NCBI GenBank assembly: GCA_030386875.1 | Contig: CM059560.1 | Location: 30,002,183-30,066,182 of the forward strand | Reading direction: 5' to 3' | Source of the DNA: Morinoia aosen | Taxonomy: Eukaryota; Arthropoda; Malacostraca; Amphipoda; Talitridae | DNA: 64,000 nt | Shown here: positions 1 through 64,000 of the stretch, one piece after another | Layout: each line of letters starts with the position of its first letter | Position numbering within the stretch: position 1 is the first letter of the stretch | The notes under the pieces: model-generated | Databases searched by the model: none | What the model was told of the DNA's origin: nothing | What the model saw: the letters and a program-made list of their open reading frames with translations, nothing else | Made by a program: the position numbers and the translations under genes

Positions 1-757
1 TCCCAGGGTTTCTTAAGCTTTTCTATGCCTTCCTATACTTTCCTAGGTCTCAACTTCTGATATTCTATACAACCTAATCTAACCTGCCAATACACGTGAT
101 ATTCATTCTGACTCTGAATCTGCTGGGTTAATGCATCGAAAATCGTGGAGTTGATGAAGCTTGTATCACCGATACGCTCATCACACCCTGTAGGCTGGTG
201 AGTGTGATACACAGACGGACAGACGGACGGGCTCTTATTACAGTATAGATATAAGGGAGAAAACATTCGGTTGAAAGTGTTCCAGGCATATTTTGTTGGA
301 TTCAGTACAAAATTCCTGTCTAAAATTTGCTGCATGAAACATAAATTATTTACCTAAGTGAAAACGAGCTCAGCTACAAATTCGATTTTAATAACTACCA
401 CACGTGAACTTTTCAAGTTTCTAAATTCATATTTAACTGATTTCAATTCTGCACAAAAAAATATTTCCGGTAAAATTGAGCAGTAAAAGTGGTGGCAAAA
501 CTGAGCCTGCAGCTCATCTCATTAACGATTAAATTATGACGCAAAAGCCAATTCAATAATTGCAAAAATATTCATACAAAGGCTTCATTCGAAACGTTTA
601 TGAATTTACGATGCAAAACATTAGGGATGCAATCAATCTCAACATGTTATTTTGGCTCAGAAATTTCAATTAGAAGAGTATTACCAGCAACCCAGGCTGC
701 GACATTAACTCCTCTCTCGCTAGAGAATCAGGGGAGAGATTTAAGAAAAAATCATTG
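1..757. other. Non-coding flank, nothing recognised
   Basis: AT-rich sequence. A 100-codon minus-strand open frame at 33-335 has no recognisable motif or splice context and looks like chance. No RNA gene or repeat structure was seen. Confidence 0.6.
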
Positions 758-759
758 TA

Positions 760-1420
760 CAGGGTGATCAAACATGAGTGACAATTTTGAATAGTACAAA
801 ATCTGGTGAACTAAACAAAAAACTAACATCACCGACGTGTTTCCAGCTCTCGACATAGAGAGGTTTTATTATTCCGTAAATTGATACTGGATGCCTGGAA
901 TATGTTGCTGCCGTTGTATCATTTTATGCAACTCGACTTTGAAATAGAATGCCCCTGCGCACCAGAAGTTCAGCTTCAGGAAAAATTCTCCCTTATTTGC
1001 CGAAGAAGCCAAGTTATTTCCGATGACTCGTTGAAATGTTTTGGAACCTTATGTTTTGGAACTTTACGAGGATTTTTTGGATAGAACTTTGTTCCAAAAA
1101 CCCTCTTCACTGCTGCAGTGTACTTGACTTCTCCATACTTAAGAACGATTAACTTGGATTCTTCGGCAAAGAAGGGCGAATCTTTCCTGAAGCCGAACTT
1201 CTTGTGTGCAGGGGCAGCCATTTTCAGAGTCGAGTTGTATTAAATGACACGAAGACTGCAACGCATCCCATGCATCTGGTATCATATCTACGGAATAATA
1301 AACAAAATAATAAACCTCCCTATGTGTGCAGAGCTGGAAAAACGTCGTTGATGCCAGTATTTTGTTAAGTTCGCCAGATTTTGTACTATTCAAAATTGTT
1401 TCTCATGTTTGAACACCCTG
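760..1420. mobile_element. Foldback MITE, copy 1, arms encode a transposase-like HTH fragment
   Basis: The two halves are inverted copies of each other. The left end begins CAGGGTGATCAAACATGAG and the right end is its complement, ending in ACACCCTG. Both ends are flanked by the dinucleotide TA (758-759 and 1421-1422), as expected for Tc1/mariner-type insertion. On the minus strand an 81-codon frame (976-1221) runs through the right arm and the centre and contains YGEVKYTAAVKRVFGTKFYP, which resembles the helix-turn-helix N-terminus (DUF4817-like) of insect transposases. This copy keeps a longer centre (KNPRKVPKHK and on) than the copy at 7105. It cannot be autonomous: there is no catalytic domain. 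The DUF4817 assignment is from memory of the family pattern. Confidence 0.85.
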
Positions 1421-1422
1421 TA

Positions 1423-4249
1423 GTGGTATTAATGGGAACAAATTTTTCCGTCGACTTGGTTACGCTACGTCCCTTTCTATGACCAAAATCCTAAAATTTG
1501 ATTAGAAATAGTTCAACTTGGAATTTTGTTTGCAGGAAAACAGCATGCAACGTAGTTAATTCGTTAGCAGGACTTTTGTTTCCATTTGTGATTCTAAAAA
1601 GAAAAGAATGGACGTAAATTGTAATCAATGTCAGACCCTGGTTTAGGCGCTGAAGGTCATTGATATTCTATCGCCCTTTTCATTTTTCTTTGTGAAGAAT
1701 TAGAAATTTTATATAATTATGCTATTACGGGTTTGAGTTCAGTCAATGGGGGTCGGTAAAAATATTCGAGCATCAAAGTTTCACAAAACTCACTCCTCTA
1801 GTATGTTAATTACCGTTTACCTACAAGGCTGCTGACATGGCACTTAAAATAAACTGAACAAAAGTTTTTACAGGTTTACAACAATTATTATGATGCATGA
1901 GCGACTGGTTCCTAGTTTGTGAATGAAATGGGTTTGGTTATTTTAGCTCCTAATTATATTTTCGAGTCCAAACGATATCGTGAGTTAGATAAGTTAGTTG
2001 AAAATAGTTTTATGAATATAATTACAGTTTCTCATAAATGCCTCCGGCTCAATTAAAAAAGGGGAGGCATTTTGATTAACTAAAAATTGCTCGCATTTTG
2101 TCAATAAAAAATTACTTCAGTTAGGAAATACGAAATGAACAAAATTAATGTTCTAAAAAATTATTTAAGTTTTTTATTGAGGTAACGACTTTCATCACTA
2201 AATATTGCCTCTGAAATAATCGAAAGATTTTTACTATCATTGATTCGTGTATAAATCATGACCTCTTGTATGCTCAAAATTAGCGCTGAGTAGATATAGC
2301 TACTGAAATGTTAAATGAATCAGTGCCCAGGTAGCAGCTCGGCAAATAACGCGCGACTTAAAGGTTAATATACTGGCATAGTGTAAAAACGGTTCGAACA
2401 ACTTATAAGCGAATTAATTCTGTCTTAAAAACTTAAAATACTAGAATTTGTTTCATTTTAAGGCAGTCACATAGTTTGATGCTGTAGACATCCAGCAGCT
2501 TCTTATTTTTTACTGGAGCCGACCAACGTGGAAGTACACGTTATATTTCGTACCTAAAATCATGGCTTCAAATTAATTTTGCTCCAAATTTTCGAAAACT
2601 AAGGTGATTTCAATCTGCTCATCTGCATTAATCTTTAAACTTCCGTATTGCTTACATGTAATCCAATCCCATCTCATCAGAGGCCCAATATCCTATCTAT
2701 TCTTTACCAATTTCCAGTCTACGTAATCTCCCAGGAAATCCAAGAAGCCACTGAAAAATAAAGGCTTGACTGGAATCCCGGCCTTAAGGATTATTCCATC
2801 CGGTATCATCGAACGAGGCTTAGTGAGGCCTCATAATGAGTCGACCGAGGCCGAGTTCTATTTAACATTTCCGCGAGAAGGATCGTTTGAGCAGATCTCC
2901 AGCGCAGCAAGTTCATGCAGTCTAATTTATAAAATCACATCAGGGCGCATTGGCAAATAGTTTTTGCCCGGATTTTTACGTTTTCAATAGAAAGAACGCG
3001 TATCCTTTCAGAATTCAATTATCGTTGCATTTGAACCACCCCTCCAGGACTGTGATACATTTATGCTCATGATAGCCATCATCAATTCGCTGTGCAGAGT
3101 TTCATTTTATTTTTAAATAATTGTGGAAAACAGCCGAGTTATCGCTGCATCACCGACTTTCCAGTGAAATAGTATCGACTGCAAACTTTTCCTGAATGTT
3201 GCAGACATGCTTTACATTACACAAAAGAGAGTCACGGGCGCATAACTGAATCACTGCAAAGAAAATGCTCTGTCAGAGTAATTTTCATTTGTTGTTGTAT
3301 GATATCCAAGAAATTAATTTCTTTTCAGTAACGATGAGCAGATTCAGTGCATGCCTTACATTTTGGAGCTCTCACCTATCAGGCCAGACACTGCTCAACA
3401 TGTTCAAAAGCCTCAAAAAAGTAGGACTTGAACTAAGCTCTTTGCTTGGTTGCCAGTTTATACACACGCTGAAGCACTCACACCCTGCAAGAATTACTGT
3501 CAATTTTGAGCCCAAAAAGCTATAAACATTCAACATATTGCACCGTAAATTCTGTTGTGGAAAAGAGGCTGCATAATTTCGAAAACTTGCGACCAATGTA
3601 CAGTAATAGGAACGTAAATCATAGAGTTCCGGACAAAATATCGCGAGGAAATGAGAGCATAAAAGGATAAGAAACAATGATGGGAATTTCTTGCTCATCT
3701 TAATGCTGTGCGGTTTTAAAATGAATCTAATTCGAAAAAACATTCCCGTCAGTTTACTGCAGATGCCGGGATTCCGTTTGAAATAAATTTTGAAGCAGAA
3801 TAACAGCTCATTCCAACTCCAAATATGGTCACATTTCTGCATAATCTGGCCGTGCCCATTTCTCTAACATATTCAAGAATTTATTGATGCTTGGATAGTA
3901 GGTAAGTATTTAAGAAAAGAGCCGATTATTTCAGCGCGAAGTACGAGCTCATGTCTTATATGACGCGCATTATGGATGACATTCGAGTCTCGCAACAACA
4001 CGTGCAATTTGAGACAAGGCATCAGATATTGAGAAAATTTCTTCCTTAATTATTATATTCTGTGTGCTTTTAAAGTCAAGCGAACTGGCAAATCGTTCCT
4101 GAGATTTGATCTCAAGGTTAGAAGAAAGGAATTCTCTCAGCTTTACAGGAAAATGCTGTGGAATAGAACTATAGCTCTGCGTGCGCTTTACTATTGCTTT
4201 GTGTCAGACGGAACGTTGAGCCATTTAGACCTCAATTACTTGAGAGTTA
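1423..4249. other. Non-coding stretch with one short hairpin
   Basis: No gene recognised. A perfect 10-bp stem (AAATGCCTCC at 2036-2045, GGAGGCATTT at 2063-2072, 17-nt loop) is present. A 156-codon minus-strand frame at 3372-3842 has no recognisable domain and is treated as chance. Confidence 0.5.
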
Positions 4250-4527
4250 GCATTTCAATGAAAAAATAGACAAAAGGACATGAAAAAAAATGAAACTAAG
4301 AACGCACTTCAATTAAATTTCATTGTTTAATTTGTGTCAGATTTCAGTATTTCGACAATCAATTTCCTTCGACAAATTTTCTTCCAGTTCTACTAGTAAA
4401 GTCCCAATTTAGGAGCAGCATCACCCAAGTGCTCACTTTGGTTAATATTTAGTTCAAGCTCATTGGGGAACAATCGCTCCTTGACAAATGTTGCTCGCTC
4501 CAAAAGTGTTCCTCGAATCGCACATTG
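4250..4527 (+). repeat. Dispersed repeat D, copy 1
   Basis: About 280 bp that reappear in the same orientation at 6489-6818. Shared landmarks in order are TGTCAGATTT, CCCAATTTAGGAGCA, AGCTCATTGGGGAACAATCG and TTGACAAATGTTGCTCGC, with scattered indels between them. Family unknown and no coding content seen. Confidence 0.75.
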
Positions 4528-6488
4528 GTGTCTAAATTATGTCACACTACGCACAAAACCAAAAAATCGTCTCTTGAAGTCCGAAGAAGACAAACAATTT
4601 TGAAAGCAAATGCATTAAGTAAAAAATTGTTTTGTCTTCCACGTTCTTCCTGCATTGTCATCACGAAGAGAAAAACAGAACATTAACACGGCATTTGGAG
4701 AACTGACCGTTTCGCTGAACTCAAGGCAGCACTCGCAACTAAACGAACAATAGTTTCACACCAGCTCTGAACATTTACACGAAGCGCTTATCTCGGAACC
4801 CTGTTGTTGTGATTGTCAATTCCAGCAACCAGTACCGTCGACGTAATCACGATGTCTTATGATTATTATCCTTAAGCTGCAATAGGGAAATAACACCTAT
4901 CCCACGTACTTAGTTGCATGTGGCTACATTAATTTGTTCTTGTTCTCGAGGACTTAGCATCTGTGAATTTGGATAAGATTGTCTCCTGCACACCTGCTGC
5001 GACCACGCGCCTAATACAAGACTTAGGCTCTATATTATGGCCGCCCTCTCGCCGTATTTGCATTGGCCGATCCCTTGCTGGCGTCTGCAGCCAGTCGCAG
5101 GACAGCATTTGGGATCGTTGCGCATTAGCGGCTCAATACCATTCTGGCTAAAGCAAATGCAATTACGAAGCGCTGCAATTACCTCTGCATTCTCTTTATG
5201 CAGGTTCAAATGCAGTTAGTTTGAACTCATTATTATCCTTGGTCCCCTTAACACAAAAGCACCCTTGAATATCGACTTTAGCGTCGTTTTTAAATGGAAT
5301 GGAAAGACTGCACTGCATTGCTTCGTCAACAATGAAGTTACTCCCATAGAGAGGTGTTTGAATGTTTTCATATTTTAAAAGGTTGCAATCATGAACTCAC
5401 TGAATAATGAATAGCTGAAATGAAGTTCAACGCGGCTTGGACAATTTTTATTTTTTCCATCCTGTTCACGATATGTCGATAAAATATAAATTAGTTAAAT
5501 GCGAAATATGTTTGAAAAATTAAAATAAATAAATGGTTTACAGCCACACATTTCTTGGTAAATAAAAAACTGTTACATGAATACAATTTTTTTCAGCCTC
5601 ATAGCTATCAAGTGCTGTCCACATATTACTCTACTTTTTTATTCTTTATTTTCGAGGACTAATATGTAGTTCCTTAACTCCTCTTAATGTTTACATCGGC
5701 CACATCTTGGCCACGCTGAGTGTCAACATTTCTTTAAAGTTAGAAACACAAGTACTATAAATTATTTTTCACGGTTTGCTTCAGAACTTTCCATCTCCTG
5801 ATAGGTTGCCACAGCAGCCTCGTAGCTTACTCGGCCAATAACGCTACCATGGTCACGGTGCACAGTGACTATGGTTGTTAGATATTAAGTTATTCTAGTA
5901 CTTAACTTGTAACAATATGCAACTTATGATGAATAAATCATTCACATCTAATTATTTTATTTGACGTTTAACTCTCACTCAAACAACTTTAATGTAGACA
6001 AGCTAATTCTCCGCATTGAACTGAGCACAATTAAATGCATCATCCACTCTCAAAGTTTGTCAGCTACAACCCAATATTTCAGAAAGGGTGAAGTAGTAAC
6101 GTTGAACTCCGTCGAATTCTATTCGTCACATCGTTTCTTATTGCACTTGCATTATGAAAATATTGTCAGTGACCTTTTTTCTGTTTTAAACTTTCACTGA
6201 CTACTCAGCTCGCGTCAACGGTAACGTATTCCTATTTACTTACAAATAATTGTAAGCCTGGCATGATACTAAAAAATTACCCGGTATTAGAATGACTTCA
6301 TGAGTCAGATTTAATTTCGTTGCTCGCGAAGCATCAGAAAATTTCGTTCAAGGATCGGATGGCAAATTTCACGGATAATTTACAGAATGTTGTGTTGCTC
6401 GTAGTTTTGCCTTTACTGTCAATTTCCTTGTACGAGTTGGCAGTTCACTGTTATAATATCGTACACAAACATTTCGAACGGCGCTGCG
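4528..6488. other. Non-coding stretch, nothing recognised
   Basis: Contains a slightly GC-richer patch near 4960-5220 with two overlapping 60-codon frames that match nothing I know. A polyadenylation-like AATAAA at 5932 is isolated. No repeat unit or RNA gene could be supported. Confidence 0.45.
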
Positions 6489-6818
6489 ATTCAATGAAAA
6501 AAATAGGCAAAAGGAAATGAAGGAAAATAAATTTAAAGAATTAATATGTAGAAAACAATCTATATTGAGTGAAAGAAACTAAGAACAAACTTCTAGCTAA
6601 TTTCAATGTTTAATTTATGTCAGATTTTAGTATTTCGGCAATTGATTTTCTTTAACAAATTTTCTTTCTGTTCTACGACTGGTATGATCCCAATTTAGGA
6701 GCATTACCTAAGTGCTTACTGTGTTTAAAATTTATTCTAAGCTCATGTATATATCATTGGGGAACAATCGCGATTCTTGACAAATGTTGCTCGCCTCAAA
6801 AGTGTACCTAAAACGCAC
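6489..6818 (+). repeat. Dispersed repeat D, copy 2
   Basis: Second copy of the repeat at 4250-4527, in the same order and orientation, with an extra short segment after AAAGGAAATGAA. It ends next to the small hairpin MITE that starts at 6832. Confidence 0.75.
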
Positions 6819-6831
6819 CGGTCTACGAAAG

Positions 6832-6969
6832 CTTACCCAGTCTAACTTTTTCGCCGGAGCATGCATATTTTTCGCCGCCCAAGCGATTTAATTATTTGGG
6901 TGGCGTAAAAAATGCATACAGGCGGCGGAAAACATGCATACAGGCGGCGAAAAAGTTTGAATGGGTAAG
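6832..6969. mobile_element. Small hairpin MITE
   Basis: Inverted ends CTTACCCA...TGGGTAAG enclose imperfect complementary arms (left CTTTTTCGCCGGAGCATGCA, right TGCATACAGGCGGCGAAAAA). The right arm holds the motif ATGCATACAGGCGGCG twice, about 24 bp apart. It is non-coding. The short flank AAAG on both sides may be a target-site duplication but is too short to rely on. Confidence 0.65.
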
Positions 6970-7104
6970 AAAGTGTATATCTAAACGAATAATCTGACGA
7001 AAAAAGTGCAACGAACCATAGTAACGTTATTTCTTACCTTAACGAAAAAGTAATGCGAAACGTTTTGGTACTACGTTGAGTGTATAAAAGTAGTGCCGTC
7101 AATA

Positions 7105-7751
7105 CAGGGTGATCGACATGATTGACAATTTTGAGGAGGACAAAATCTGGTGAACTAAATGAAAAAACTAATATCACTAATGCTTTTCCAGCTCTCCACA
7201 TAAGGAGGCTTTATCATTCTGTAGATATGATACCGGATGCATGGATATACAGTATATTACTGTCTTTGTGTCATTTAATACAACTCGATTTTAAAAATGG
7301 CGCCCCCTACACCACAAAAGTTCAGCTTCTGGAAAGATTCTCCCTTCTCTGCCGAAGAATCAAGTTTATCATTATGAAGTATGAAGTCAAGTACACTGCA
7401 GCAGTGAAGAGGGTTTTGGGAACAAAGTTCTACCCGAAAAACCCTCTTCAATGCTGCAGTGTACTTGACTTTTCCATACTTCAGAATGATGAACTTGGAT
7501 TCTTGGCAGAGAAGGGATAATCTTTCCTTAAGCTGAACTTCTGGTGTTCAGGGGCAGCCATTTTCAGAGTCGAGTTGTATTAAATGACACAAAGACAGCA
7601 ACATATATCCATGCATCCGGTATCATATCTACGGAATAATAAAACCTCCCTATGTGGAGAGATAGAAAAACTTTAGTGATATTATTATTTTTTTGTTTAG
7701 TTCACCAGATTTCGTCCTATTCGAAATTGTCACTTATCCTTGATCACTTTG
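7105..7751. mobile_element. Foldback MITE, copy 2
   Basis: Second member of the family at 760-1420, with CAGGGTGATC at the left end, the complement GATCACTTTG at the right end, and TA on both sides. The centre is a tight palindrome: GTACACTGCAGCAGTGAAGA is mirrored about 60 bp later. A plus-strand frame at 7122-7520 passes through it and again shows KYEVKYTAAVKRVLGTKFYP in the centre. The arms meet earlier than in copy 1, so the hairpin loop is shorter. A transcript of either strand would fold into a roughly 300-bp duplex. Confidence 0.85.
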
Positions 7752-7753
7752 TA

Positions 7754-9595
7754 TTAATAACGTTTTAAATACAGGCGATTACTCACCGGTTGTCTCATGA
7801 GTTTTATAATAAAAACTGTTAATTTTCTCAACTATTGAATCGCGGACAATCTAAAATCTTCACCTTACCGCTCAAATGGGAAAAACTAATTCAAAGTAAG
7901 TTTGCTCACACACCGATATATACTAGGAATGAAATAGAGTGTATCGTTTGTTTAAAAGTAGTTTTGAGTGATAGTTTTAAATTTTTTTTTTAGTATCCAA
8001 AAGCTGACCCAAATATTTAGGAGTTATCACAAATTTATATTTATTTTAAGAGGCCTTTACATGTCGATGTGCGATTATGCAATTTGAATTCAGAACCGTT
8101 GCAAATCATGTTTAAATATGTGATATATTTTCCATAGAATTTTACAATTTCACGAAAAGTTTTTCTTATGACCGTCATAATCCAGTTTTTATCGATTTTT
8201 TCAAGTTGAGGATCTTGAGAAAGCTCAGATAATGTAGAACATTTTTGGAAACTTTGTATGTTATATAATTCGCTGCTAGATTTTTAAACAATATCAACAG
8301 CAAACCACACTCTTTGAAATTACAGCGCCAACTCTAAATTTATCTGACAATCTAAACACTGAGTCATCCTTCCCCGTTCCAGTTTTTTAATCAAAACTTC
8401 GACCAATAATCTATTATTACAAGGAATAGGGACTTCCTCGTCTACTTATGCAGTCACAACTTTTATGGGACCAGCCAAGGAGCTGTTGGGTACATAAGCT
8501 GTTTAATAAAGAACAAAAATTCCATAGCAATTCTCGAATAAATTCCCTTAGAGCAGGCAATTCGAGTTCAGGAGCGCGGCTTGGAGATGGGGAATGTCTC
8601 CTTTTATCGAAATCCGATCTTATGAACAAATCTAAGACCCATCGAGCAAGTCCAACGAAGAGTTCACTCGAAACTTTATTATCCAAAACAAAGACTGCTA
8701 TTCTCGGTCTCCAGTGCCCCAAACCTGACCGGCTCCATCCAAAATAATTGGCAATTTTCGTTCCTAGTCATCAAAAGAATCTTTAAACTGAGAATCGTGA
8801 AATTGTTCGCGAAACTGCAGTATTGCACCAAAATCAATGCATCGAGTACGAAATGATCTTCTTAGTTCACACTTATCTCCGCATAAATTACTAGATATTC
8901 ATGGATTTGGATCCGTTTTTTGAGAGACGATGCACAACGAAATGGCGATCTGGTCATCAGAAGGGACTATGCGGAGGCTCTGATGTTCGGTATTCTTTTG
9001 TGGGGAAATTTCTTTGGTCGGAGTACGATGATTGAATTTTCTTCGCCGCCTGAGTCTGCAGCTGCAGCGAAAATTGTTCCAAAATCTTTTGTTGCGCTTA
9101 AAATCTTATTTTCAACTGTAACTATAAGAAAAGTATAACCTAACCGGCTATGCATTAAATACGCGGCTCGATTTCATGAATTTTCCTCGATTATAAACGA
9201 TGCTTTCTTCAACGCAAACTATGTTGTAAAATATAAACTAACTGGCTAAATTTTCTTCACTCTCAGGTTGAGGACTCGAAAATATTATATGGGAATATGG
9301 TGTTGAACTGAAAAAGTTATAATTGGTTTGTTCTCGAGAGAAGTGTAAAGCATCACTCTATTGTCATACAAATCAACTATTCTTGGCACTGAAAAACTAC
9401 AATTTAATTTGAACTGAAAATTTTATTGAAGATAAAACTATTATTTCAAAAAATATTTAAGAAAGTGTTCTCAGCTTCAGTAATTTCAGTTTTATCTGCT
9501 TCTTAGAAAATGCTTGTTTAACAGGCATTGGTTTTCTTAACGAAAACCCAATGCTTTTTTCGTTGAAAGGCACGTAGCCTAATTCATCTCAAAAA
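7754..9595. other. Non-coding stretch, nothing recognised
   Basis: At 8417-8747 both strands are open for about 100 codons in overlapping frames. Neither translation resembles a known family and there is no matching splice context. The rest is AT-rich with no repeat. Confidence 0.45.
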
Positions 9596-9599
9596 TTTA

Positions 9600-9930
9600 A
9601 TGTCCTCTGAGTGAAGAAGACCTAATAACATCTCAATCGTAAGAACAAGGGCTATTTCCATTTTTAAAACTCAATATCCTCTTCATCTGGAAGACTCAAT
9701 ATCCTCTCCATCTGGAAAACTTAATGTCCGATCCAACGGGAAGACCGAGCCACCCTTCCATCTGAAACCCTTGTCTCCTTCTCTGGAATACTTATCATTC
9801 TTCATCTGGAGATAATGTCCTCTCCGTCTAGAAACAATATCCTCTCCATCTGGAAGACCCAATGTCCTCTCTCCTGAAAATCCCAAGTTTTCTCCAGCTA
9901 AAAGACCTAATATCCTCTTCACCTGGAAAA
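9600..9930. repeat. Degenerate 25-bp minisatellite
   Basis: About a dozen diverged units on the theme CAATATCCTCTCCATCTGGA plus AGACC. Clear 25-bp steps run from about 9670 to 9770, with poorer units on both sides. A minus-strand frame (9683-9922) passes through because 25-bp drift happens to leave it open. I do not treat it as a gene. Confidence 0.75.
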
Positions 9931-10617
9931 CTATCCCTTTCTCATTCCATAAAAGTTAGGCAGATGATTACTTTCAAAAATAGATAATGACGAGAGTTCC
10001 TTGAAATCGAGGTCCAGAAGAAAGTTTACATGCAAAGCTTCTGGAAAGTACCGAGCCACAATATTGGCGACGACGCTGGAGAGAGCTTGATGTTTGTTTC
10101 CATGAAACCTTCAACGAAATCATGTTAAGGACAATAGCATAATAATTGCATGATCGGAATAGTTTTAACGCTATGTTTAAAGGATGATTTAACACTAGAT
10201 ATGACCAAAAATTTGATAAATCAATTCCTTTCTTTCGAAAGAGGTTCCATGCAGAATACTATTACCTCGAAAACATTAGCATGAGAAATTTTCAAATCAA
10301 AACACGACTTAAATATTTTTAATTTTTTACTGCCTTTGCATTCCCTATCATCGAAGAAGATGGCTTTGGAATATAGGATTGACCCTTAGCATTATGGGAA
10401 ATGAAGGGAAAATTGAACCGCGTTGGCAGAATCACATAAGACTTACCTACAGGTGAGCATTTAAATGAGACTGACTGAGAGCTTTTTACGGTTAGGACGA
10501 GAGCCTGAAAACTAGAGTCTTGTAATTAAATTTTTGGAAATGGGATCTAATCCCAGATATCAACAGCGAATTAACCGAAGTGAGTTCAACTACCTGCAGT
10601 AAAGTATTCATATTTTG
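9931..10617. other. Non-coding stretch, nothing recognised
   Basis: AT-rich, no repeat, no gene seen. Confidence 0.45.
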
Positions 10618-10865
10618 TTTCACACCAGGAAAAGGACGCTATTTTACACCAGAATAAAGAGTGGACTCACAACAGAAGAAAATGCTGGCGTACATCAGAA
10701 AAAAGCTGTCTTATACCAGAATGAAACGTAGTCTTACACCAGAATGAAACGTAGTCTTACACCAGAATGAAACAGTGTCTTACACCAGTAGAAAAAGTAG
10801 TCTTAGACCTCAAAAAAACTATGTTTTACTAAAAAAAGTACTGTCTGAACCAAAACAGAAAACTC
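10618..10865. repeat. Degenerate 23-bp minisatellite
   Basis: Repeated motif CTTACACCAGAATGAAACGT plus AGT. Two exact neighbouring units lie near 10715-10775, and weaker units such as TTTTACACCAGAATAAAG lie upstream. Confidence 0.75.
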
Positions 10866-13800
10866 TTTCACATGTTTTTCATGAGACAACCTTCATTTCA
10901 CCTAGTAAATTACACCATGCAGTCGCATCGCTTAAACCGATGATAATGAACTGTGGCAGTGAAGTCCGTAGAGTTTTAGTTCTAAACACATTGATTTTAT
11001 TCGAAATGTTCACTTGTTATTTATTTCATCCTCCCCTAACACTGTGGTTGAATGAAATGCATTTTACGAGAATATTTCAAATAACATAAAATGTACAACT
11101 TTCATCAGTTCCCGAGAATTGCAAGTATCACTTCGCACTCACTGAAACATTTCTAAAGGTTTTTTTTTGTTGTTTGCGATATGTATATTTTATGATTTTT
11201 CTTTATCAATAAGTCATGTCACTTTAAAAAAGAAGCATCCGCATTTTCATCTGAATCAGGGAGCTAAGGCAACTCTTTAAACATGCACACAGGTTGTTTT
11301 CCCTGACAAATATGCACCTATTGATGAATATAACTAAAATATGACAAAGCTCATTAAACTTCAGCAGCAAATTTTTACCCAAAAGCATGCATGGCCAGTA
11401 CTGGTCTTTTTTTCTTCAATTTATAAGCGCTGACTTCTGAATGAATTTGGGAGTTCCTTTCAGCACGAAATATTTCAATCCTCTTCTTCGTGTGTTTGCC
11501 TCTTTGTGTTTTCAGGTAAAATATACAGTAAAACAAGTAATTTATGAACGAGCTTCCCTCTATGAAAAACTTAAGACTCAGAAGTGTTTGCAGCTGTTCA
11601 AAATTTAGTTTTCATAAAAAAGTCACTTGGTTTCATTCCTTTACTGACTCAGTGCCGTGGTTTTCTTTTAACCGGATGTATTTCTTTACTTTGTGTTATC
11701 ACTCATTCAGTTGATATCTCAGAAATGCAAACTAATGAACATTTTCCCTCGAAAAATAGCTAAAAGAATAAAGCTTTTTGAACATGGTAAAATATGCAAG
11801 AAAATTTAATATTCCACTAATCCAAGGTAGCATAACAAAATAAGTTAGCGAAACACACAAATTCTGCTGCCACGCAAGCGCAGAAAAGCGAAACTTACTT
11901 CGTACGAGATAACTTTTCAGCAGTTAACTAACGATGACTTAATTTTAGAATAGTTTTGCATAATTTACGAAAATCCGAAGGCCAACACTGCAATTTATGA
12001 TAAGCATGCCTGTAAGTTGTGCTGAGAATTTTATGAGCGATATTTATCATAGCGAAAGGAGACACTCGATTTCGCTGACTCCCGAACAAAATAACATCCA
12101 TAAAATAGTTAGACCAAGCAAACAAACTATGTAACTTCAATAAGCAGAACGCTTTTCTGCCGTATCTTGTACGCGATAAATATGTTTGACTTTGCAAAGG
12201 GAAAGAAAAAAAGCCTATTACTTTATTTTTTTGAAAGATTTTCGCCACGAAGACGAGGTTATAATTAGTTTCAATCCCATGTTGATATTGTAGATACATC
12301 TTGTAAGGCGAACGGTTATTTCTCCCCAATCTTTTTCATTTTAAACCAAACTAGCTTTAAAGTTACATTCTATTTCATCGTTTGACGAGCTCGCTAGCAG
12401 GAAAGTTAGATATGATTCAAGCACAATACGTATATGCGCTCTAAGTTTTCCCAGCGTTTGATTAACTTACACCAAAATTAAAACAGTTCAAGCACTTCCT
12501 CTGACACCCGCACCGACCTTCAAAATTACCTGGGGCGTGAAGGAATCCAGCAAGAGAAACGTTTTATCGAATATTTTAATGGTTAAAAATAACTATAGTA
12601 ATAACTAATAACTAATAATATTATTAACTAATTAGTTATTAATACCTAATAACAAAAATATTTTTATCGCGGTTCCTATTAGGATGGATATTTTTGTTTG
12701 TCATTGACATCTGGAAGGAAATTATGAGGAAAATATAGAATCTCTTCATTTGTGACGGGAATTTAGGTGAAACTCGTTTCCCAGATAGGGTCATTAAGCA
12801 TCTTCATGAGCGTCACAGAGAGACGGAAGAAGAGGCCGCGAAGCAAACAAACTCATCAAGGGTATTATTAAGAAAGAAGATTGTAATACAGTCAGTCAGT
12901 CGATTCTTATAGATAAGACGGAAAGCGAGTTTGACACAGACTGTTTCGGGGAGAATAGAGGTGAAACGGAAAAGGATAGAAAAGATACTGATAAAGATGC
13001 GCTTTACGCATATGATGCTAGTGTTGGAGGGTTTTTTTTATAAGTAGTTTGAGGATGGTGAGCAGTAAAGTGTATTGTAATATCGTAATATCCAATACCC
13101 CGCACAATTCGGTATCCACGATACGGACTCGAGTATATAAGGCTCTGTATCTCTCTAATATTTTTGAAAGTGACTTATTATAGTGCACTTGTACAGCGAA
13201 AATGAGTGTACTAATTTACAGGTGAACTGAAACCAAAACCGCCAGTGCTAACTTCTTCCTATCCACTCTTGAGAGCTTGATACAAAACATATATATATAA
13301 ACACACGACGGTCATTCTTAGTAGTCGATAATAGTCAGAAAGGAGTGAATTAAAATTGCATGCAGACTCTTGTGACTTGAATGCTGAGATACATAAACCA
13401 TTGTTTGAAACTTTTTTTTGTTACCAAATGAGCAACTAAATCCTATGTTACGTCAACTGTTTTATGAGGAGTGAACAGTAAACCTTACTGAAACTGATGA
13501 AGTAATAACGAAAGAACCAAGATAAACAGTTAATAAAGCAGCGATAGAGTATTTCAATACTAATTTGAATGGCAGTGCTCAAGTGAAACTTGAAAGTTAC
13601 TGAACGTCAAGAGATGTTACATGAGCATCAAGTACTGCATGCTCGTGTTCAGTTGAGTAGCATTCGAAACAACGCAGTAAGACTGAATTCATGGGCACCT
13701 ACGACAGGTAATGCTCAGCAATAACTTGGCTCCTTAACACTGCATAAAACTATCCTTAACACTGCGTAAGCCTATTTATTTGTTTGAAATGGTGTTTGCT

Positions 13801-14383
13801 GAAGAATTAGTTTCATTTTTGATGGTTCAAAAGTGATAGAAATTCAGAATTATGTTTCTCTGTGAGCAGGTTTCAGCCTATCGGATATTTTTCTTTTAGT
13901 TCGTAGAAACATATCAGAAGGAGCGAGCAATATAACACTCGCCCTCTGCTTAGGGAATGATCATTCACATGTCATCAGAAACTACATTTATAATGGATTT
14001 CCTTCCAGTTTGACTCCATATATTTAATTCTAAAAACAAAACGATCAGCGTTAGCTAGCCATTGAAAAAAAATAATATGTTCTCCTTACAATGAATGAAT
14101 AATAACATTCACGTGAACTTTGAACGCAGGGATTTGGCGTGCAGTGTACCCACAAGCATGTTCACAATTTCAAAGAAATGCCAAACTCGATGGAGTTGCC
14201 AGCGTTTGACGGTAGCCTGGCAGCGAGGTCTTCCTCGCTCCATACCGGCCGCTGCGGCTCGATTAATATCTCAAGGCGCGTGCCATTTCCTGGACTCGAA
14301 ATTCCAGGTAAGCCGAGAATTTACAGCAAATTTGGATGGAAATAAGCCTCCGAAAGTGCAGGGTGCTGCAGGCCACAGCCTGG
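10866..14383. other. Non-coding stretch with one AT-rich simple repeat
   Basis: Around 12590-12660 there is a run of ACTAATAAC-type repeats. A TATATAAG string at about 13133 follows a short GC patch, but nothing downstream supports a promoter. Minus-strand frame 11928-12329 (133 codons) has no recognisable motif. Confidence 0.45.
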
Positions 14384-14446
14384 AGAGAAGGTTTTTCGCT
14401 CTATGGAGAAGGTTTTTCGCTCTATGGAGAAGGTTTTTTGCTTTTG
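14384..14446. repeat. Three tandem 21-bp units
   Basis: The unit GAGAAGGTTTTTCGCTCTAT plus G repeats about three times. The last copy diverges into GGTTTTTTGCTTTTG. Confidence 0.8.
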
Positions 14447-14770
14447 AAGAGCTTGCCTGAATTCTTGATATGAAGTTGGCTAAGAAAGACTTGATAGTGG
14501 GGCTTGAAAATGAGGACTTACTCGTGAGGAAATGAATACTTTACAAACTTGCTCGTCGACAATTCTGTTCTAGATACTCGCCAGACAACTATAGCAATAG
14601 AGCTTAACTGAGACGGATTTGGTAGTATGTGTTAAATCAAGCTTGAATATGCTTTTTGGGTAACTTCAGAGACTCGTTTCAACTAATAAAGGATTTTAAA
14701 AAAGATTATCACTGAAAAATAAACTTCTACATTTCAGATTTCTGGATAACACATGTGAAGATAAGTTTGT

Positions 14771-15008
14771 AAATTTGGATCTTTTCCAGATAAGTCCCGC
14801 AACTAATGCAACACATAAGTTCACCCACTTGTAACTTTCGAAATAATGCACCTATTGACTTCAAATTACTCGCGAACAAAAGAAATTTTCAAATTTTTCG
14901 TTTGAGAGTAATTTGAAGTCGATAGGTACATTATTTCGAAAGTTACAAGTGGGTAAACGAATGGGTTGCATTAGTAGTGGGACTTCGCTGGAAAAGATCC
15001 GTAAATTT
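14771..15008. mobile_element. Palindromic MITE of about 240 bp
   Basis: The left arm runs from AAATTTGGATCTTTTCCAG through TAACTTTCGAAATAATGCAC to TTCAAATTACTC at about 14870. The right arm is its inverted copy, from GAGTAATTTGAAGTCGATAG to CTGGAAAAGATCC. Arms are about 90-100 bp with a loop of about 35 bp. Flanks are similar T/A-rich sequence, so the exact ends and target duplication are uncertain. The 169-codon frame 14913-15422 starts in the right arm and runs into degenerate repeat, so it is not a gene. Confidence 0.85.
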
Positions 15009-15429
15009 TTCGACTGCATCCAGTCTATTTACTCACTAAACCTACTTTTGAAGAGAATATTCGCAAATATATTCATATTCTTTCATTATCACCAAGGAGA
15101 GCCCATTTCAGCGAAATATCACCGCCGTGAATGTCTACCTCAACCTGTATATACTTTGTTCTCTTTCGCAACTTGTTTAAAACTTCATCGAATTAGCAAA
15201 AAACTACAAAGCGTGAAAACACCGCTTGTGAAACAGAACCAAAGTCACAAAAATCATATCGTCAAAACCACTCGCATTATAGCAATGGAAATTAATTCAC
15301 TAAAATACTTCAAAAGTAGAAATTACATCGACTGCTCAGTACAAATCCCAAGGCAGGAATTGAACGGAATTTACAAAAATCTTACTACTGAAACAATGAA
15401 AATATATGTGCCGGAACACTGAAAAAATA

Positions 15430-16440
15430 AGATGAATCATTTACAAACAGGTTACAGAGAATGTAAAAATTGAAGTGCTTGAACTGCAATAATCACAAAG
15501 CTAGACTACAAACAACATCGCAGAACTACCCTAAGTTGCAGTCCCCAGTAAATTTGCAGTGCCGAACTTCGAAAATATAAATAATGCAACTGTTGCCGTC
15601 ACAGATCAATGAGAGGAATATCAATCCAAGAAACGCTGAAACGCTGTACTCGAACTGTGAGAACCAGGGATGAACTACTAAATTCACGGACGTGAAACGG
15701 GAAGCTCGCTGCTAAAAGAGGCCACGTCAAAATCGTATCTAACCCCACTGCCAAATTCAGTGTCAGGTCACTCACCACAAAGCACCGAAATTACATCAAT
15801 CGTTGTACGGCAACAACATAAATGATAATGACGACACGGATAAATCTCCTGAAAGCCACTGCGTCGTATTTCTAGAAGCAACTGTGCTGAAACTGCAAAA
15901 AAATCCTTTTTTGCAGAAAACCAAGCGTCGGAACTACATTAACTGCAGCACAGAAACTAATGATTTACATGGATGAAATTACGTAAAATTGTCTATTTTA
16001 CTGAAGCCAAAGGAATAAATTTACTGCAACTTGAAAAATAGCGGAGATGAACTGCAATATCAATTCAGTGAACTAGAAAAAATTACGAAGCTGAAATTTC
16101 AAAAATCACAATGTGAGCTCGAAAATCATGGAGCTTGAACTTGAGAAATTCAAGCACCGAAACTATGAAAATTTCGCTCATGGAAACGTAAAACCTCAAT
16201 TATGACGGTCGCAGTACGCTTCAAAATGTTGAAATATATAGAACCGGGACTCCTCGTGTATTCACACGTGATTCCCAGAAATAACAATGCGTGATCCAAA
16301 AATGGGAAGTGAAACTGCAAAATTATAGCGCAAAAGTAGCAAAATCATCGTGCTAAACTGTTAAGTAATCAAATCAAAGTCCCGCCATTAAACCTCAAAA
16401 ATCTAAGTGTTGAGACCCGGAAACAGTAAGGGTCTATAAA
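15430..16440. repeat. Very degenerate minisatellite-like tract
   Basis: Short words recur every 25-35 bp, for example GTGCTTGAACTGCAATAATC, GTGCCGAACTTCGAAAAT, GTGCTGAAACTGCAAAAA and GCACCGAAACTATGAAAAT. This suggests an old tandem array on a theme of GTGC-GAAACTGCAAAAATCAC that has decayed. Period and boundaries are approximate. Confidence 0.45.
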
Positions 16441-17769
16441 AGATATTCATAAGACAGTGAAAACTTCTAGAAAGTGAACCATTTAATCCATTGTTGTCAG
16501 GCGTATCAACAGCGTTAGCACATTAGCTTCCTACAAACATTTCAGCGTTAAAAGTAAACGTTTCGAGCTAATTAATAACGAAACAGAAACGCGTTCCATC
16601 AATTTTTCGGAAAAAGAACACGACACATTTTCACGTGCGTATTGTGGACCTTGGCCAAGAGAATATTACTGCATTCCATTAAGGAGATGAGACGGCAGTC
16701 GAGAGAGCGGGCTATGAGCCCTGAGGTTCAAGGGCTGAGCGGAGACGCTCTCCCCGCATTACTGCGGGGAATGGACGAGCAATGCTCAGGTCTGTATCCA
16801 GGCTACCATGATCGATACCCAGCTCAACTCGTTGAACTTCCGGGTGGTAACGCAAGCACAGAATGGTTGTGCAGTGCATTATTTTCTCACGCATGGCGGT
16901 GAGCTCCATTAAAAAAAAATGCGTTTGGAGCATTTGGTGTTGGTTTGACCTGAAGTACCTTCACCATTGTTGGTGATCTGGATCCGGATTTTCAAGTGGC
17001 GGTAAAGCCAAAAGCAAAAGCTTACACATCAATTCCTCTACCCTACGTGCTATTAATCTCGTGGAAAACCCTAAGTTCACTTTTTAATTATAAAATTTGA
17101 GAATCCAGCACTTGGCAACCCTGTGAGACTTCTAGCTGTTGTGTGCACAATTTTTCTCAAGCTAGGGGATTTTAGCCGTAACAAGATGCAACGCAAGGCA
17201 GTGAAGTCATTTGGTTACTGCTATGATAACGTGGGATGCTCAAAAATCCTGCCCCAGCTTCTTACCGATACCGACCCCAAGCAGTACAGCAAAGAAGGCC
17301 AGCAAGAGGTTGAATGTTCACTAAGGATTAGCAAATGTCCATGTATAAAACTTATTTTTCACGTTGTCATCAAAATGATGTCTAGTATCAATAATGAACG
17401 ATGAAAGATCTTAAGATCAGTAAACACAAAACCAAAACAACACACACTCACACCTAGTGTCTTTCGCATTGACGCAACCCTTAGGCGGCTAAGCAGAGAC
17501 CACAGCGCGCGTCCAGCAACGGATAATAGAAACTTTATTACCCCGTTCATGAGGAAATCCGCCTGCTGTTCAAAACCCGCGAACGACGCTGCAGAAATTT
17601 CATATAACTGTTAGCAACGCAGTACTGAAAACGAGCCAACTCTGTTCATTTCTGTCAGCGATGCGAGTAATGCACGCATCCGCTGTGTAATATCCTCTAG
17701 CTTGGAGAGAGTCACAGGGCTGCAGAGCTTCGACGTATCGCAGGAATCCTTTGATCTCGAGCTCTGCGT
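16441..17769. other. Non-coding stretch with a GC hairpin
   Basis: An 8-bp perfect hairpin with a 4-nt loop (TCCCCGCA TTAC TGCGGGGA) lies at 16751-16770, inside a GC-richer patch. Short frames overlap on both strands. No gene recognised. Confidence 0.5.
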
Positions 17770-17770
17770 G

Positions 17771-18865
17771 TCTGTAGGACAACGTTCACTGAGCCTGTAA
17801 ACACTGGATCTATGAGTGGGTTATTTCTGCACACTGTGTCACTGTTGCTGTTTCTGTGTGTGTCAATGGGACGATGTTCACTGAGCCTGTAAACACTGGA
17901 TCTATGAGTGGGTTATTTCTGCACACTGTGTCACTGTTGCTGTTTCTGTGTGTGTCAATGGGACGATGTTCACTGAGCCTGTAAACACTGGATCTATGAG
18001 TGGGTTATTTCTGCACACTGTGTCACTGTTGCTGTTTCTGTGTGTGTCAATGGGACGATGTTCACTGAGCCTGTAAACACTGGATCTATGAGTGGGTTAT
18101 TTCTGCACACTGTGTCACTGTTGCTGTTTCTGTGTGTGTCAATGGGACGATGTTCACTGAGCCTGTAAACACTGGATCTATGAGTGGGTTATTTCTGCAC
18201 ACTGTGTCACTGTTGCTGTTTCTGTGTGTGTCAATGGGACGATGTTCACTGAGCCTGTAAACACTGGATCTATGAGTGGGTTATTTCTGCACACTGTGTC
18301 ACTGTTGCTGTTTCTGTGTGTGTCAATGGGACGATGTTCACTGAGCCTGTAAACACTGGATCAATGAGTGGGTTATTTATAAAAACTGTGTCACTGTTGC
18401 TGTTTCTGTGTGTGTCAATGGGACGATGTTCACTGAGCCTGTAAACACTGGATCTATGAGTGGGTTATTTCTGCACACTGTGTCACTGTTGCTGTTTCTG
18501 TGTGTGTCAATGGGACGATGTTCACTGAGCCTGTAAACACTGGATCTATGAGTGGGTTATTTCTGCACACTGTGTCACTGTTGCTGTTTCTGTGTGTGTC
18601 AATGGGACGATGTTCACTGAGCCTGTAAACACTGGATCTATGAGTGGGTTATTTCTGCACACTGTGTCACTGTTGCTGTTTCTGTGTGTGTCAATGGGAC
18701 GATGTTCACTGAGCCTGTAAACACTGGATCAATGAGTGGGTTATTTATAAACACTGTGTCACTGTTGCTGTGGTTCTGTATTGTGTCTCTGTGAGTCAGT
18801 AATATGATGTTCACTGAGCCGTTAAACACTGGCTCGATGAGTGGGGTTATTTCTGCACAGCGTTA
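17771..18865. repeat. 92-bp tandem satellite, about 12 units
   Basis: The motif GTTCACTGAGCCTGTAAACA recurs at 17784, 17876, 17968, 18060, 18152, 18244, 18336, 18428, 18520, 18612 and 18704, every step exactly 92 bp, with a diverged last unit near 18809. Most units look identical. Two units (near 18361 and 18729) share a variant, ATCAATGAGTGGGTTATTTA followed by TAAA, and are exactly four units apart. No gene lies within it. Confidence 0.95.
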
Positions 18866-21655
18866 CAGTAAATATTGCTTTGACTTGCTCTGTATCTCGG
18901 TGCTTTTTATATTGGGTATAGTTCTTCTCGAAGGTATCGGTTAAGTTCGGATAGGATGTCTTACTCATGTGCATGATTGATTTGAGTTATTTTTTCATCT
19001 TAATATAACAATTGTAAATTATAAAGTGAATTGGAAAAATTTGACACCGTAGAATTATTTGGGAATTTATGTCCGAGACACGCGTTCTCTCCGCTCAATG
19101 GCGAAATTCAAGTATGGAATTCCAAGCTCGAATCAGTCAATACAGTCCAAAATAGCCTGCAAGCGCTCCGGTCGCCTGAAACCCGTTCGTTCCTCTTCAA
19201 AGCGCTCAGCCTCCTGGGGGAATTATTATGCAATAGGAAATTTAGTGCACACACCGTATTGCTGACACCAGACCGGAGTGACAGGGACAGTGCGCACGGC
19301 ATGTCTTGTGCCTGCAACATGCTGCTGATAGCTTGTGAGAAAACGAAATATAGAAATGTGGAACTCGTGTAAGCCAGTGTGAAATTTCACCAACTACAAT
19401 ACCATTATTATTCTGTGGAACCAAAGTTACCTCGTTTATAAGAGCATTACGCCCGTGATGGTAGTGCAAGCGAATGTATACGTATTCTTTGCGCTAATTG
19501 AGCGATGAGTTTTGTCGTAAATAAGAGCGATACGTCGAAATATAGTTTGTACACTTCTTCCATAGCGAAATTGCTAGTACTGTGTAAAATGCAGAGTGAA
19601 CCACACTTGAGAAAAAAACTTGGAAGACATTCCTTTCTAACACCTTTTCAAAAGCATTTTTTTATTCGCCTGAAGTTCGCAAAATACAACCGTATTTATT
19701 TTTCCAAAACAACGGACATTGCGAAACTGATTCCTTGTTTCAATACAAGCTGGAAAGTATTTAACCGTTGAACGATTGTTTTTCAACCTTGAGTGAAAGC
19801 TGATCTTAAAATTGAAATGTTTTTTTTCGGCTTGTGAGTGGCACAAGTGTGTGATTTGACCGGCAGATCAAATGGAGGCGAACGAATTATTTTCGATTGG
19901 AGGCTTCAAAAATCGTTGCCTGGTGAGGCTTCGAGTAAAATTGAACGGTTTTTAAAGGCATTTGATTGGGGAAAAATGTTATGATAATTGAAGCGTTAGA
20001 AAAATGAGCTCTGCTATTGGATTCATCTTCACTTTCTGGGAAAGGGAAGGGTTATAAGAGAAAACTTTCTCGCCTCTTTGGGCTAGAAAATTTAGAACTT
20101 TTTTTATCATTTCTGAATTCTGAGAAAAATTGGAATTACTACAGATAATGGAGTCGATTTCCAAAGGCATCTGGACAGACGTTTTCAGCTAGTAATATGG
20201 GTGAATTGTTGGCTAAAATATTGGAAGAAACCCACACATGTACGATAACGATTTTTGCAAAATGCAGTTGAACTCTCAGAAAATCAGCAAAAACGCCCAA
20301 TTGCAATTTTGTCTCAAGCTTAAGAATCAAATGGCGTTAGTAAAATTTATTACATGGTCTATGATCTGAAGCAAGAAAAACAAACAGTTAAGTACTGAAC
20401 TTTACTACTGCATTGAGCACGGTCCTAAGCGAGCAGGACTTCCAGCACCACTGAAGCATCAGCCGGTCGAGCTCGTCTGACCGCAGGTCTCAGTTGGACC
20501 CTGAAGAATTTTCCCTGATAGCAAAATGATGTCTTTGATACCGTGTAAATGAGGACAATTTCCCTTATCTTAAGTACTTTACCGTCTCTCTAAATGCCGC
20601 CATGCGCTGCTGCCAGGCAAGGGAAAGAAGAAACTCGCTAATGTGCTCAGGCATTTGCCAATTTTTGGAACGTGTTGCATGCTTAAGATGTTAAAGGAAC
20701 ATGCTACAGCTAAAGAAACGTAACAAGTTTTAGGAAGCGGAGTAGTGCTTAACCAATGATTTATCATGTGAAAAATTGTTAGCGATGTCACCAAGAAGGC
20801 CAAGCAGTTATTTTGTGAATCTTTTCTAGGTCTCAAAAATAGGCTTTGCTTGTAAATAAATAAGAGTCAATTTAGAAACAGGGAAAAAGAACGAAAATTA
20901 GTCGTATTTTCTAGTATTTTCGAAAACTGTTTCAATCTTCAACAGCAAAAAACTTCTAACTTGTTGAAGACGATGCTTATCTAACCGCGGTCTGAAGAAC
21001 AAGTTTAGTATAGCCACTTCTGAAAGGGAGTGTTTCATAGGTAAAACTCAATTTTAAGTACCTTTTTCAGGTTCATTCTCTGAAACGCATTTTAACGTAT
21101 CAAAATAAAATTCCTTCCACGATTGCTACCTCTCAGAAGGTGAAGAAAGGAACTGCAAACTAGAACCAGCAAGGAACCTTATCGTCCGCTTTTGTGCACC
21201 AGAGAAGGGATTTTCTCACCTTACATCAGCGTTCGACGGTAACATGTTGTACCGAACTACAATTATTTCAAAACGCCTCAGCTCGACTGTGACGTCAAGA
21301 CTGTCGCTGAAAAATTGTGGGCAACAACACTTGAAACAGTTTACGGCAATGAAATGAATGTATGTATGTAAATATGTATATTTAGAAGCTCTGAAGCATT
21401 TTTCACAAAACAGTTCCATTTTCATGAGTACCGCATAGAAGAAAAATGTAGAAATAAGTACATCAAAGTTTTGTGTCCTAAAACCTGAACAAATGAATTT
21501 TTAATTGCAGCAATTCTAAATTGCTGAAAACGTTCAAAGTTAAAATAATTTAACTGGAAAGAGACTCGCTTAATTGGACGTTGAAATGCAGGGCAGTAGT
21601 CAGGGCAGTAGTCAGGGCGCATTGAGCCGTCGCATGGACTGAGCTTTATTTGATA
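18866..21655. other. Non-coding stretch, nothing recognised
   Basis: Several 60-110-codon frames overlap at 19031-19470 on both strands, without recognisable domains. A short GGGCAGTAGTCA direct repeat sits at about 21590-21620. Confidence 0.45.
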
Positions 21656-21659
21656 TATT

Positions 21660-22140
21660 ACGGCCTAATTGTGTTGTGCGCGTGGCTCGGTGCTGCTCGG
21701 CCTGGCCCTCCAGCGCTTGTGCTGGTGTTGCGGGTGCTGATAGGATGGCTGTTGATAGTGCTGGTGCTCCTAGTGTTGCTGCTGATGGTGCTGGTGTTCC
21801 TAGTGTTGCTACTGATGGTGCTGGTGTTCCTAGTGTTGCTGGTGCTGCTAGTGTTGCTGCTGATGGTGCTGGTGCTGCTAGTGTTGCTACTGATGATGCT
21901 GGTGCTCATAGTGTTTCTTTTGATTGTGATGGTGCTACTACTGTTGAGGCTGCTAATGGTGCTGGGAAAGCTAATGCTGCTGCTAATGTGCCAGAGAAGC
22001 TATTGCTGCTGCTGATAGTGCTGGTGCTGCTCGTGTTGCTGATGATGACGCTGGCGCTGCTTGTGATGCTGCCGACCCTGCTACTCGTGACGCCCCGCTT
22101 GCATCAGCAACTAGAGCAGCTGCAACGGATGCCTCGGTTA
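21660..22140 (+). repeat. GCT-rich low-complexity locus with an Ala/Gly/Val frame
   Basis: A degenerate 15/30-bp repeat of the type GATGGTGCTGGTGTTCCTAG plus TGTTGCTACT. In the frame of the open stretch 21676-22278 (200 codons) it reads as DGAGVPSVAADGAGVPSVAT-like text, Ala/Gly/Val/Asp rich. Around 21985-22010 the Ala-rich text shifts to another frame, where AAADSAGAARVADDDAGAA continues, so the region has at least one frame break if it was ever coding. It has no signal peptide or other domain. It resembles the flank of the 15-bp array near 41700-41990. A decayed repetitive coding region and a non-coding GCT microsatellite derivative are both possible. Confidence 0.6.
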
Positions 22141-22849
22141 TGGGTTGCCAGCAGTTTTATAGCTCCGGCCTGGTGGCTCTATCAAAAATCTGCCTGTAAA
22201 CATGTCCTTGTTCCGGAGTTTCGAACTCCAGGCACTGGACACGTTAAAAACTTGATTTTGCAAATGGTAAATTTATAAGTACATTTATCATCTGTACAGT
22301 ATCAAATTTCCCGTCTTCTAGTAAAGATTCTGCGCTCGCAGTGCGTCCATCAGAAACTTTGTTTTCTTGTAGACTTACGAAAAAATCCGCGGGATATTAT
22401 CTTACGCTCGAAGTTTCAGAGATAAAGCAAATTTGCAAAACGCACGAATTTACGACTCAATTTTGCGTTCAAAATCTACAGCAAAACATTTTACCGCCTC
22501 CAGTAAAAAATAAATTCTCAATCTCCCGTGGTAAAACGACGCCTGAACTTTGTTCCGCCGAAGCGAAGTTCTCTGGTTAACATCATAGGACAGATCGTCC
22601 GCACGTCCAGCGTTTTTACGAGCATCAGAAGTTTGCTTTAGGAGCGGAGCTCTCACATCGCCTTATGACACGAGATCGCTTCCTTGAGCCACTAAAGCTC
22701 TTGCTAAAACGGTAACTTTGATTTTAAAGGCCGCATAGCGTTCGTCAAGGCGTGAGATACTGGGGCGGTGCACATGCAGATGAGGTTTCGCTAAAATGCG
22801 TTTCGTTTAAATTTATGAGGGAGATACGCGGACTTTTCATGACTCCATA

Positions 22850-23060
22850 ATTTTATCTGACGAATGAAAGGCAGTAGGGGGCCAGAAATGCAGGTAAAGT
22901 ATGCGAGTGTTTTGATTTTATTTGCTCTTGATGCTATCTTTAGTCCGTTTAAGACAGTGATATAATTTTATCTGAAGAATGATTCGCAGTAGGGAGCAAA
23001 AAATAGAAGTAAAATTATGCGAAGATTTTGATTATACTTTTTCCTGACGCTATACCTTGG
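22850..23060 (+). repeat. Diverged tandem duplication, about 116 bp
   Basis: ATAATTTTATCTGACGAATG at about 22850 recurs as ATAATTTTATCTGAAGAATG at about 22966. Both are followed by GCAGTAGGG, an A-rich stretch, TATGCGA-G and TTTTGATT-TA. Two copies only. Confidence 0.7.
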
Positions 23061-26000
23061 GAGTATAGAAAGAGTAAGTTTTTTTTTGCTTAGTGAAGGA
23101 TTTGAAGTTTATGTTCCGATATAATCTCGATTATTTGTGGGCATGTGTAACATACGCTATAACCATCAAATCTGATTTCTACGTACAGGAAACAAAAGCT
23201 GGTGCGGTAATAAAAAATACGTATACTGAAGAAAAACATTGTTATGGTTCACGTAACAATGAATATCATCTCTGATTTTCACGCGACAATAACACTGTGT
23301 TTGATGTCGGATGCGTGTGTTGCGGCAATAGAACTGTGTCGAAAAAAAACCATCACTATCCTTCCCGTATCCTCGAATGTACCAACAAACCGAGACTTCG
23401 TACGCTGGTCACTTTGAGGATTTCAGCACCGCGTTAACAGACGCGATGTAGTACAACTACCAACATTTGGTGCTCATGTTGTGATGTTAGCCTTTCCACT
23501 CATGTTCGCTCGTAGAGTTCGTGGTTACTAACCCGATTGCTCTATTTAACTAAAAAAGTTACTATTTCTCAGCTGATAATAATGAAAGGAATAATATTTA
23601 TCTTTCAAATAAACAAACATGTTCGCTGAACAGGTGTAAATGTGCGATAGCGTTTGTTCATCATCTGGTTAGTTTCCACACATCAAGTTCAAAATAAAAA
23701 ATGCTCCCTAATCTTACCGATAAGTGCGTTTAGTAAAAACCAATTGTGAAAACATTAAGCTAAGCTATAAGATTTCAAAAATTTCTCAAAATTGCCATCG
23801 TACAAAAAATTATTCGTGTGAACGAACGCTAGTGCTAAATTATTTCAGCTCCTTCTCAACAAAATAAAAAGTGTACATCGTTTCAAGCTTAATCATGGAA
23901 TTTAACTGTTTTTCTGTAGATTTTGTATCATTTTTTAACTGCATGTTTAAAATGTGCACGTTTCATCTAGCCATGGGTCTGTGTAACATCTCTGATTTTA
24001 ATAACAGCTAACTGGCATAAAAAGAGTTTTATACAGTTTTGAGCCTGTGCGGGGGCAGAGTACTTTGCAGCGGGCAGTGTGGGTGGCGTTAAGCGCCGTA
24101 TTTTGTCGCTATTGAACTCTATTACAATGGGCTGCGTGAGAAAACCTGCTTCTGGCGCCCAACAAAGGCTCTGGTGTCCGCTCTACACAATCGGATGCTC
24201 CCGAAACGCACTTTATTAATTCATTCTTCAGCAGCGTCCTTGTTAGGAAACTAAAATGAAAGAGAAGATTCATCGGGTTTGTATAGAGTTTTATGGATAA
24301 CTCTCAATATTGCTGAAACAAAGCAAAAAATAATGACCAGTACCTTATACACATTCATAAATGAACTCATGTTATCTACGCAAACTAGCACATATAAGCG
24401 AATTTGGGGGAACGCACATAGAAGAACAAAGTATATCGTTGATTGGAAATTTACTTTCAAAAACTTGCAAAATTATAAAAAACAAGTATATCAGTTAAAC
24501 TTCATACATGTCCAGAATTGAATATTTCACAACAGTAATTTCTTAATGCAGTAAAAACCGTGGAGGTGCACAGGCAAATGAGGAGGCCACTCTGGCACTG
24601 CACCTATACGATCACAGATTTGAATAACACTCTGACAACACTTCTGGTAGCTGCCTTAGAAGAAAAATTTTAGTACTCAGTACATGCTCAAAAAAAATCA
24701 TTTATTAAACAGCTCGGTATCTGCCATCTTTCTACAATGTATAAAATCATTTAAAATTTGATCATTAACGACCGTACTGAAGAGTTGAAGCGAATTCAGT
24801 GAATTAAGCTGAGGAAATTTAATCTTCTGAAGCCTCAACAGTGCAGTTGAAGTTCCTGAGCGCCTCGGTCATTTTCCATCGCGGCGTGGGGTTGCGTCTT
24901 GAGCTCCTGTGAAGATGTTTTGTCGAGAATTAAATTATCCTACGCTCTGTGATCCTCTGTCCCATCGTACAACCCTTAAAACCGACGTGCTTCAACGTAC
25001 ATCGTGCACAGCTATATCCATAATTCTAGCTGTGCCGATTTCCGTGTTTTAAAATACTTGTATATTTCAAAATTTAAGCTGAAACTCAACGACGCAGTCA
25101 CTTCTTTACCTTATAGTAAGTCCAGTAACTAGAGTTAATCTAGGTTAATAAGTACTTTCATCCTATGCGTGAACTTTCTTTTCTTTTTTGATGTCTCAGC
25201 TTTTGATAGAATTCATTTCGGCACTTAACCAGAGGAGAAAAACAGTTTTCTATTTTTAGCTTCAAGTTTCTGTAATTAGCATATATCAAATAGAATATAG
25301 CTTCTAAACACGGTGTTTGCTCCTTCTTAAGGATATTTTTATGTATCTTGTTCGCAACTTTATAATTATTGGTATCTTTTTAGAAAATTAGTCTTAAATT
25401 AATTTCACTACGTATTCATTGTATCAAAATACAGAAATTTCAATTATAGGCAACTTTCAAAGGTTTAATCTACGTAATTAATTAAAATGAATCTCTTCGG
25501 ATTCAAAGTTTGAAATGAATCTAAAATCCCGAAATACGTATCGGGCTTTGAGTGCGGGAGTGCAGTGTAAATAATTCAGGAGTAAAACGTATAAAAGTCA
25601 CAGTTGTTTTACTACGTTAACACGAAAACATTCCAAGAAGCAAAAATGTGCTTACCATGGCTTCTCAATAAGTGAAATATGTCAGATTTTAATGACTTGG
25701 AATAAACTAAAATAAATGAACGCTTCAACGACTCTAATCTGTTTCTTTGGAGGTAGATCTTTTCAGCGTCCCATCTTCGTGTTGTTTCTTTTCTACATCT
25801 AGATTAAGTTTACCATGAAGTGAAGGGGAAAATAGTCGGGTTTTGACAGAATGTAAGTATTTTTTAAATCAATTTTTAGAAGTATGGAAGACGATTTTCG
25901 GGAAATGGCCAGTTCATCCTTTCTGGTTTTGCGTTCTGGTGAAACCACCTCTCCAGTACATCGTTTACAAAGTTTCTTAATTTCCTCGTTCAAAAGTTCT

Positions 26001-27185
26001 CTTGCGTGAAAAGCGTTTCCAATTGCTTTTTGTTATTCAATGTTTTGGAAAGCTCAGCCTCAAAAGAAACCGTTCTATCTTAATAAGTCGGTTATGTATT
26101 TCTTATCCATTCTTCTATTTCAGCTCCAAATCCAATCATAAGATTGACTGATAAGTTTTGGCTCTTTGTTTTTAAAACTCCAGCATTTCGATACGAAAAC
26201 TGCACCTCTTATTCAGTTCTGTTTCATACACGAAAATCCACCTCTGCCATCCTATTCGCCGTGTCTGGATTGGTCCGACGAAACTTTTGAACTGCCAGCA
26301 CCGGTTTCAAGGTTTACCCCTCCAGACAATCGTAAAACTGTGGTGCTATGCGGACACGATAACACCAAACAAAACTTCGAATGGAAGTCGGAGTCTTGAC
26401 GTAAAGTGTGGTCGTTGACGATACAGTTATGCCCCCATTCGCTCGCTGCCATGCTGTGGTAGTCCAGTTGTTTATGGGGCGCAAGTTGCATGAATTGTGT
26501 CTCTTCAGCGGATATTGAGTTGCAGCGGATATTTCTCGAGACGAAGTGCATCTGAGCCATGAAGAGTTGTATTGGCTGACATAAATGTACCGTTAGTCTT
26601 TGCTTATTGTAAATACACACACTGTTTCCAATTAGTTCAGAAATAACCGTACATCTTATGGTTACCACCAGTTTAATAAAGTCTCCTACCATTAAATACT
26701 ACCAATTACTTTCCATACTATCATTTCTAGACTGATTTCATGCCTTACATTTCTCAGCTCAACAGCGTGTTCCCACCAATAGCCCTGCCTAGCAATGGAG
26801 GTTTTCACTTTGCGTGGCGGCCCTGCCACGTTCTTAGTACGCGCTGCACGGCTCGCCAAAACTCTTCGTGTCACTTCCCGTGTAACAATGTCGTACGGTG
26901 CAACCTAAATAAACAAAAATCCCATCTCTCTGACGCACATCACGCACGGATCTCACGAGGCGGGTCCGCAATTTAGGAAGAAGGCATTTTGTTGAGCGAT
27001 CTTCATGTGCCGTAGCTGAGGTTCGAGACAATGGCTGGCAAAATTCCGGCTGGTGAATTTAGATTCTTCAAAAATACTGCTGAAAATTTGCTCAAATCGT
27101 TGTTCTAATGGTGAGGCTCCATGGGGTAATATTTTTGTTTTATTTTTCAATTTTTGTTAGTGCAAACATGTTGGGGTCAATAATA
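23061..27185. other. Non-coding stretch, nothing recognised
   Basis: Long AT-rich DNA with only short chance frames. A 146-codon minus-strand frame at 26252-26692 has no recognisable motif. No array or RNA gene seen. Confidence 0.45.
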
Positions 27186-27189
27186 ATGG

Positions 27190-28312
27190 TAAATCAAAAG
27201 GAAAGGACAATTATCGATTTCCGACTTTTCGGTGCCTAAAAACATAATTAATTTGATCAAGATAAACAAGTTTTCTTCTATGCACTTTCCGTCTGAAATG
27301 ATTAAATTACAAGTTATAGCGGTAGGTTTAGTTTCGTCTTTGATGACAAATGCGCTCGAATCATGGTTATACTCATCGATCGAAATACTCATCGAAATTC
27401 AAAGCTACTCATCGATTTTCGAATTTTTGTTGCTTGAATCGCGGTAATAACATCGAAGTAAACAACTTTGGAACAAGTCTCGCTGATCGGCTTCGCCGCT
27501 CAGCGAGAATGAAAATATCGATTATTACTGGAATTTGATGCTGATTCCGAATCTGCAATTTGTTCTGACCGCTCTCGATTTTTTCGATTTTTTGTGATTT
27601 TTTGGAATTTTTAATTTTTATACATTTTTATGGTTTTTTTTTGGCCCGCACCACCTCATGATCCGAACTCTGCCATTCTCGACCCAACCTGGTCTGACTT
27701 GGCATACTGTGGCTTGCACCACCTCATGATCCGAACTCTGCCATTCTCGACCCAACATGGTCAGACCGTGCCTTGAAGACCTGAGTACCGGATAGGGCCG
27801 GGTTCCACCCAACCTGTACGGACATGGCATTCTTTGAGCACCACCTCATTTGTTGCTAGCCGCCTTTCAAAAAAAAAAATCGAAAAAATCGAGAGTGGTC
27901 AAAACAAATTGCATGTTCGGAATCAGCATCAAATTCCAGTTATAATCGATATTTTCATTCTCGCTGAGCGGCTTCGCCGCTCAGCGAGACTTAAGCCACA
28001 ACTTTTCTTCTATACACTTTTTTCGTCAAATGAGTATTTAACGAGGTATTGCGGTAGGTTTGGTTTCGTCTTTGATGATGATCGCGCTGGAAGCGAGACT
28101 CCATTGCAGTGATGCCATACCACGGGATCGATGAATTTCTTTCCTCTTCAAACACTGGAGTTGCGATAAGTCATTTACCGCTATAACTAATAAAATACTC
28201 ATTTCAGACGGAAAGTGCACAGAAGAAAACTTGTTCATTTCGATCTAATCAACTATGCTTAGGCATCGAAATTTACAAAACCGATTATCGTTCTTTCCTT
28301 CAGATTTTCCAT
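27190..28312. mobile_element. Foldback structure 1 (nested inverted repeats)
   Basis: The outer arms are inverted copies: 27200-27335 (GGTGCCTAAAAACATAATTA, CACTTTCCGTCTGAAATGA, TTATAGCGGTA) and 28150-28310. The inner arms (27477-27595 and 27870-27990) are about 120 bp and nearly identical. They end in GTCTCGCTGAGCGGC, and the right one forms a perfect 14-bp stem with a TTC loop at 27959-27989. Between the inner arms a 68-bp unit (CCACCTCATGATCCGAACTC and on) is repeated at 27651 and 27719. A further direct copy of the outer-arm motif lies at 28005-28090. No transposase frame is present, so this looks like a foldback-type non-autonomous element. Confidence 0.75.
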
Positions 28313-28521
28313 AATAACTATTTGACTAAATGACATTGTTTTTTAATATTACTGAAATAACATCTGCGTCGGATTACCTTCGCGCAATATTCCTGAATTC
28401 AAAAATAATTCATAGAAAAATACGTACATTCTCAGTTGTCGTGAAATATTCTGTATGAGCTAAATTTCGAAATAACGGGTAGTTAGTGCCACGGTTAACA
28501 TACTGATATTGGTAAATGTTA

Positions 28522-29412
28522 AGGAAAGGTCTATCATCGATTTTCGAATTTTCGCTGCCTAAACATAGTTAATTAGATCAAACTAAACAATATTTCTCTT
28601 CTATGCATTTTTGTGGGCGAATTAGCATTTAACGAGTTATAGCGGTAAATTAGTTACCGCAACTCTAGAGTTTGAAGCGGGAAGTAATTCGAGTGCGTCG
28701 GATGGCAACACTACAATGGACTCTCCCTTCCGACGCGCTCAAATGATCTAGCGCATTCCCGCCATCTAAGACGAAAGTTACATACCGCTATAACTCGTTA
28801 TTTTCGGGTGATAATTTCTATTGTGTTATTAACTAAAAGACCCCTCAGGGGGATACAATTATTGTATCTATGGGAACTAGCGCTCCCAGGGGGACAATGT
28901 GAGGGCCCGAGCTAAAGGTTAGGTAGGCTTTCTTTTGTTAAAATAGAATAGGTTTTGTTGTGTTACGGACCATCTCTTTTCGGTTCACTGCTGTCCTGTT
29001 TTTCACCGCCTACCACTTTCTTCTTCAACTTTTTCTTGTTTCATGAACTTCTTTCTTAGCTTTCTGTTTCTGTGCCCTTTCTGCATAGATTCCACGTTCC
29101 CTTAACTCCATACTAAATGGTGCCTTCTTCCTTCCTCTCTTTACATCTCATTGTTGAGGATAGGGAGGCTTAAACTAACTAATAAACTAAACTATTAACT
29201 AAAAGATCCTTGAAGTGGGTTCAGGCTCCGCGGGGCCGGCAAATAATAAATTACAAATTACCCAAACGTACTCTACCCAAACTAAACCTACCGCTATAAC
29301 TCGTTAAATACTCATTTGCCTCCGAAAGTGCATGGAATAAGAATTGTTTATTTCGATCTAATTAACTATGTTTAGGCAGAGAAAATTGGAAAATCGATGA
29401 TTGTCCTCTCCT
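28522..29412. mobile_element. Foldback structure 2, interrupted by a retroposon
   Basis: Its ends are inverted copies of each other and of the outer arms of structure 1: left ATCATCGATTTTCGAATTTT, GCCTAAACATAGTTAATTAG and AACGAGTTATAGCGGTA (28530-28652); right 29283-29412 inverted. A second internal inverted ACCGCTATAACTCGTTA lies at about 28784. The centre carries the SINE-like copy 28841-29192, so this element is older than that insertion. Confidence 0.8.
28841..29192 (+). mobile_element. SINE-like retroposon, copy with perfect TSD
   Basis: Reference copy of the family. It starts CCCCTCAGGGGGATACAATT, contains TTCGGTTCACTGCTGTCCTG, a pyrimidine-rich middle, and TAGGGAGGCTTAAACTAACT near the 3' end. 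It is flanked by the perfect 14-bp duplication TATTAACTAAAAGA (28827-28840 and 29193-29206), the mark of target-primed reverse transcription. The head has a perfect hairpin GATACAA-TTA-TTGTATC. I see no convincing tRNA A and B boxes, so the head type is unknown. It is nested in foldback structure 2. Confidence 0.9.
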
Positions 29413-29524
29413 TCCCAAATACCCTTGTATGTCTCAAACAGTAACCGCTGATCGTTTTGGTCAATATTTACTTTAATGCACCCACGGAACTTAAAAATTC
29501 TGGTTTAAAGAATCACTATAGGAA

Positions 29525-30470
29525 CATTACAAACATTTTATACACATGACATTTTGCTCGCTTATGCGTAATAGTATATAACAGTGAAGAAGCGAATAGG
29601 TCAAAATGCTGTTGTACGGTATTGACGTGATGATAGGTTTGATTAGCATAGGTTACATTAAGTTAGTTGAATGAAGTAACATAATGTAAATAAACCTAAA
29701 ATAGCTTAACTAACTTAGCTATACTGACACTGATGGTTTCCGCCAAAATACTGCGCGAGTTCCAACAATGCAGTTACGACGCAGACAATATAATATTATT
29801 CTTATCAGAACGTAATTCATGTTATATCTCGGAAATTACGCATCAGCGAGCAAAATGTCATTCATGTAAAACGTTCCTAAATGGGTCAATATTGAATTTA
29901 ATGTTGTCAACGATTTTCTTAATTTCGTTGCGAGATCTAGGTAACTGGAGACATTTTAAACGTTTTACATGAAAGACATCGTACTCGCAAATGCTTAGTT
30001 TTCGAGATATAGCATAAAAAAGGTTCAGGTAAGAATAGCATTACCGGCAGTTTCGATATCGCTCTTCCGGCGTTTCACGGACGCGGACCACGCCAAGTTT
30101 TTTGGCGGAAGTCATCGGCCTCGGTATGGCTAAGTTAAATTAAGCTATTTTAGGTTTACTTATGTTAGTTTAGGTTAGTTTATTTACTAACCTAACTTTA
30201 CTAACCTAACTTAACCTAATCTAACTTTACCTAACCTAACATTACCTATTGTTACGTCTAAACAGTATTTCTGCTTATTTACATGTCCGTTTGTTCAATT
30301 TTAGCAACGACGTTCCTATAATTTCAAAGTTAAATATCTCGAAAACTAAGCGTTTGCGAGCACAATGTCATTTGTGTAAAACGTCTTCAATTGTACCATA
30401 TTACGTATGTGTGGCATCGAAATTATTGAAATAGTTGACAACATTGAATTCAATATTGACCCTTAAATGT
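29525..30470. mobile_element. Foldback structure 3 (four alternating arms)
   Basis: One motif, GCGAGCAAAATGTCATTCAT plus GTAAAACGT, appears four times in alternating orientation: inverted at about 29533-29578, direct at 29840-29880, inverted at 29960-29995 and direct at 30355-30390. A second pair, GGGTCAATATTGAATTTAAT at about 29884 and its complement at about 30440, and a third pair, TAAACCTAAAATAGCTTAA at about 29693 and its complement ending near 30165, complete the nest. At about 30150-30245 there is a TAACCT-rich run. No coding content was recognised. Confidence 0.7.
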
Positions 30471-31430
30471 GCTCCTTTAGAGATTCTTGCGAACCAAACT
30501 TCTAAATTCCGTGAGAGCATTAAAGTAGATATCGACCTTCATTTTAACATACGAACTCCCTCGTAACTTTTTGTGAACATTGGAGAAAACTCGTTCAAAA
30601 AACTTCGTAATAAGTTCAACAGCTTGCAATATTGACAATACAAGCAATTCGACGCAGTAGTATAATGTGTGAGTTAACTTGTGGATGTTAATGAAATTAT
30701 TTCAGGAACAATTCTGATGGTGGCATACCTGATAGCAGCTGTCTAACACAGGAAATCAAATTTATATCATGATTGTTGCCTAAGAATAAATAAATAAAGC
30801 TTTTAAAGCTTATGATGTTCATCCGTTTCTTAGAGGAAAATTCAGAGCAATTGTTTTACATTTTTGTGGAATGATCATTTTCTATGATTAAATTAGGTTG
30901 GAGCACTCTTGACAGTTTTAAAACAAAAAAGATAGCAAAGATAGCTGATTTAAAAATCATTTTAATACGTGAACGTTTCGACTTAAAGCTCAAGCCATTA
31001 TCAACACCTGTAAAAGCGAATTGAAATACAGAAAACAAGACACAGCTAAAAGACAAAATGAATACAACTTTAAAAAGTACAAGAAACAAAAAAAACAAAA
31101 AAGAATATAGAGATTATACTGCAATTAATTCTGAAAATCAGGCTATTTCTAACTGAAATGATGATAACATTGAATTTAGAGCTGGCTTTAATTCTTTAAT
31201 GTAAAGAGATTCTAGTATATGTAGGGTACTTATAAAGATAGCGGACGTTTCCAACGTCTTCATCTCAACACACTTTAACCGCCAAATCACGAAGTCCAGC
31301 GTAAACCTGGTGCCATAAAACTAACAACAAATGATGCCAGAAGACATTTATGAAGTTTCGGTGACTTCGGGCGGAAATTTATTCAGTGATCCTAATTTTA
31401 ATATAGCCCGCAAAATGAGTGATTTTAGTG
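30471..31430. other. Non-coding stretch, nothing recognised
   Basis: AT-rich, without a supported gene. A short Phe/Leu-rich minus-strand frame (30856-31098) looks like chance. Confidence 0.45.
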
Positions 31431-31913
31431 CTTTGGCGGACAGTTGAAGGATAAACGAAACTTAACGGACAGTTGAATGCTGTCCGGCTAACAGTCTCCG
31501 GACACTTGACAGTGTCTGTTTAAAGGCCTTGGACAGTTCGAAAACGTATGAATTTAAATGAGCATTGTATCCTTTTATTAATTTAATTCATATTAGTTTC
31601 ATATATATTTAATTTGATAGCCAATACGGATTTTCACTAAATTTTATTAGCGTATATTTCTTTCAGTTCGGTACTTGAAGTGGTTCGGTTTGGTGATTTC
31701 AGTTGTAGATAATTGACGAAGAAAATATATAGTTAACACCAAATTTGCACCCGAGATATTCGTGACAGAGGCAGTTGAGATCTTATTGGATACAAATATT
31801 TATATAAAAAGGATGTTTTTATGCTGAACACGGGTAAAATATACAATTCCATGATGGTTGACATTTTATTCAATCCTCAATTGGTTCCAGCAAAAGAATG
31901 AATCAGACGATAT

Positions 31914-32564
31914 CTATCCGTTCGGAGTGAATCCAACGTCAAAATCATCTTCGTTTACGCCTGTGAAGTTGTATTTAGGTTGGCGCTGTCCTGGAAATAT
32001 TACGTAAGGCTTAGCGTAACTCCCTGAAGCTGAGACACATGCTAGCACTGTAATTTGTTCCTTCGACTCTGGAGCAAGCCTGTATACGCATTTTGCGCCT
32101 TTCTCCGTAATTATGGGAGTCTTGCTGCTGGTTCCTTGAAGCGGAAATCGACTTTCATTTAAGTTAAAAACTCGATGAGCATTTTCTCGAACCAAAAACT
32201 CCTTCGCATTGAGCTGATGCTCCAACTCCAAGAAATTCTCAAAATTTTCGAACCATTGTTTGATGGTTTCTTTAGTGACTGCAGCCCTTTGGGTACCGAG
32301 ATTTTCAGGGAGTCTAGCTGAAACCTCAGGGTGTCTCCTCAAAAAGGCATAAATCCATGTTGAACTTGGCAAGTTATCTTGGAATTTTTTTTCTGCTGGA
32401 ATTTCGTACCCATTAGCCTCTGCCTGGTCAAGAAGATCTTTGACGACTAATGAAATTTCTTTCCTAGGCAATCCATAACCAATTTTGGCCATAGTCACGA
32501 GCCAGTTTACGAGCCGGGTTTCTTGATCTGCTGTCAAGAAAGATGTTGGCCTTGTAATAGACAT
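31914..32564 (-). pseudogene. Tigger/jerky-like transposase, main exon, broken
   Basis: An ORF of 216 codons matching the CENP-B-type DNA-binding region and the start of the DDE_1 catalytic domain of pogo-superfamily transposases. Residues 5-45 (RPTSFLTADQE, NWLVTMAKIGYGLPRKEI) and 66-90 (WIYAFLRRHPEVSARLPENL) are the second helix-turn-helix. Residues 132-165 (VFNLNESRFPLQ, then TEKGAK) are the usual first catalytic block. At the position normally held by the first catalytic Asp there is Asn136 (codon at 32157-32159). The frame ends in TAG after GFTPNG (31914-31916), where the family normally has Trp (TGG). The text after the stop, ISSDSFFCW, still looks like the family for about nine residues, then similarity is lost. 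Both changes are G-to-A on the coding strand. Length is less than half of a full transposase. A true host gene of the jerky type is less likely because of these breaks. Confidence 0.85.
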
Positions 32565-32845
32565 GACAAAAGTAAAAATATTAGTGTCAATATGCCCCTA
32601 TTCTGCGAATACTTTTCATGTGCAGCATACTGCAGGCATTTGTAGGCAACAAACAAATATTTAAAGCAGGATTGATACATATGGTGTCGTAAAAACGCAT
32701 TACAAAGCGTATAAAATGTGATATATATACAACTCTTGAACCAATTTTGCGTTGCCTGGGTATCAATCATCAATATCATAACTAAATTATTGTGTTCAAT
32801 TTCATCTAGGGTAAATTTTGTAAACTGTATGGCTTCTGAACATAC

Positions 32846-33017
32846 CAGGTCGCTCTATTGAGAGTGCAGTTTTTTCTCCGATCTTGTCACTTAATGTGGA
32901 CTTCGGAATTCCATACTTTTCTGAAGCCTTGCGGTACGACATTCCATTCTCAATGGCTGCCACTGCAGTAAGTAACTGCTCTTCATTATACACCGGCTTC
33001 TTCCGTTTAGGGGCCAT
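32846..33017 (-). pseudogene. Tigger transposase first exon, Psq-type HTH
   Basis: Starts with ATG at 33017: MAPKRKKPVYNEEQLLTAVA, then GMSYRKASEKYGIPKSTLSD, a clear Psq/pogo helix-turn-helix (about residues 10-52). The reading frame continues to 32802, but a GTATGT donor-like site follows CCTG at 32846/32845, so an intron of about 280-315 bp to the main exon is plausible. One acceptor (TCTTTCTTGACAG, exon from 32530) is in phase but would drop the conserved GRPTSFLT stretch, so the real junction is uncertain, and an indel instead of an intron is possible. Confidence 0.75.
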
Positions 33018-33510
33018 CTAATAAAGATATAAATGAGTAAATTCATAATATGTCCGACATACTTCAGACCTGATTATTTCCGGACACCTGGCGTCCGGAC
33101 ACCTAAAATGATGATAAAATTTATAAGGTTCCCGGACACATCAAAATTGTGTTCTGTGTACAATACATGGCGCTATAAACGTTTCAATATGACAAACATG
33201 ACACTCGAGCTTCAATATGGCGGCAAGATCGTTTGAATGAGCAACACCTTCACACTTAAATTTCATCTTTCCCGCGGTCTATCCTTAATTTTTTTGGCAG
33301 AAATTGCAGCAAGGTGTAGTCGGTACGTAATTAGATGCAATTTTCATACGTTCGAAACTTATTTTATCATGATTAACCACTTTTAAACGAGAAATGAAGT
33401 ATCACTTATACGAACCTGTCACTGTCGATGCACAGAATCTACGAAGTGCGCCAATAGAAAAAAATAAAGCGTTAGTGTCCGGTATGCTTCAGTGTCCTCG
33501 ATCCTTATAA

Positions 33511-35045
33511 TTACCCTAGGTCGTATTTATTTGCACAGAAATTTAAAATTGAAAAATCAGATTTGCTTACTATTACACTACACTGCTCTGCGTGATCCCT
33601 AATGGCTGAAAAAGATGGCTTTGCTAAAACTCTACCCGTTCTGGAGCTCCTACCAACGTGCTCAAAAAATCTTGTTCTAAAACTACGCTGGGTGCAACCC
33701 ACGTAGCTAGACCCGCACAGCGGGCAACAATACTTGTAGATTAAGCGAGAGCACAGTTCAGTTGGTAGGCGGTCTGTAAATCTAAAAAATGATCCTATAC
33801 TACGCTTGTTTGTCAATATTGGAATAAAATCTAAGCAATTGTAAAATTTCTCTACCAGCTTTGAAACTTCACTGGCGAGCTTCTCAGACTGTGCACCATA
33901 AAAAAGCAAGTTACAGTAGAATTTCTTTTTCTTTACAGTTGTCTCAGAGTAGGTCGTCATATATTTTTTGTCTAAAAATAGCCTTATAATTTTAGAGACT
34001 AGATTATTCGGAAAACCGTTGTTACTGAAAAAGGTTTGTAGAAAATTAAATTCATTATGCATATTGTGGTACGTTGAACTTATATGAAAAGCTCGATGCA
34101 ACAAGGTTTTAATGCTATTGAGTTTAAACCTAAATGAACAAAAACTAAAAAAGCTAGTGCCCAAACCCGTAAAGGTATTTTTCCTATAAACAGAAGTTAT
34201 GAACCTTTGATTTTGTTTTTCAACGGAACAGTCCAGAAAAGCAAGCTTATGATTTGTTTCACATTCCATCGTAAATTTTAAATTGGCGTGTTCGGAATTG
34301 ATGTAGTCCAAGAATTTACTTGCATGACACTCCTCACGGAATATAACAAAAGTGTCGTCAACATACCTCCTGTAAAAAATTGGCGCAAAGTCTAGCGGAC
34401 ACTCGGATAACCAGTTCACCTCATGATGACACATAACGATATTTGCGAACGTCGGTCCTAATGGGAGACCCATTCCTAAACCTTCTCTCTGCCGATAAAA
34501 TCCACCTTGGAACATGAACACAGAATTCAGCACAGCCATTTCGAGTAAGGTCTTAAAATAATTCAGAGTCAAACCTAACACTACTTGAATAGACTGATAC
34601 AGGTACCCTAGGCAAATTTGTACTGTCTCATGTAGAGGAACGTTAGTAAAAAGATTCTCGACGTCGTACGACACCATAAAACAAGGGGTATCTATTTTCA
34701 AACTACTGATTTCAGCGGCACATTGTTGAGAATTTGAAACAGTGAACTGGTTAGACGGATTCAAGACAGAGACAAGATACTTAGCTAGTTTAAAGGTAGG
34801 ACAATTATAGGCAGCAAATATTGGACGCATTTGAAACAGTGATGAAAAATCCACTTTGTGAATTTTATGGAAGACCGTAAAGTATACCAGGGGCTGAGCC
34901 CGAGGCATACAGCTCTTTGTAAAGAACTTCTGAAATTAGTTCAGTTTGCTTGAGTTTACGTAAGAAATTATTGACTTTGTCTTCAATTCTCTAAATAAGA
35001 TTGTGCACTGGCTCTTTGATTTCCACGAATTTAGTGCGGTCTGAA
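33511..35045 (-). pseudogene. Penelope-like retroelement: RT plus GIY-YIG, decayed
   Basis: The main ORF (33511-34908, 465 codons) carries the reverse transcriptase core of Penelope-like elements: MRPIFAAYNCPTFKLAKYL (about residues 27-45), SYDVENLFTNVP (80-91, motif A with Asp), GLGMGLPLGPTFANI (143-157), YVDDTF (182-187, catalytic pair) and LAFLD (222-226). A C-terminal GIY-YIG nuclease region follows (YKYCCPLCGSSYVGCTQR, then R-FFEH, residues 391-417). The first Met is not the true start. Upstream, in another frame, SGSAPGILYGLP (to about 34868) is the normal preceding text, so one extra base at about 34866-34868 breaks the frame. Further up, a TAG interrupts NFLRKLK-type sequence (similarity to about 35045). 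The usual end after NKYDL is also absent. Function would be retrotransposition, but this copy is dead. It abuts the right end of the Tigger relic. Confidence 0.93.
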
Positions 35046-36299
35046 ATTATATTGGCAAGGTTTTCTAATCATAGAAAATAGATCATTTTCTATTTCTGTC
35101 AACCTATTTTTATAATTTTAAAAATAAACTGTGGAAATTTTGTAGATTCGTAGGGGTGAATTATCAAATTTCAGCATTCCAATTATTTTAGTGTCATGCG
35201 CAGCAGTGTAATTATTTTTGTTTTTCAACATATTTTGTAACTTAGAATTATACGTTCATATTAAATTGTATACGAAAAGTTTTACCATTTATAACGAATT
35301 TCCAACGGATTTTCATTACATGAACGAATTTAATGTAATAAAAGTGAAATTGATATAGCAAAATTACATTCATCATTCTAGTTGATGAGAGTATAAATAT
35401 CTCATTCATCATTTACGTCATTGAAAGTACAGATGGTTAAAAAAGCAGAAATTCATAGAAGTAATTTAGGTTAAAGATTATAATAGTAGAGGTTATCATT
35501 TTCATTGAAAAAAATTACTTCACTCCTACGCCGCATTGTGTAGTTAAGGTAACATTTTCCAGCAAATATTACGCAGTGCGATCCGCTCGTTTTCACACCA
35601 TAAAACTCGCTCTCACCAGCTGCGGTTGAGTGCTTCATCGCCGCTAACGAGCTTTGTTCCCTTGTTAAAACCTAGTCAAAATTCCCTCAGGGGTGTTTTT
35701 TTCTTTTTTATTACTGCCAACCAACACGTGTGCATTTGGCTTGTAAATGTGCAGTCACGTTCAGAGCTTCTTGTTGCTAGACAATATTTTTGTTATTATA
35801 TGTATGGCATTAGTATGTTTTCTGAATTACTAGGTTTGCTACAAGTAGGTGTTGGTAAAGGTGAAACCGCTATTGTCGCAGGTGCGTTTTAATAATTGTA
35901 AAGAATAGACATTGTTCAAGGTATGTAGGTATTAATGAAGATGAGGAACTGGGGATGGCTTAGAATACGATTGAGTTGGAATGTTGAAGCGAGATGTATT
36001 TAATGTAGTAGGGAAAACAAAGAGCGACATATATTGCTTTGTGACGATAATCAGGTAAATGCAGCATGTAATAGCGTAAGGCTAGTTAAAGCACAATAGG
36101 AACAAGACGGATTAGTCCCATTTTTTGTAGTTAACGTGTAGAAAAAACTTGGGGTTGACCCAAGTTCAGGAAAAATCCTTGCACAATAATCGATGATAAT
36201 GAGGCACTTTGGGATTCCCTCCTTTTCCAAGCAATTGTTTGTTTAAGCCAGATAACCAAAAAAAATGGGCTCACTAAATAGTGCAATTTATTTAGCTCA
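35046..36299. other. Non-coding stretch, nothing recognised
   Basis: AT-rich. Possibly contains unrecognisable 5' remains of the Penelope-like element near 35046-35150. No gene seen. Confidence 0.45.
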
Positions 36300-36750
36300 A
36301 CACGTTACCTTCGTTTGCGCGGTTTCTACAGTCGGTTTGGTTAGGCTGGAAGTGGCAGGATTGAAAAGCCAACTTCACTGCTTTATTACTTTTTATCCTT
36401 TCTAAGAGGCGGGAAAAACATAAATGCACGATAACATTTTAACTTGTATGCCACTGTCTAATTTGAATAAAGGTAATGAAAGGATTGAAAACTATTCATT
36501 GATACTGTTACATAAATGAGTAATTTACCTATTGGTTCACATACTGTGTGTACCAATACTCAGGCAGCGTGTTAAATGTTGCCTGTTCTGATGATTTTTT
36601 CCCAATGAAATTTTCCCGTTTTTGTAGAGCACATTAATATAAATTTGAGAAAAATTACCTAAGTGCAGGAGTAATTTTAGTTCAATTTCTGAAAGATCTT
36701 CGTATCTTCCACAAAATAAAGCCTGGACAGGCCTGCGAAGCAAGCTTGCA
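36300..36750 (+). repeat. Dispersed repeat C, copy 1
   Basis: Shares an ordered set of words with 44515-44870 and 53990-54290: GGTTTGGTTAGG, TCTTTCTAAGA-like, AAATGCACGATAACATTTT, GAGTAATTTACCTATTGGTT and CAGCGTGTTAAA. All three are in the same orientation and strongly diverged. Family unknown. Confidence 0.65.
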
Positions 36751-37207
36751 GATCCGTTTTTGGTTAAAAAATTGAAACTACCTTACTATTATCATTCATT
36801 TAAGTAATATCGATTTAGAAATTGAAACTACTAACTATTATCATTCATTTATATAATACCGATTTAGAAATTGAATAATGAAAGAAATTCCGTTCTTAAA
36901 GAGATGAACTTCCAATTTTCATTCAGTCATGTACTACTTCATGAGAGGAATGAGAACTGCAAAAATAGCAGTAGCTCGCCTCCACATAGTGCGGTGAGCG
37001 TGCACCATCAGGTGAGAAATTATTTTTTTCGAAATTTACAACGGTAACCGGAATTCTTTTTCTGTGTGGGTTTTAGCATCGACTCTACACCAAAGCAAGC
37101 AAACAAAATTTACACTCAATTTTAATTGGGTAAACTATCCTCGCTCTTCTGTCCGCCGTACTTCCGGCTTTGAAAATGTTTTTTTTTTTGAGCTTGCCAT
37201 ACGAGTC

Positions 37208-37548
37208 AATATTGGTCGAATGATAGGCATACTAAGTTAATTACAGTCGAATAATGGGCGTACTGAGTTAATTAATGTCGAATAATGGGCGTACTGAGTT
37301 AATTAATGTTGAATAATGGGCGTACTGAGTTAATTATTTTGAATAATGAGCACACTGAGTTAATTATTGTCGAATAATGGGCACACTGAGTTAATTATTG
37401 TCGAATAATGGGCACACTGAGTTAATTATTGTCGAATAATGGGCACACTGAATTAATTATTGTCGAATAATGGGCACACTGAGTTAATTATTGCCGAATA
37501 ATGGGCATAGTGAGTTAATTATTGTTGAATTACGTTAATAATGAGTTC
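37208..37548 (+). repeat. 31-bp tandem array, about 10.5 units
   Basis: The unit GTCGAATAATGGGCACACTG plus AGTTAATTATT starts at 37215, 37246, 37277, 37308 and on to about 37524 in 31-bp steps. Early units read GGGCGTACTG and later ones GGGCACACTG, so variants are grouped in blocks. Confidence 0.95.
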
Positions 37549-38521
37549 ATTTTAATTTAATGATGGGCATAACTAGCTAATAGTCACCAAATGAGAGCAA
37601 ATAACCGATACTATTCACCCAGACAGAATGAAGTGGTAATAACCACTGTCAAATAAAAACTCAATAACTATGATATGCTAAACAGAATGAGTGAACACCT
37701 GATATTAGCTAACATACCGAGTTAATATGTCATGTGGTTAAAAAACACGTATACTTATCATTTGTCCAATTGTAATGTAATATTATGTAAATCTTTAATT
37801 GCAAAGCAATCCGTGGCATTGTAAGAGGCTGCAGTGGGACTGTAAAAAATTCTTGTTCACTGACGACTAAATTCCTCTTAGCGCGAGCCAACGGTAGTGA
37901 GGCACTCAACAAGCTCTGTGTGGCGAAATTAGGATTTCAATTTGCGAACATGCACTCAATTTCTGTACAAAAGCGATTATTGACTTCGTCTTGGAATACC
38001 ATTTAATATTTTCCCAAGTCAGTCTAAGTCCACGATATTCTAGGGAGCGTAACGTAACGCAACACTCACACTCGTTACTTATATTTACCCTAATTTTGTC
38101 CACAAATTGTGCGTGAATGAAAATCCGGCCAGCAAAGGATCCGAGTATCGTAAGACCTTCAGTACAGCTTTTAAAAATACTTCCCCAATAGACTCAGCCC
38201 GACTTCATTCTAGGTTTAGCTTCCAGACGCTGCAGCCAAATCCTTCACGAACAATAGTTCGCAAACTGTAACAGAATTCATGCATATTGAATTCCAGTTA
38301 TTGGAAAACAAGATCCATAATTCGGCGCTGAATGCAGTTTGTATAAACAGTTGAGGAAATTCATCTCCTCCTCATCGTTCTGTTCTCTTGAGTGCCATGC
38401 GCGTGTGCGATTGAACTCGACACTCCGAAGAGAGATCGAGTCGCGTCTTGGGAGATGGAGTGAGATGGCGAATTGGCCAGTCGCACGAGGAGTGTCGTGA
38501 TGCTCAATGCCCGGATGTACT
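37549..38521. other. Non-coding stretch, nothing recognised
   Basis: No gene seen. The sequence just before the 22-bp array (38370-38520) is GC-richer and carries GACACTCCG at about 38420 and GGAGTGTCG at about 38490 as a short inverted pair. Confidence 0.45.
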
Positions 38522-38812
38522 GTGCGTGCTCAATGTTGATGCCATTACTGCTCAATGTTGATGCCATTACTGCTCAATGTTGATGCCATTATTGCTCAAT
38601 GTTGATGCCATTACTGCTCAATGTTGATGCCATTACTGCTCAATGTTGATGCCATTACTGCTCAATGTTGCTGCCATTACGGTTCAATGTTGCTGCCATT
38701 ACTGCTCAATGTTGATGCCATTACTGTTCGATATTGATGCCATTACTGTTTAATGTTGATGCCAGTACTGCTCAATGTTGATACTTCCTTACTGCTAAAT
38801 ACTAATGCCATT
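38522..38812 (+). repeat. 22-bp tandem array, about 13 units
   Basis: The unit TGCTCAATGTTGATGCCATT plus AC repeats with few changes (TTGCTGCC and TTCGATATTG variants towards the end). It stops about 55 bp before the 15-bp array. Confidence 0.95.
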
Positions 38813-38868
38813 TCTACCACTGCTACTTGCTGCTGGTGTTGATGAAGCTACTATAAACTACTGCTGAT

Positions 38869-41690
38869 GCAGGCACACTTGGTGCAGATACACTTCGTGC
38901 AGATACACTTGGTGCAGATACACTTGGTGCAGATACACTTGGTGCAGATACACTTTGTGCAGATACACTTTGTGCAGATACACGGTGCAGATGCACTTGG
39001 TGCAGATGCGCTTGGCGCAGATGCGCTTGGTGCAGATGCGCTTGGTGCAGATGCGCTTGGTGCAGATGCGCTTGGTGCAGATGCGCTTGGTGCAAATGCG
39101 CTTGGTGCAGATGCGCTTGGTGCAGATGCGCTTGGTGCAGATGCGCTTGGTGCAGATGCGCTTGGTGCAGATGCGCTTGGTGCAGATGCGCTTGGTGCAG
39201 ATGCGCTTGGTGCAGATGCGCTTGGTGCAGATGCGCTTGGTGCAGATGCGCTTGGTGCAGATGTGCTTAGTGCAGATGCGCTGGTGCAGATGCGCTTGGG
39301 GCAGATGCGCTTGGGGCAGATGCGCTTGGTGCAGATACGCTTGGGACAGATGCGCATGGGGCAGATGCGCTTGGGACAGATGCGCATGGGGCAGATGCGC
39401 TTGGGGCAGATGCGCTTGGGGCAGATGCGCTTGGGGCAGATGCGCTTGGGGCAGATGCGCTTGGGGCAGATGCGCTTGGGGCAGATGCGCTTGGGGCAGA
39501 TGCGCTTGGGGCAGATGCGCTTGGGGCAGATGCGCTTGGGGCAGATGCGCTTGGGGCAGATGCGCTTGGGGCAGATGCGCTTGGGGCAGATGCGCTTGGG
39601 GCAGATGCGCTTGGGGCAGATGCGCTTGGGGCAGATGCGCTTGGGGCAGATGCGCTTGGGGCAGATGCGCTTGGGGCAGATGCGCTTGGGGCAGATGCGC
39701 TTGGAGCAGATGCGCTTGGGGCAGATGCGCTTGGGGCAGATGCGCTTGGGGCAGATGCGCTTGGGGCAGATGCGCTTGGTGCAGATGCGCTTGGTGCAGA
39801 TGCGCTTGGTGCAGATGCGCTTGGTGCAGATGCGCTTGGTGCAGATGCGCTTGGTGCAGATGCGCTTGGTGCAGATGCGCTTGGTGCAGATGCGCTTGGT
39901 GCAGATGCGCTTGGTGCAGATGCGCTTGGTGCAGATGCGCTTGGTGCAGATGCGCTTGGTGCAGATGCGCTTGGTGCAGATGCGCTTGGTGCAGATGCGC
40001 TTGGCGCAGATGCGCTTGGCGCAGATGCGCTTGGCGCAGATGCGCTTGGCGCAGATGCGCTTGGCGCAGATGCGCTTGGCGCAGATGCGCTTGGCGCAGA
40101 TGCGCTTGGCGCAGATGCGCTTGGCGCAGATGCGCTTGGCGCAGATGCGCTTGGCGCAGATGCGCTTGGCGCAGATGCGCTTGGCGCAGATGCGCTTGGC
40201 GCAGATGCGCTTGGCGCAGATGCGCTTGGCGCAGATGCGCTTGGCGCAGATGCGCTTGGCGCAGATGCGCTTGGCGCAGATGCGCTTGGCGCAGATGCGC
40301 TTGGCGCAGATGCGCTTGGCGCAGATGCGCTTGGCGCAGATGCGCTTGGCGCAGATGCGCTTGGCGCAGATGCGCTTGGCGCAGATGCGCTTGGCGCAGA
40401 TGCGCTTGGCGCAGATGCGCTTGGCGCAGATGCGCTTGGCGCAGATGCGCTTGGCGCAGATGCGCTTGGCGCAGATGCGCTTGGCGCAGATGCGCTTGGC
40501 GCAGATGCGCTTGGCGCAGATGCGCTTGGCGCAGATGCGCTTGGCGCAGATGCGCTTGGCGCAGATGCGCTTGGCGCAGATGCGCTTGGCGCAGATGCGC
40601 TTGGTGCAGATGCGCTTGGTGCAGATGCGCTTGGTGCAGATGCGCTTGGTGCAGATGCGCTTGGTGCAGATGCGCTTGGTGCAGATGCGCTTGGTGCAGA
40701 TGCGCTTGGTGCAGATGCGCTTGGTGCAGATGCGCTTGGTGCAGATGCGCTTGGTGCAGATGCGCTTGGTGCAGATGCGCTTGGTGCAGATGCGCTTGGT
40801 GCAGATATGCTTGGTGCAGATATGCTTGGTGCAGATATGCTTGGTGGAGATAAGCTTGGTGCAGATATGCTTGGTGGAGATATGCTTGGTGGAGATAAGC
40901 TTGGTGCAGATATGCTTGGTGGAGATATGCTTGGTGGAGATAAGCTTGGTGCAGATATGCTTGGTGCAGATATGCTTGGTGCAGATATGCTTGGTGCAGA
41001 TATGCTTGGTGCAGATATGCTTGGTGCAGATATGCTTGGTGCAGATATGCTTGGTGCAGATATGCTTGGTGCAGATATGCTTGGTGCAGATATGCTTGGT
41101 GCAGATATGCTTGGTGCAGATATGCTTGGTGCAGATATGCTTGGTGCAGATATGCTTGGTGCAGATATGCTTGGAGCAGCTATGCTTGGTGCAGCTATGC
41201 TTGGAGCAGCTATGCTAGGAGGAGCTACTGCTGATGCAGCCACTGCTGATGCAGCCACTGCTGATGCAGCCACTGCTGATGCAGCCACTGCTGATGCAGC
41301 CACTGCTGATGCAGCCACTGCTGATGCAGCCACTGCTGATGCAGCCACTGCTGATGCAGCCACTGCTGATGCAGCCACTGCTGATGCAGCCACTGCTGAT
41401 GCAGCCACTGCTGATGCAGCCACTGCTGATGCAGCCACTGCTGATGCAGCCACTGCTGATGCAGCCACTGCTGATGCAGCCACTGCTGATGCAGCCACTG
41501 CTGATGCAGCCACTGCTGATGCAGCCACTGCTGATGCAGCCACTGCTGATGCAGCCACTGCTGATGCAGCCACTGCTGATGCAGCCACTGCTGATGCAGC
41601 CACTGCTGATGCAGCCACTGCTGATGCAGCCACTGCTGATGCAGCCACTGCTGATGCAGCCACTGCTGATGCAGCCACTGCTGATGCAGA
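38869..41690 (+). repeat. 15-bp minisatellite, about 188 units in homogeneous blocks
   Basis: Unit GGNGCAGATGCGCTT and relatives. Blocks in order: GATACACTT type (38869-38985); GGT-GCGCTT (to about 39290); GGG type (to about 39776); GGT (to about 40006); GGC (to about 40606); GGT (to about 40803); GATATGCTT type (to about 41175, with three GGTGGAGATAAGCTT units in a 45-bp higher-order pattern at 40846-40950); three GCAGCTATGCTT units; then about 31 units of GCAGCCACTGCTGAT. Because 15 is a multiple of three, several frames stay open: plus 38857-42003 (stop to stop, G-A-D-x-L repeats, no early ATG), plus 38867-41218 (LxQMR repeats), plus 38955-40853, and minus 39267-41708 (SASAP repeats, 813 codons). 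A 2-bp and a 1-bp deletion (about 38985 and 39285) shift and then restore phase. Whether any frame is translated cannot be told here. Confidence 0.97.
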
Positions 41691-42003
41691 TACAGTTGTT
41701 GCAGCCACATTTGGTTCAGCTTCAGGTGATGCTGGTGCAGTTGACGCCCAGCAGTTAGTGCTGCCGTCGCTCCAAGAGGCTCTGGTGTTGATGGTAATTC
41801 AATTTGAAGTTCCTGAAACGCAGGTGCTGCTGTTGTTCTTATTCTGCTGCAGTTGCTGCTGGAGTTACTGCTGTTGTTCTTCGTGCTGTTATTTTTTGTG
41901 TTGCTGCTGCTGCTCCTGTTGCGAGATCATACTGCTATCCATGCTGCAGCTGTTGCTGCTGCTTCTGCTCCTGCTACTGCTAGTGTCAGGATTGTCTGTT
42001 TAG
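41691..42003 (+). other. GCT/CTG-rich tail of the 15-bp array
   Basis: The GAD-frame continues through a non-repetitive segment (FGSASGDAGAVDAQQ, then LPSLQEALVLMVIQFEVPE) into Cys/Leu-rich low-complexity text and stops at 42001-42003. In another frame the last part reads AAAVAAASAPATASVRIVC, so the Ala-rich text changes frame. It resembles the Ala-rich locus at 21660-22140. Confidence 0.5.
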
Positions 42004-43340
42004 GGTCTTTATTTTCTTTATGGTAGCTTTAATGTCATGGTTTTACTTTTATCTTTGATTTAAATCGTAGATTTTATTTCAACCTATTTTGTCTTTTTTT
42101 CAATTTGCCAATATTTATAAGTCAATAAACGAGTGTGCTGCCGCCACCTGGATTGCAGGAAATAATGATTTCGAGTACGAAGAGGTGTTTTAATTTCTAT
42201 TTCAGTGACGTTATTTTACCACACAATCACATGAGCTAACGATTATTAGCTTGGTTGAACGATCATAACCGTTTATCTCGTATCAAACAGGTCATCGAAA
42301 CACTCAGGACAAGATCAAGCAGTTATTACATGATTACTAATTACCAATCCTATTTATTTTATTACTAAGAGAAACTGCTCACACACGCTATCGCAGGAGC
42401 AGTGCCAGAATGAATACAGTGCTATGTCTAAGTACATTCGCAACACCCGGCATCATACGTGGCAGCCACAAGTGCCGAAGGACAACAGAGACGGGGAGAT
42501 CCATGGTGTTATCTCCACACTTTCGACTCAGTGAAAATTGATTTCAAAGTATCCTTGGTATTGAAGGTTTACGGAGCACGATTCAACGTGTTTGCGATGC
42601 TACTTCAAATCTCTGTTCGAGGATGAAAGTGAACGCGTAGTGTCTCGGAGATACACTTTAATGATGGTGCAGTCAGCAAATGTTGAATGCCGAGAATCAT
42701 ATTCGCAAGACCAAGCCTTCAATATTTATTGGCAGGCTGTTGCTTTAGAAGTACGCTTCGACCGGCGCACCAATCAATGGAAGCGCATCGTGCTCTCTCT
42801 CAGATGTTAATTCGGTGCGTCTTTCGTCTCAGCTGACTGAGGGTGATCTACACTTCCGCTCAGCCTTGAGTGTGATTGTTATGAACAATCGCGTTCTATT
42901 GGTGTCAAAAAAATCAATTGTTATATTTTATTGCTTTAATGTTGACTCTTGTTTCTTACGACACCGATAAAACGCGTTTTTTCATAACGATCACGTTCTG
43001 TTGGTGTCACAATGAACAAGAGTCAACTTAAAAACAACAGAATAGGCTAATACTGCCCATAATTTGTTTCATATAAAAGATTCTCCAAACAAATAAATCA
43101 TGAAAAACTGTAATAATGCAATGAAAAGGAGAAAGGTTAATCATTATTTAAGACTAATTGGACCATACGTTGCGGTGGAGAGAGGAGAGGGAAGAAGGAG
43201 GCAGCAGCGCTGGCAACCAAGAATTCGAAAGAGGTTGATAAGTGTTCCTCAAAAGATTCTCGAATATATGGAAATAGATGTGGTGAGCTTTGTGGTGAGA
43301 ATAGCTTCTTCTTCTGAGGATCGCAGCTTTTAGGAGATGA
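42004..43340. other. Non-coding stretch, nothing recognised
   Basis: No supported gene. Frames of 60-77 codons (42592-42810, 43100-43333) match nothing I know. Confidence 0.45.
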
Positions 43341-43341
43341 A

Positions 43342-43700
43342 CACCTCAGAAGATATGGGATAAACAATAGGTTTAGGTCAGCTAGGTTTGTTTACCCTTT
43401 GCTCAGAGAACTGGGGCCCCCAGAGGAAATAATATAAAGGACCCGAAGTGTAGATAGATCCTCGGAACTTTTGCCTTTCGCGCCCACTTTATTTTTTCAG
43501 TTTTCATACCTTCTTCGATATCTCTTCGTTGTCTTCTCTTTATCTTCCTTCCCAACTTGCCCTTTCTATGCGCAGAGCATTTTGTATAGGAACACAACTT
43601 GTGCATTTATTGTTTTTTTTCAGTTCAAACTAAATGGTCCTTTTTATTTGCTCTCGTGATAGCCTATGTTATGGCTAGGGAGACTTGCAATAATTTAATA
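43342..43700 (+). mobile_element. SINE-like family, diverged subfamily B copy
   Basis: Related to 57530-57890 through ACAATAGGTTTAGGTCAGC, GGCCCCCAGAGG, a pyrimidine-rich middle and GGAACACAACTTGTGC. The latter is a roughly 30-bp segment missing from the younger copies. Ends at GGGAGACTTGCAATAA. No clear target duplication. Confidence 0.65.
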
Positions 43701-43756
43701 ATTTTCGAAAGGGAATACGTATTACATATTCTTGGTGTGAGAAATCATCTGAGACC

Positions 43757-44100
43757 TCCCAAGAGAGGTACGACTATTGTATCCATGGGAATTAGCGTTC
43801 TAAAGAATAAAATGTGAGGTCCCGAGCTAAAGATTAGATAGGAATTCCTTTTGTTAAAGTAGAATGTTTTTTTTCACGAAACATCTTTTTTTCGGTTCAC
43901 TGCTGACCTGTTTTTCAGCACCTCCTACTTCTTCAACTTTTATGTTTCATAAACTTCTTTCTCAACTTACTGTTTCTATGCCCCTTCTGCATAGATTCTG
44001 CGTTCCCTTATCTCCATAATAAATGGTGCCTTCTTCCCTCCTCTCTTCGGAACGTTTTTTTAGGCGGTTAGAGAGGCTTAAACTAACATCTAGTCTAATG
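43757..44100 (+). mobile_element. SINE-like retroposon copy
   Basis: Full-length diverged copy: CCTCCCAAGAGAGGTACGAC head, GGTCCCGAGCTAAAGATTAG, TTTTTTTCGGTTCACTGCTG, and tail GAGAGGCTTAAACTAACATC. Its head and flanks are too diverged for a target duplication to be seen. Confidence 0.85.
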
Positions 44101-44514
44101 TCAAAACTGGGGTTAGCACAATGGTGTTATTGAATCGTTTGATAACTAAACATGTTTGACACATATAAGTGATAGAAATTTAGCAGTTTACTCCAACACA
44201 TGGCAGCTTATGTTCGAGCGGAGTTCAAATTTGCACGGCGTAAAGTCAGTGCAAATAATTCAGGCTAATCAGCCGACGCTGGACGTACTTTAGATAGACA
44301 GAGCAAAGCTGCTGCTGTGTGTGCCAGGACGCACGTGGAGACGTGCGAGCGAGATGAGAAGAACCGCTGAACCGTGTTCAGATCTCGTTAGTTCTTCATA
44401 AGAAATGTTATTTGATTGCCACATTCCGTGATAAATGTAGCAAAAACTTATTTTAGTTTCCAGCTAGCAAAAGTTGTAAGTTTGCGACTCGATAAGCTAG
44501 CAAGTTTGATCCTC

Positions 44515-44870
44515 GCAAAACTAGCGACTTTGATCGGCTTGTTTAGGTTGGGAGAAGCCGTGTTGAAAACCGTTCTTTTCTACTGGGATACATATTTAAT
44601 CTTTCTAAGAAGAAAGAAAAACACAATTGCACGATAATATGTTGCCTCATACGCTAAAAATTTATCTCGTAAGAGGTAGTAAAATAGTTTAAATCTATTC
44701 GTTTTTACCGGTACGTATTGTAAATGAGCAATCAGCCTAGTGGTTCACATATATGCAATATACACAGAAAACGTGTTAAACAGTTTTATACCATTAACTG
44801 GAACCAAGTTCCAGCTTCAGTCATTCGACAGCATCTTGCATAGCAAGAACACTAAATCAGTTCGCCTGAG
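44515..44870 (+). repeat. Dispersed repeat C, copy 2
   Basis: Matches copies at 36300 and 53990: GGCTTGTTTAGGTTGGGAG, TCTTTCTAAGAAGAAAGAAA, AATTGCACGATAATATG, TAGTGGTTCACATAT and AACGTGTTAAACAGTTTTAT. Confidence 0.65.
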
Positions 44871-45214
44871 CGATCTATCGTGAAAGCGCTTTTTCCCGGC
44901 ACAAATGCAGGCTTTATCAGAAATATCGTCGCCCACGTCGAACTGAACGGCGGTATAAGTCACACTAATTGCTAATTTGGAGGCCTTTGCTGTTCAATCT
45001 GGGCCTGAAAAATAGCAATGAAGTTCTCCAATATCCCCAGTCACGCCACCTAATAGAGAGACTAAAGGGCGTACAATGTTTACGAAATGAATTGGTATCA
45101 AAGTATTAGACAGAACTGATACTAATTGTTTTTGATGCATCGAAGTTTAATAGTTACATAAATGTTCAACTTTTTTTGACTTGGTGAATAATATTAACGC
45201 CCACCCTCACAAAA
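44871..45214. other. Spacer, nothing recognised
   Basis: No gene or repeat seen. Confidence 0.4.
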
Positions 45215-45227
45215 GAGCATGAAATCA

Positions 45228-45583
45228 CCCCTCAGGGGGATAAAACTATTGTATCTATGGGAATTAGCGCTCCCAGGGGGACTGTGTAAGAGCCTGAGCT
45301 AAAGGTTATGTAGGCTTTCTGTTTTGTGGAAATAGAATAGGTTTTGTTTTGTTATGGACCATTTTTTTTTCGGTTCACTGCTGTCCTGTTTTTCAGCACC
45401 TACTACTTTCTTCTTAAACTTTTTTCTTGTTTCATGAACTTCTTTCCTAGCTTTCTGTTTCTGTGCACCTTGTGCATAGATTCCGCGTTCCCTCAACTCC
45501 ATACTAAATGGTGCCTTCCTTTTTCCTCTCTTGGAACATCTTCGTCGTGGTTAAGGGAGGCTAAAACTTTCTTGTATAATAAT
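45228..45583 (+). mobile_element. SINE-like retroposon copy with perfect TSD
   Basis: Flanked by the perfect 13-bp duplication GAGCATGAAATCA (45215-45227 and 45584-45596). Starts CCCCTCAGGGGGATAAAACT and ends AGGCTAAAACTTTCTTGTAT. The antisense frame 45299-45502 is intact (MELRERGIYAQGAQKQKARK and on). A second copy follows within about 20 bp. Confidence 0.9.
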
Positions 45584-45603
45584 GAGCATGAAATCATCTG
45601 TTC

Positions 45604-45985
45604 ATACTCCTCAGGGAGGTACAACTATGGCATCTACAAGAACAAGGCATTCTCAGGGGAAAAATGAGAAGTCCCAAGCTGAAATTCAGATATGCCTCCC
45701 ACTTGTTTTAACAGAATAGGTTTTTGCTAAGTTATGGACCGTCTTTTTTCGGTTCACTACGGGCGTATTTTTTAGCACCTTCGTCTTTCTTCTTCATTTT
45801 CTATCTTGCTTCGTAAACTTTATTCCTAATTTGTTGTTTCTATGGGCAGCGGATCATGTGTGGGAACACAACTTGTGCTTAGATTATCCGCTCCCTTTAA
45901 CTCATACCAAAAGGTACCTTCATGCTTCTTCTCTTCGAAACACTTTTGTTATAGTTCGGGAGACTTGAACTTATTTTTTAGCCGT
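45604..45985 (+). mobile_element. SINE-like retroposon copy, older, with 30-bp segment
   Basis: Begins CTCCTCAGGGAGGTACAACT and ends AGACTTGAACTTATTTTTTA. It carries the older-type segment GTGTGGGAACACAACTTGTG. A short possible target duplication (TTCATAC before the head and again at about 45990) is weak. Confidence 0.8.
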
Positions 45986-46114
45986 CGATTCATACGCAAA
46001 TTTTAATATCGACTTAGGAATGAGAGATGACAGAAATACACTGTTCTTGAAATCAAGGAAGGAGGCAGGCGGATCATGAGTGTTCAGGACGGAATGTCAC
46101 TTGGCAGGGGTGAA

Positions 46115-46192
46115 AGTAATGAAAGGTACATTACGCATTCACCGGCGGCACATTGCGGTGAAATCTAAGGTCGGCCTGTCACGCGATCGAAA
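46115..46192 (+). repeat. 78-bp segment, inverted copy at 48290-48365
   Basis: GAAAGGTACATTACGCATTC, CATTGCGGTGAAATCTAAGG and GTCACGCGATCG occur here and as the reverse complement at 48290-48365, roughly 90 percent alike. Part of an unidentified dispersed element. Confidence 0.8.
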
Positions 46193-46335
46193 CGCCTCTT
46201 ACTTGAATGATAACGAAACACTTTCCTCATTAATGTGCAGAAAGAAATAACTCATAATAAAGTAAAACTCATTTGGCACAGGGTATGCAAGTTATTTTCA
46301 TTGCCTGCTTTTTGGATGACCTTTGAAGCTCGAGT

Positions 46336-46665
46336 ACTCCTTAGGGGAATACAATTATTGTAGCTATTGGAATTAGCGCTCCCAGGGAGAGTAAATGAGG
46401 TCCCGAGCGAAAGATTAAGTAAGCCATCCATTTGTTAGAATAGCATAGGTTTTTTGTTATGTTACCGATAACCTTTTTTCGGTTCACTGTTGTCTTGTAT
46501 TTCAGCACCTACTACTTGCTTCAACTTGTGTTTTTTCATTAACTTCTTCAACGTACTGTTTCTACGCACCTTGTGCATAGATTCCGCATTATTTTAACTC
46601 CGTACTAAATACTACCTTCCTCTCTTTGCCTTTGCTGAGGTTAGGGAGGCTTGAACATCTAACAT
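46336..46665 (+). mobile_element. SINE-like retroposon copy with near-perfect TSD
   Basis: Flanked by CTTTGAAGCTCGAGT (46321-46335) and CTTTGAAGGTCGAGT (46666-46680), 14 of 15 bases equal. Head ACTCCTTAGGGGAATACAAT, tail GGGAGGCTTGAACATCTAA. Confidence 0.88.
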
Positions 46666-46680
46666 CTTTGAAGGTCGAGT

Positions 46681-47408
46681 TTCAAAATTCAGAAAAAACC
46701 GCTAAGCCTTGTAACATGCTGGCCAATGTTCCATTTGAAGTCAATAATCACATAAATGATGTTCCCTCGTCAACTACGGAGATTTATGCTTTGGAATGGA
46801 CACCTGATCTTGTTGTTATAAAATATTTGCGTTTGTAGAAAAATCGTCACTTGTACTCAACCGGATAAGAACTTAACTGAACTGTTTTAAGCTACAAGTA
46901 TACTACTCGTGTACGCACTCAGGTGTGCTTCTACAAATGGAAATTAGAAGGATCGTGTGAAATATTTTCCTGGTGAAAGTTATTATTGAAATGAAGTGTT
47001 TAACTTCCTTTTAATTCCATGTTCCTTTTTCGTGAAGTTGACTTAAATTTTTAAAATGAAGCAATTCTTTACAGCCCACTATTCCACAGGACGTGAAATA
47101 GTGGGCTGAAGTTTAATGCGTTTAATTCACTTACACGTGTTTTCTATCTTAAATACTATTTTATTACTCCTGAAATATGTTCTTTATTTTTAACGATTTT
47201 CTATAGCGTTCTGTTAATTTAAAACCTTCCACGATATTTATACGTACGTGACATATGAAGTCGAACGCACCATTATTTATTACCAAGTAGTAAAAATCCT
47301 CCTACAACGAAAATAAATCACTATTTTAACGGATAATTTACTCCAAAACTCTCAACACTTCAATAGAATTAGTTAAACTGAAGTTCTATAATCATCTCAA
47401 ATTTAGTC
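46681..47408. other. Spacer with a strong hairpin
   Basis: A perfect 12-bp stem, CAGCCCACTATT (47072-47083) with AATAGTGGGCTG (47097-47108), 13-nt loop. No gene seen. Confidence 0.55.
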
Positions 47409-47422
47409 ATTGAAGAAAACAA

Positions 47423-47853
47423 CCGCTCAGGAGGATACACTTTATAGTCTTTGTTACTGAAGCGCTAGAAACCTGGTTTTACTACTACTACTTCTCAGGG
47501 GGATACAACTATTGTATCTATGGGAATTAGCGCTCCCAGGGGACTATGTGAGGGCCCGACCTAAAGGTTAGGTAGGTTATCTTTTTGTTAAAATTGAATA
47601 GCTTTTTCGTTTTGTTATGGACCATCGTTTTTCGATTCACTGCTATCCTGTTTTTCAGCACCTACTACTTTCTTCTTCAACTTTTTCTGGTTTCATGATC
47701 TTCTTTTTTAGCTTACTGTTTCTATGCACCTTTTCATAAATTCCGCGTTCCTTCAACTCCATACTAAATGGTGCCTTCATCCTTCCTCTCTTGGACCATC
47801 TTTGTCGTGGTAAAGGGAGGCTAAAACTTTCTTTTATAAGATTAAGAACTAGA
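47423..47853 (+). mobile_element. SINE-like retroposon copy with duplicated head and perfect TSD
   Basis: Flanked by the perfect 14-bp duplication ATTGAAGAAAACAA (47409-47422 and 47854-47867). The inserted unit begins with a diverged extra head (CCGCTCAGGAGGATACACTT to GAAGCGCTAGAAACCTGG) about 70 bp before the normal head CTTCTCAGGGGGATACAACT. The antisense frame is open (47655-47867; RGRMKAPFSMELKERGIYE). Confidence 0.9.
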
Positions 47854-48200
47854 ATTGAAGAAAACAATTTCCAAAAAAAATGTAGTTTATAGCTCCTGGT
47901 CTGTCAGCAGTTTTATGAAAATCCTCAACGTGGTCACCGGTGGCACACGTTGCGGTCAAGGCATTCAATTTGTATTTGAGCTTACGACTGCCCGGCGTCT
48001 GCGACCCTAGTGGCTGCGAAACTCGCACAGCAGGCCCGCTGCTGTCGTTGGCTTAACAAGGTGACTGCGATGGGTTAAATTGAAGTTCAGTACTAAATTC
48101 AAATTCAATAGACTGTTGTTAAAAATTTTTATTAAATACCAAACATTAACTTGGTCTGTTCAATACCAGTAATTTTGAAAGATTGTTTAAACTTTTTCGA

Positions 48201-48263
48201 ACGACCCATCGAAGGGTCGTTTCGCAGCAGAAAAAACTTGAGCACGACCCTCCGATGGGTCGT
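48201..48263. other. Compound palindrome
   Basis: ACGACCCATCGAAGGGTCGT (48201-48220) and ACGACCCTCCGATGGGTCGT (48244-48263) are inverted copies of each other with one mismatch, and each is itself partly palindromic (ACGACCC...GGGTCGT). It could form one long hairpin or two short ones. Confidence 0.85.
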
Positions 48264-48289
48264 ATGGCAGTCAATGTGTAAGTCAGATT

Positions 48290-48365
48290 TCGATCGCGTG
48301 ACATGCCGACCTTAGATTTCACCGCAATGTTCCGCCGGTGAGTGCGTAATGTACCTTTCATTACT
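48290..48365 (-). repeat. Inverted copy of the 46115-46192 segment
   Basis: Contains CGATCGCGTGACATGCCGAC, CCTTAGATTTCACCGCAATG and GTGCGTAATGTACCTTTCAT. See the 46115 entry. Confidence 0.8.
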
Positions 48366-49300
48366 AGTGGTGGTACGACCGAAAACCAATTATTCGTTAA
48401 TTTATATTTCTCTAAATGAAATAGCATTATTTCTGGGGAAATAACGGATTTAAAATTGAATTCAGGCGTCACTTGGTTGAGGGAACTGGGAGTGAAGAGT
48501 TGATGTTTGAACAAGTACACGAAGTCATAGGATCCTTCCTCAATCTAATTTTTTTGCAACGCCAATAATAATACCGGTTCTTACTCTCAGATCCTCGTGA
48601 TTAACTTTGAATAATTTTCAGATATATTTTACTGTTAATAGTTGTACAAGAAAGGGGAAATAAATGACGAGCCTTGTAATAACGCTACTGCGAAAACGTG
48701 GAAGAAAACACATTCCGTCAAAGCAACTTCAAACAAAAATTTATACATATTTTACTTATAAATTTCTACCGTGTTCATTCATGATTATGTTCGTTGTTGA
48801 TTATTTTATTTCTTGTATTTTGGGACAATATCTTAATTGACATAAAATTCACACCAGCTCAATTAAGATTACCGCAATTAATTTGGCCATTTGGCAATTG
48901 AGCACATACGCTTTTTGAGCCTCGCAACAGTATGAAAGCAACAATAATTTTCAATGGCCGTGCATAAATGAACCAGCCGTCATGGAGCCAGGACTTGAGA
49001 GGACGAGCTGGAGCAAAGCAGGGCCGTGCTACAGCGCTGTAGGCCCTCAACTGCCAGCATAAAATGTTTTAACAGCCATAAACGTCCTGCACTTGCAGAC
49101 CAGGGCGCACGTTTGTTCATTAGACCCGTTTTGCCTCGCAAGAAAAGCTGAGGTTTCTCCGTGGGGAAGAACGACGAAGGTCTACGAGAAATGAACGCCT
49201 TGTTTTATAGAATACGAGCTCGTCAGGATACAAGCTTTCAATGATACTCAAAGTCAATGATACATTGGCGAGGAATTTTTGTAAACTTATTGGCCTCAAC
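48366..49300. other. Non-coding stretch, nothing recognised
   Basis: No supported gene or repeat. Confidence 0.4.
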
Positions 49301-49308
49301 ATACAAAA

Positions 49309-49625
49309 ACCCTTCGGGGGGTACAACTATTGTATCTATGGGAATTAGTGCTCCCAGGGGAAAATGTGTGAGAAGCCCGAGCTGAGAGTTACGTAGGCCT
49401 TTTTGTTAAAATAACATTTTTTTTGTTATATTTAGGACCACCTTTCTTCGGTTCACTGCTGTCCTGTATATCTTGTTTCCTGAACTTCTTTCTCAACTTA
49501 CTGTTTCTATGCCCCTTCTGCAAAGATTCCACATTCCCTTATCCCCATACTCAATGGTGCCATCTTCCTTTCTCTCTTTGATACTCTTTTTTGCAGCGGT
49601 CAGGGACGCTTAAACTAACATATAA
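49309..49625 (+). mobile_element. SINE-like retroposon copy
   Basis: Head CCCTTCGGGGGGTACAACTA, GCTCCCAGGGGAAAATGTGT, TTCGGTTCACTGCTGTCCTG, tail GGGACGCTTAAACTAACATA. A stretch of the pyrimidine-rich middle is deleted. No convincing target duplication. Confidence 0.85.
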
Positions 49626-49753
49626 TTTAATCAATATACATACATTCAATGATATTCTTTACAGGCTCTTTGCAAATTTCAGAAAGATTCGAGTAAGTAG
49701 CGCACAAGAAAGTTTGTTGGCAAGTTTACACACAAGGCACATACAGCTATCAT

Positions 49754-49870
49754 AACTCTTTTTCTTGAATTTATTTCCTGCCAAAACTGACTTTACACTT
49801 CAGTTCTTCTCAACTCTTTTTCTTGAATTTATTTCCCGGCAAAACTGACTTTACACTTCAGTTTTTCTCA
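49754..49870 (+). repeat. 58-bp tandem duplication
   Basis: AACTCTTTTTCTTGAATTTA and AACTGACTTTACACTTCAGT are present twice, 58 bp apart, with only a few differences, which points to a recent duplication. Confidence 0.9.
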
Positions 49871-51011
49871 TCAATAGACATAACTTAGCGAATTTTTGGA
49901 CCTTCGTTGGCACTGCAATATGTCCTAACCGAGTGTTTATTTCCCTCTGTTGGCTTAACTGATTTGTCTTGACTGAAATCGTATTTTGTACAGCTGGTGT
50001 GACCAATACGTCCTGATCGAATATTTATAAAGTAGCACCCTAAATTCTAATTTATCTTTTCAGAAGTTTTCGTGATTTACTTTCCCAATATTCCTCTAAA
50101 AAGACGTAATTGAAGAAGTTTCTCTGCTCGTGTTTCTATTTCGCTTCACTGGTGTGACCGACCTGTCTTGACTAAACTTCCTTTATACAGCTGGTGTGGA
50201 CAGCAGAGCAACCTGCTCATCCTGGACAGTCTGCTCAGCCAGTACGACAGAAGGGCAACGCCCTCCAACCACCTCAGTGAGTATCCCTGCCGCATTTGTG
50301 CGTGTGTTGCTCTAGTGTCTTGACTCATTGCATGCCTTCTGTCCTTGAGTTACGTTCATTCCAAGTTTACAGTGCGAGACATTCATTTCACTTCTCTTCA
50401 TTTTTCTACTTTAATCACGAATAACACTCTTTTCTCTCAAACAGGAGTAAAATTATAGCCTCTTCTTTTATTATAACATCCTTCCCTCGTCATGTGCTTT
50501 TAGCATTTTAAAAGAATTAATCTTTTGCAGAGAGCATTGTTTTTTAGGTAATATAGTATTTATTTCTAAAGCATCAGATTAGATTAAGCTAGCCATGAAA
50601 ATGAAATTGGAAATACGGCGGAATCTGTAAACAACGAACTAGAATACTTTTCTTATTTGGAAACGTGTGTAGTCAAATTGTGAACACAGTCGAACTTCCA
50701 ATCAAGGAATTAAAATGCTTTTCTAACGTGGTAACGCCTTCCGATTTACAGTCTTTGCCCTCCTGTGAGCGCTGTTCCCTTTAACAAAGCTTCATAGTTT
50801 TTATCATTACTAGTATTTCTTCAAGAGACAAGATTTTGATTACATTTTATCTGTCCTACATACAAAATTAAAAAATAGAAAACTCCTCTTAAAATTTTAC
50901 GACTTGAGCAACAAACAGTAAATGTGAAGAGGACACAGGTCTCTGTGTGTTGGCTCTGGATGATATTTCGGTAGGAGAGTTTGTCAAAATACAATGACAT
51001 TCTGCGCTAAC
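49871..51011. other. Spacer, nothing recognised
   Basis: TACAGCTGGTGTGAC-type words recur near 49990 and 50190 but no clear repeat unit emerges. No gene seen. Confidence 0.4.
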
Positions 51012-51025
51012 AATATATATAATGT

Positions 51026-51349
51026 GCGCTCCCAGGGAGACTGTGTGAGGGCCCGAGCTAAAGGTTAGGTAGCTCTCTTTTTGTTAAAATAACATCGGTT
51101 TGTGTTTTGTTACGGACCATCTTTTTTCGGTTCACTGCTGTCCTGTTCTTCAGCACCTACTACTTTCTTCTTCAACTTTTTCTTGTTTCATGATCTTCTT
51201 TCTTAGCTTTTTGTTTCTGTGCCCTTTCTGCTTAGATTCCGCGTTTCCTTAACTCCATACTAAATGGTGCCTTCTTCCTTCCTCTCTTTGGATAGCCTTT
51301 GTTGCGGATAGGGAGGCTTAAACTAACAAATAATCTAATCTAATAATCT
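51026..51349 (+). mobile_element. 5'-truncated SINE-like copy with perfect TSD
   Basis: Begins inside the head at GCGCTCCCAGGGAGACTGTG and is flanked by the 14-bp duplication AATATATATAATGT (51012-51025 and 51350-51363). The tail is a TAATC-type simple repeat. 5' truncation plus target duplication is the classic mark of target-primed reverse transcription. Confidence 0.9.
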
Positions 51350-51363
51350 AATATATATAATGT

Positions 51364-52560
51364 TTAATTTTGAGTACATCGACATAATTTTAGTTCTGTT
51401 GACACACTAATATTGGGTCCTTCTTTGTACCATTACTAGAGAAATTGCCACTGCGTGCAGCGCAGAGGATGGCGCTACGTAGTTGTAGGTTCTTGTGAAA
51501 GGTTCCTTCCTCTTACTTAGCTTTGTTCTCGATGACAGGAACTTATGTTGAAAAATTTTTTCGATATGGACCTGTATTAGTTAAATTAACCAACTAATGG
51601 GATCACTTAACTGTAAAAATGGCGAAGAATCAGACACTCCGGAAGGGGCCAATTAGAAACCTCGAAAAGTAAAGCTTCTATCGCAAGTTTGGCTACAAAA
51701 TTAAATTCCATTATTTGAGAAAATTCTTATTCTCTAAAACTTCGAATAACATTTTTGAGTCCTCCTTTCCACAACTAAATAAAAATATTTATCCTCCCAA
51801 ATACGTCAATGTGTAGAAATTACATGGTTATTTTCTTTCTTGTGGATATTTTTCAAGATGCACGCTCATACACAACTCCAACAAGTCAATTATTCGTAGA
51901 GAAGAGAGTTGCGTCAAGTCTACTTTAGTGGTCCATTTCGTATTGCACGCACCGTAAATTTGCCGCTGACGTTGCAGTCAGGCGTGCAACGCTCCAACGC
52001 AATAAACAACATTCTTTCGAGCGTCGTAAAGTTTATTTTTGTCTGTCCTGGGCGTCTAATTCAATGTTAAAAAATAAAGAAACGAACTTGACCTTAATTT
52101 TCATCTTCGCAGTGAAAACAGCAGCGGTAGAGGCTTAAGGGTTAATTTCGTTTTTTCTAGCCTTCAATGGCCTGCTTCAGTAAACTCGTGATTGAAAACG
52201 TAAACATAGCTGGGAAATGGGCTAGCCATTTTCTGGGTGCAACAAAATTTCTCATTGGGACTCATAAGTGTTCAAAATGAAAACTTCAGCATTTTGATTT
52301 CAGTTACTGTGAGCCTAAAATTCGGATGCGAGTACTTCATCACTGAATATTTCACATCCGTTCGGTATCCGAAAATATTCTAAGAACTGGCCAGGCTTAC
52401 ATTTAGTATTTTCTAATTAAATGTTGCTAAACATTTATTTTAGTACTAAATAAACTTAAAAATTGGTACTAAACAAACTTGGTTCTAACAAACTTGGTGC
52501 TAACCAACAAAGTGTGTGTTTATGTATTTTTGAAAAGCATTTCCATTTCGCATTGAAATT
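51364..52560. other. Non-coding stretch, nothing recognised
   Basis: A short direct repeat AAACTTGGT(T/G)CTAAC lies near 52470-52505. No gene seen. Confidence 0.4.
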
Positions 52561-52574
52561 AGATTAGATGCTAT

Positions 52575-52905
52575 TTTAAGCCTCTCTTACCTCAACAAAG
52601 ACGTTCCAAAAAGAGGGAGGAAGAAGGCACCATTTAGTATTGAGAGAAGGAAACACGGAACCTATGTACAAGGTGTAAAGAAACAGTAAGTTGAGGAAGA
52701 AGTTCATGAAACAAGATAAAAATTGAAGAAGAAAGTAGTAGGAGCTAAAAACAGGACTGCCGTAAACCGAAAAAATATGGTCCTCAACAAAGCAATAACC
52801 CTTTTATTTCAACAAAAAGACCTCCCTACCTCACAGCTAGGAACCTCATATTTTCCTTTCTGGGAGCGCTAATTCCCATAAATACAATAATTGTATCTCC
52901 TGAAG
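52575..52905 (-). mobile_element. SINE-like retroposon copy, minus strand
   Basis: Reverse-complement copy: starts (in window order) TTTTAAGCCTCTCTTACCTC and ends GTATCTCCTGAAGG. The antisense frame text NKDVPKRGRKKAPFSIE is readable on the plus strand here. Flanks CGCATTGAAAT and TACATTGAAGT may be an eroded target duplication. Confidence 0.85.
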
Positions 52906-53989
52906 GGCATTTTACATTGAAGTAACCTGAAAAGTTATGAGGAAAATCAGCATTTTTTTGAAACAGCCAGTTCTATTTTGACATCCTTGCGTATCAAGAA
53001 CGCACCACACGCGTGTACCAGTCAACTCCACAACACAAAAAACGCAACTCTTCGTTTCAATCTTGTACAAACATTTACGGCAATTGCGCACTGATAGGAA
53101 AAAATTTATGCGCAAGGAATTGCTTAACGTGCTTCCAATAATTATAAAAATATTGTTTTTGTTGTGCATGGAATTTTACCCCCGAGTCATAACATTATTC
53201 TTCCGAATGACGATTCTATAGAAGTGAATGATTATGCATTATCTCATTCTGGGACAGAGTTCAGTTCATCAACTTGACAAAAATCATTCAGTCAAGCAGA
53301 TGAAATTCGCAGGGCAATCATCGAAAGAGAAATGGCTCTGATTTTGAACAGATATGCTTAATTATAAGTAAAAAGTTCAATGGTGTTAGCATGAAGATCG
53401 TAGGAAATGTCACTTCAAACGGTGTTGCCGATTTTAGAGTCGTAACTGACAAAATGTATGCTGTGAATTATAAACATTTTTTCAAAAACTCTCATGAAGC
53501 ATTTAAAATACCTATCGCTAGTCCAGGGATGCTTGAAAATAAAAGCTCAAGCTTTCAATGGAATGGATTCTTCAATGAAAGAAAACCCAAAGAACGCTGC
53601 GTAACAACGGACAATTGACCGAGTCAGTCCTCTGTCATGAATCTAAACGAAAACTGTTAACGTTTTTAAAAAGAGTCGAATCCTCTCGCAAACTCCAAAA
53701 AAATATCCCTGAGCTCTAGAAAATGTCACAATAACAATAGAAAAAGATAGAAGCTAAATTCTATAACATAGAAACTGGTTTACATTAGACTATCCTCTTT
53801 AGAATAAAATAATTGCTTTGTTAAAAAAGCATTTAAACCAAACTTTTGTTCTGAATGAGAATTCCTAAAGGCATGGGAATACCTAGAATACAATTTATAT
53901 CGTGTTGCCCCATACATAATTTGTCTCGCTGTACTTGAATAGAAGAGTTATTTGCACCGCCGATTTTATGATCTATTGTAAGTATGTTA
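52906..53989. other. Spacer with possible decayed coding fragments
   Basis: At 53188-53361 one frame reads as protein-like text (ILPNDDSIEVNDYALSHSGT, one TGA, then QADEIRRAIIEREMALILNR), and 53391-53618 is a 75-codon open frame. I do not recognise either. They may be a broken mobile-element gene or chance. Confidence 0.3.
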
Positions 53990-54290
53990 ACTCGTTGATT
54001 ATGCTTTCGTGGGTGTTGTAGGTTTGGTTAGGGTGTGAGGAGTAAAACTGGGGTATCGACTTTACTGCTTGAATAAATTTATATCCTTCTAAGAAATAAA
54101 GAAAATATAATTGCATTATAACATTGTACCTTGTATGATAACCCTTTTTTTAAAAGAAACACGAAATGCTATTTATTTTTACCCGTATCTGAATGAACAA
54201 TTTACGTAATTACATACCTCCCATATCGCAGTCAACGTGTCAAACAATTTTATGGAGTAGGATCTTGGATCCTAATAATTAGATTCGATC
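53990..54290 (+). repeat. Dispersed repeat C, copy 3
   Basis: TAGGTTTGGTTAGGGTGTGA, CTTCTAAGAAATAAAGAAAA, AATTGCATTATAACATTG and GTCAACGTGTCAAACAATTT align with the copies at 36300 and 44515. Confidence 0.6.
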
Positions 54291-54354
54291 ATAACTTAGT
54301 TTAAAGCCTCCGTAAACGATTTTGAAAGCGAACTTGGTACCACAAACTTATACG

Positions 54355-54650
54355 TAGAAGAAGAAGGAGGAGGAAGGCACCATTCAGGGTTGAATTAAAG
54401 GAAAAGGGAATCTTTACCCAAAATATGTTCCCACACCCTGCCCACAAATACAGAGAAATTCGAAAAAGTGTGTAAATCAGTATAGAAGTTGATTAAGAAA
54501 GTAATAGGCGCTCAAAAAGATACAGTAATTAACTGAAAAAAATGGTCCATAACAAAGCCAGAAAAAAACAATCTTTTTCGAATGGGAATACCCACCTGAT
54601 CTTCAGCTTGAGACCTCACTTTCCCCCAGAGTGCACTAATTGCAGCCGAA
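54355..54650 (-). mobile_element. SINE-like copy, old, minus strand
   Basis: In window order GGAGGAAGGCACCATTCAGG to TTTCCCCCAGAGTGCACTAA. It carries the older-type segment (TATGTTCCCACACCCTG). The plus-strand text RRKAPFRVELKEKGIFTQ still matches the antisense frame of the family despite many base changes. Confidence 0.75.
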
Positions 54651-55039
54651 AATTAAAGAGAGAGGCTTTCCCTTCGAAGACAAAAATTTTAAAAAGTGTC
54701 TGAAATTACGGAATTTTTTGAAATTTCTGGTTCTATGTATGCTGAATATTGTAGTCTCTGCCTAAACCTGTATTGTTGTCCACCTGAAAAAAATCGTTTT
54801 CGCAGAGGGCAGTGAAATTATAATCTAGGGTCAAATTAAAATTGTCAATTCTCTGAAAAATTTAGAACGAGCATTTTTGTACCGAGAAGGTTTTGTATAA
54901 TTATATCCCATTCTAAACAGGGTAAAATATAACAGCTCAAACAATTACATCTGATGTACGTTCTAATTGCATTATAAGAAGATTCTTCACACAGGCAAAC
55001 CTTTTGCACGAGTGCGCAATATGAGCTTACCAAGGAGCG

Positions 55040-55400
55040 AAGCCTTCAGAAACTAAAGAATGCTAGTAGGTTTTGATTTGTTAGGTTTGTCTGTCCAACG
55101 CCATGGAGCCAGGCGGCCCAAGGAATATACTAAGTTACCTCAGTTATACAGTAGAGAAACTTTCGGGACTTTTATCTTTCGGGCCACTTAGCTTACTTAA
55201 GTTTTCTTGCCGTCTTAATTGTTTTTCTTTGTCTCTCCACCGTATTTTTCGAAACTTGATTTTGCTGCTTGCTACGTACTTCCTTTATGGGAGCATACCT
55301 TGTGCATAGTTTTCCCGTTTTTTATATACAGATCATATTATGTGGTCCCATCTGTTCACTATCTTGATATCGCCTTTGTTGTTGATAGAGAATCTTAAAC
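55040..55400 (+). mobile_element. SINE-like family, diverged subfamily B copy
   Basis: GTAGGTTTTGATTTGTTAGG, CTTTGTCTCTCCACC, TGGGAGCATACCTTGTGCAT and ATAGAGAATCTTAAACCATT match the layout of 57530-57890. It ends about 115 bp before the first supported exon and would lie in its upstream intron. Confidence 0.6.
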
Positions 55401-55515
55401 CATTGAAAATAATAATAATCATGAGAATACTCTTCCTAATGTAAACAAAAGGTGTACGAACGGAACAGTTTCAATGAATAGTATTTAGTAATAGTGTTAA
55501 AAACCTTTTTTCCAG

Positions 55516-55674
55516 AATTATTCCAAATGTCTGAATTTATGTATGAAAGATTTTGTGCATCACTTATTCGGTATGTTGAAGAAACCACTCCTACTGAAAT
55601 GTTATTTGATACATCTTACGGTATCCGAGTATGGTTACTTATGAACCCCGTCAAATTAAAGAGCCAGAGTAAAA
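55516..55674 (+). CDS. Unrecognised protein, third-last exon
   Basis: This is part of the only host-like gene I can support. The exon follows a strong acceptor (CCTTTTTTCCAG, ending 55515) and ends at a perfect donor (A then GTAAGT at 55675). It starts with two bases of a split codon, reads LFQMSEFMYERFCASLIRYV, then EETTPTEMLFDTSYGIRVWL and LMNPVKLKSQSKS, and ends in phase 1. Joined to the exon at 56719 the split codon gives Lys and the frame continues. The composition is that of an ordinary soluble protein, with no signal peptide or transmembrane run. I do not recognise the family. The phase agreement across two introns makes chance unlikely. Upstream exons were not found; introns may be long. 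Confidence 0.7.
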
Positions 55675-56718
55675 GTAAGTTATACTTACCTTGATCATCT
55701 TCCCAACCCGAGGGTGAGTAAGATCACAATAATGGCGCCACCACAACAGTGGTGAAAGTTGATTAAAAGCTCACTTATACTTCTGCGCTCAAATATTCTC
55801 TTCTTGGCCATGTTAATCGCCGGAGTGCATGGTAGCACAATATTGCTCCACAGGACCACCTTTCCTTCAAACTTTGCTCAATGATTTGAATATCATGCAA
55901 TCTCCGCAAGCTGAACCCCAAAAATTTCTTCCCTTCGCGTGAAATACAAATAAATTCCCACTAACGACTCCGGTTCAATCTGTGTAATTGAATGGGTTCT
56001 GGTAGGGAGAAGAGAAAGCTTTAACAATCATGATGCGCAAACTCAAAGTTGCTGAGCCGGGAGAGCAATGCGCTGCTGGTGAACAAACTTGAAGCCGTTA
56101 GACCTGCGAGTAATTACTGCATTTGGGCAGCACGGCGGATTGTGGAGCTTATGAATTTGATAGCAATATGAATTAATTATCCGTGAAAAGCGAAAGAATA
56201 TAATATGGTCCTGTTTTTTCTTAAATGGATTGATAGGATAAATTTTTGTTTCGCCTCGACGAATTTATTTTTTCCCCATTTCCCCACAAATTTTGAATAT
56301 GGTAATTTGCAGTTAATAAAATAAATGCTAACGCTCTTTCAGTTAATCAAATAAAACTTTCCAGAAATATTTAATAACAATTAGCTCGACGGTTGCGAAA
56401 TGAGCTTAAGATTAACATAATGTTCTCGATGGTCCCTTCCCCTTATCGTAAATGTTAGTTTAAAATTAAAACAATTCCTTGAAGGTGTGATAGTTACAAA
56501 GAATAGCTACGCGAAAGTGTCTGTTCTGGAGCAAAGAAAGTAAATGCAGAGTCCTCTATTTAGACACTGAAAAAGGATTAGGAACGCATTGGACTTGTTG
56601 GTGTAAGAAAAACAATATATGCTATTACATTGTCAGTTATGGTTTAATTTATCCAATTGAATCTACAGACTATTAAACAGATTGTTTTGATATTGTTTAC
56701 TTTCCTTACAAAATACAG

Positions 56719-56837
56719 AAATGAGTAATGGGATTTGTGGACGCTTATTTCTAGAAATGTTAAAGCGCTTAGGAAAAGAAGGCTTTCATGCAATTATTTT
56801 AGACCCCAATAGAACTTCAACTACAAATTTGAGGAGA
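56719..56837 (+). CDS. Unrecognised protein, second-last exon
   Basis: Acceptor TTTCCTTACAAAATACAG ends at 56718, and a donor GTGAGT follows at 56838. The first two bases complete the codon left open by the exon ending at 55674. It then reads MSNGICGRLFLEMLKRLGKE and GFHAIILDPNRTSTTNLRR and ends in phase 0. The upstream intron is 1,044 bp and the downstream one 145 bp, a normal size. No motif was recognised. Confidence 0.7.
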
Positions 56838-56982
56838 GTGAGTTTAGTTTGGTTTTTACTAACCAGACACTTCAGGTTTACTTCATTAGAATAAATGTGC
56901 TTACGCGTATGCGTTATTCAACTGTTTTATAATATTTTAATTGAAGTGCTTCAAAGTAAGAGGCTATGTATTCTAAATTCAG

Positions 56983-57291
56983 TGGCTGATGGGCCGAAAT
57001 TTAATATATTGTCAAGCTCGTTGGCACCGTCATCCTCAGGCGTCAGACACAGGCTTGAAAAACCCTTTAATTAAGAAAGTAATAAACAAGAAAAAAGTAT
57101 TTTTGAACTGGATGCTCAAACGTTACGATGTTTCTGTTGCCAATGGTTATTTCAACAAAAAAGACCCAGATTATCATGCAGCTTGCCACACAATTTGCTT
57201 AGAAACTCCTGAAGCTTTCAGATGTATTAAACTATTTCATTTTGCCCAGAATCATAAGCCTCTTGAGTATTTCATTCTCGTAAATAAGTGA
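56983..57291 (+). CDS. Unrecognised protein, last exon
   Basis: Acceptor TATTCTAAATTCAG ends at 56982. The exon begins in phase 0, as required by the previous donor, and reads WLMGRNLIYCQARWHRHPQA through NKKKVFLNWMLKRYDVSVAN and GYFNKKDPDYHAACHTICLE to a TGA stop at 57289-57291. With the two exons before it, this gives about 194 C-terminal residues, basic and rich in aromatic, His and Cys residues in the second half. No AATAAA lies close downstream; an ATAAAA-type string occurs at about 57363. Function unknown. Confidence 0.72.
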   Translation, partial: WLMGRNLIYCQARWHRHPQASDTGLKNPLIKKVINKKKVFLNWMLKRYDVSVANGYFNKKDPDYHAACHTICLETPEAFRCIKLFHFAQNHKPLEYFILVNK

Positions 57292-57529
57292 AAAATATGA
57301 CTGAATATCTTTCCTCATTATTCAGAAGCATTCTCACAAAATACTTCTTGGCTACTATGCCATAAAAAACTTAACAAGTTTGTGATCCTGAACTCATTTA
57401 GTATTCAATGAGTATTTGTGAAAGTTGAGTTTATGACAGCGGGTCAGTCAGCAACATCATGAAGTGACCTTCATGAAGTGATCTTCTCAGTGACCACTGG
57501 TGGATCACTTCGCAGTCAAAGTGTTGAAG

Positions 57530-57890
57530 CTCCTCAGGGGACACGGGCTAGGCAATAGGTTTAAGTTACTTAAGTTTGTCGGTCCTCTACTATAGGAACT
57601 AGTGACTCCCTCCTCACCCCTTCAGGGGATATAGTGTTAGGTTACCTTAGCTATCGATATGCCTTTGCGACTTCGGGTACTCACTTTACTTCTTTCATTT
57701 CTTATGCTTTTTTCCCTATCTCGCCTTTGTATTTTCTTACTCTTCCTTCTCAACTTGCGGTCTCTAAGAGCAGGGTATCCTGGGTGGGAACAGACCTATT
57801 GGATAGATTGCGTGTTTTCTAACGTCAATATCAAATGACCCCTTCTCTTCGCTCTCTTGAGATCGCCTGTGCTGTGGTTAGAAAGTCCTA
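57530..57890 (+). mobile_element. SINE-like family, diverged subfamily B copy
   Basis: Head GCTCCTCAGGGGACACGGGC, GGCAATAGGTTTAAGTTAC, a pyrimidine-rich middle, GGGTGGGAACAGACCTATTG, and tail TGTGGTTAGAAAGTCCTAAA. The nearest relatives are 43342 and 55040. Confidence 0.7.
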
Positions 57891-59080
57891 AATTAAGATT
57901 ATACACACTAAAACACACTAAATATAACACACTAAAACATTACAATTCCAATGGATGACGCATCTCACACTGGTCCTGCAACGAGAAGATGAGGCTTTCT
58001 CAAGAATCATACCGCATGCTGAAAGCTAACCCACAAACTTTTCCCTCTCGTCGTAGTCAGAAAACCTGCAACTGCTTTACAAGCTGGCTTTAAATTTTGT
58101 CCTCGAACGTTTGAAATAGTACGCTACATCAAATCTTACTGTAAATTTATTATTTCTTCCTTTTTTCTCTGATTCCTTAGTTCTTGGATAAATTGTTTCG
58201 TTTTTAATACTGATAAGTACCTGGTTCCATTTAGCCTGGGGCTCAAGCGGAATTTACTTCGTTGGCTGGGGTGACATTCAAGTTGAGTGGACAGCAAAGG
58301 ATGCCGTATAATTCAATAAGGGACTAATGAAAGCCGTCAGAGCCTCCGCAGGAGGCGGCTCAAGTCAAAGTTTCAAGTGGTCGCGAGCTATCTGAAATTC
58401 CTTGCCGACTTAAATTTTTGCAGTCTAAATTTAAGACCGCAATCTAACCTAGTCGACCAATTCATAGGTAGGACCATTGCTCAGTCTGCAGTTGTAGGCT
58501 CGGTCAAATGTCCATCGTTCGATAAGTTGATTAGATTAAATTCTCCGGTGACACGGTAACACCGCGGAGATATATGAGTCGAGGCTGCTAAATACTCATG
58601 AGGAAATAATTCATTGTCAGCCTTAATTTTTCTTGAGTCATCTTAATTTTTCATCTTAATTTTTCATCTTAATTTTAATTAATTCCTAATTAATCTTAAT
58701 TAAAAATAAATTTAATTTAATAAGTCATCTTAATTTTTCGGTAAGGCTAGCGTAATTCATAAATAAACGCAGGAAAGGCATTACCATTTCGTCCTGATAT
58801 TCCAATAGATAAAGTATTTCCATTGTAATTAGGACGCAAAAACTGGAGTGTTCATGCATTTTAACCTCAGAAAAGAAACGGCGAGGTTCCATTTCCGAAC
58901 AGGAAATGTGCAGGTAAATTAGATTCATGGAATTCGCAAGCAATTACCATGATAAAACGTGTGAAAATTATCTCTGGACTCACGTGGTGCGAGCTTGTCA
59001 TTGTCAGTCACTTCATTTTACAAGCTTTGAAACTTGTTATAACCATCGAAACAGATCAGACATGTGTGGCAGCCGGTTAA
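57891..59080. other. Non-coding stretch with AT-rich simple repeat
   Basis: TCATCTTAATTTTT-type words repeat around 58630-58745. A GC hairpin, GAGCCTCCGCAGGAGGCGGCTC-like, lies at about 58340. A 60-codon frame at 58377-58559 is unrecognised. Confidence 0.4.
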
Positions 59081-59085
59081 GCATA

Positions 59086-59280
59086 ATCTGGTAAACACAT
59101 GTGGCAATCTGGTAAACAAATGTAGCATTTGTCAAACCTGTCAACTTACAAGTGGTCAAACATTTCATCATACAACTTGTCAAACATTTCATCATACAAC
59201 TGGTCAAACATTTCATCACACAACAGGTCAAACATTTCATCACACAACTGGTCAAACTTGTCATGTAGTTACTGGTTAAA
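59086..59280 (+). repeat. 24-bp tandem array
   Basis: GGTCAAACATTTCATCATAC plus AACT starts at 59154, 59178, 59202 and 59226 with a partial fifth unit; degenerate relatives lie before 59154. Open frames here on both strands follow from the multiple-of-three period. Confidence 0.93.
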
Positions 59281-59544
59281 CTTCCTGTTGCAACCTAATG
59301 AAACACCGGGTAGGAGGGACCCAATCAAGTATGGCACGTACCAGGCGGTAAGTCAACTGTCCAGTTGATGCTTTAAAATTGCGTGCGTTTGAACTCCGTA
59401 CATGGCTTATATTAAACGGTCATGCGAGGGATTACCTGCCGACCAGTTGCTCGAGATGACAAAGTGTAGTGCAAGATGCACAATGAAGACAAAACGCACG
59501 TTGGAAAATTTTGCAACGGTGGTGTAAACTTTCACCTAGCGCCT

Positions 59545-59790
59545 TTTTCAATGAGGAAGATACAACTGTAGTTCCTATGAGAAATAATGCTCCCAGAGAG
59601 AAGATGTGCATGTGATCCCTTCTTGTTGTTGTAATAGAACAAATTCTCGTTCATCACGAACCATCTTTTTTTCGGTTCAGTACCGTTTTGTTTCATTTAC
59701 TTCTGTTTTCAAAATATATTTAGTTTCGTAATCTTCCTTCATAACTAGCTGAATCTGTTCACATGGTGTGGGGACAGCTTAGTGAAAAAC
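59545..59790 (+). mobile_element. SINE-like copy, 5' part
   Basis: GATACAACTGTAGTTCCTAT, AATGCTCCCAGAGAGAAGAT, TTTTTCGGTTCAGTACCGTT and CATGGTGTGGGGACAGC follow the family layout. The matching 3' end appears about 700 bp further on (60485-60560), so this copy may have been split by a later insertion. Confidence 0.7.
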
Positions 59791-60443
59791 GTCCGAAATC
59801 CCGTAATTCCTCATTTAAGAAGACCGTTTGGGTTCAAAATCCAAAAAAACTCAATTATCTGTTGTTTACAGTATGTCACAGAGACTTTTTAATTTAGCGA
59901 TCTGCTTCCCTGCTTCGTAAGAGTGTTAGTTCGTCTGCTACAGCTTGCGAAAGGCCAGTCACTTACGTCTTTAGTACACGGCCAGTGACGAGTTTGTCAG
60001 ACTCTCATGAAAACTTGAACTTGACATTTGAAATGCTACTTCTCCCACAGTTTTAAAGGTACAGGAATAGCAAATACATCAATCGACAGGGCCTTAAAAA
60101 AGCTAGAAAATTGGTTCATGAGTTATTTGAAAAACTTTAATTTGAAAATTATAACAGAAATAAGAGGTCAAAATTAAAAAATACATATATTTAGAAAAAT
60201 ATTCCAAAATTCAACGAATTAAGATATCGAAATTCAACTCCAATGTTTCTTTAGATAATTATTTTAGCCGTCCAAATTAACACGATGCTAGTTCTGTAAC
60301 TTCAAAATTGTGGGAGGAGGCCTATTTTCCGAAATACCTTTTCTCAGTTTTTTTTTTAATTCAAATTTCTTATAAGATTCCGATAAAACACATGAGTCAA
60401 GGTCAATTTTTACATCATTTTACAATTAGAGTGAAAATTTTAT

Positions 60444-60474
60444 AAAAAATCCGTCAAGAAATGACGGATTTTTT
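60444..60474. other. Perfect 13-bp hairpin followed by T run
   Basis: AAAAAATCCGTCA (60444-60456), loop AGAAA, TGACGGATTTTTT (60462-60474). It looks like a bacterial intrinsic terminator, but nothing around it is prokaryotic, so no terminator function is claimed. Confidence 0.85.
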
Positions 60475-60484
60475 AGCCGAACAG

Positions 60485-60560
60485 TCCCCTTGAAAATATC
60501 TCTTGGGAACCCCTTTGATGTGGTTAGAGCAGCTTTCACTAACATCTGATCTAACCTAAT
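60485..60560 (+). mobile_element. SINE-like copy, 3' fragment
   Basis: CTCTTGGGAACCCCTTTGAT, GTGGTTAGAGCAGCTTTCAC and TAACATCTGATCTAACCTAA equal the 3' end and TAATC-type tail of the family. It is probably the displaced end of the 59545 copy. Confidence 0.65.
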
Positions 60561-63299
60561 CTCTCTTAATATTCTTTTTTGCAAAATCAGCAGAACGCGT
60601 ACCATATATTTTGCTCACTTTTCTGCCATAAATTTCACTATTTTCCGGCGAATAAAAATGGAAATGCTAGATTTAGTTTGCCATGAATCCTGCAATTCCT
60701 TTTAAAGACTGACGTAAATCCACAACACATTTGTTGTTGGAACTACCTGGTAGTTTATCGCTAAGCTTTGAGTTCGCGTCCCCCTGCAAACTCCCGTCTG
60801 TACAACTTCAGCAGCCGCTCTCCCCAATATGACATGCATAGCTTAGAGCTTATTTGAAAAATATCAGAGACACGCGCTGAGCTTTGTTAATTACATATGC
60901 AAATCGTAAAAATCTTTTTTATAAATCTGGTTACAGTGCATCAGTAGCTATGCTACCTGAGAAAAAGAATTCACTGAATTCCTGCCTTTAAGACATTAAA
61001 TGTTTAATTCTGAAATGCGTATTTCAGCAAACGCGGGGAACACTGAAAATATTTTAGCTAGTTTATAAAATTATGAGAATCTTTATTCAAAACTGAAACA
61101 TCATCAAAGAATTTTAAACTCAAAAGCTCTTAACGACTATTTTTAAATTAGGCGTTTTCACATCATGATATATGTTCAACCAGGTCTTCCCTTTTGCGCA
61201 GCGTTTTGTATCTTTCCGGAGACACATAATTAGTGAACAATTTTCGTGCTCTTAAATAGTTACTCTTGGCCATTCCACGGGTAAATTCTTGGTTGTGAGT
61301 ATTTCAGTAGAGCATCTTTTTGCGCAATATTTTGAAACGATCGCCTCTTGGGTATGTGTTGAATTCCTGTAGATCTCTTCAGTAAATAGCTTACTTTTGT
61401 GTCCTATATCGTCAAGCTACTCCAGAAATTAGTCATCAATCTCACCAAGCCATTACACTTCCTGCATTTAAATCAGAAACGCTATTCTAAGTCTAACACG
61501 AGTTGATATATTTTGATAGATTAGGAGTATTTTTTGCGTTATCTATGTCTACCTCTGCGGATAAGGAAAGAGCTCTTTGTACTGAACCTGGGCGAGGCTT
61601 CCTATCAAACCCCCTTCTAGGGGAAGTACAGCTGGCAGTGCGTTCCTTCAGTCCACTAAGCTATTTAATTTTTAAGTGTTATTCCGAGTTTTTTAATTAC
61701 TCAACAACAAGCACTCCGTATCTAATCATTCTCAAGCTAAGTTTAAAAAAGCTTAAATTTGAATTTGCCCGTAGCGTAGAAAAGCCAATTAAGAAGAGTT
61801 TACACTCAACCTGTTCTGTTACACCAACGCATGTCAGTAAAAACTAGCCAGTTTTAAATGAGTGTTTTTCACTGTATCTTAGTAGGTGCTTACGTCCCTA
61901 TTACTCCATGGTGACTGGGTCACTGAAATTCTAAACACCCATCTATACATAACCAAATACTCGAAGATTGCTGTTTTAGGGAGGAACTGTGAGAATGAAA
62001 ATTACGAATAAACATTCCTATACTGACTGACCATTTACTGTTCAAATTATGTAGTCACAAAAGCAACTAACGGAAATGTTCGGAAATCTAAATATAATGA
62101 ACAAATGCTCGTAGAAACGCTCACTCGTTTTTAAAATATTCTATTCAGCTCTGTTCTACATGAGCTATAAAAAAATTCAAAATTTTCTTAGCCACTATAC
62201 AACATGCCAGTTGAATTCAGAAACGACGACAGAACTTTGAAATATAAAATTTTTCATAGGAGTTAAATGGTTCGTACGACTAATAATTGTTCATAGTACA
62301 CCACGCAATCATACAATGTATGTAACTTCCCGTTTTTCTTCGCCGTTCTAGTAAACTACAACAAACCTTTTAAAAGTGGCAAAAAATAAAGTTCATTTTT
62401 TCGAACTAGAAACGCATGAGGCTATTAGCAAACCTTTCTTTCTCTGAAATGAAGCTAAATTTCAAGATGTCGGATGAGAATGACAGAAAATCCGTGGGTG
62501 AAGTTAAGCCCTGCAACTTTCACAATGCACTGCACCCAGAGCAAACCATTTTGATTGGTGGCGCTGTGTAAATCAGAAAAATATTTAGCCGGTTAAAGCA
62601 AGCTAATGCAATCTTTATTTTAAAAAATGTAATGTAAGTAATTCAAGAAACAATAAAACACTAATGAACATATTACGTAGCATTACAATCTACCCCAAAA
62701 ATTTAATGTTAGTTCAATGTTGAAGCTTTTACAACTCGTGAGTAGCGTCCATCAGGGTAAATTAACCCCGGAAATCATACGGCACGGTTTACCGGCAGTT
62801 TAGCCTACATAGTTATGCGGTTAGCTTCCAGGCCGGCCTCGGCGTGTGGCTGTTTTGGCCGACGGAGCGCAGCCTAACTTGCCCGAGTCCGGAGCGCCGG
62901 AAAAAACAGGCCTCAACTTCCACAGACCGGAAATTTCAACAGCTCTCAAACCAGCAATGATTATTGAGATATAGCAGACATATATGTTTCCGTAAGTCTA
63001 GCTTTCTCCGTATGTGACTTAGAATTCGAAAAATCTTAGTCCGTCTGCCCTTTGGAGGATTGTTTTGTTCACGTGAGATCAAGCTGATAGGTGAATAGGA
63101 GCTAGCTGGAGAAGATTCATGAGTACTACTTGTCTGCTCAAGGAAGGATACGACATGCCTTTGTAGAAATGTGCTTAGATGCTTTCGCACGAACACCCAC
63201 TTTTCTGACTCGGAAAGAAAATTCCTTTGGGAATAACATCTAAAATTGATAAAAAAAATACGATGGCGTAAAAAGCAGCAAAATGCAGTACTCATGATT
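60561..63299. other. Non-coding stretch, nothing recognised
   Basis: A GC-rich patch at about 62750-62930 has no recognisable gene. A 114-codon plus frame (61503-61847) and a 119-codon minus frame (62936-63295) carry no known motif. Confidence 0.45.
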
Positions 63300-63548
63300 T
63301 AAATCAATCCATGCAGTATGATGCATCTTCATAATGTAGCTCAGAAGGTGCAGCCCAATGCATACATAATGATACAGCATGATACTGCTCTATGATGAAA
63401 CATTTACTCGGGATGATGGAGATTCAACGATGCAGTACGATGGTCATGTGCTGAAATTAAATTAATGCAGATGGAACGACACAGCTTGATGTAGCTCTAA
63501 TGATGCAACTACTGATGCACTGATATGATGATGCAAGGGCCCGGCACG
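63300..63548. repeat. Degenerate GATGCA-type minisatellite
   Basis: ATGCAGTATGATGCATC, GATACAGCATGATACTGC, GATGCAGTACGATGG and TGATGCACTGATATGATGATGC recur at irregular spacing of about 14-30 bp. Confidence 0.5.
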
Positions 63549-64000
63549 ATGCACCACTCACATGCGCATGAGATTACCACCAGCCGCTCAACTGAAGCTC
63601 GGCTTCGCTAGAGGTCTGCTGATGCGTCAAGTTTTCAGTTTTCATGCGCTCTCAGAACCTAGAACTTATTTCGTCAGCTTGTGTTTATCTTAGAAGTTTA
63701 CACTTTGAGAAAAAAGTACAAAAGTTTTTTAGATGGATTTAAGCGTTTGATTTTTTTGTAGCGTAATGGCTTTGTAAGAAATGCGTTGCGCGAGCACGAT
63801 CCTGTGTCTTAGCGAGAAAATAACTTTTTATAAAAGTTATGAAGTCATTTCTTATCTTGAAGCACGCCTCATTGTTTATTCCAAAAAATGTTGAAGATGA
63901 AGTTTTCATGAAAATATCGCTAGGCAGTATTACATTATAAAACATATTGAACTCGAAATAGTACTAACTTTTATCTGTTTGAAACATTACTATTTGTATA
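63549..64000. other. Non-coding flank, nothing recognised
   Basis: No gene or repeat seen up to the window edge. Confidence 0.45.

Follow-up and report, generated by a model that had tools for sequence, protein, structure and literature searches.

Retroelements within genes usually show a modest antisense excess, and whether this originates at insertion or through selection is debated. SINEU elements, reportedly SINEs with snRNA heads and credited to Kojima in 2015, share a non-tRNA head with the element described here, but permissive Rfam scans detected no snRNA in ours. Two SINE families with heads of unknown origin are known from birds and are likewise short, LINE-mobilized and headed by no known RNA, but their GC-rich heads sit on bipartite RTE sequences whereas our element follows an extreme strand rule (PMC7245038). 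Human L1 is antisense-biased (62.1% vs. 37.9%) in cells taken as repair-proficient, the contrast with repair-deficient lines standing at p = 0.049 when pooled and p = 0.292 for a single line (PMC5717806). That work, on L1 orientation and transcription-coupled repair, proposes that gene-relative orientation is partly set at insertion, with sense inserts corresponding to the template strand (PMC5717806). However, the L1 bias is antisense and weaker, whereas our element is nearly all sense in the genes tested. Human Alu elements near exons show a sense excess, as here, but one reported for 20-200 bp from exons and attributed to selection (PMC3088655).

The element comes from the amphipod Morinoia aosen and was found in a window of 64,000 nucleotides, the whole stretch of DNA analyzed. 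It is a short copy-and-paste element, confirmed as highly abundant and active in recent times, and its cluster in the window is real. Three exact words of the element had no match in the literature text searched.

The cluster and the anatomy of its copies

The initial annotation described a dense cluster of about 14 copies in 17 kb, mostly plus, and counting with two profiles agrees: 14 copies lie within 43.2-60.5 kb (12 plus, 2 minus), with one more at 28843. The first profile, built from nine window copies (A type), gave 15 window matches, 14 of them inside 43.4-60.5 kb, and the second represents an older, long-headed relative (B type). With as many as 3 mismatches allowed, the window contains the 5' word 7 times, against 0.18 expected. 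The features are as follows.

28827..28840, plus: 5' copy of the exact 14-bp target duplication TATTAACTAAAAGA
28841..29192, plus: full copy of the youngest subfamily, CC start, TAATAAACTAAAC tail, 99.4% identical to a copy at locus L038
29193..29206, plus: 3' copy of the exact 14-bp duplication TATTAACTAAAAGA
43214..43704, plus: older long-headed (B) relative, by profile
43759..44093, plus: A-type copy, by profile
45215..45227, plus: 5' copy of the exact 13-bp target duplication GAGCATGAAATCA
45228..45583 (profile start 45230), plus: full A-type copy with TAA-type tail, by profile and duplication
45584..45596, plus: 3' copy of the exact 13-bp duplication GAGCATGAAATCA
45609..45975, plus: old A-type copy shortly 3' of the preceding copy, by profile
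46339..46664, plus: A-type copy, by profile
47494..47836, plus: A-type copy, by profile
49311..49625, plus: A-type copy, by profile
50190..50277, plus: candidate exon reading NLLILDSLLSQYDRRATPSNHL, likened only by eye to ligand-gated channel subunits
51012..51025, plus: 5' copy of the exact 14-bp target duplication AATATATATAATGT
51026..51349 (profile start 51021), plus: 5'-truncated A-type copy with TAATC tail, by profile and duplication
51350..51363, plus: 3' copy of the exact 14-bp duplication AATATATATAATGT
52564..52906, minus: A-type copy, one of the two minus exceptions, by profile
54360..54642, minus: A-type fragment, the other minus exception, by profile
55041..55445, plus: B-type copy, by second profile
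57417..57945, plus: B-type copy, by second profile
59554..59767, plus: old A-type fragment, by profile
60499..60547, plus: 3'-terminal fragment, by profile

All 14 had been taken as one unit of about 350 bp, but those at 43214, 55041, and 57417 belong to the B type. The A type is about 350 bp long; in the older B type the head is longer and different, and only the 3' half is common to both. Tails are (TAATC)n or (TAA)n, and insertion targets show a weak T|T preference. Exact target duplications of 10-18 bp flank 29 of 96 three-prime-complete copies, some of them 5'-truncated, against 2 of 473 in the null, although at least three of these rows restate others (L017/L019, L011/L042), two sit in TTA repeats and one of 10 bp (L095) may match tail with tail. 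In 22 of the 29 the copy is full-length and the duplication adjoins the same 5' end (2 of the 22 rows repeat others), and the 5' end falls within the first 5 positions in 51/100 three-prime-complete copies. Because the duplications usually stop two bases before the start first annotated, the true 5' end is placed CC upstream of that start (CCCCTCAGGGGG). Five window copies had been credited with duplications of 13-15 bp; these are exact in three (28843, 14 bp; 45230, 13 bp; 51021, 14 bp), while those at 49311 and 52906 are eroded candidates, judged by eye from the flanks. The copy at 51021, with its 14-bp duplication, is truncated at about unit position 33. LINE-type mobilization, as initially proposed, is borne out by the duplications, 5' truncation, variable microsatellite tails, and fixed 5' end: this anatomy shows that LINE target-primed reverse transcription machinery moves the element, and its identity as a retroposon made in this way is well supported. 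It shares with SINEs a short, non-coding, high-copy, dispersed form, as well as target duplications and a LINE-type tail.

Exact head words number 21,688 and body words 36,218 in the 1.99-Gb genome (reversed controls 0 and 2), and the youngest subfamily is represented by 1,610 exact 30-mers. Three copies are mutually 99.4-99.7% identical and movement is therefore recent. Could local tandem or segmental duplication have made the clusters? L017 and L019 form an inverted duplicate pair, one two-copy composite (L011, L042) seems to have been amplified, and a few neighbors resemble one another more than expected (two L094 copies; 45230 with 47494). However, copies carry separate target duplications, and the similarity of neighbors does not on average exceed that of distant copies matched for age (residual 0.003, sd 0.033), so that local duplication does not account for the clusters in general; this origin is contradicted as a general cause and we consider it extremely improbable. 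The age-matched comparison supersedes a first neighbor-similarity test that was biased by young copies.

Head, class, and the search for a partner LINE

The head was compared with Rfam 15 and no family matched, in keeping with the earlier view of a head of unknown origin. Clear tRNA promoter boxes had been reported lacking, and indeed the best A/B pair was equalled in 32/40 mononucleotide shuffles; an ARAGORN tRNA scan of the window returned none. The consensus contains T5-T6 runs, and the three youngest copies hold runs of 4-7 T. The element start, CAGGGGGATAC, is one that we take to resemble U1 snRNA, and a U1-derived head had been suggested by eye; permissive Rfam scans, with E-value cutoffs of 10 for one copy and 2 for four loci, found neither U1 nor other snRNA and give this suggestion no support.

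The hairpin noted in the head fares less well, as the A-type head folds no more stably than shuffles (z 0.21) and, by inspection, the hairpin is missing from the older B-type consensus, whose head has a stability of z 0.73 against shuffles. For the 3' stem-loop the single-sequence z was -1.78, with 16/200 shuffles equally stable, and in a consensus fold of 22 tail variants none of the 5 outer pairs changed on both sides, which leaves the stem-loop unproven. No head derived from tRNA, 7SL, or 5S RNA and carrying an internal Pol III promoter was found, and we therefore label the element only "SINE-like"; nor did the Rfam scans show a head from U1/U2 snRNA as in SINEU, nor does the consensus run 5' into LINE coding sequence as would a LINE 3' fragment.

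The comparison with LINEs covered 15 3' stretches (L069-L078, L087, and L096-L101, less L070 and L072, sisters of L069 and L071), about ten families by our grouping, all 15 used for core sequences and 14 in one other comparison. No significant tail match was found among the 15, of which nine have an evident terminal tail (L069, L071, L073-L077, L097, L101) and six may stop before the true LINE end: L087 is a degenerate copy with RNase H, the L078 stretch is cut 110 bases past the stop codon, and the ends of L096, L098, L099, and L100 may fall short. The element could itself be a LINE 3' end or an internally deleted LINE derivative, as opposed to a SINE with its own head. Its LINE-type tails would fit, as would a weak likeness of tail variants to the ends of L074 and L087, for which few shuffles scored as well (youngest-L074, 3/60; TAATC-L074, 7/60; TAA-L087, 5/60). 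Against this, the 5' end is fixed, exact sense-strand matches between the consensus and 14 LINE ends reach at most 9 bases, and the core score of 18-19 for L074/L075, equalled by 8-13/400 shuffles at that end alone, is common over all ends (151-215/400). We regard such a derivation as improbable.

Strand coherence and gene direction

The mostly plus orientation in the window was noticed first; unseen at that stage were a strand coherence that is widespread in the genome and its agreement with gene direction in the genes tested. Among the first 100 head-word places listed on contig C1, adjacent pairs less than 10 kb apart share a strand in 22/22 cases. Across 137 copies after merging (C1:0-7.65 Mb), same-strand pairs number 66/72 below 10 kb, 41/48 at 10-20 kb, and 68/125 at 20-50 kb, and strand runs total 42 against 69.1 +/- 5.8 (0/20,000 shuffles as low), some spanning 100-510 kb. 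Youngest-subfamily pairs within 20 kb agree in 8/8 cases (among 100 of the 1,610 places, for which a uniform spread would give 1.7 close pairs), as do 27/29 pairs whose younger partner is less than 10% diverged. These pairs are mutually non-independent and come from one contig, C1, with C2 added in the youngest-pair test. Another repeat offered no usable orientation control, because two of the words tried, TAAAGAGGTTGGGTCG and CGTTTTACATGAATGACA, sit in elements with inverted ends, and AACAAGTAACAAGTAA, with 155 matches, is too rare. Nucleotide skew was also tried as a sign of direction (T>A in 28/37 loci in the element direction) and discarded, because eroded copies carry a T excess of their own and no skew was seen in the flanks of 8 exons.

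Relative to genes, all 12 matches in an intron test were sense, located in three of eight introns that had been selected on gene strand ahead of any inspection of their sequence. Exons were sought among 1,187 open frames of at least 45 codons in 59 loci, of which 1,160 were scored, the best 170 inspected by eye, and 20 compared with Pfam; this confirmed host exons of a delta GST (1/1 intron copy sense), a dynein intermediate chain (1/1), and eIF4A3 (2/2), all three identified when the strand rule was already known. Overall, 16/16 matches or copies are sense across six genes with database-matched exons, which together with the window gene make up the whole sample. On contig C5, some 100-150 kb separate the plus-strand window gene from the minus-strand L094 gene, and each holds mostly copies of its own sense. 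Neither a profile nor the PDB gave a match for the candidate exon at 50190..50277; farther downstream, at C5:30092822 and C5:30097796, Pfam matches mark channel-domain exons on the plus strand. The L093 gene has two channel-domain matches, and their pairing is less sure because the profile ranges overlap and the second match is weak, with stops. Not all genes are targets, since 0/8 channel-exon loci and only three of the eight test introns hold a copy. A putative exon at L063, outside these counts, lies on the same strand as the copy there. In this limited sample the copies are near-exclusively sense, which hints that insertion is linked to transcription.

The strand might have been set not by genes but by the direction of replication or some other large domain of the chromosome, as coherence spans tens of kb and some runs are far longer. 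However, coherence is down to 54% at 20-50 kb, opposite-strand genes only 100-150 kb apart hold opposite-strand copies, and the gene count is uniformly sense, making this explanation very unlikely.

Insertion or selection

Our main reading, to which we give a probability of about 0.5, is that a non-autonomous LINE-mobilized retroposon, its RNA carried by Pol II transcripts and introns, inserts in a transcription-linked manner on the template strand and so yields sense copies. The element RNA would be made by Pol II, probably inside host introns. The priming nick would almost always fall on the host gene's template strand, and the sense strand of the element would therefore sit in the coding strand, so that the strand rule may be set at insertion. 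The window cluster would then be a stretch of one gene in which many independent insertions of differing ages have piled up. A narrower version, in which a promoterless retroposon rides in host intron RNA and is re-inserted by transcription-coupled target-primed reverse transcription at template-strand nicks, spreading in one direction, is tentative and on balance doubtful.

The main rival is that insertion takes either strand at random, open chromatin producing the clusters, and that fast selection removes antisense gene copies, for example if their purine-rich strand disturbs splicing. Selection is the usual account of intronic element orientation in mammals, human SINEs show a sense excess close to exons (PMC3088655), and the antisense strand of our consensus is purine-rich by inspection; quick selection against antisense copies would give the same pattern. 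Against it, pairs of the youngest subfamily are already fully coherent, coherence is high wherever the younger partner is little diverged, and the human excess, described for 20-200 bp from exons, is narrower than that seen here. Moreover, the sole AATAAA of the consensus sits on the sense strand and would favor antisense copies. We judge selection a serious but somewhat less probable account, and favor strand-specific, transcription-linked insertion.

The family numbers tens of thousands of copies, some near-identical; if it is almost purely sense, its polymorphic insertions would open the question of insertion versus selection to direct testing. The element would also mark the direction of genes naturally where a genome lacks annotation.

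The SINE-like family and its mobilisation

The dense cluster of about 14 copies of a LINE-mobilised, SINE-like unit described in the initial annotation is real. A profile built from nine window copies matched 15 places in the window, and this profile and a second one for an older relative (B type) together place 14 copies, 12 plus and 2 minus, at 43.2-60.5 kb. The start word, 16 bases of the element's head, occurs seven times in the window with up to three mismatches (0.18 expected). The genome spans 1.99 Gb in 29 contigs, with the window at C5:30002183-30066182, and appears to be that of an arthropod, judging by the CCTAA-type array at 30183-30248 and the delta-class relatives of a GST. Genome-wide, the exact 16-base start word is found 21,688 times, a 16-base body word 36,218 times and a 30-base word from the youngest subfamily 1,610 times; the corresponding reversed words give 0, 2 and 0 matches. 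Because the body word was present in 13 of 26 profile hits from two samples not selected by word (window 5/14, introns 8/12), and in only 2/24 hits at loci selected via the B type, a rough extrapolation puts the family at 70,000 copies or more.

The main (A type) consensus derives from forty start-word loci, all among the first hundred matches listed on contig C1 and thus not a random sample of the genome. Aligning 36 full copies gave a unit of about 350 bp that starts CCCCTCAGGGGGATACAAC and ends GGGAGGCTTAAACTAAC followed by a tail, with copies 75-94% identical to it. The B type has the 3' half and tail in common with the A type and a longer, different head. Three young copies, from two contigs, share 99.4-99.7% identity with one another.

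Mobilisation by LINE-type machinery is upheld by the target duplications. In 87 records with 136 hits, 29 of the 96 three-prime-complete copies with enough flank are bordered by exact duplications 10 bp or longer, compared with 2/473 when 3' flanks were swapped between copies. These 29 rows comprise 22 full-length and seven 5'-truncated copies; at least three repeat others (L017/L019 twice, L011/L042 once), the duplications of L011 and L042 sit within TTA repeats, and that of L095 (10 bp) is doubtful. After these exclusions four truncated copies have clear duplications, namely window 51021, two in L040 and one in L093. A T precedes the duplication in 20/29 and opens it in 17/29. Several copies lie only 8-15 bp from a neighbouring copy, as repeated use of one target would predict. 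The loci L017 and L019 (C1:1.393 and 1.433 Mb) resemble inverted duplicates of one another, with the same insertions in both.

Head, promoter and other repeats

The head described as being of unknown type stays unplaced within the material scanned. Rfam gave no hits in the window at gathering thresholds, and permissive scanning, with E up to 10 for one A copy and up to 2 for four loci containing A or B copies, returned no tRNA, 5S, 7SL or spliceosomal RNA, only low-scoring, unrelated families. ARAGORN found no tRNA genes in the window. The best pair of A and B boxes has five mismatches and was equalled by 32/40 shuffles for the A type and 31/40 for the B type. The first half of the A consensus contains T runs of 5, 5, 6 and 5, and the three youngest copies contain runs of 4-7; T runs of such length terminate Pol III, and transcription by Pol II therefore seems likelier. 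SINE heads typically derive from small RNAs, and two bird SINE families have heads of unknown origin (PMC7245038). We regard the element as SINE-like with an unplaced head.

Searches with RVT_1 and Exo_endo_phos_2 yielded many open LINE frames among the 150 best rows of each. To look for a partner LINE, the element tail was set against fifteen LINE 3' stretches representing about ten families; nine have an evident terminal tail, and the others may end before the LINE does. For whole subfamily tails, 3-7 of 60 shuffles equalled the best scores. Core sequences were most like L074/L075: over all ends, 151-215 of 400 shuffles did as well, and for that end alone 8-13 of 400. The LINE families L069-L077 each have one frame, about 1229-1248 codons long, a very short 3' UTR and an AAGTAAC-like tail. 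In one of them, L069/L070 (1236-codon frame), the 3' UTR contains GCGCTAATTCCCATAGA, which matches 17 bases of the element head exactly in antisense orientation and directly precedes the LINE tail; shuffling 14 LINE ends 300 times gave a longest match of 16.

Other repeats and frames in the window
17777-18771: 92-bp unit, about eleven copies, 98% alike
30183-30248: CCTAA-type array
31914-32597 (-): frame matching HTH_Tnp_Tc5 slightly below cut-off, perhaps a pogo/Tc5-type transposase fragment
33511-34935 (-): 474-codon frame, probably a Penelope-like element given its RVT_1 match and a C-terminal stretch resembling a GIY-YIG domain by eye
38878-41708: large minisatellite with a 15-bp unit (about 156 and 32 copies), several of whose frames are open

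The word TAAAGAGGTTGGGTCG has 14,848 genome matches; many of the 100 listed fall in pairs on opposite strands, about 80-240 bp apart, and probably mark the inverted termini of an abundant short DNA element.

Orientation relative to host genes

Within the genes examined, the element lies almost absolutely in the sense orientation, that is, on the strand of its host gene. The pattern is well supported, though the genes are few. Exons of ligand-gated channels were mapped by Pfam PF02931, and eight exon-centred channel loci (25.6 kb) held no copies. Eight 4.4-kb intron stretches were picked from same-strand exon pairs before their letters were seen, and all 12 hits (copies or fragments) were sense. 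They lie in three introns, L093 in a plus gene and L094 and L095 in minus genes; the other five stretches had no element hit. L093 is the least sure gene, as its exon matches cover overlapping parts of the profile and the second of them is weak; leaving L093 out gives 10/10. Exons of three further genes were recognised after the strand rule was noticed, in loci sampled for other reasons, and bring the total to 16/16 hits or copies across six genes.

Host genes recognised after the rule was noticed
L013: delta GST (best solved relatives of delta class), exons on either side of the copy; one sense copy
L061: dynein intermediate chain exon; one sense copy
L066: eIF4A3 exon; two sense copies

In the window, where 12/14 copies are plus, the gene is plus by exons about 40 kb downstream; a candidate exon inside the window is recognised by eye only. 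The L094 gene, about 100-150 kb from the window gene on contig C5, lies on the minus strand, as do its copies. Opposite-strand genes this close thus carry copies following their own strand, which argues against a large chromosome domain as the cause.

Strand coherence, insertion and selection

Neighbouring copies agree in strand over short distances, although the pairs in these counts are not mutually independent. Among the first 100 start-word places listed on C1 (of 21,688 genome-wide), the strand was the same in 31/31 pairs less than 10 kb apart and 33/38 at 10-30 kb. Pooling 65 start-word with 100 body-word places in C1:0-7.65 Mb gave 137 copies, with agreement in 66/72 pairs below 10 kb, 41/48 at 10-20 kb and 68/125 at 20-50 kb; past 100 kb it is around one half. 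This set forms 42 strand runs against 69.1 +/- 5.8 in shuffles, none of 20,000 being as low. Neighbours inside 3.1-kb loci agreed in 39/43 pairs. Three of the six disagreeing pairs below 10 kb have an equal spacing of about 700 bp, and these plus/minus pairs, at L011, L042 and C1:7216504/7217217, look like a single composite that was amplified; it was observed at the first two and is suggested by spacing at the third.

On average, a copy resembles its neighbours no more closely than it does distant copies of equal age (mean residual 0.003 vs sd 0.033, 68 near pairs), so the clusters are mainly independent insertions. The strand rule is equally strong for young copies: by age of the younger partner, neighbours agree in 27/29, 30/35 and 4/4 pairs. 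For 100 places listed of the youngest subfamily's 1,610, the strand was the same in 8/8 pairs below 20 kb and 5/6 at 20-60 kb; uniform placement of these places predicts 1.7 pairs below 20 kb, with a maximum of 8 in 2,000 trials.

Strong and quick selection may account for the sense orientation. Among the titles and abstracts listed from open-licence literature on SINE heads, orientation bias, sense insertion and template-strand retrotransposition, none describes a rule of near-absolute sense orientation. A general antisense bias has been reported, along with a sense excess of human SINEs 20-200 bp from exons (PMC3088655). When a sense copy arises by target-primed reverse transcription, the first nick was made on the template strand of the host gene. 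In human cells, transcription-coupled repair has been proposed to remove template-strand events, and L1 is 62.1% antisense (PMC5717806); the bias of the element described here runs in the opposite direction and is stronger.
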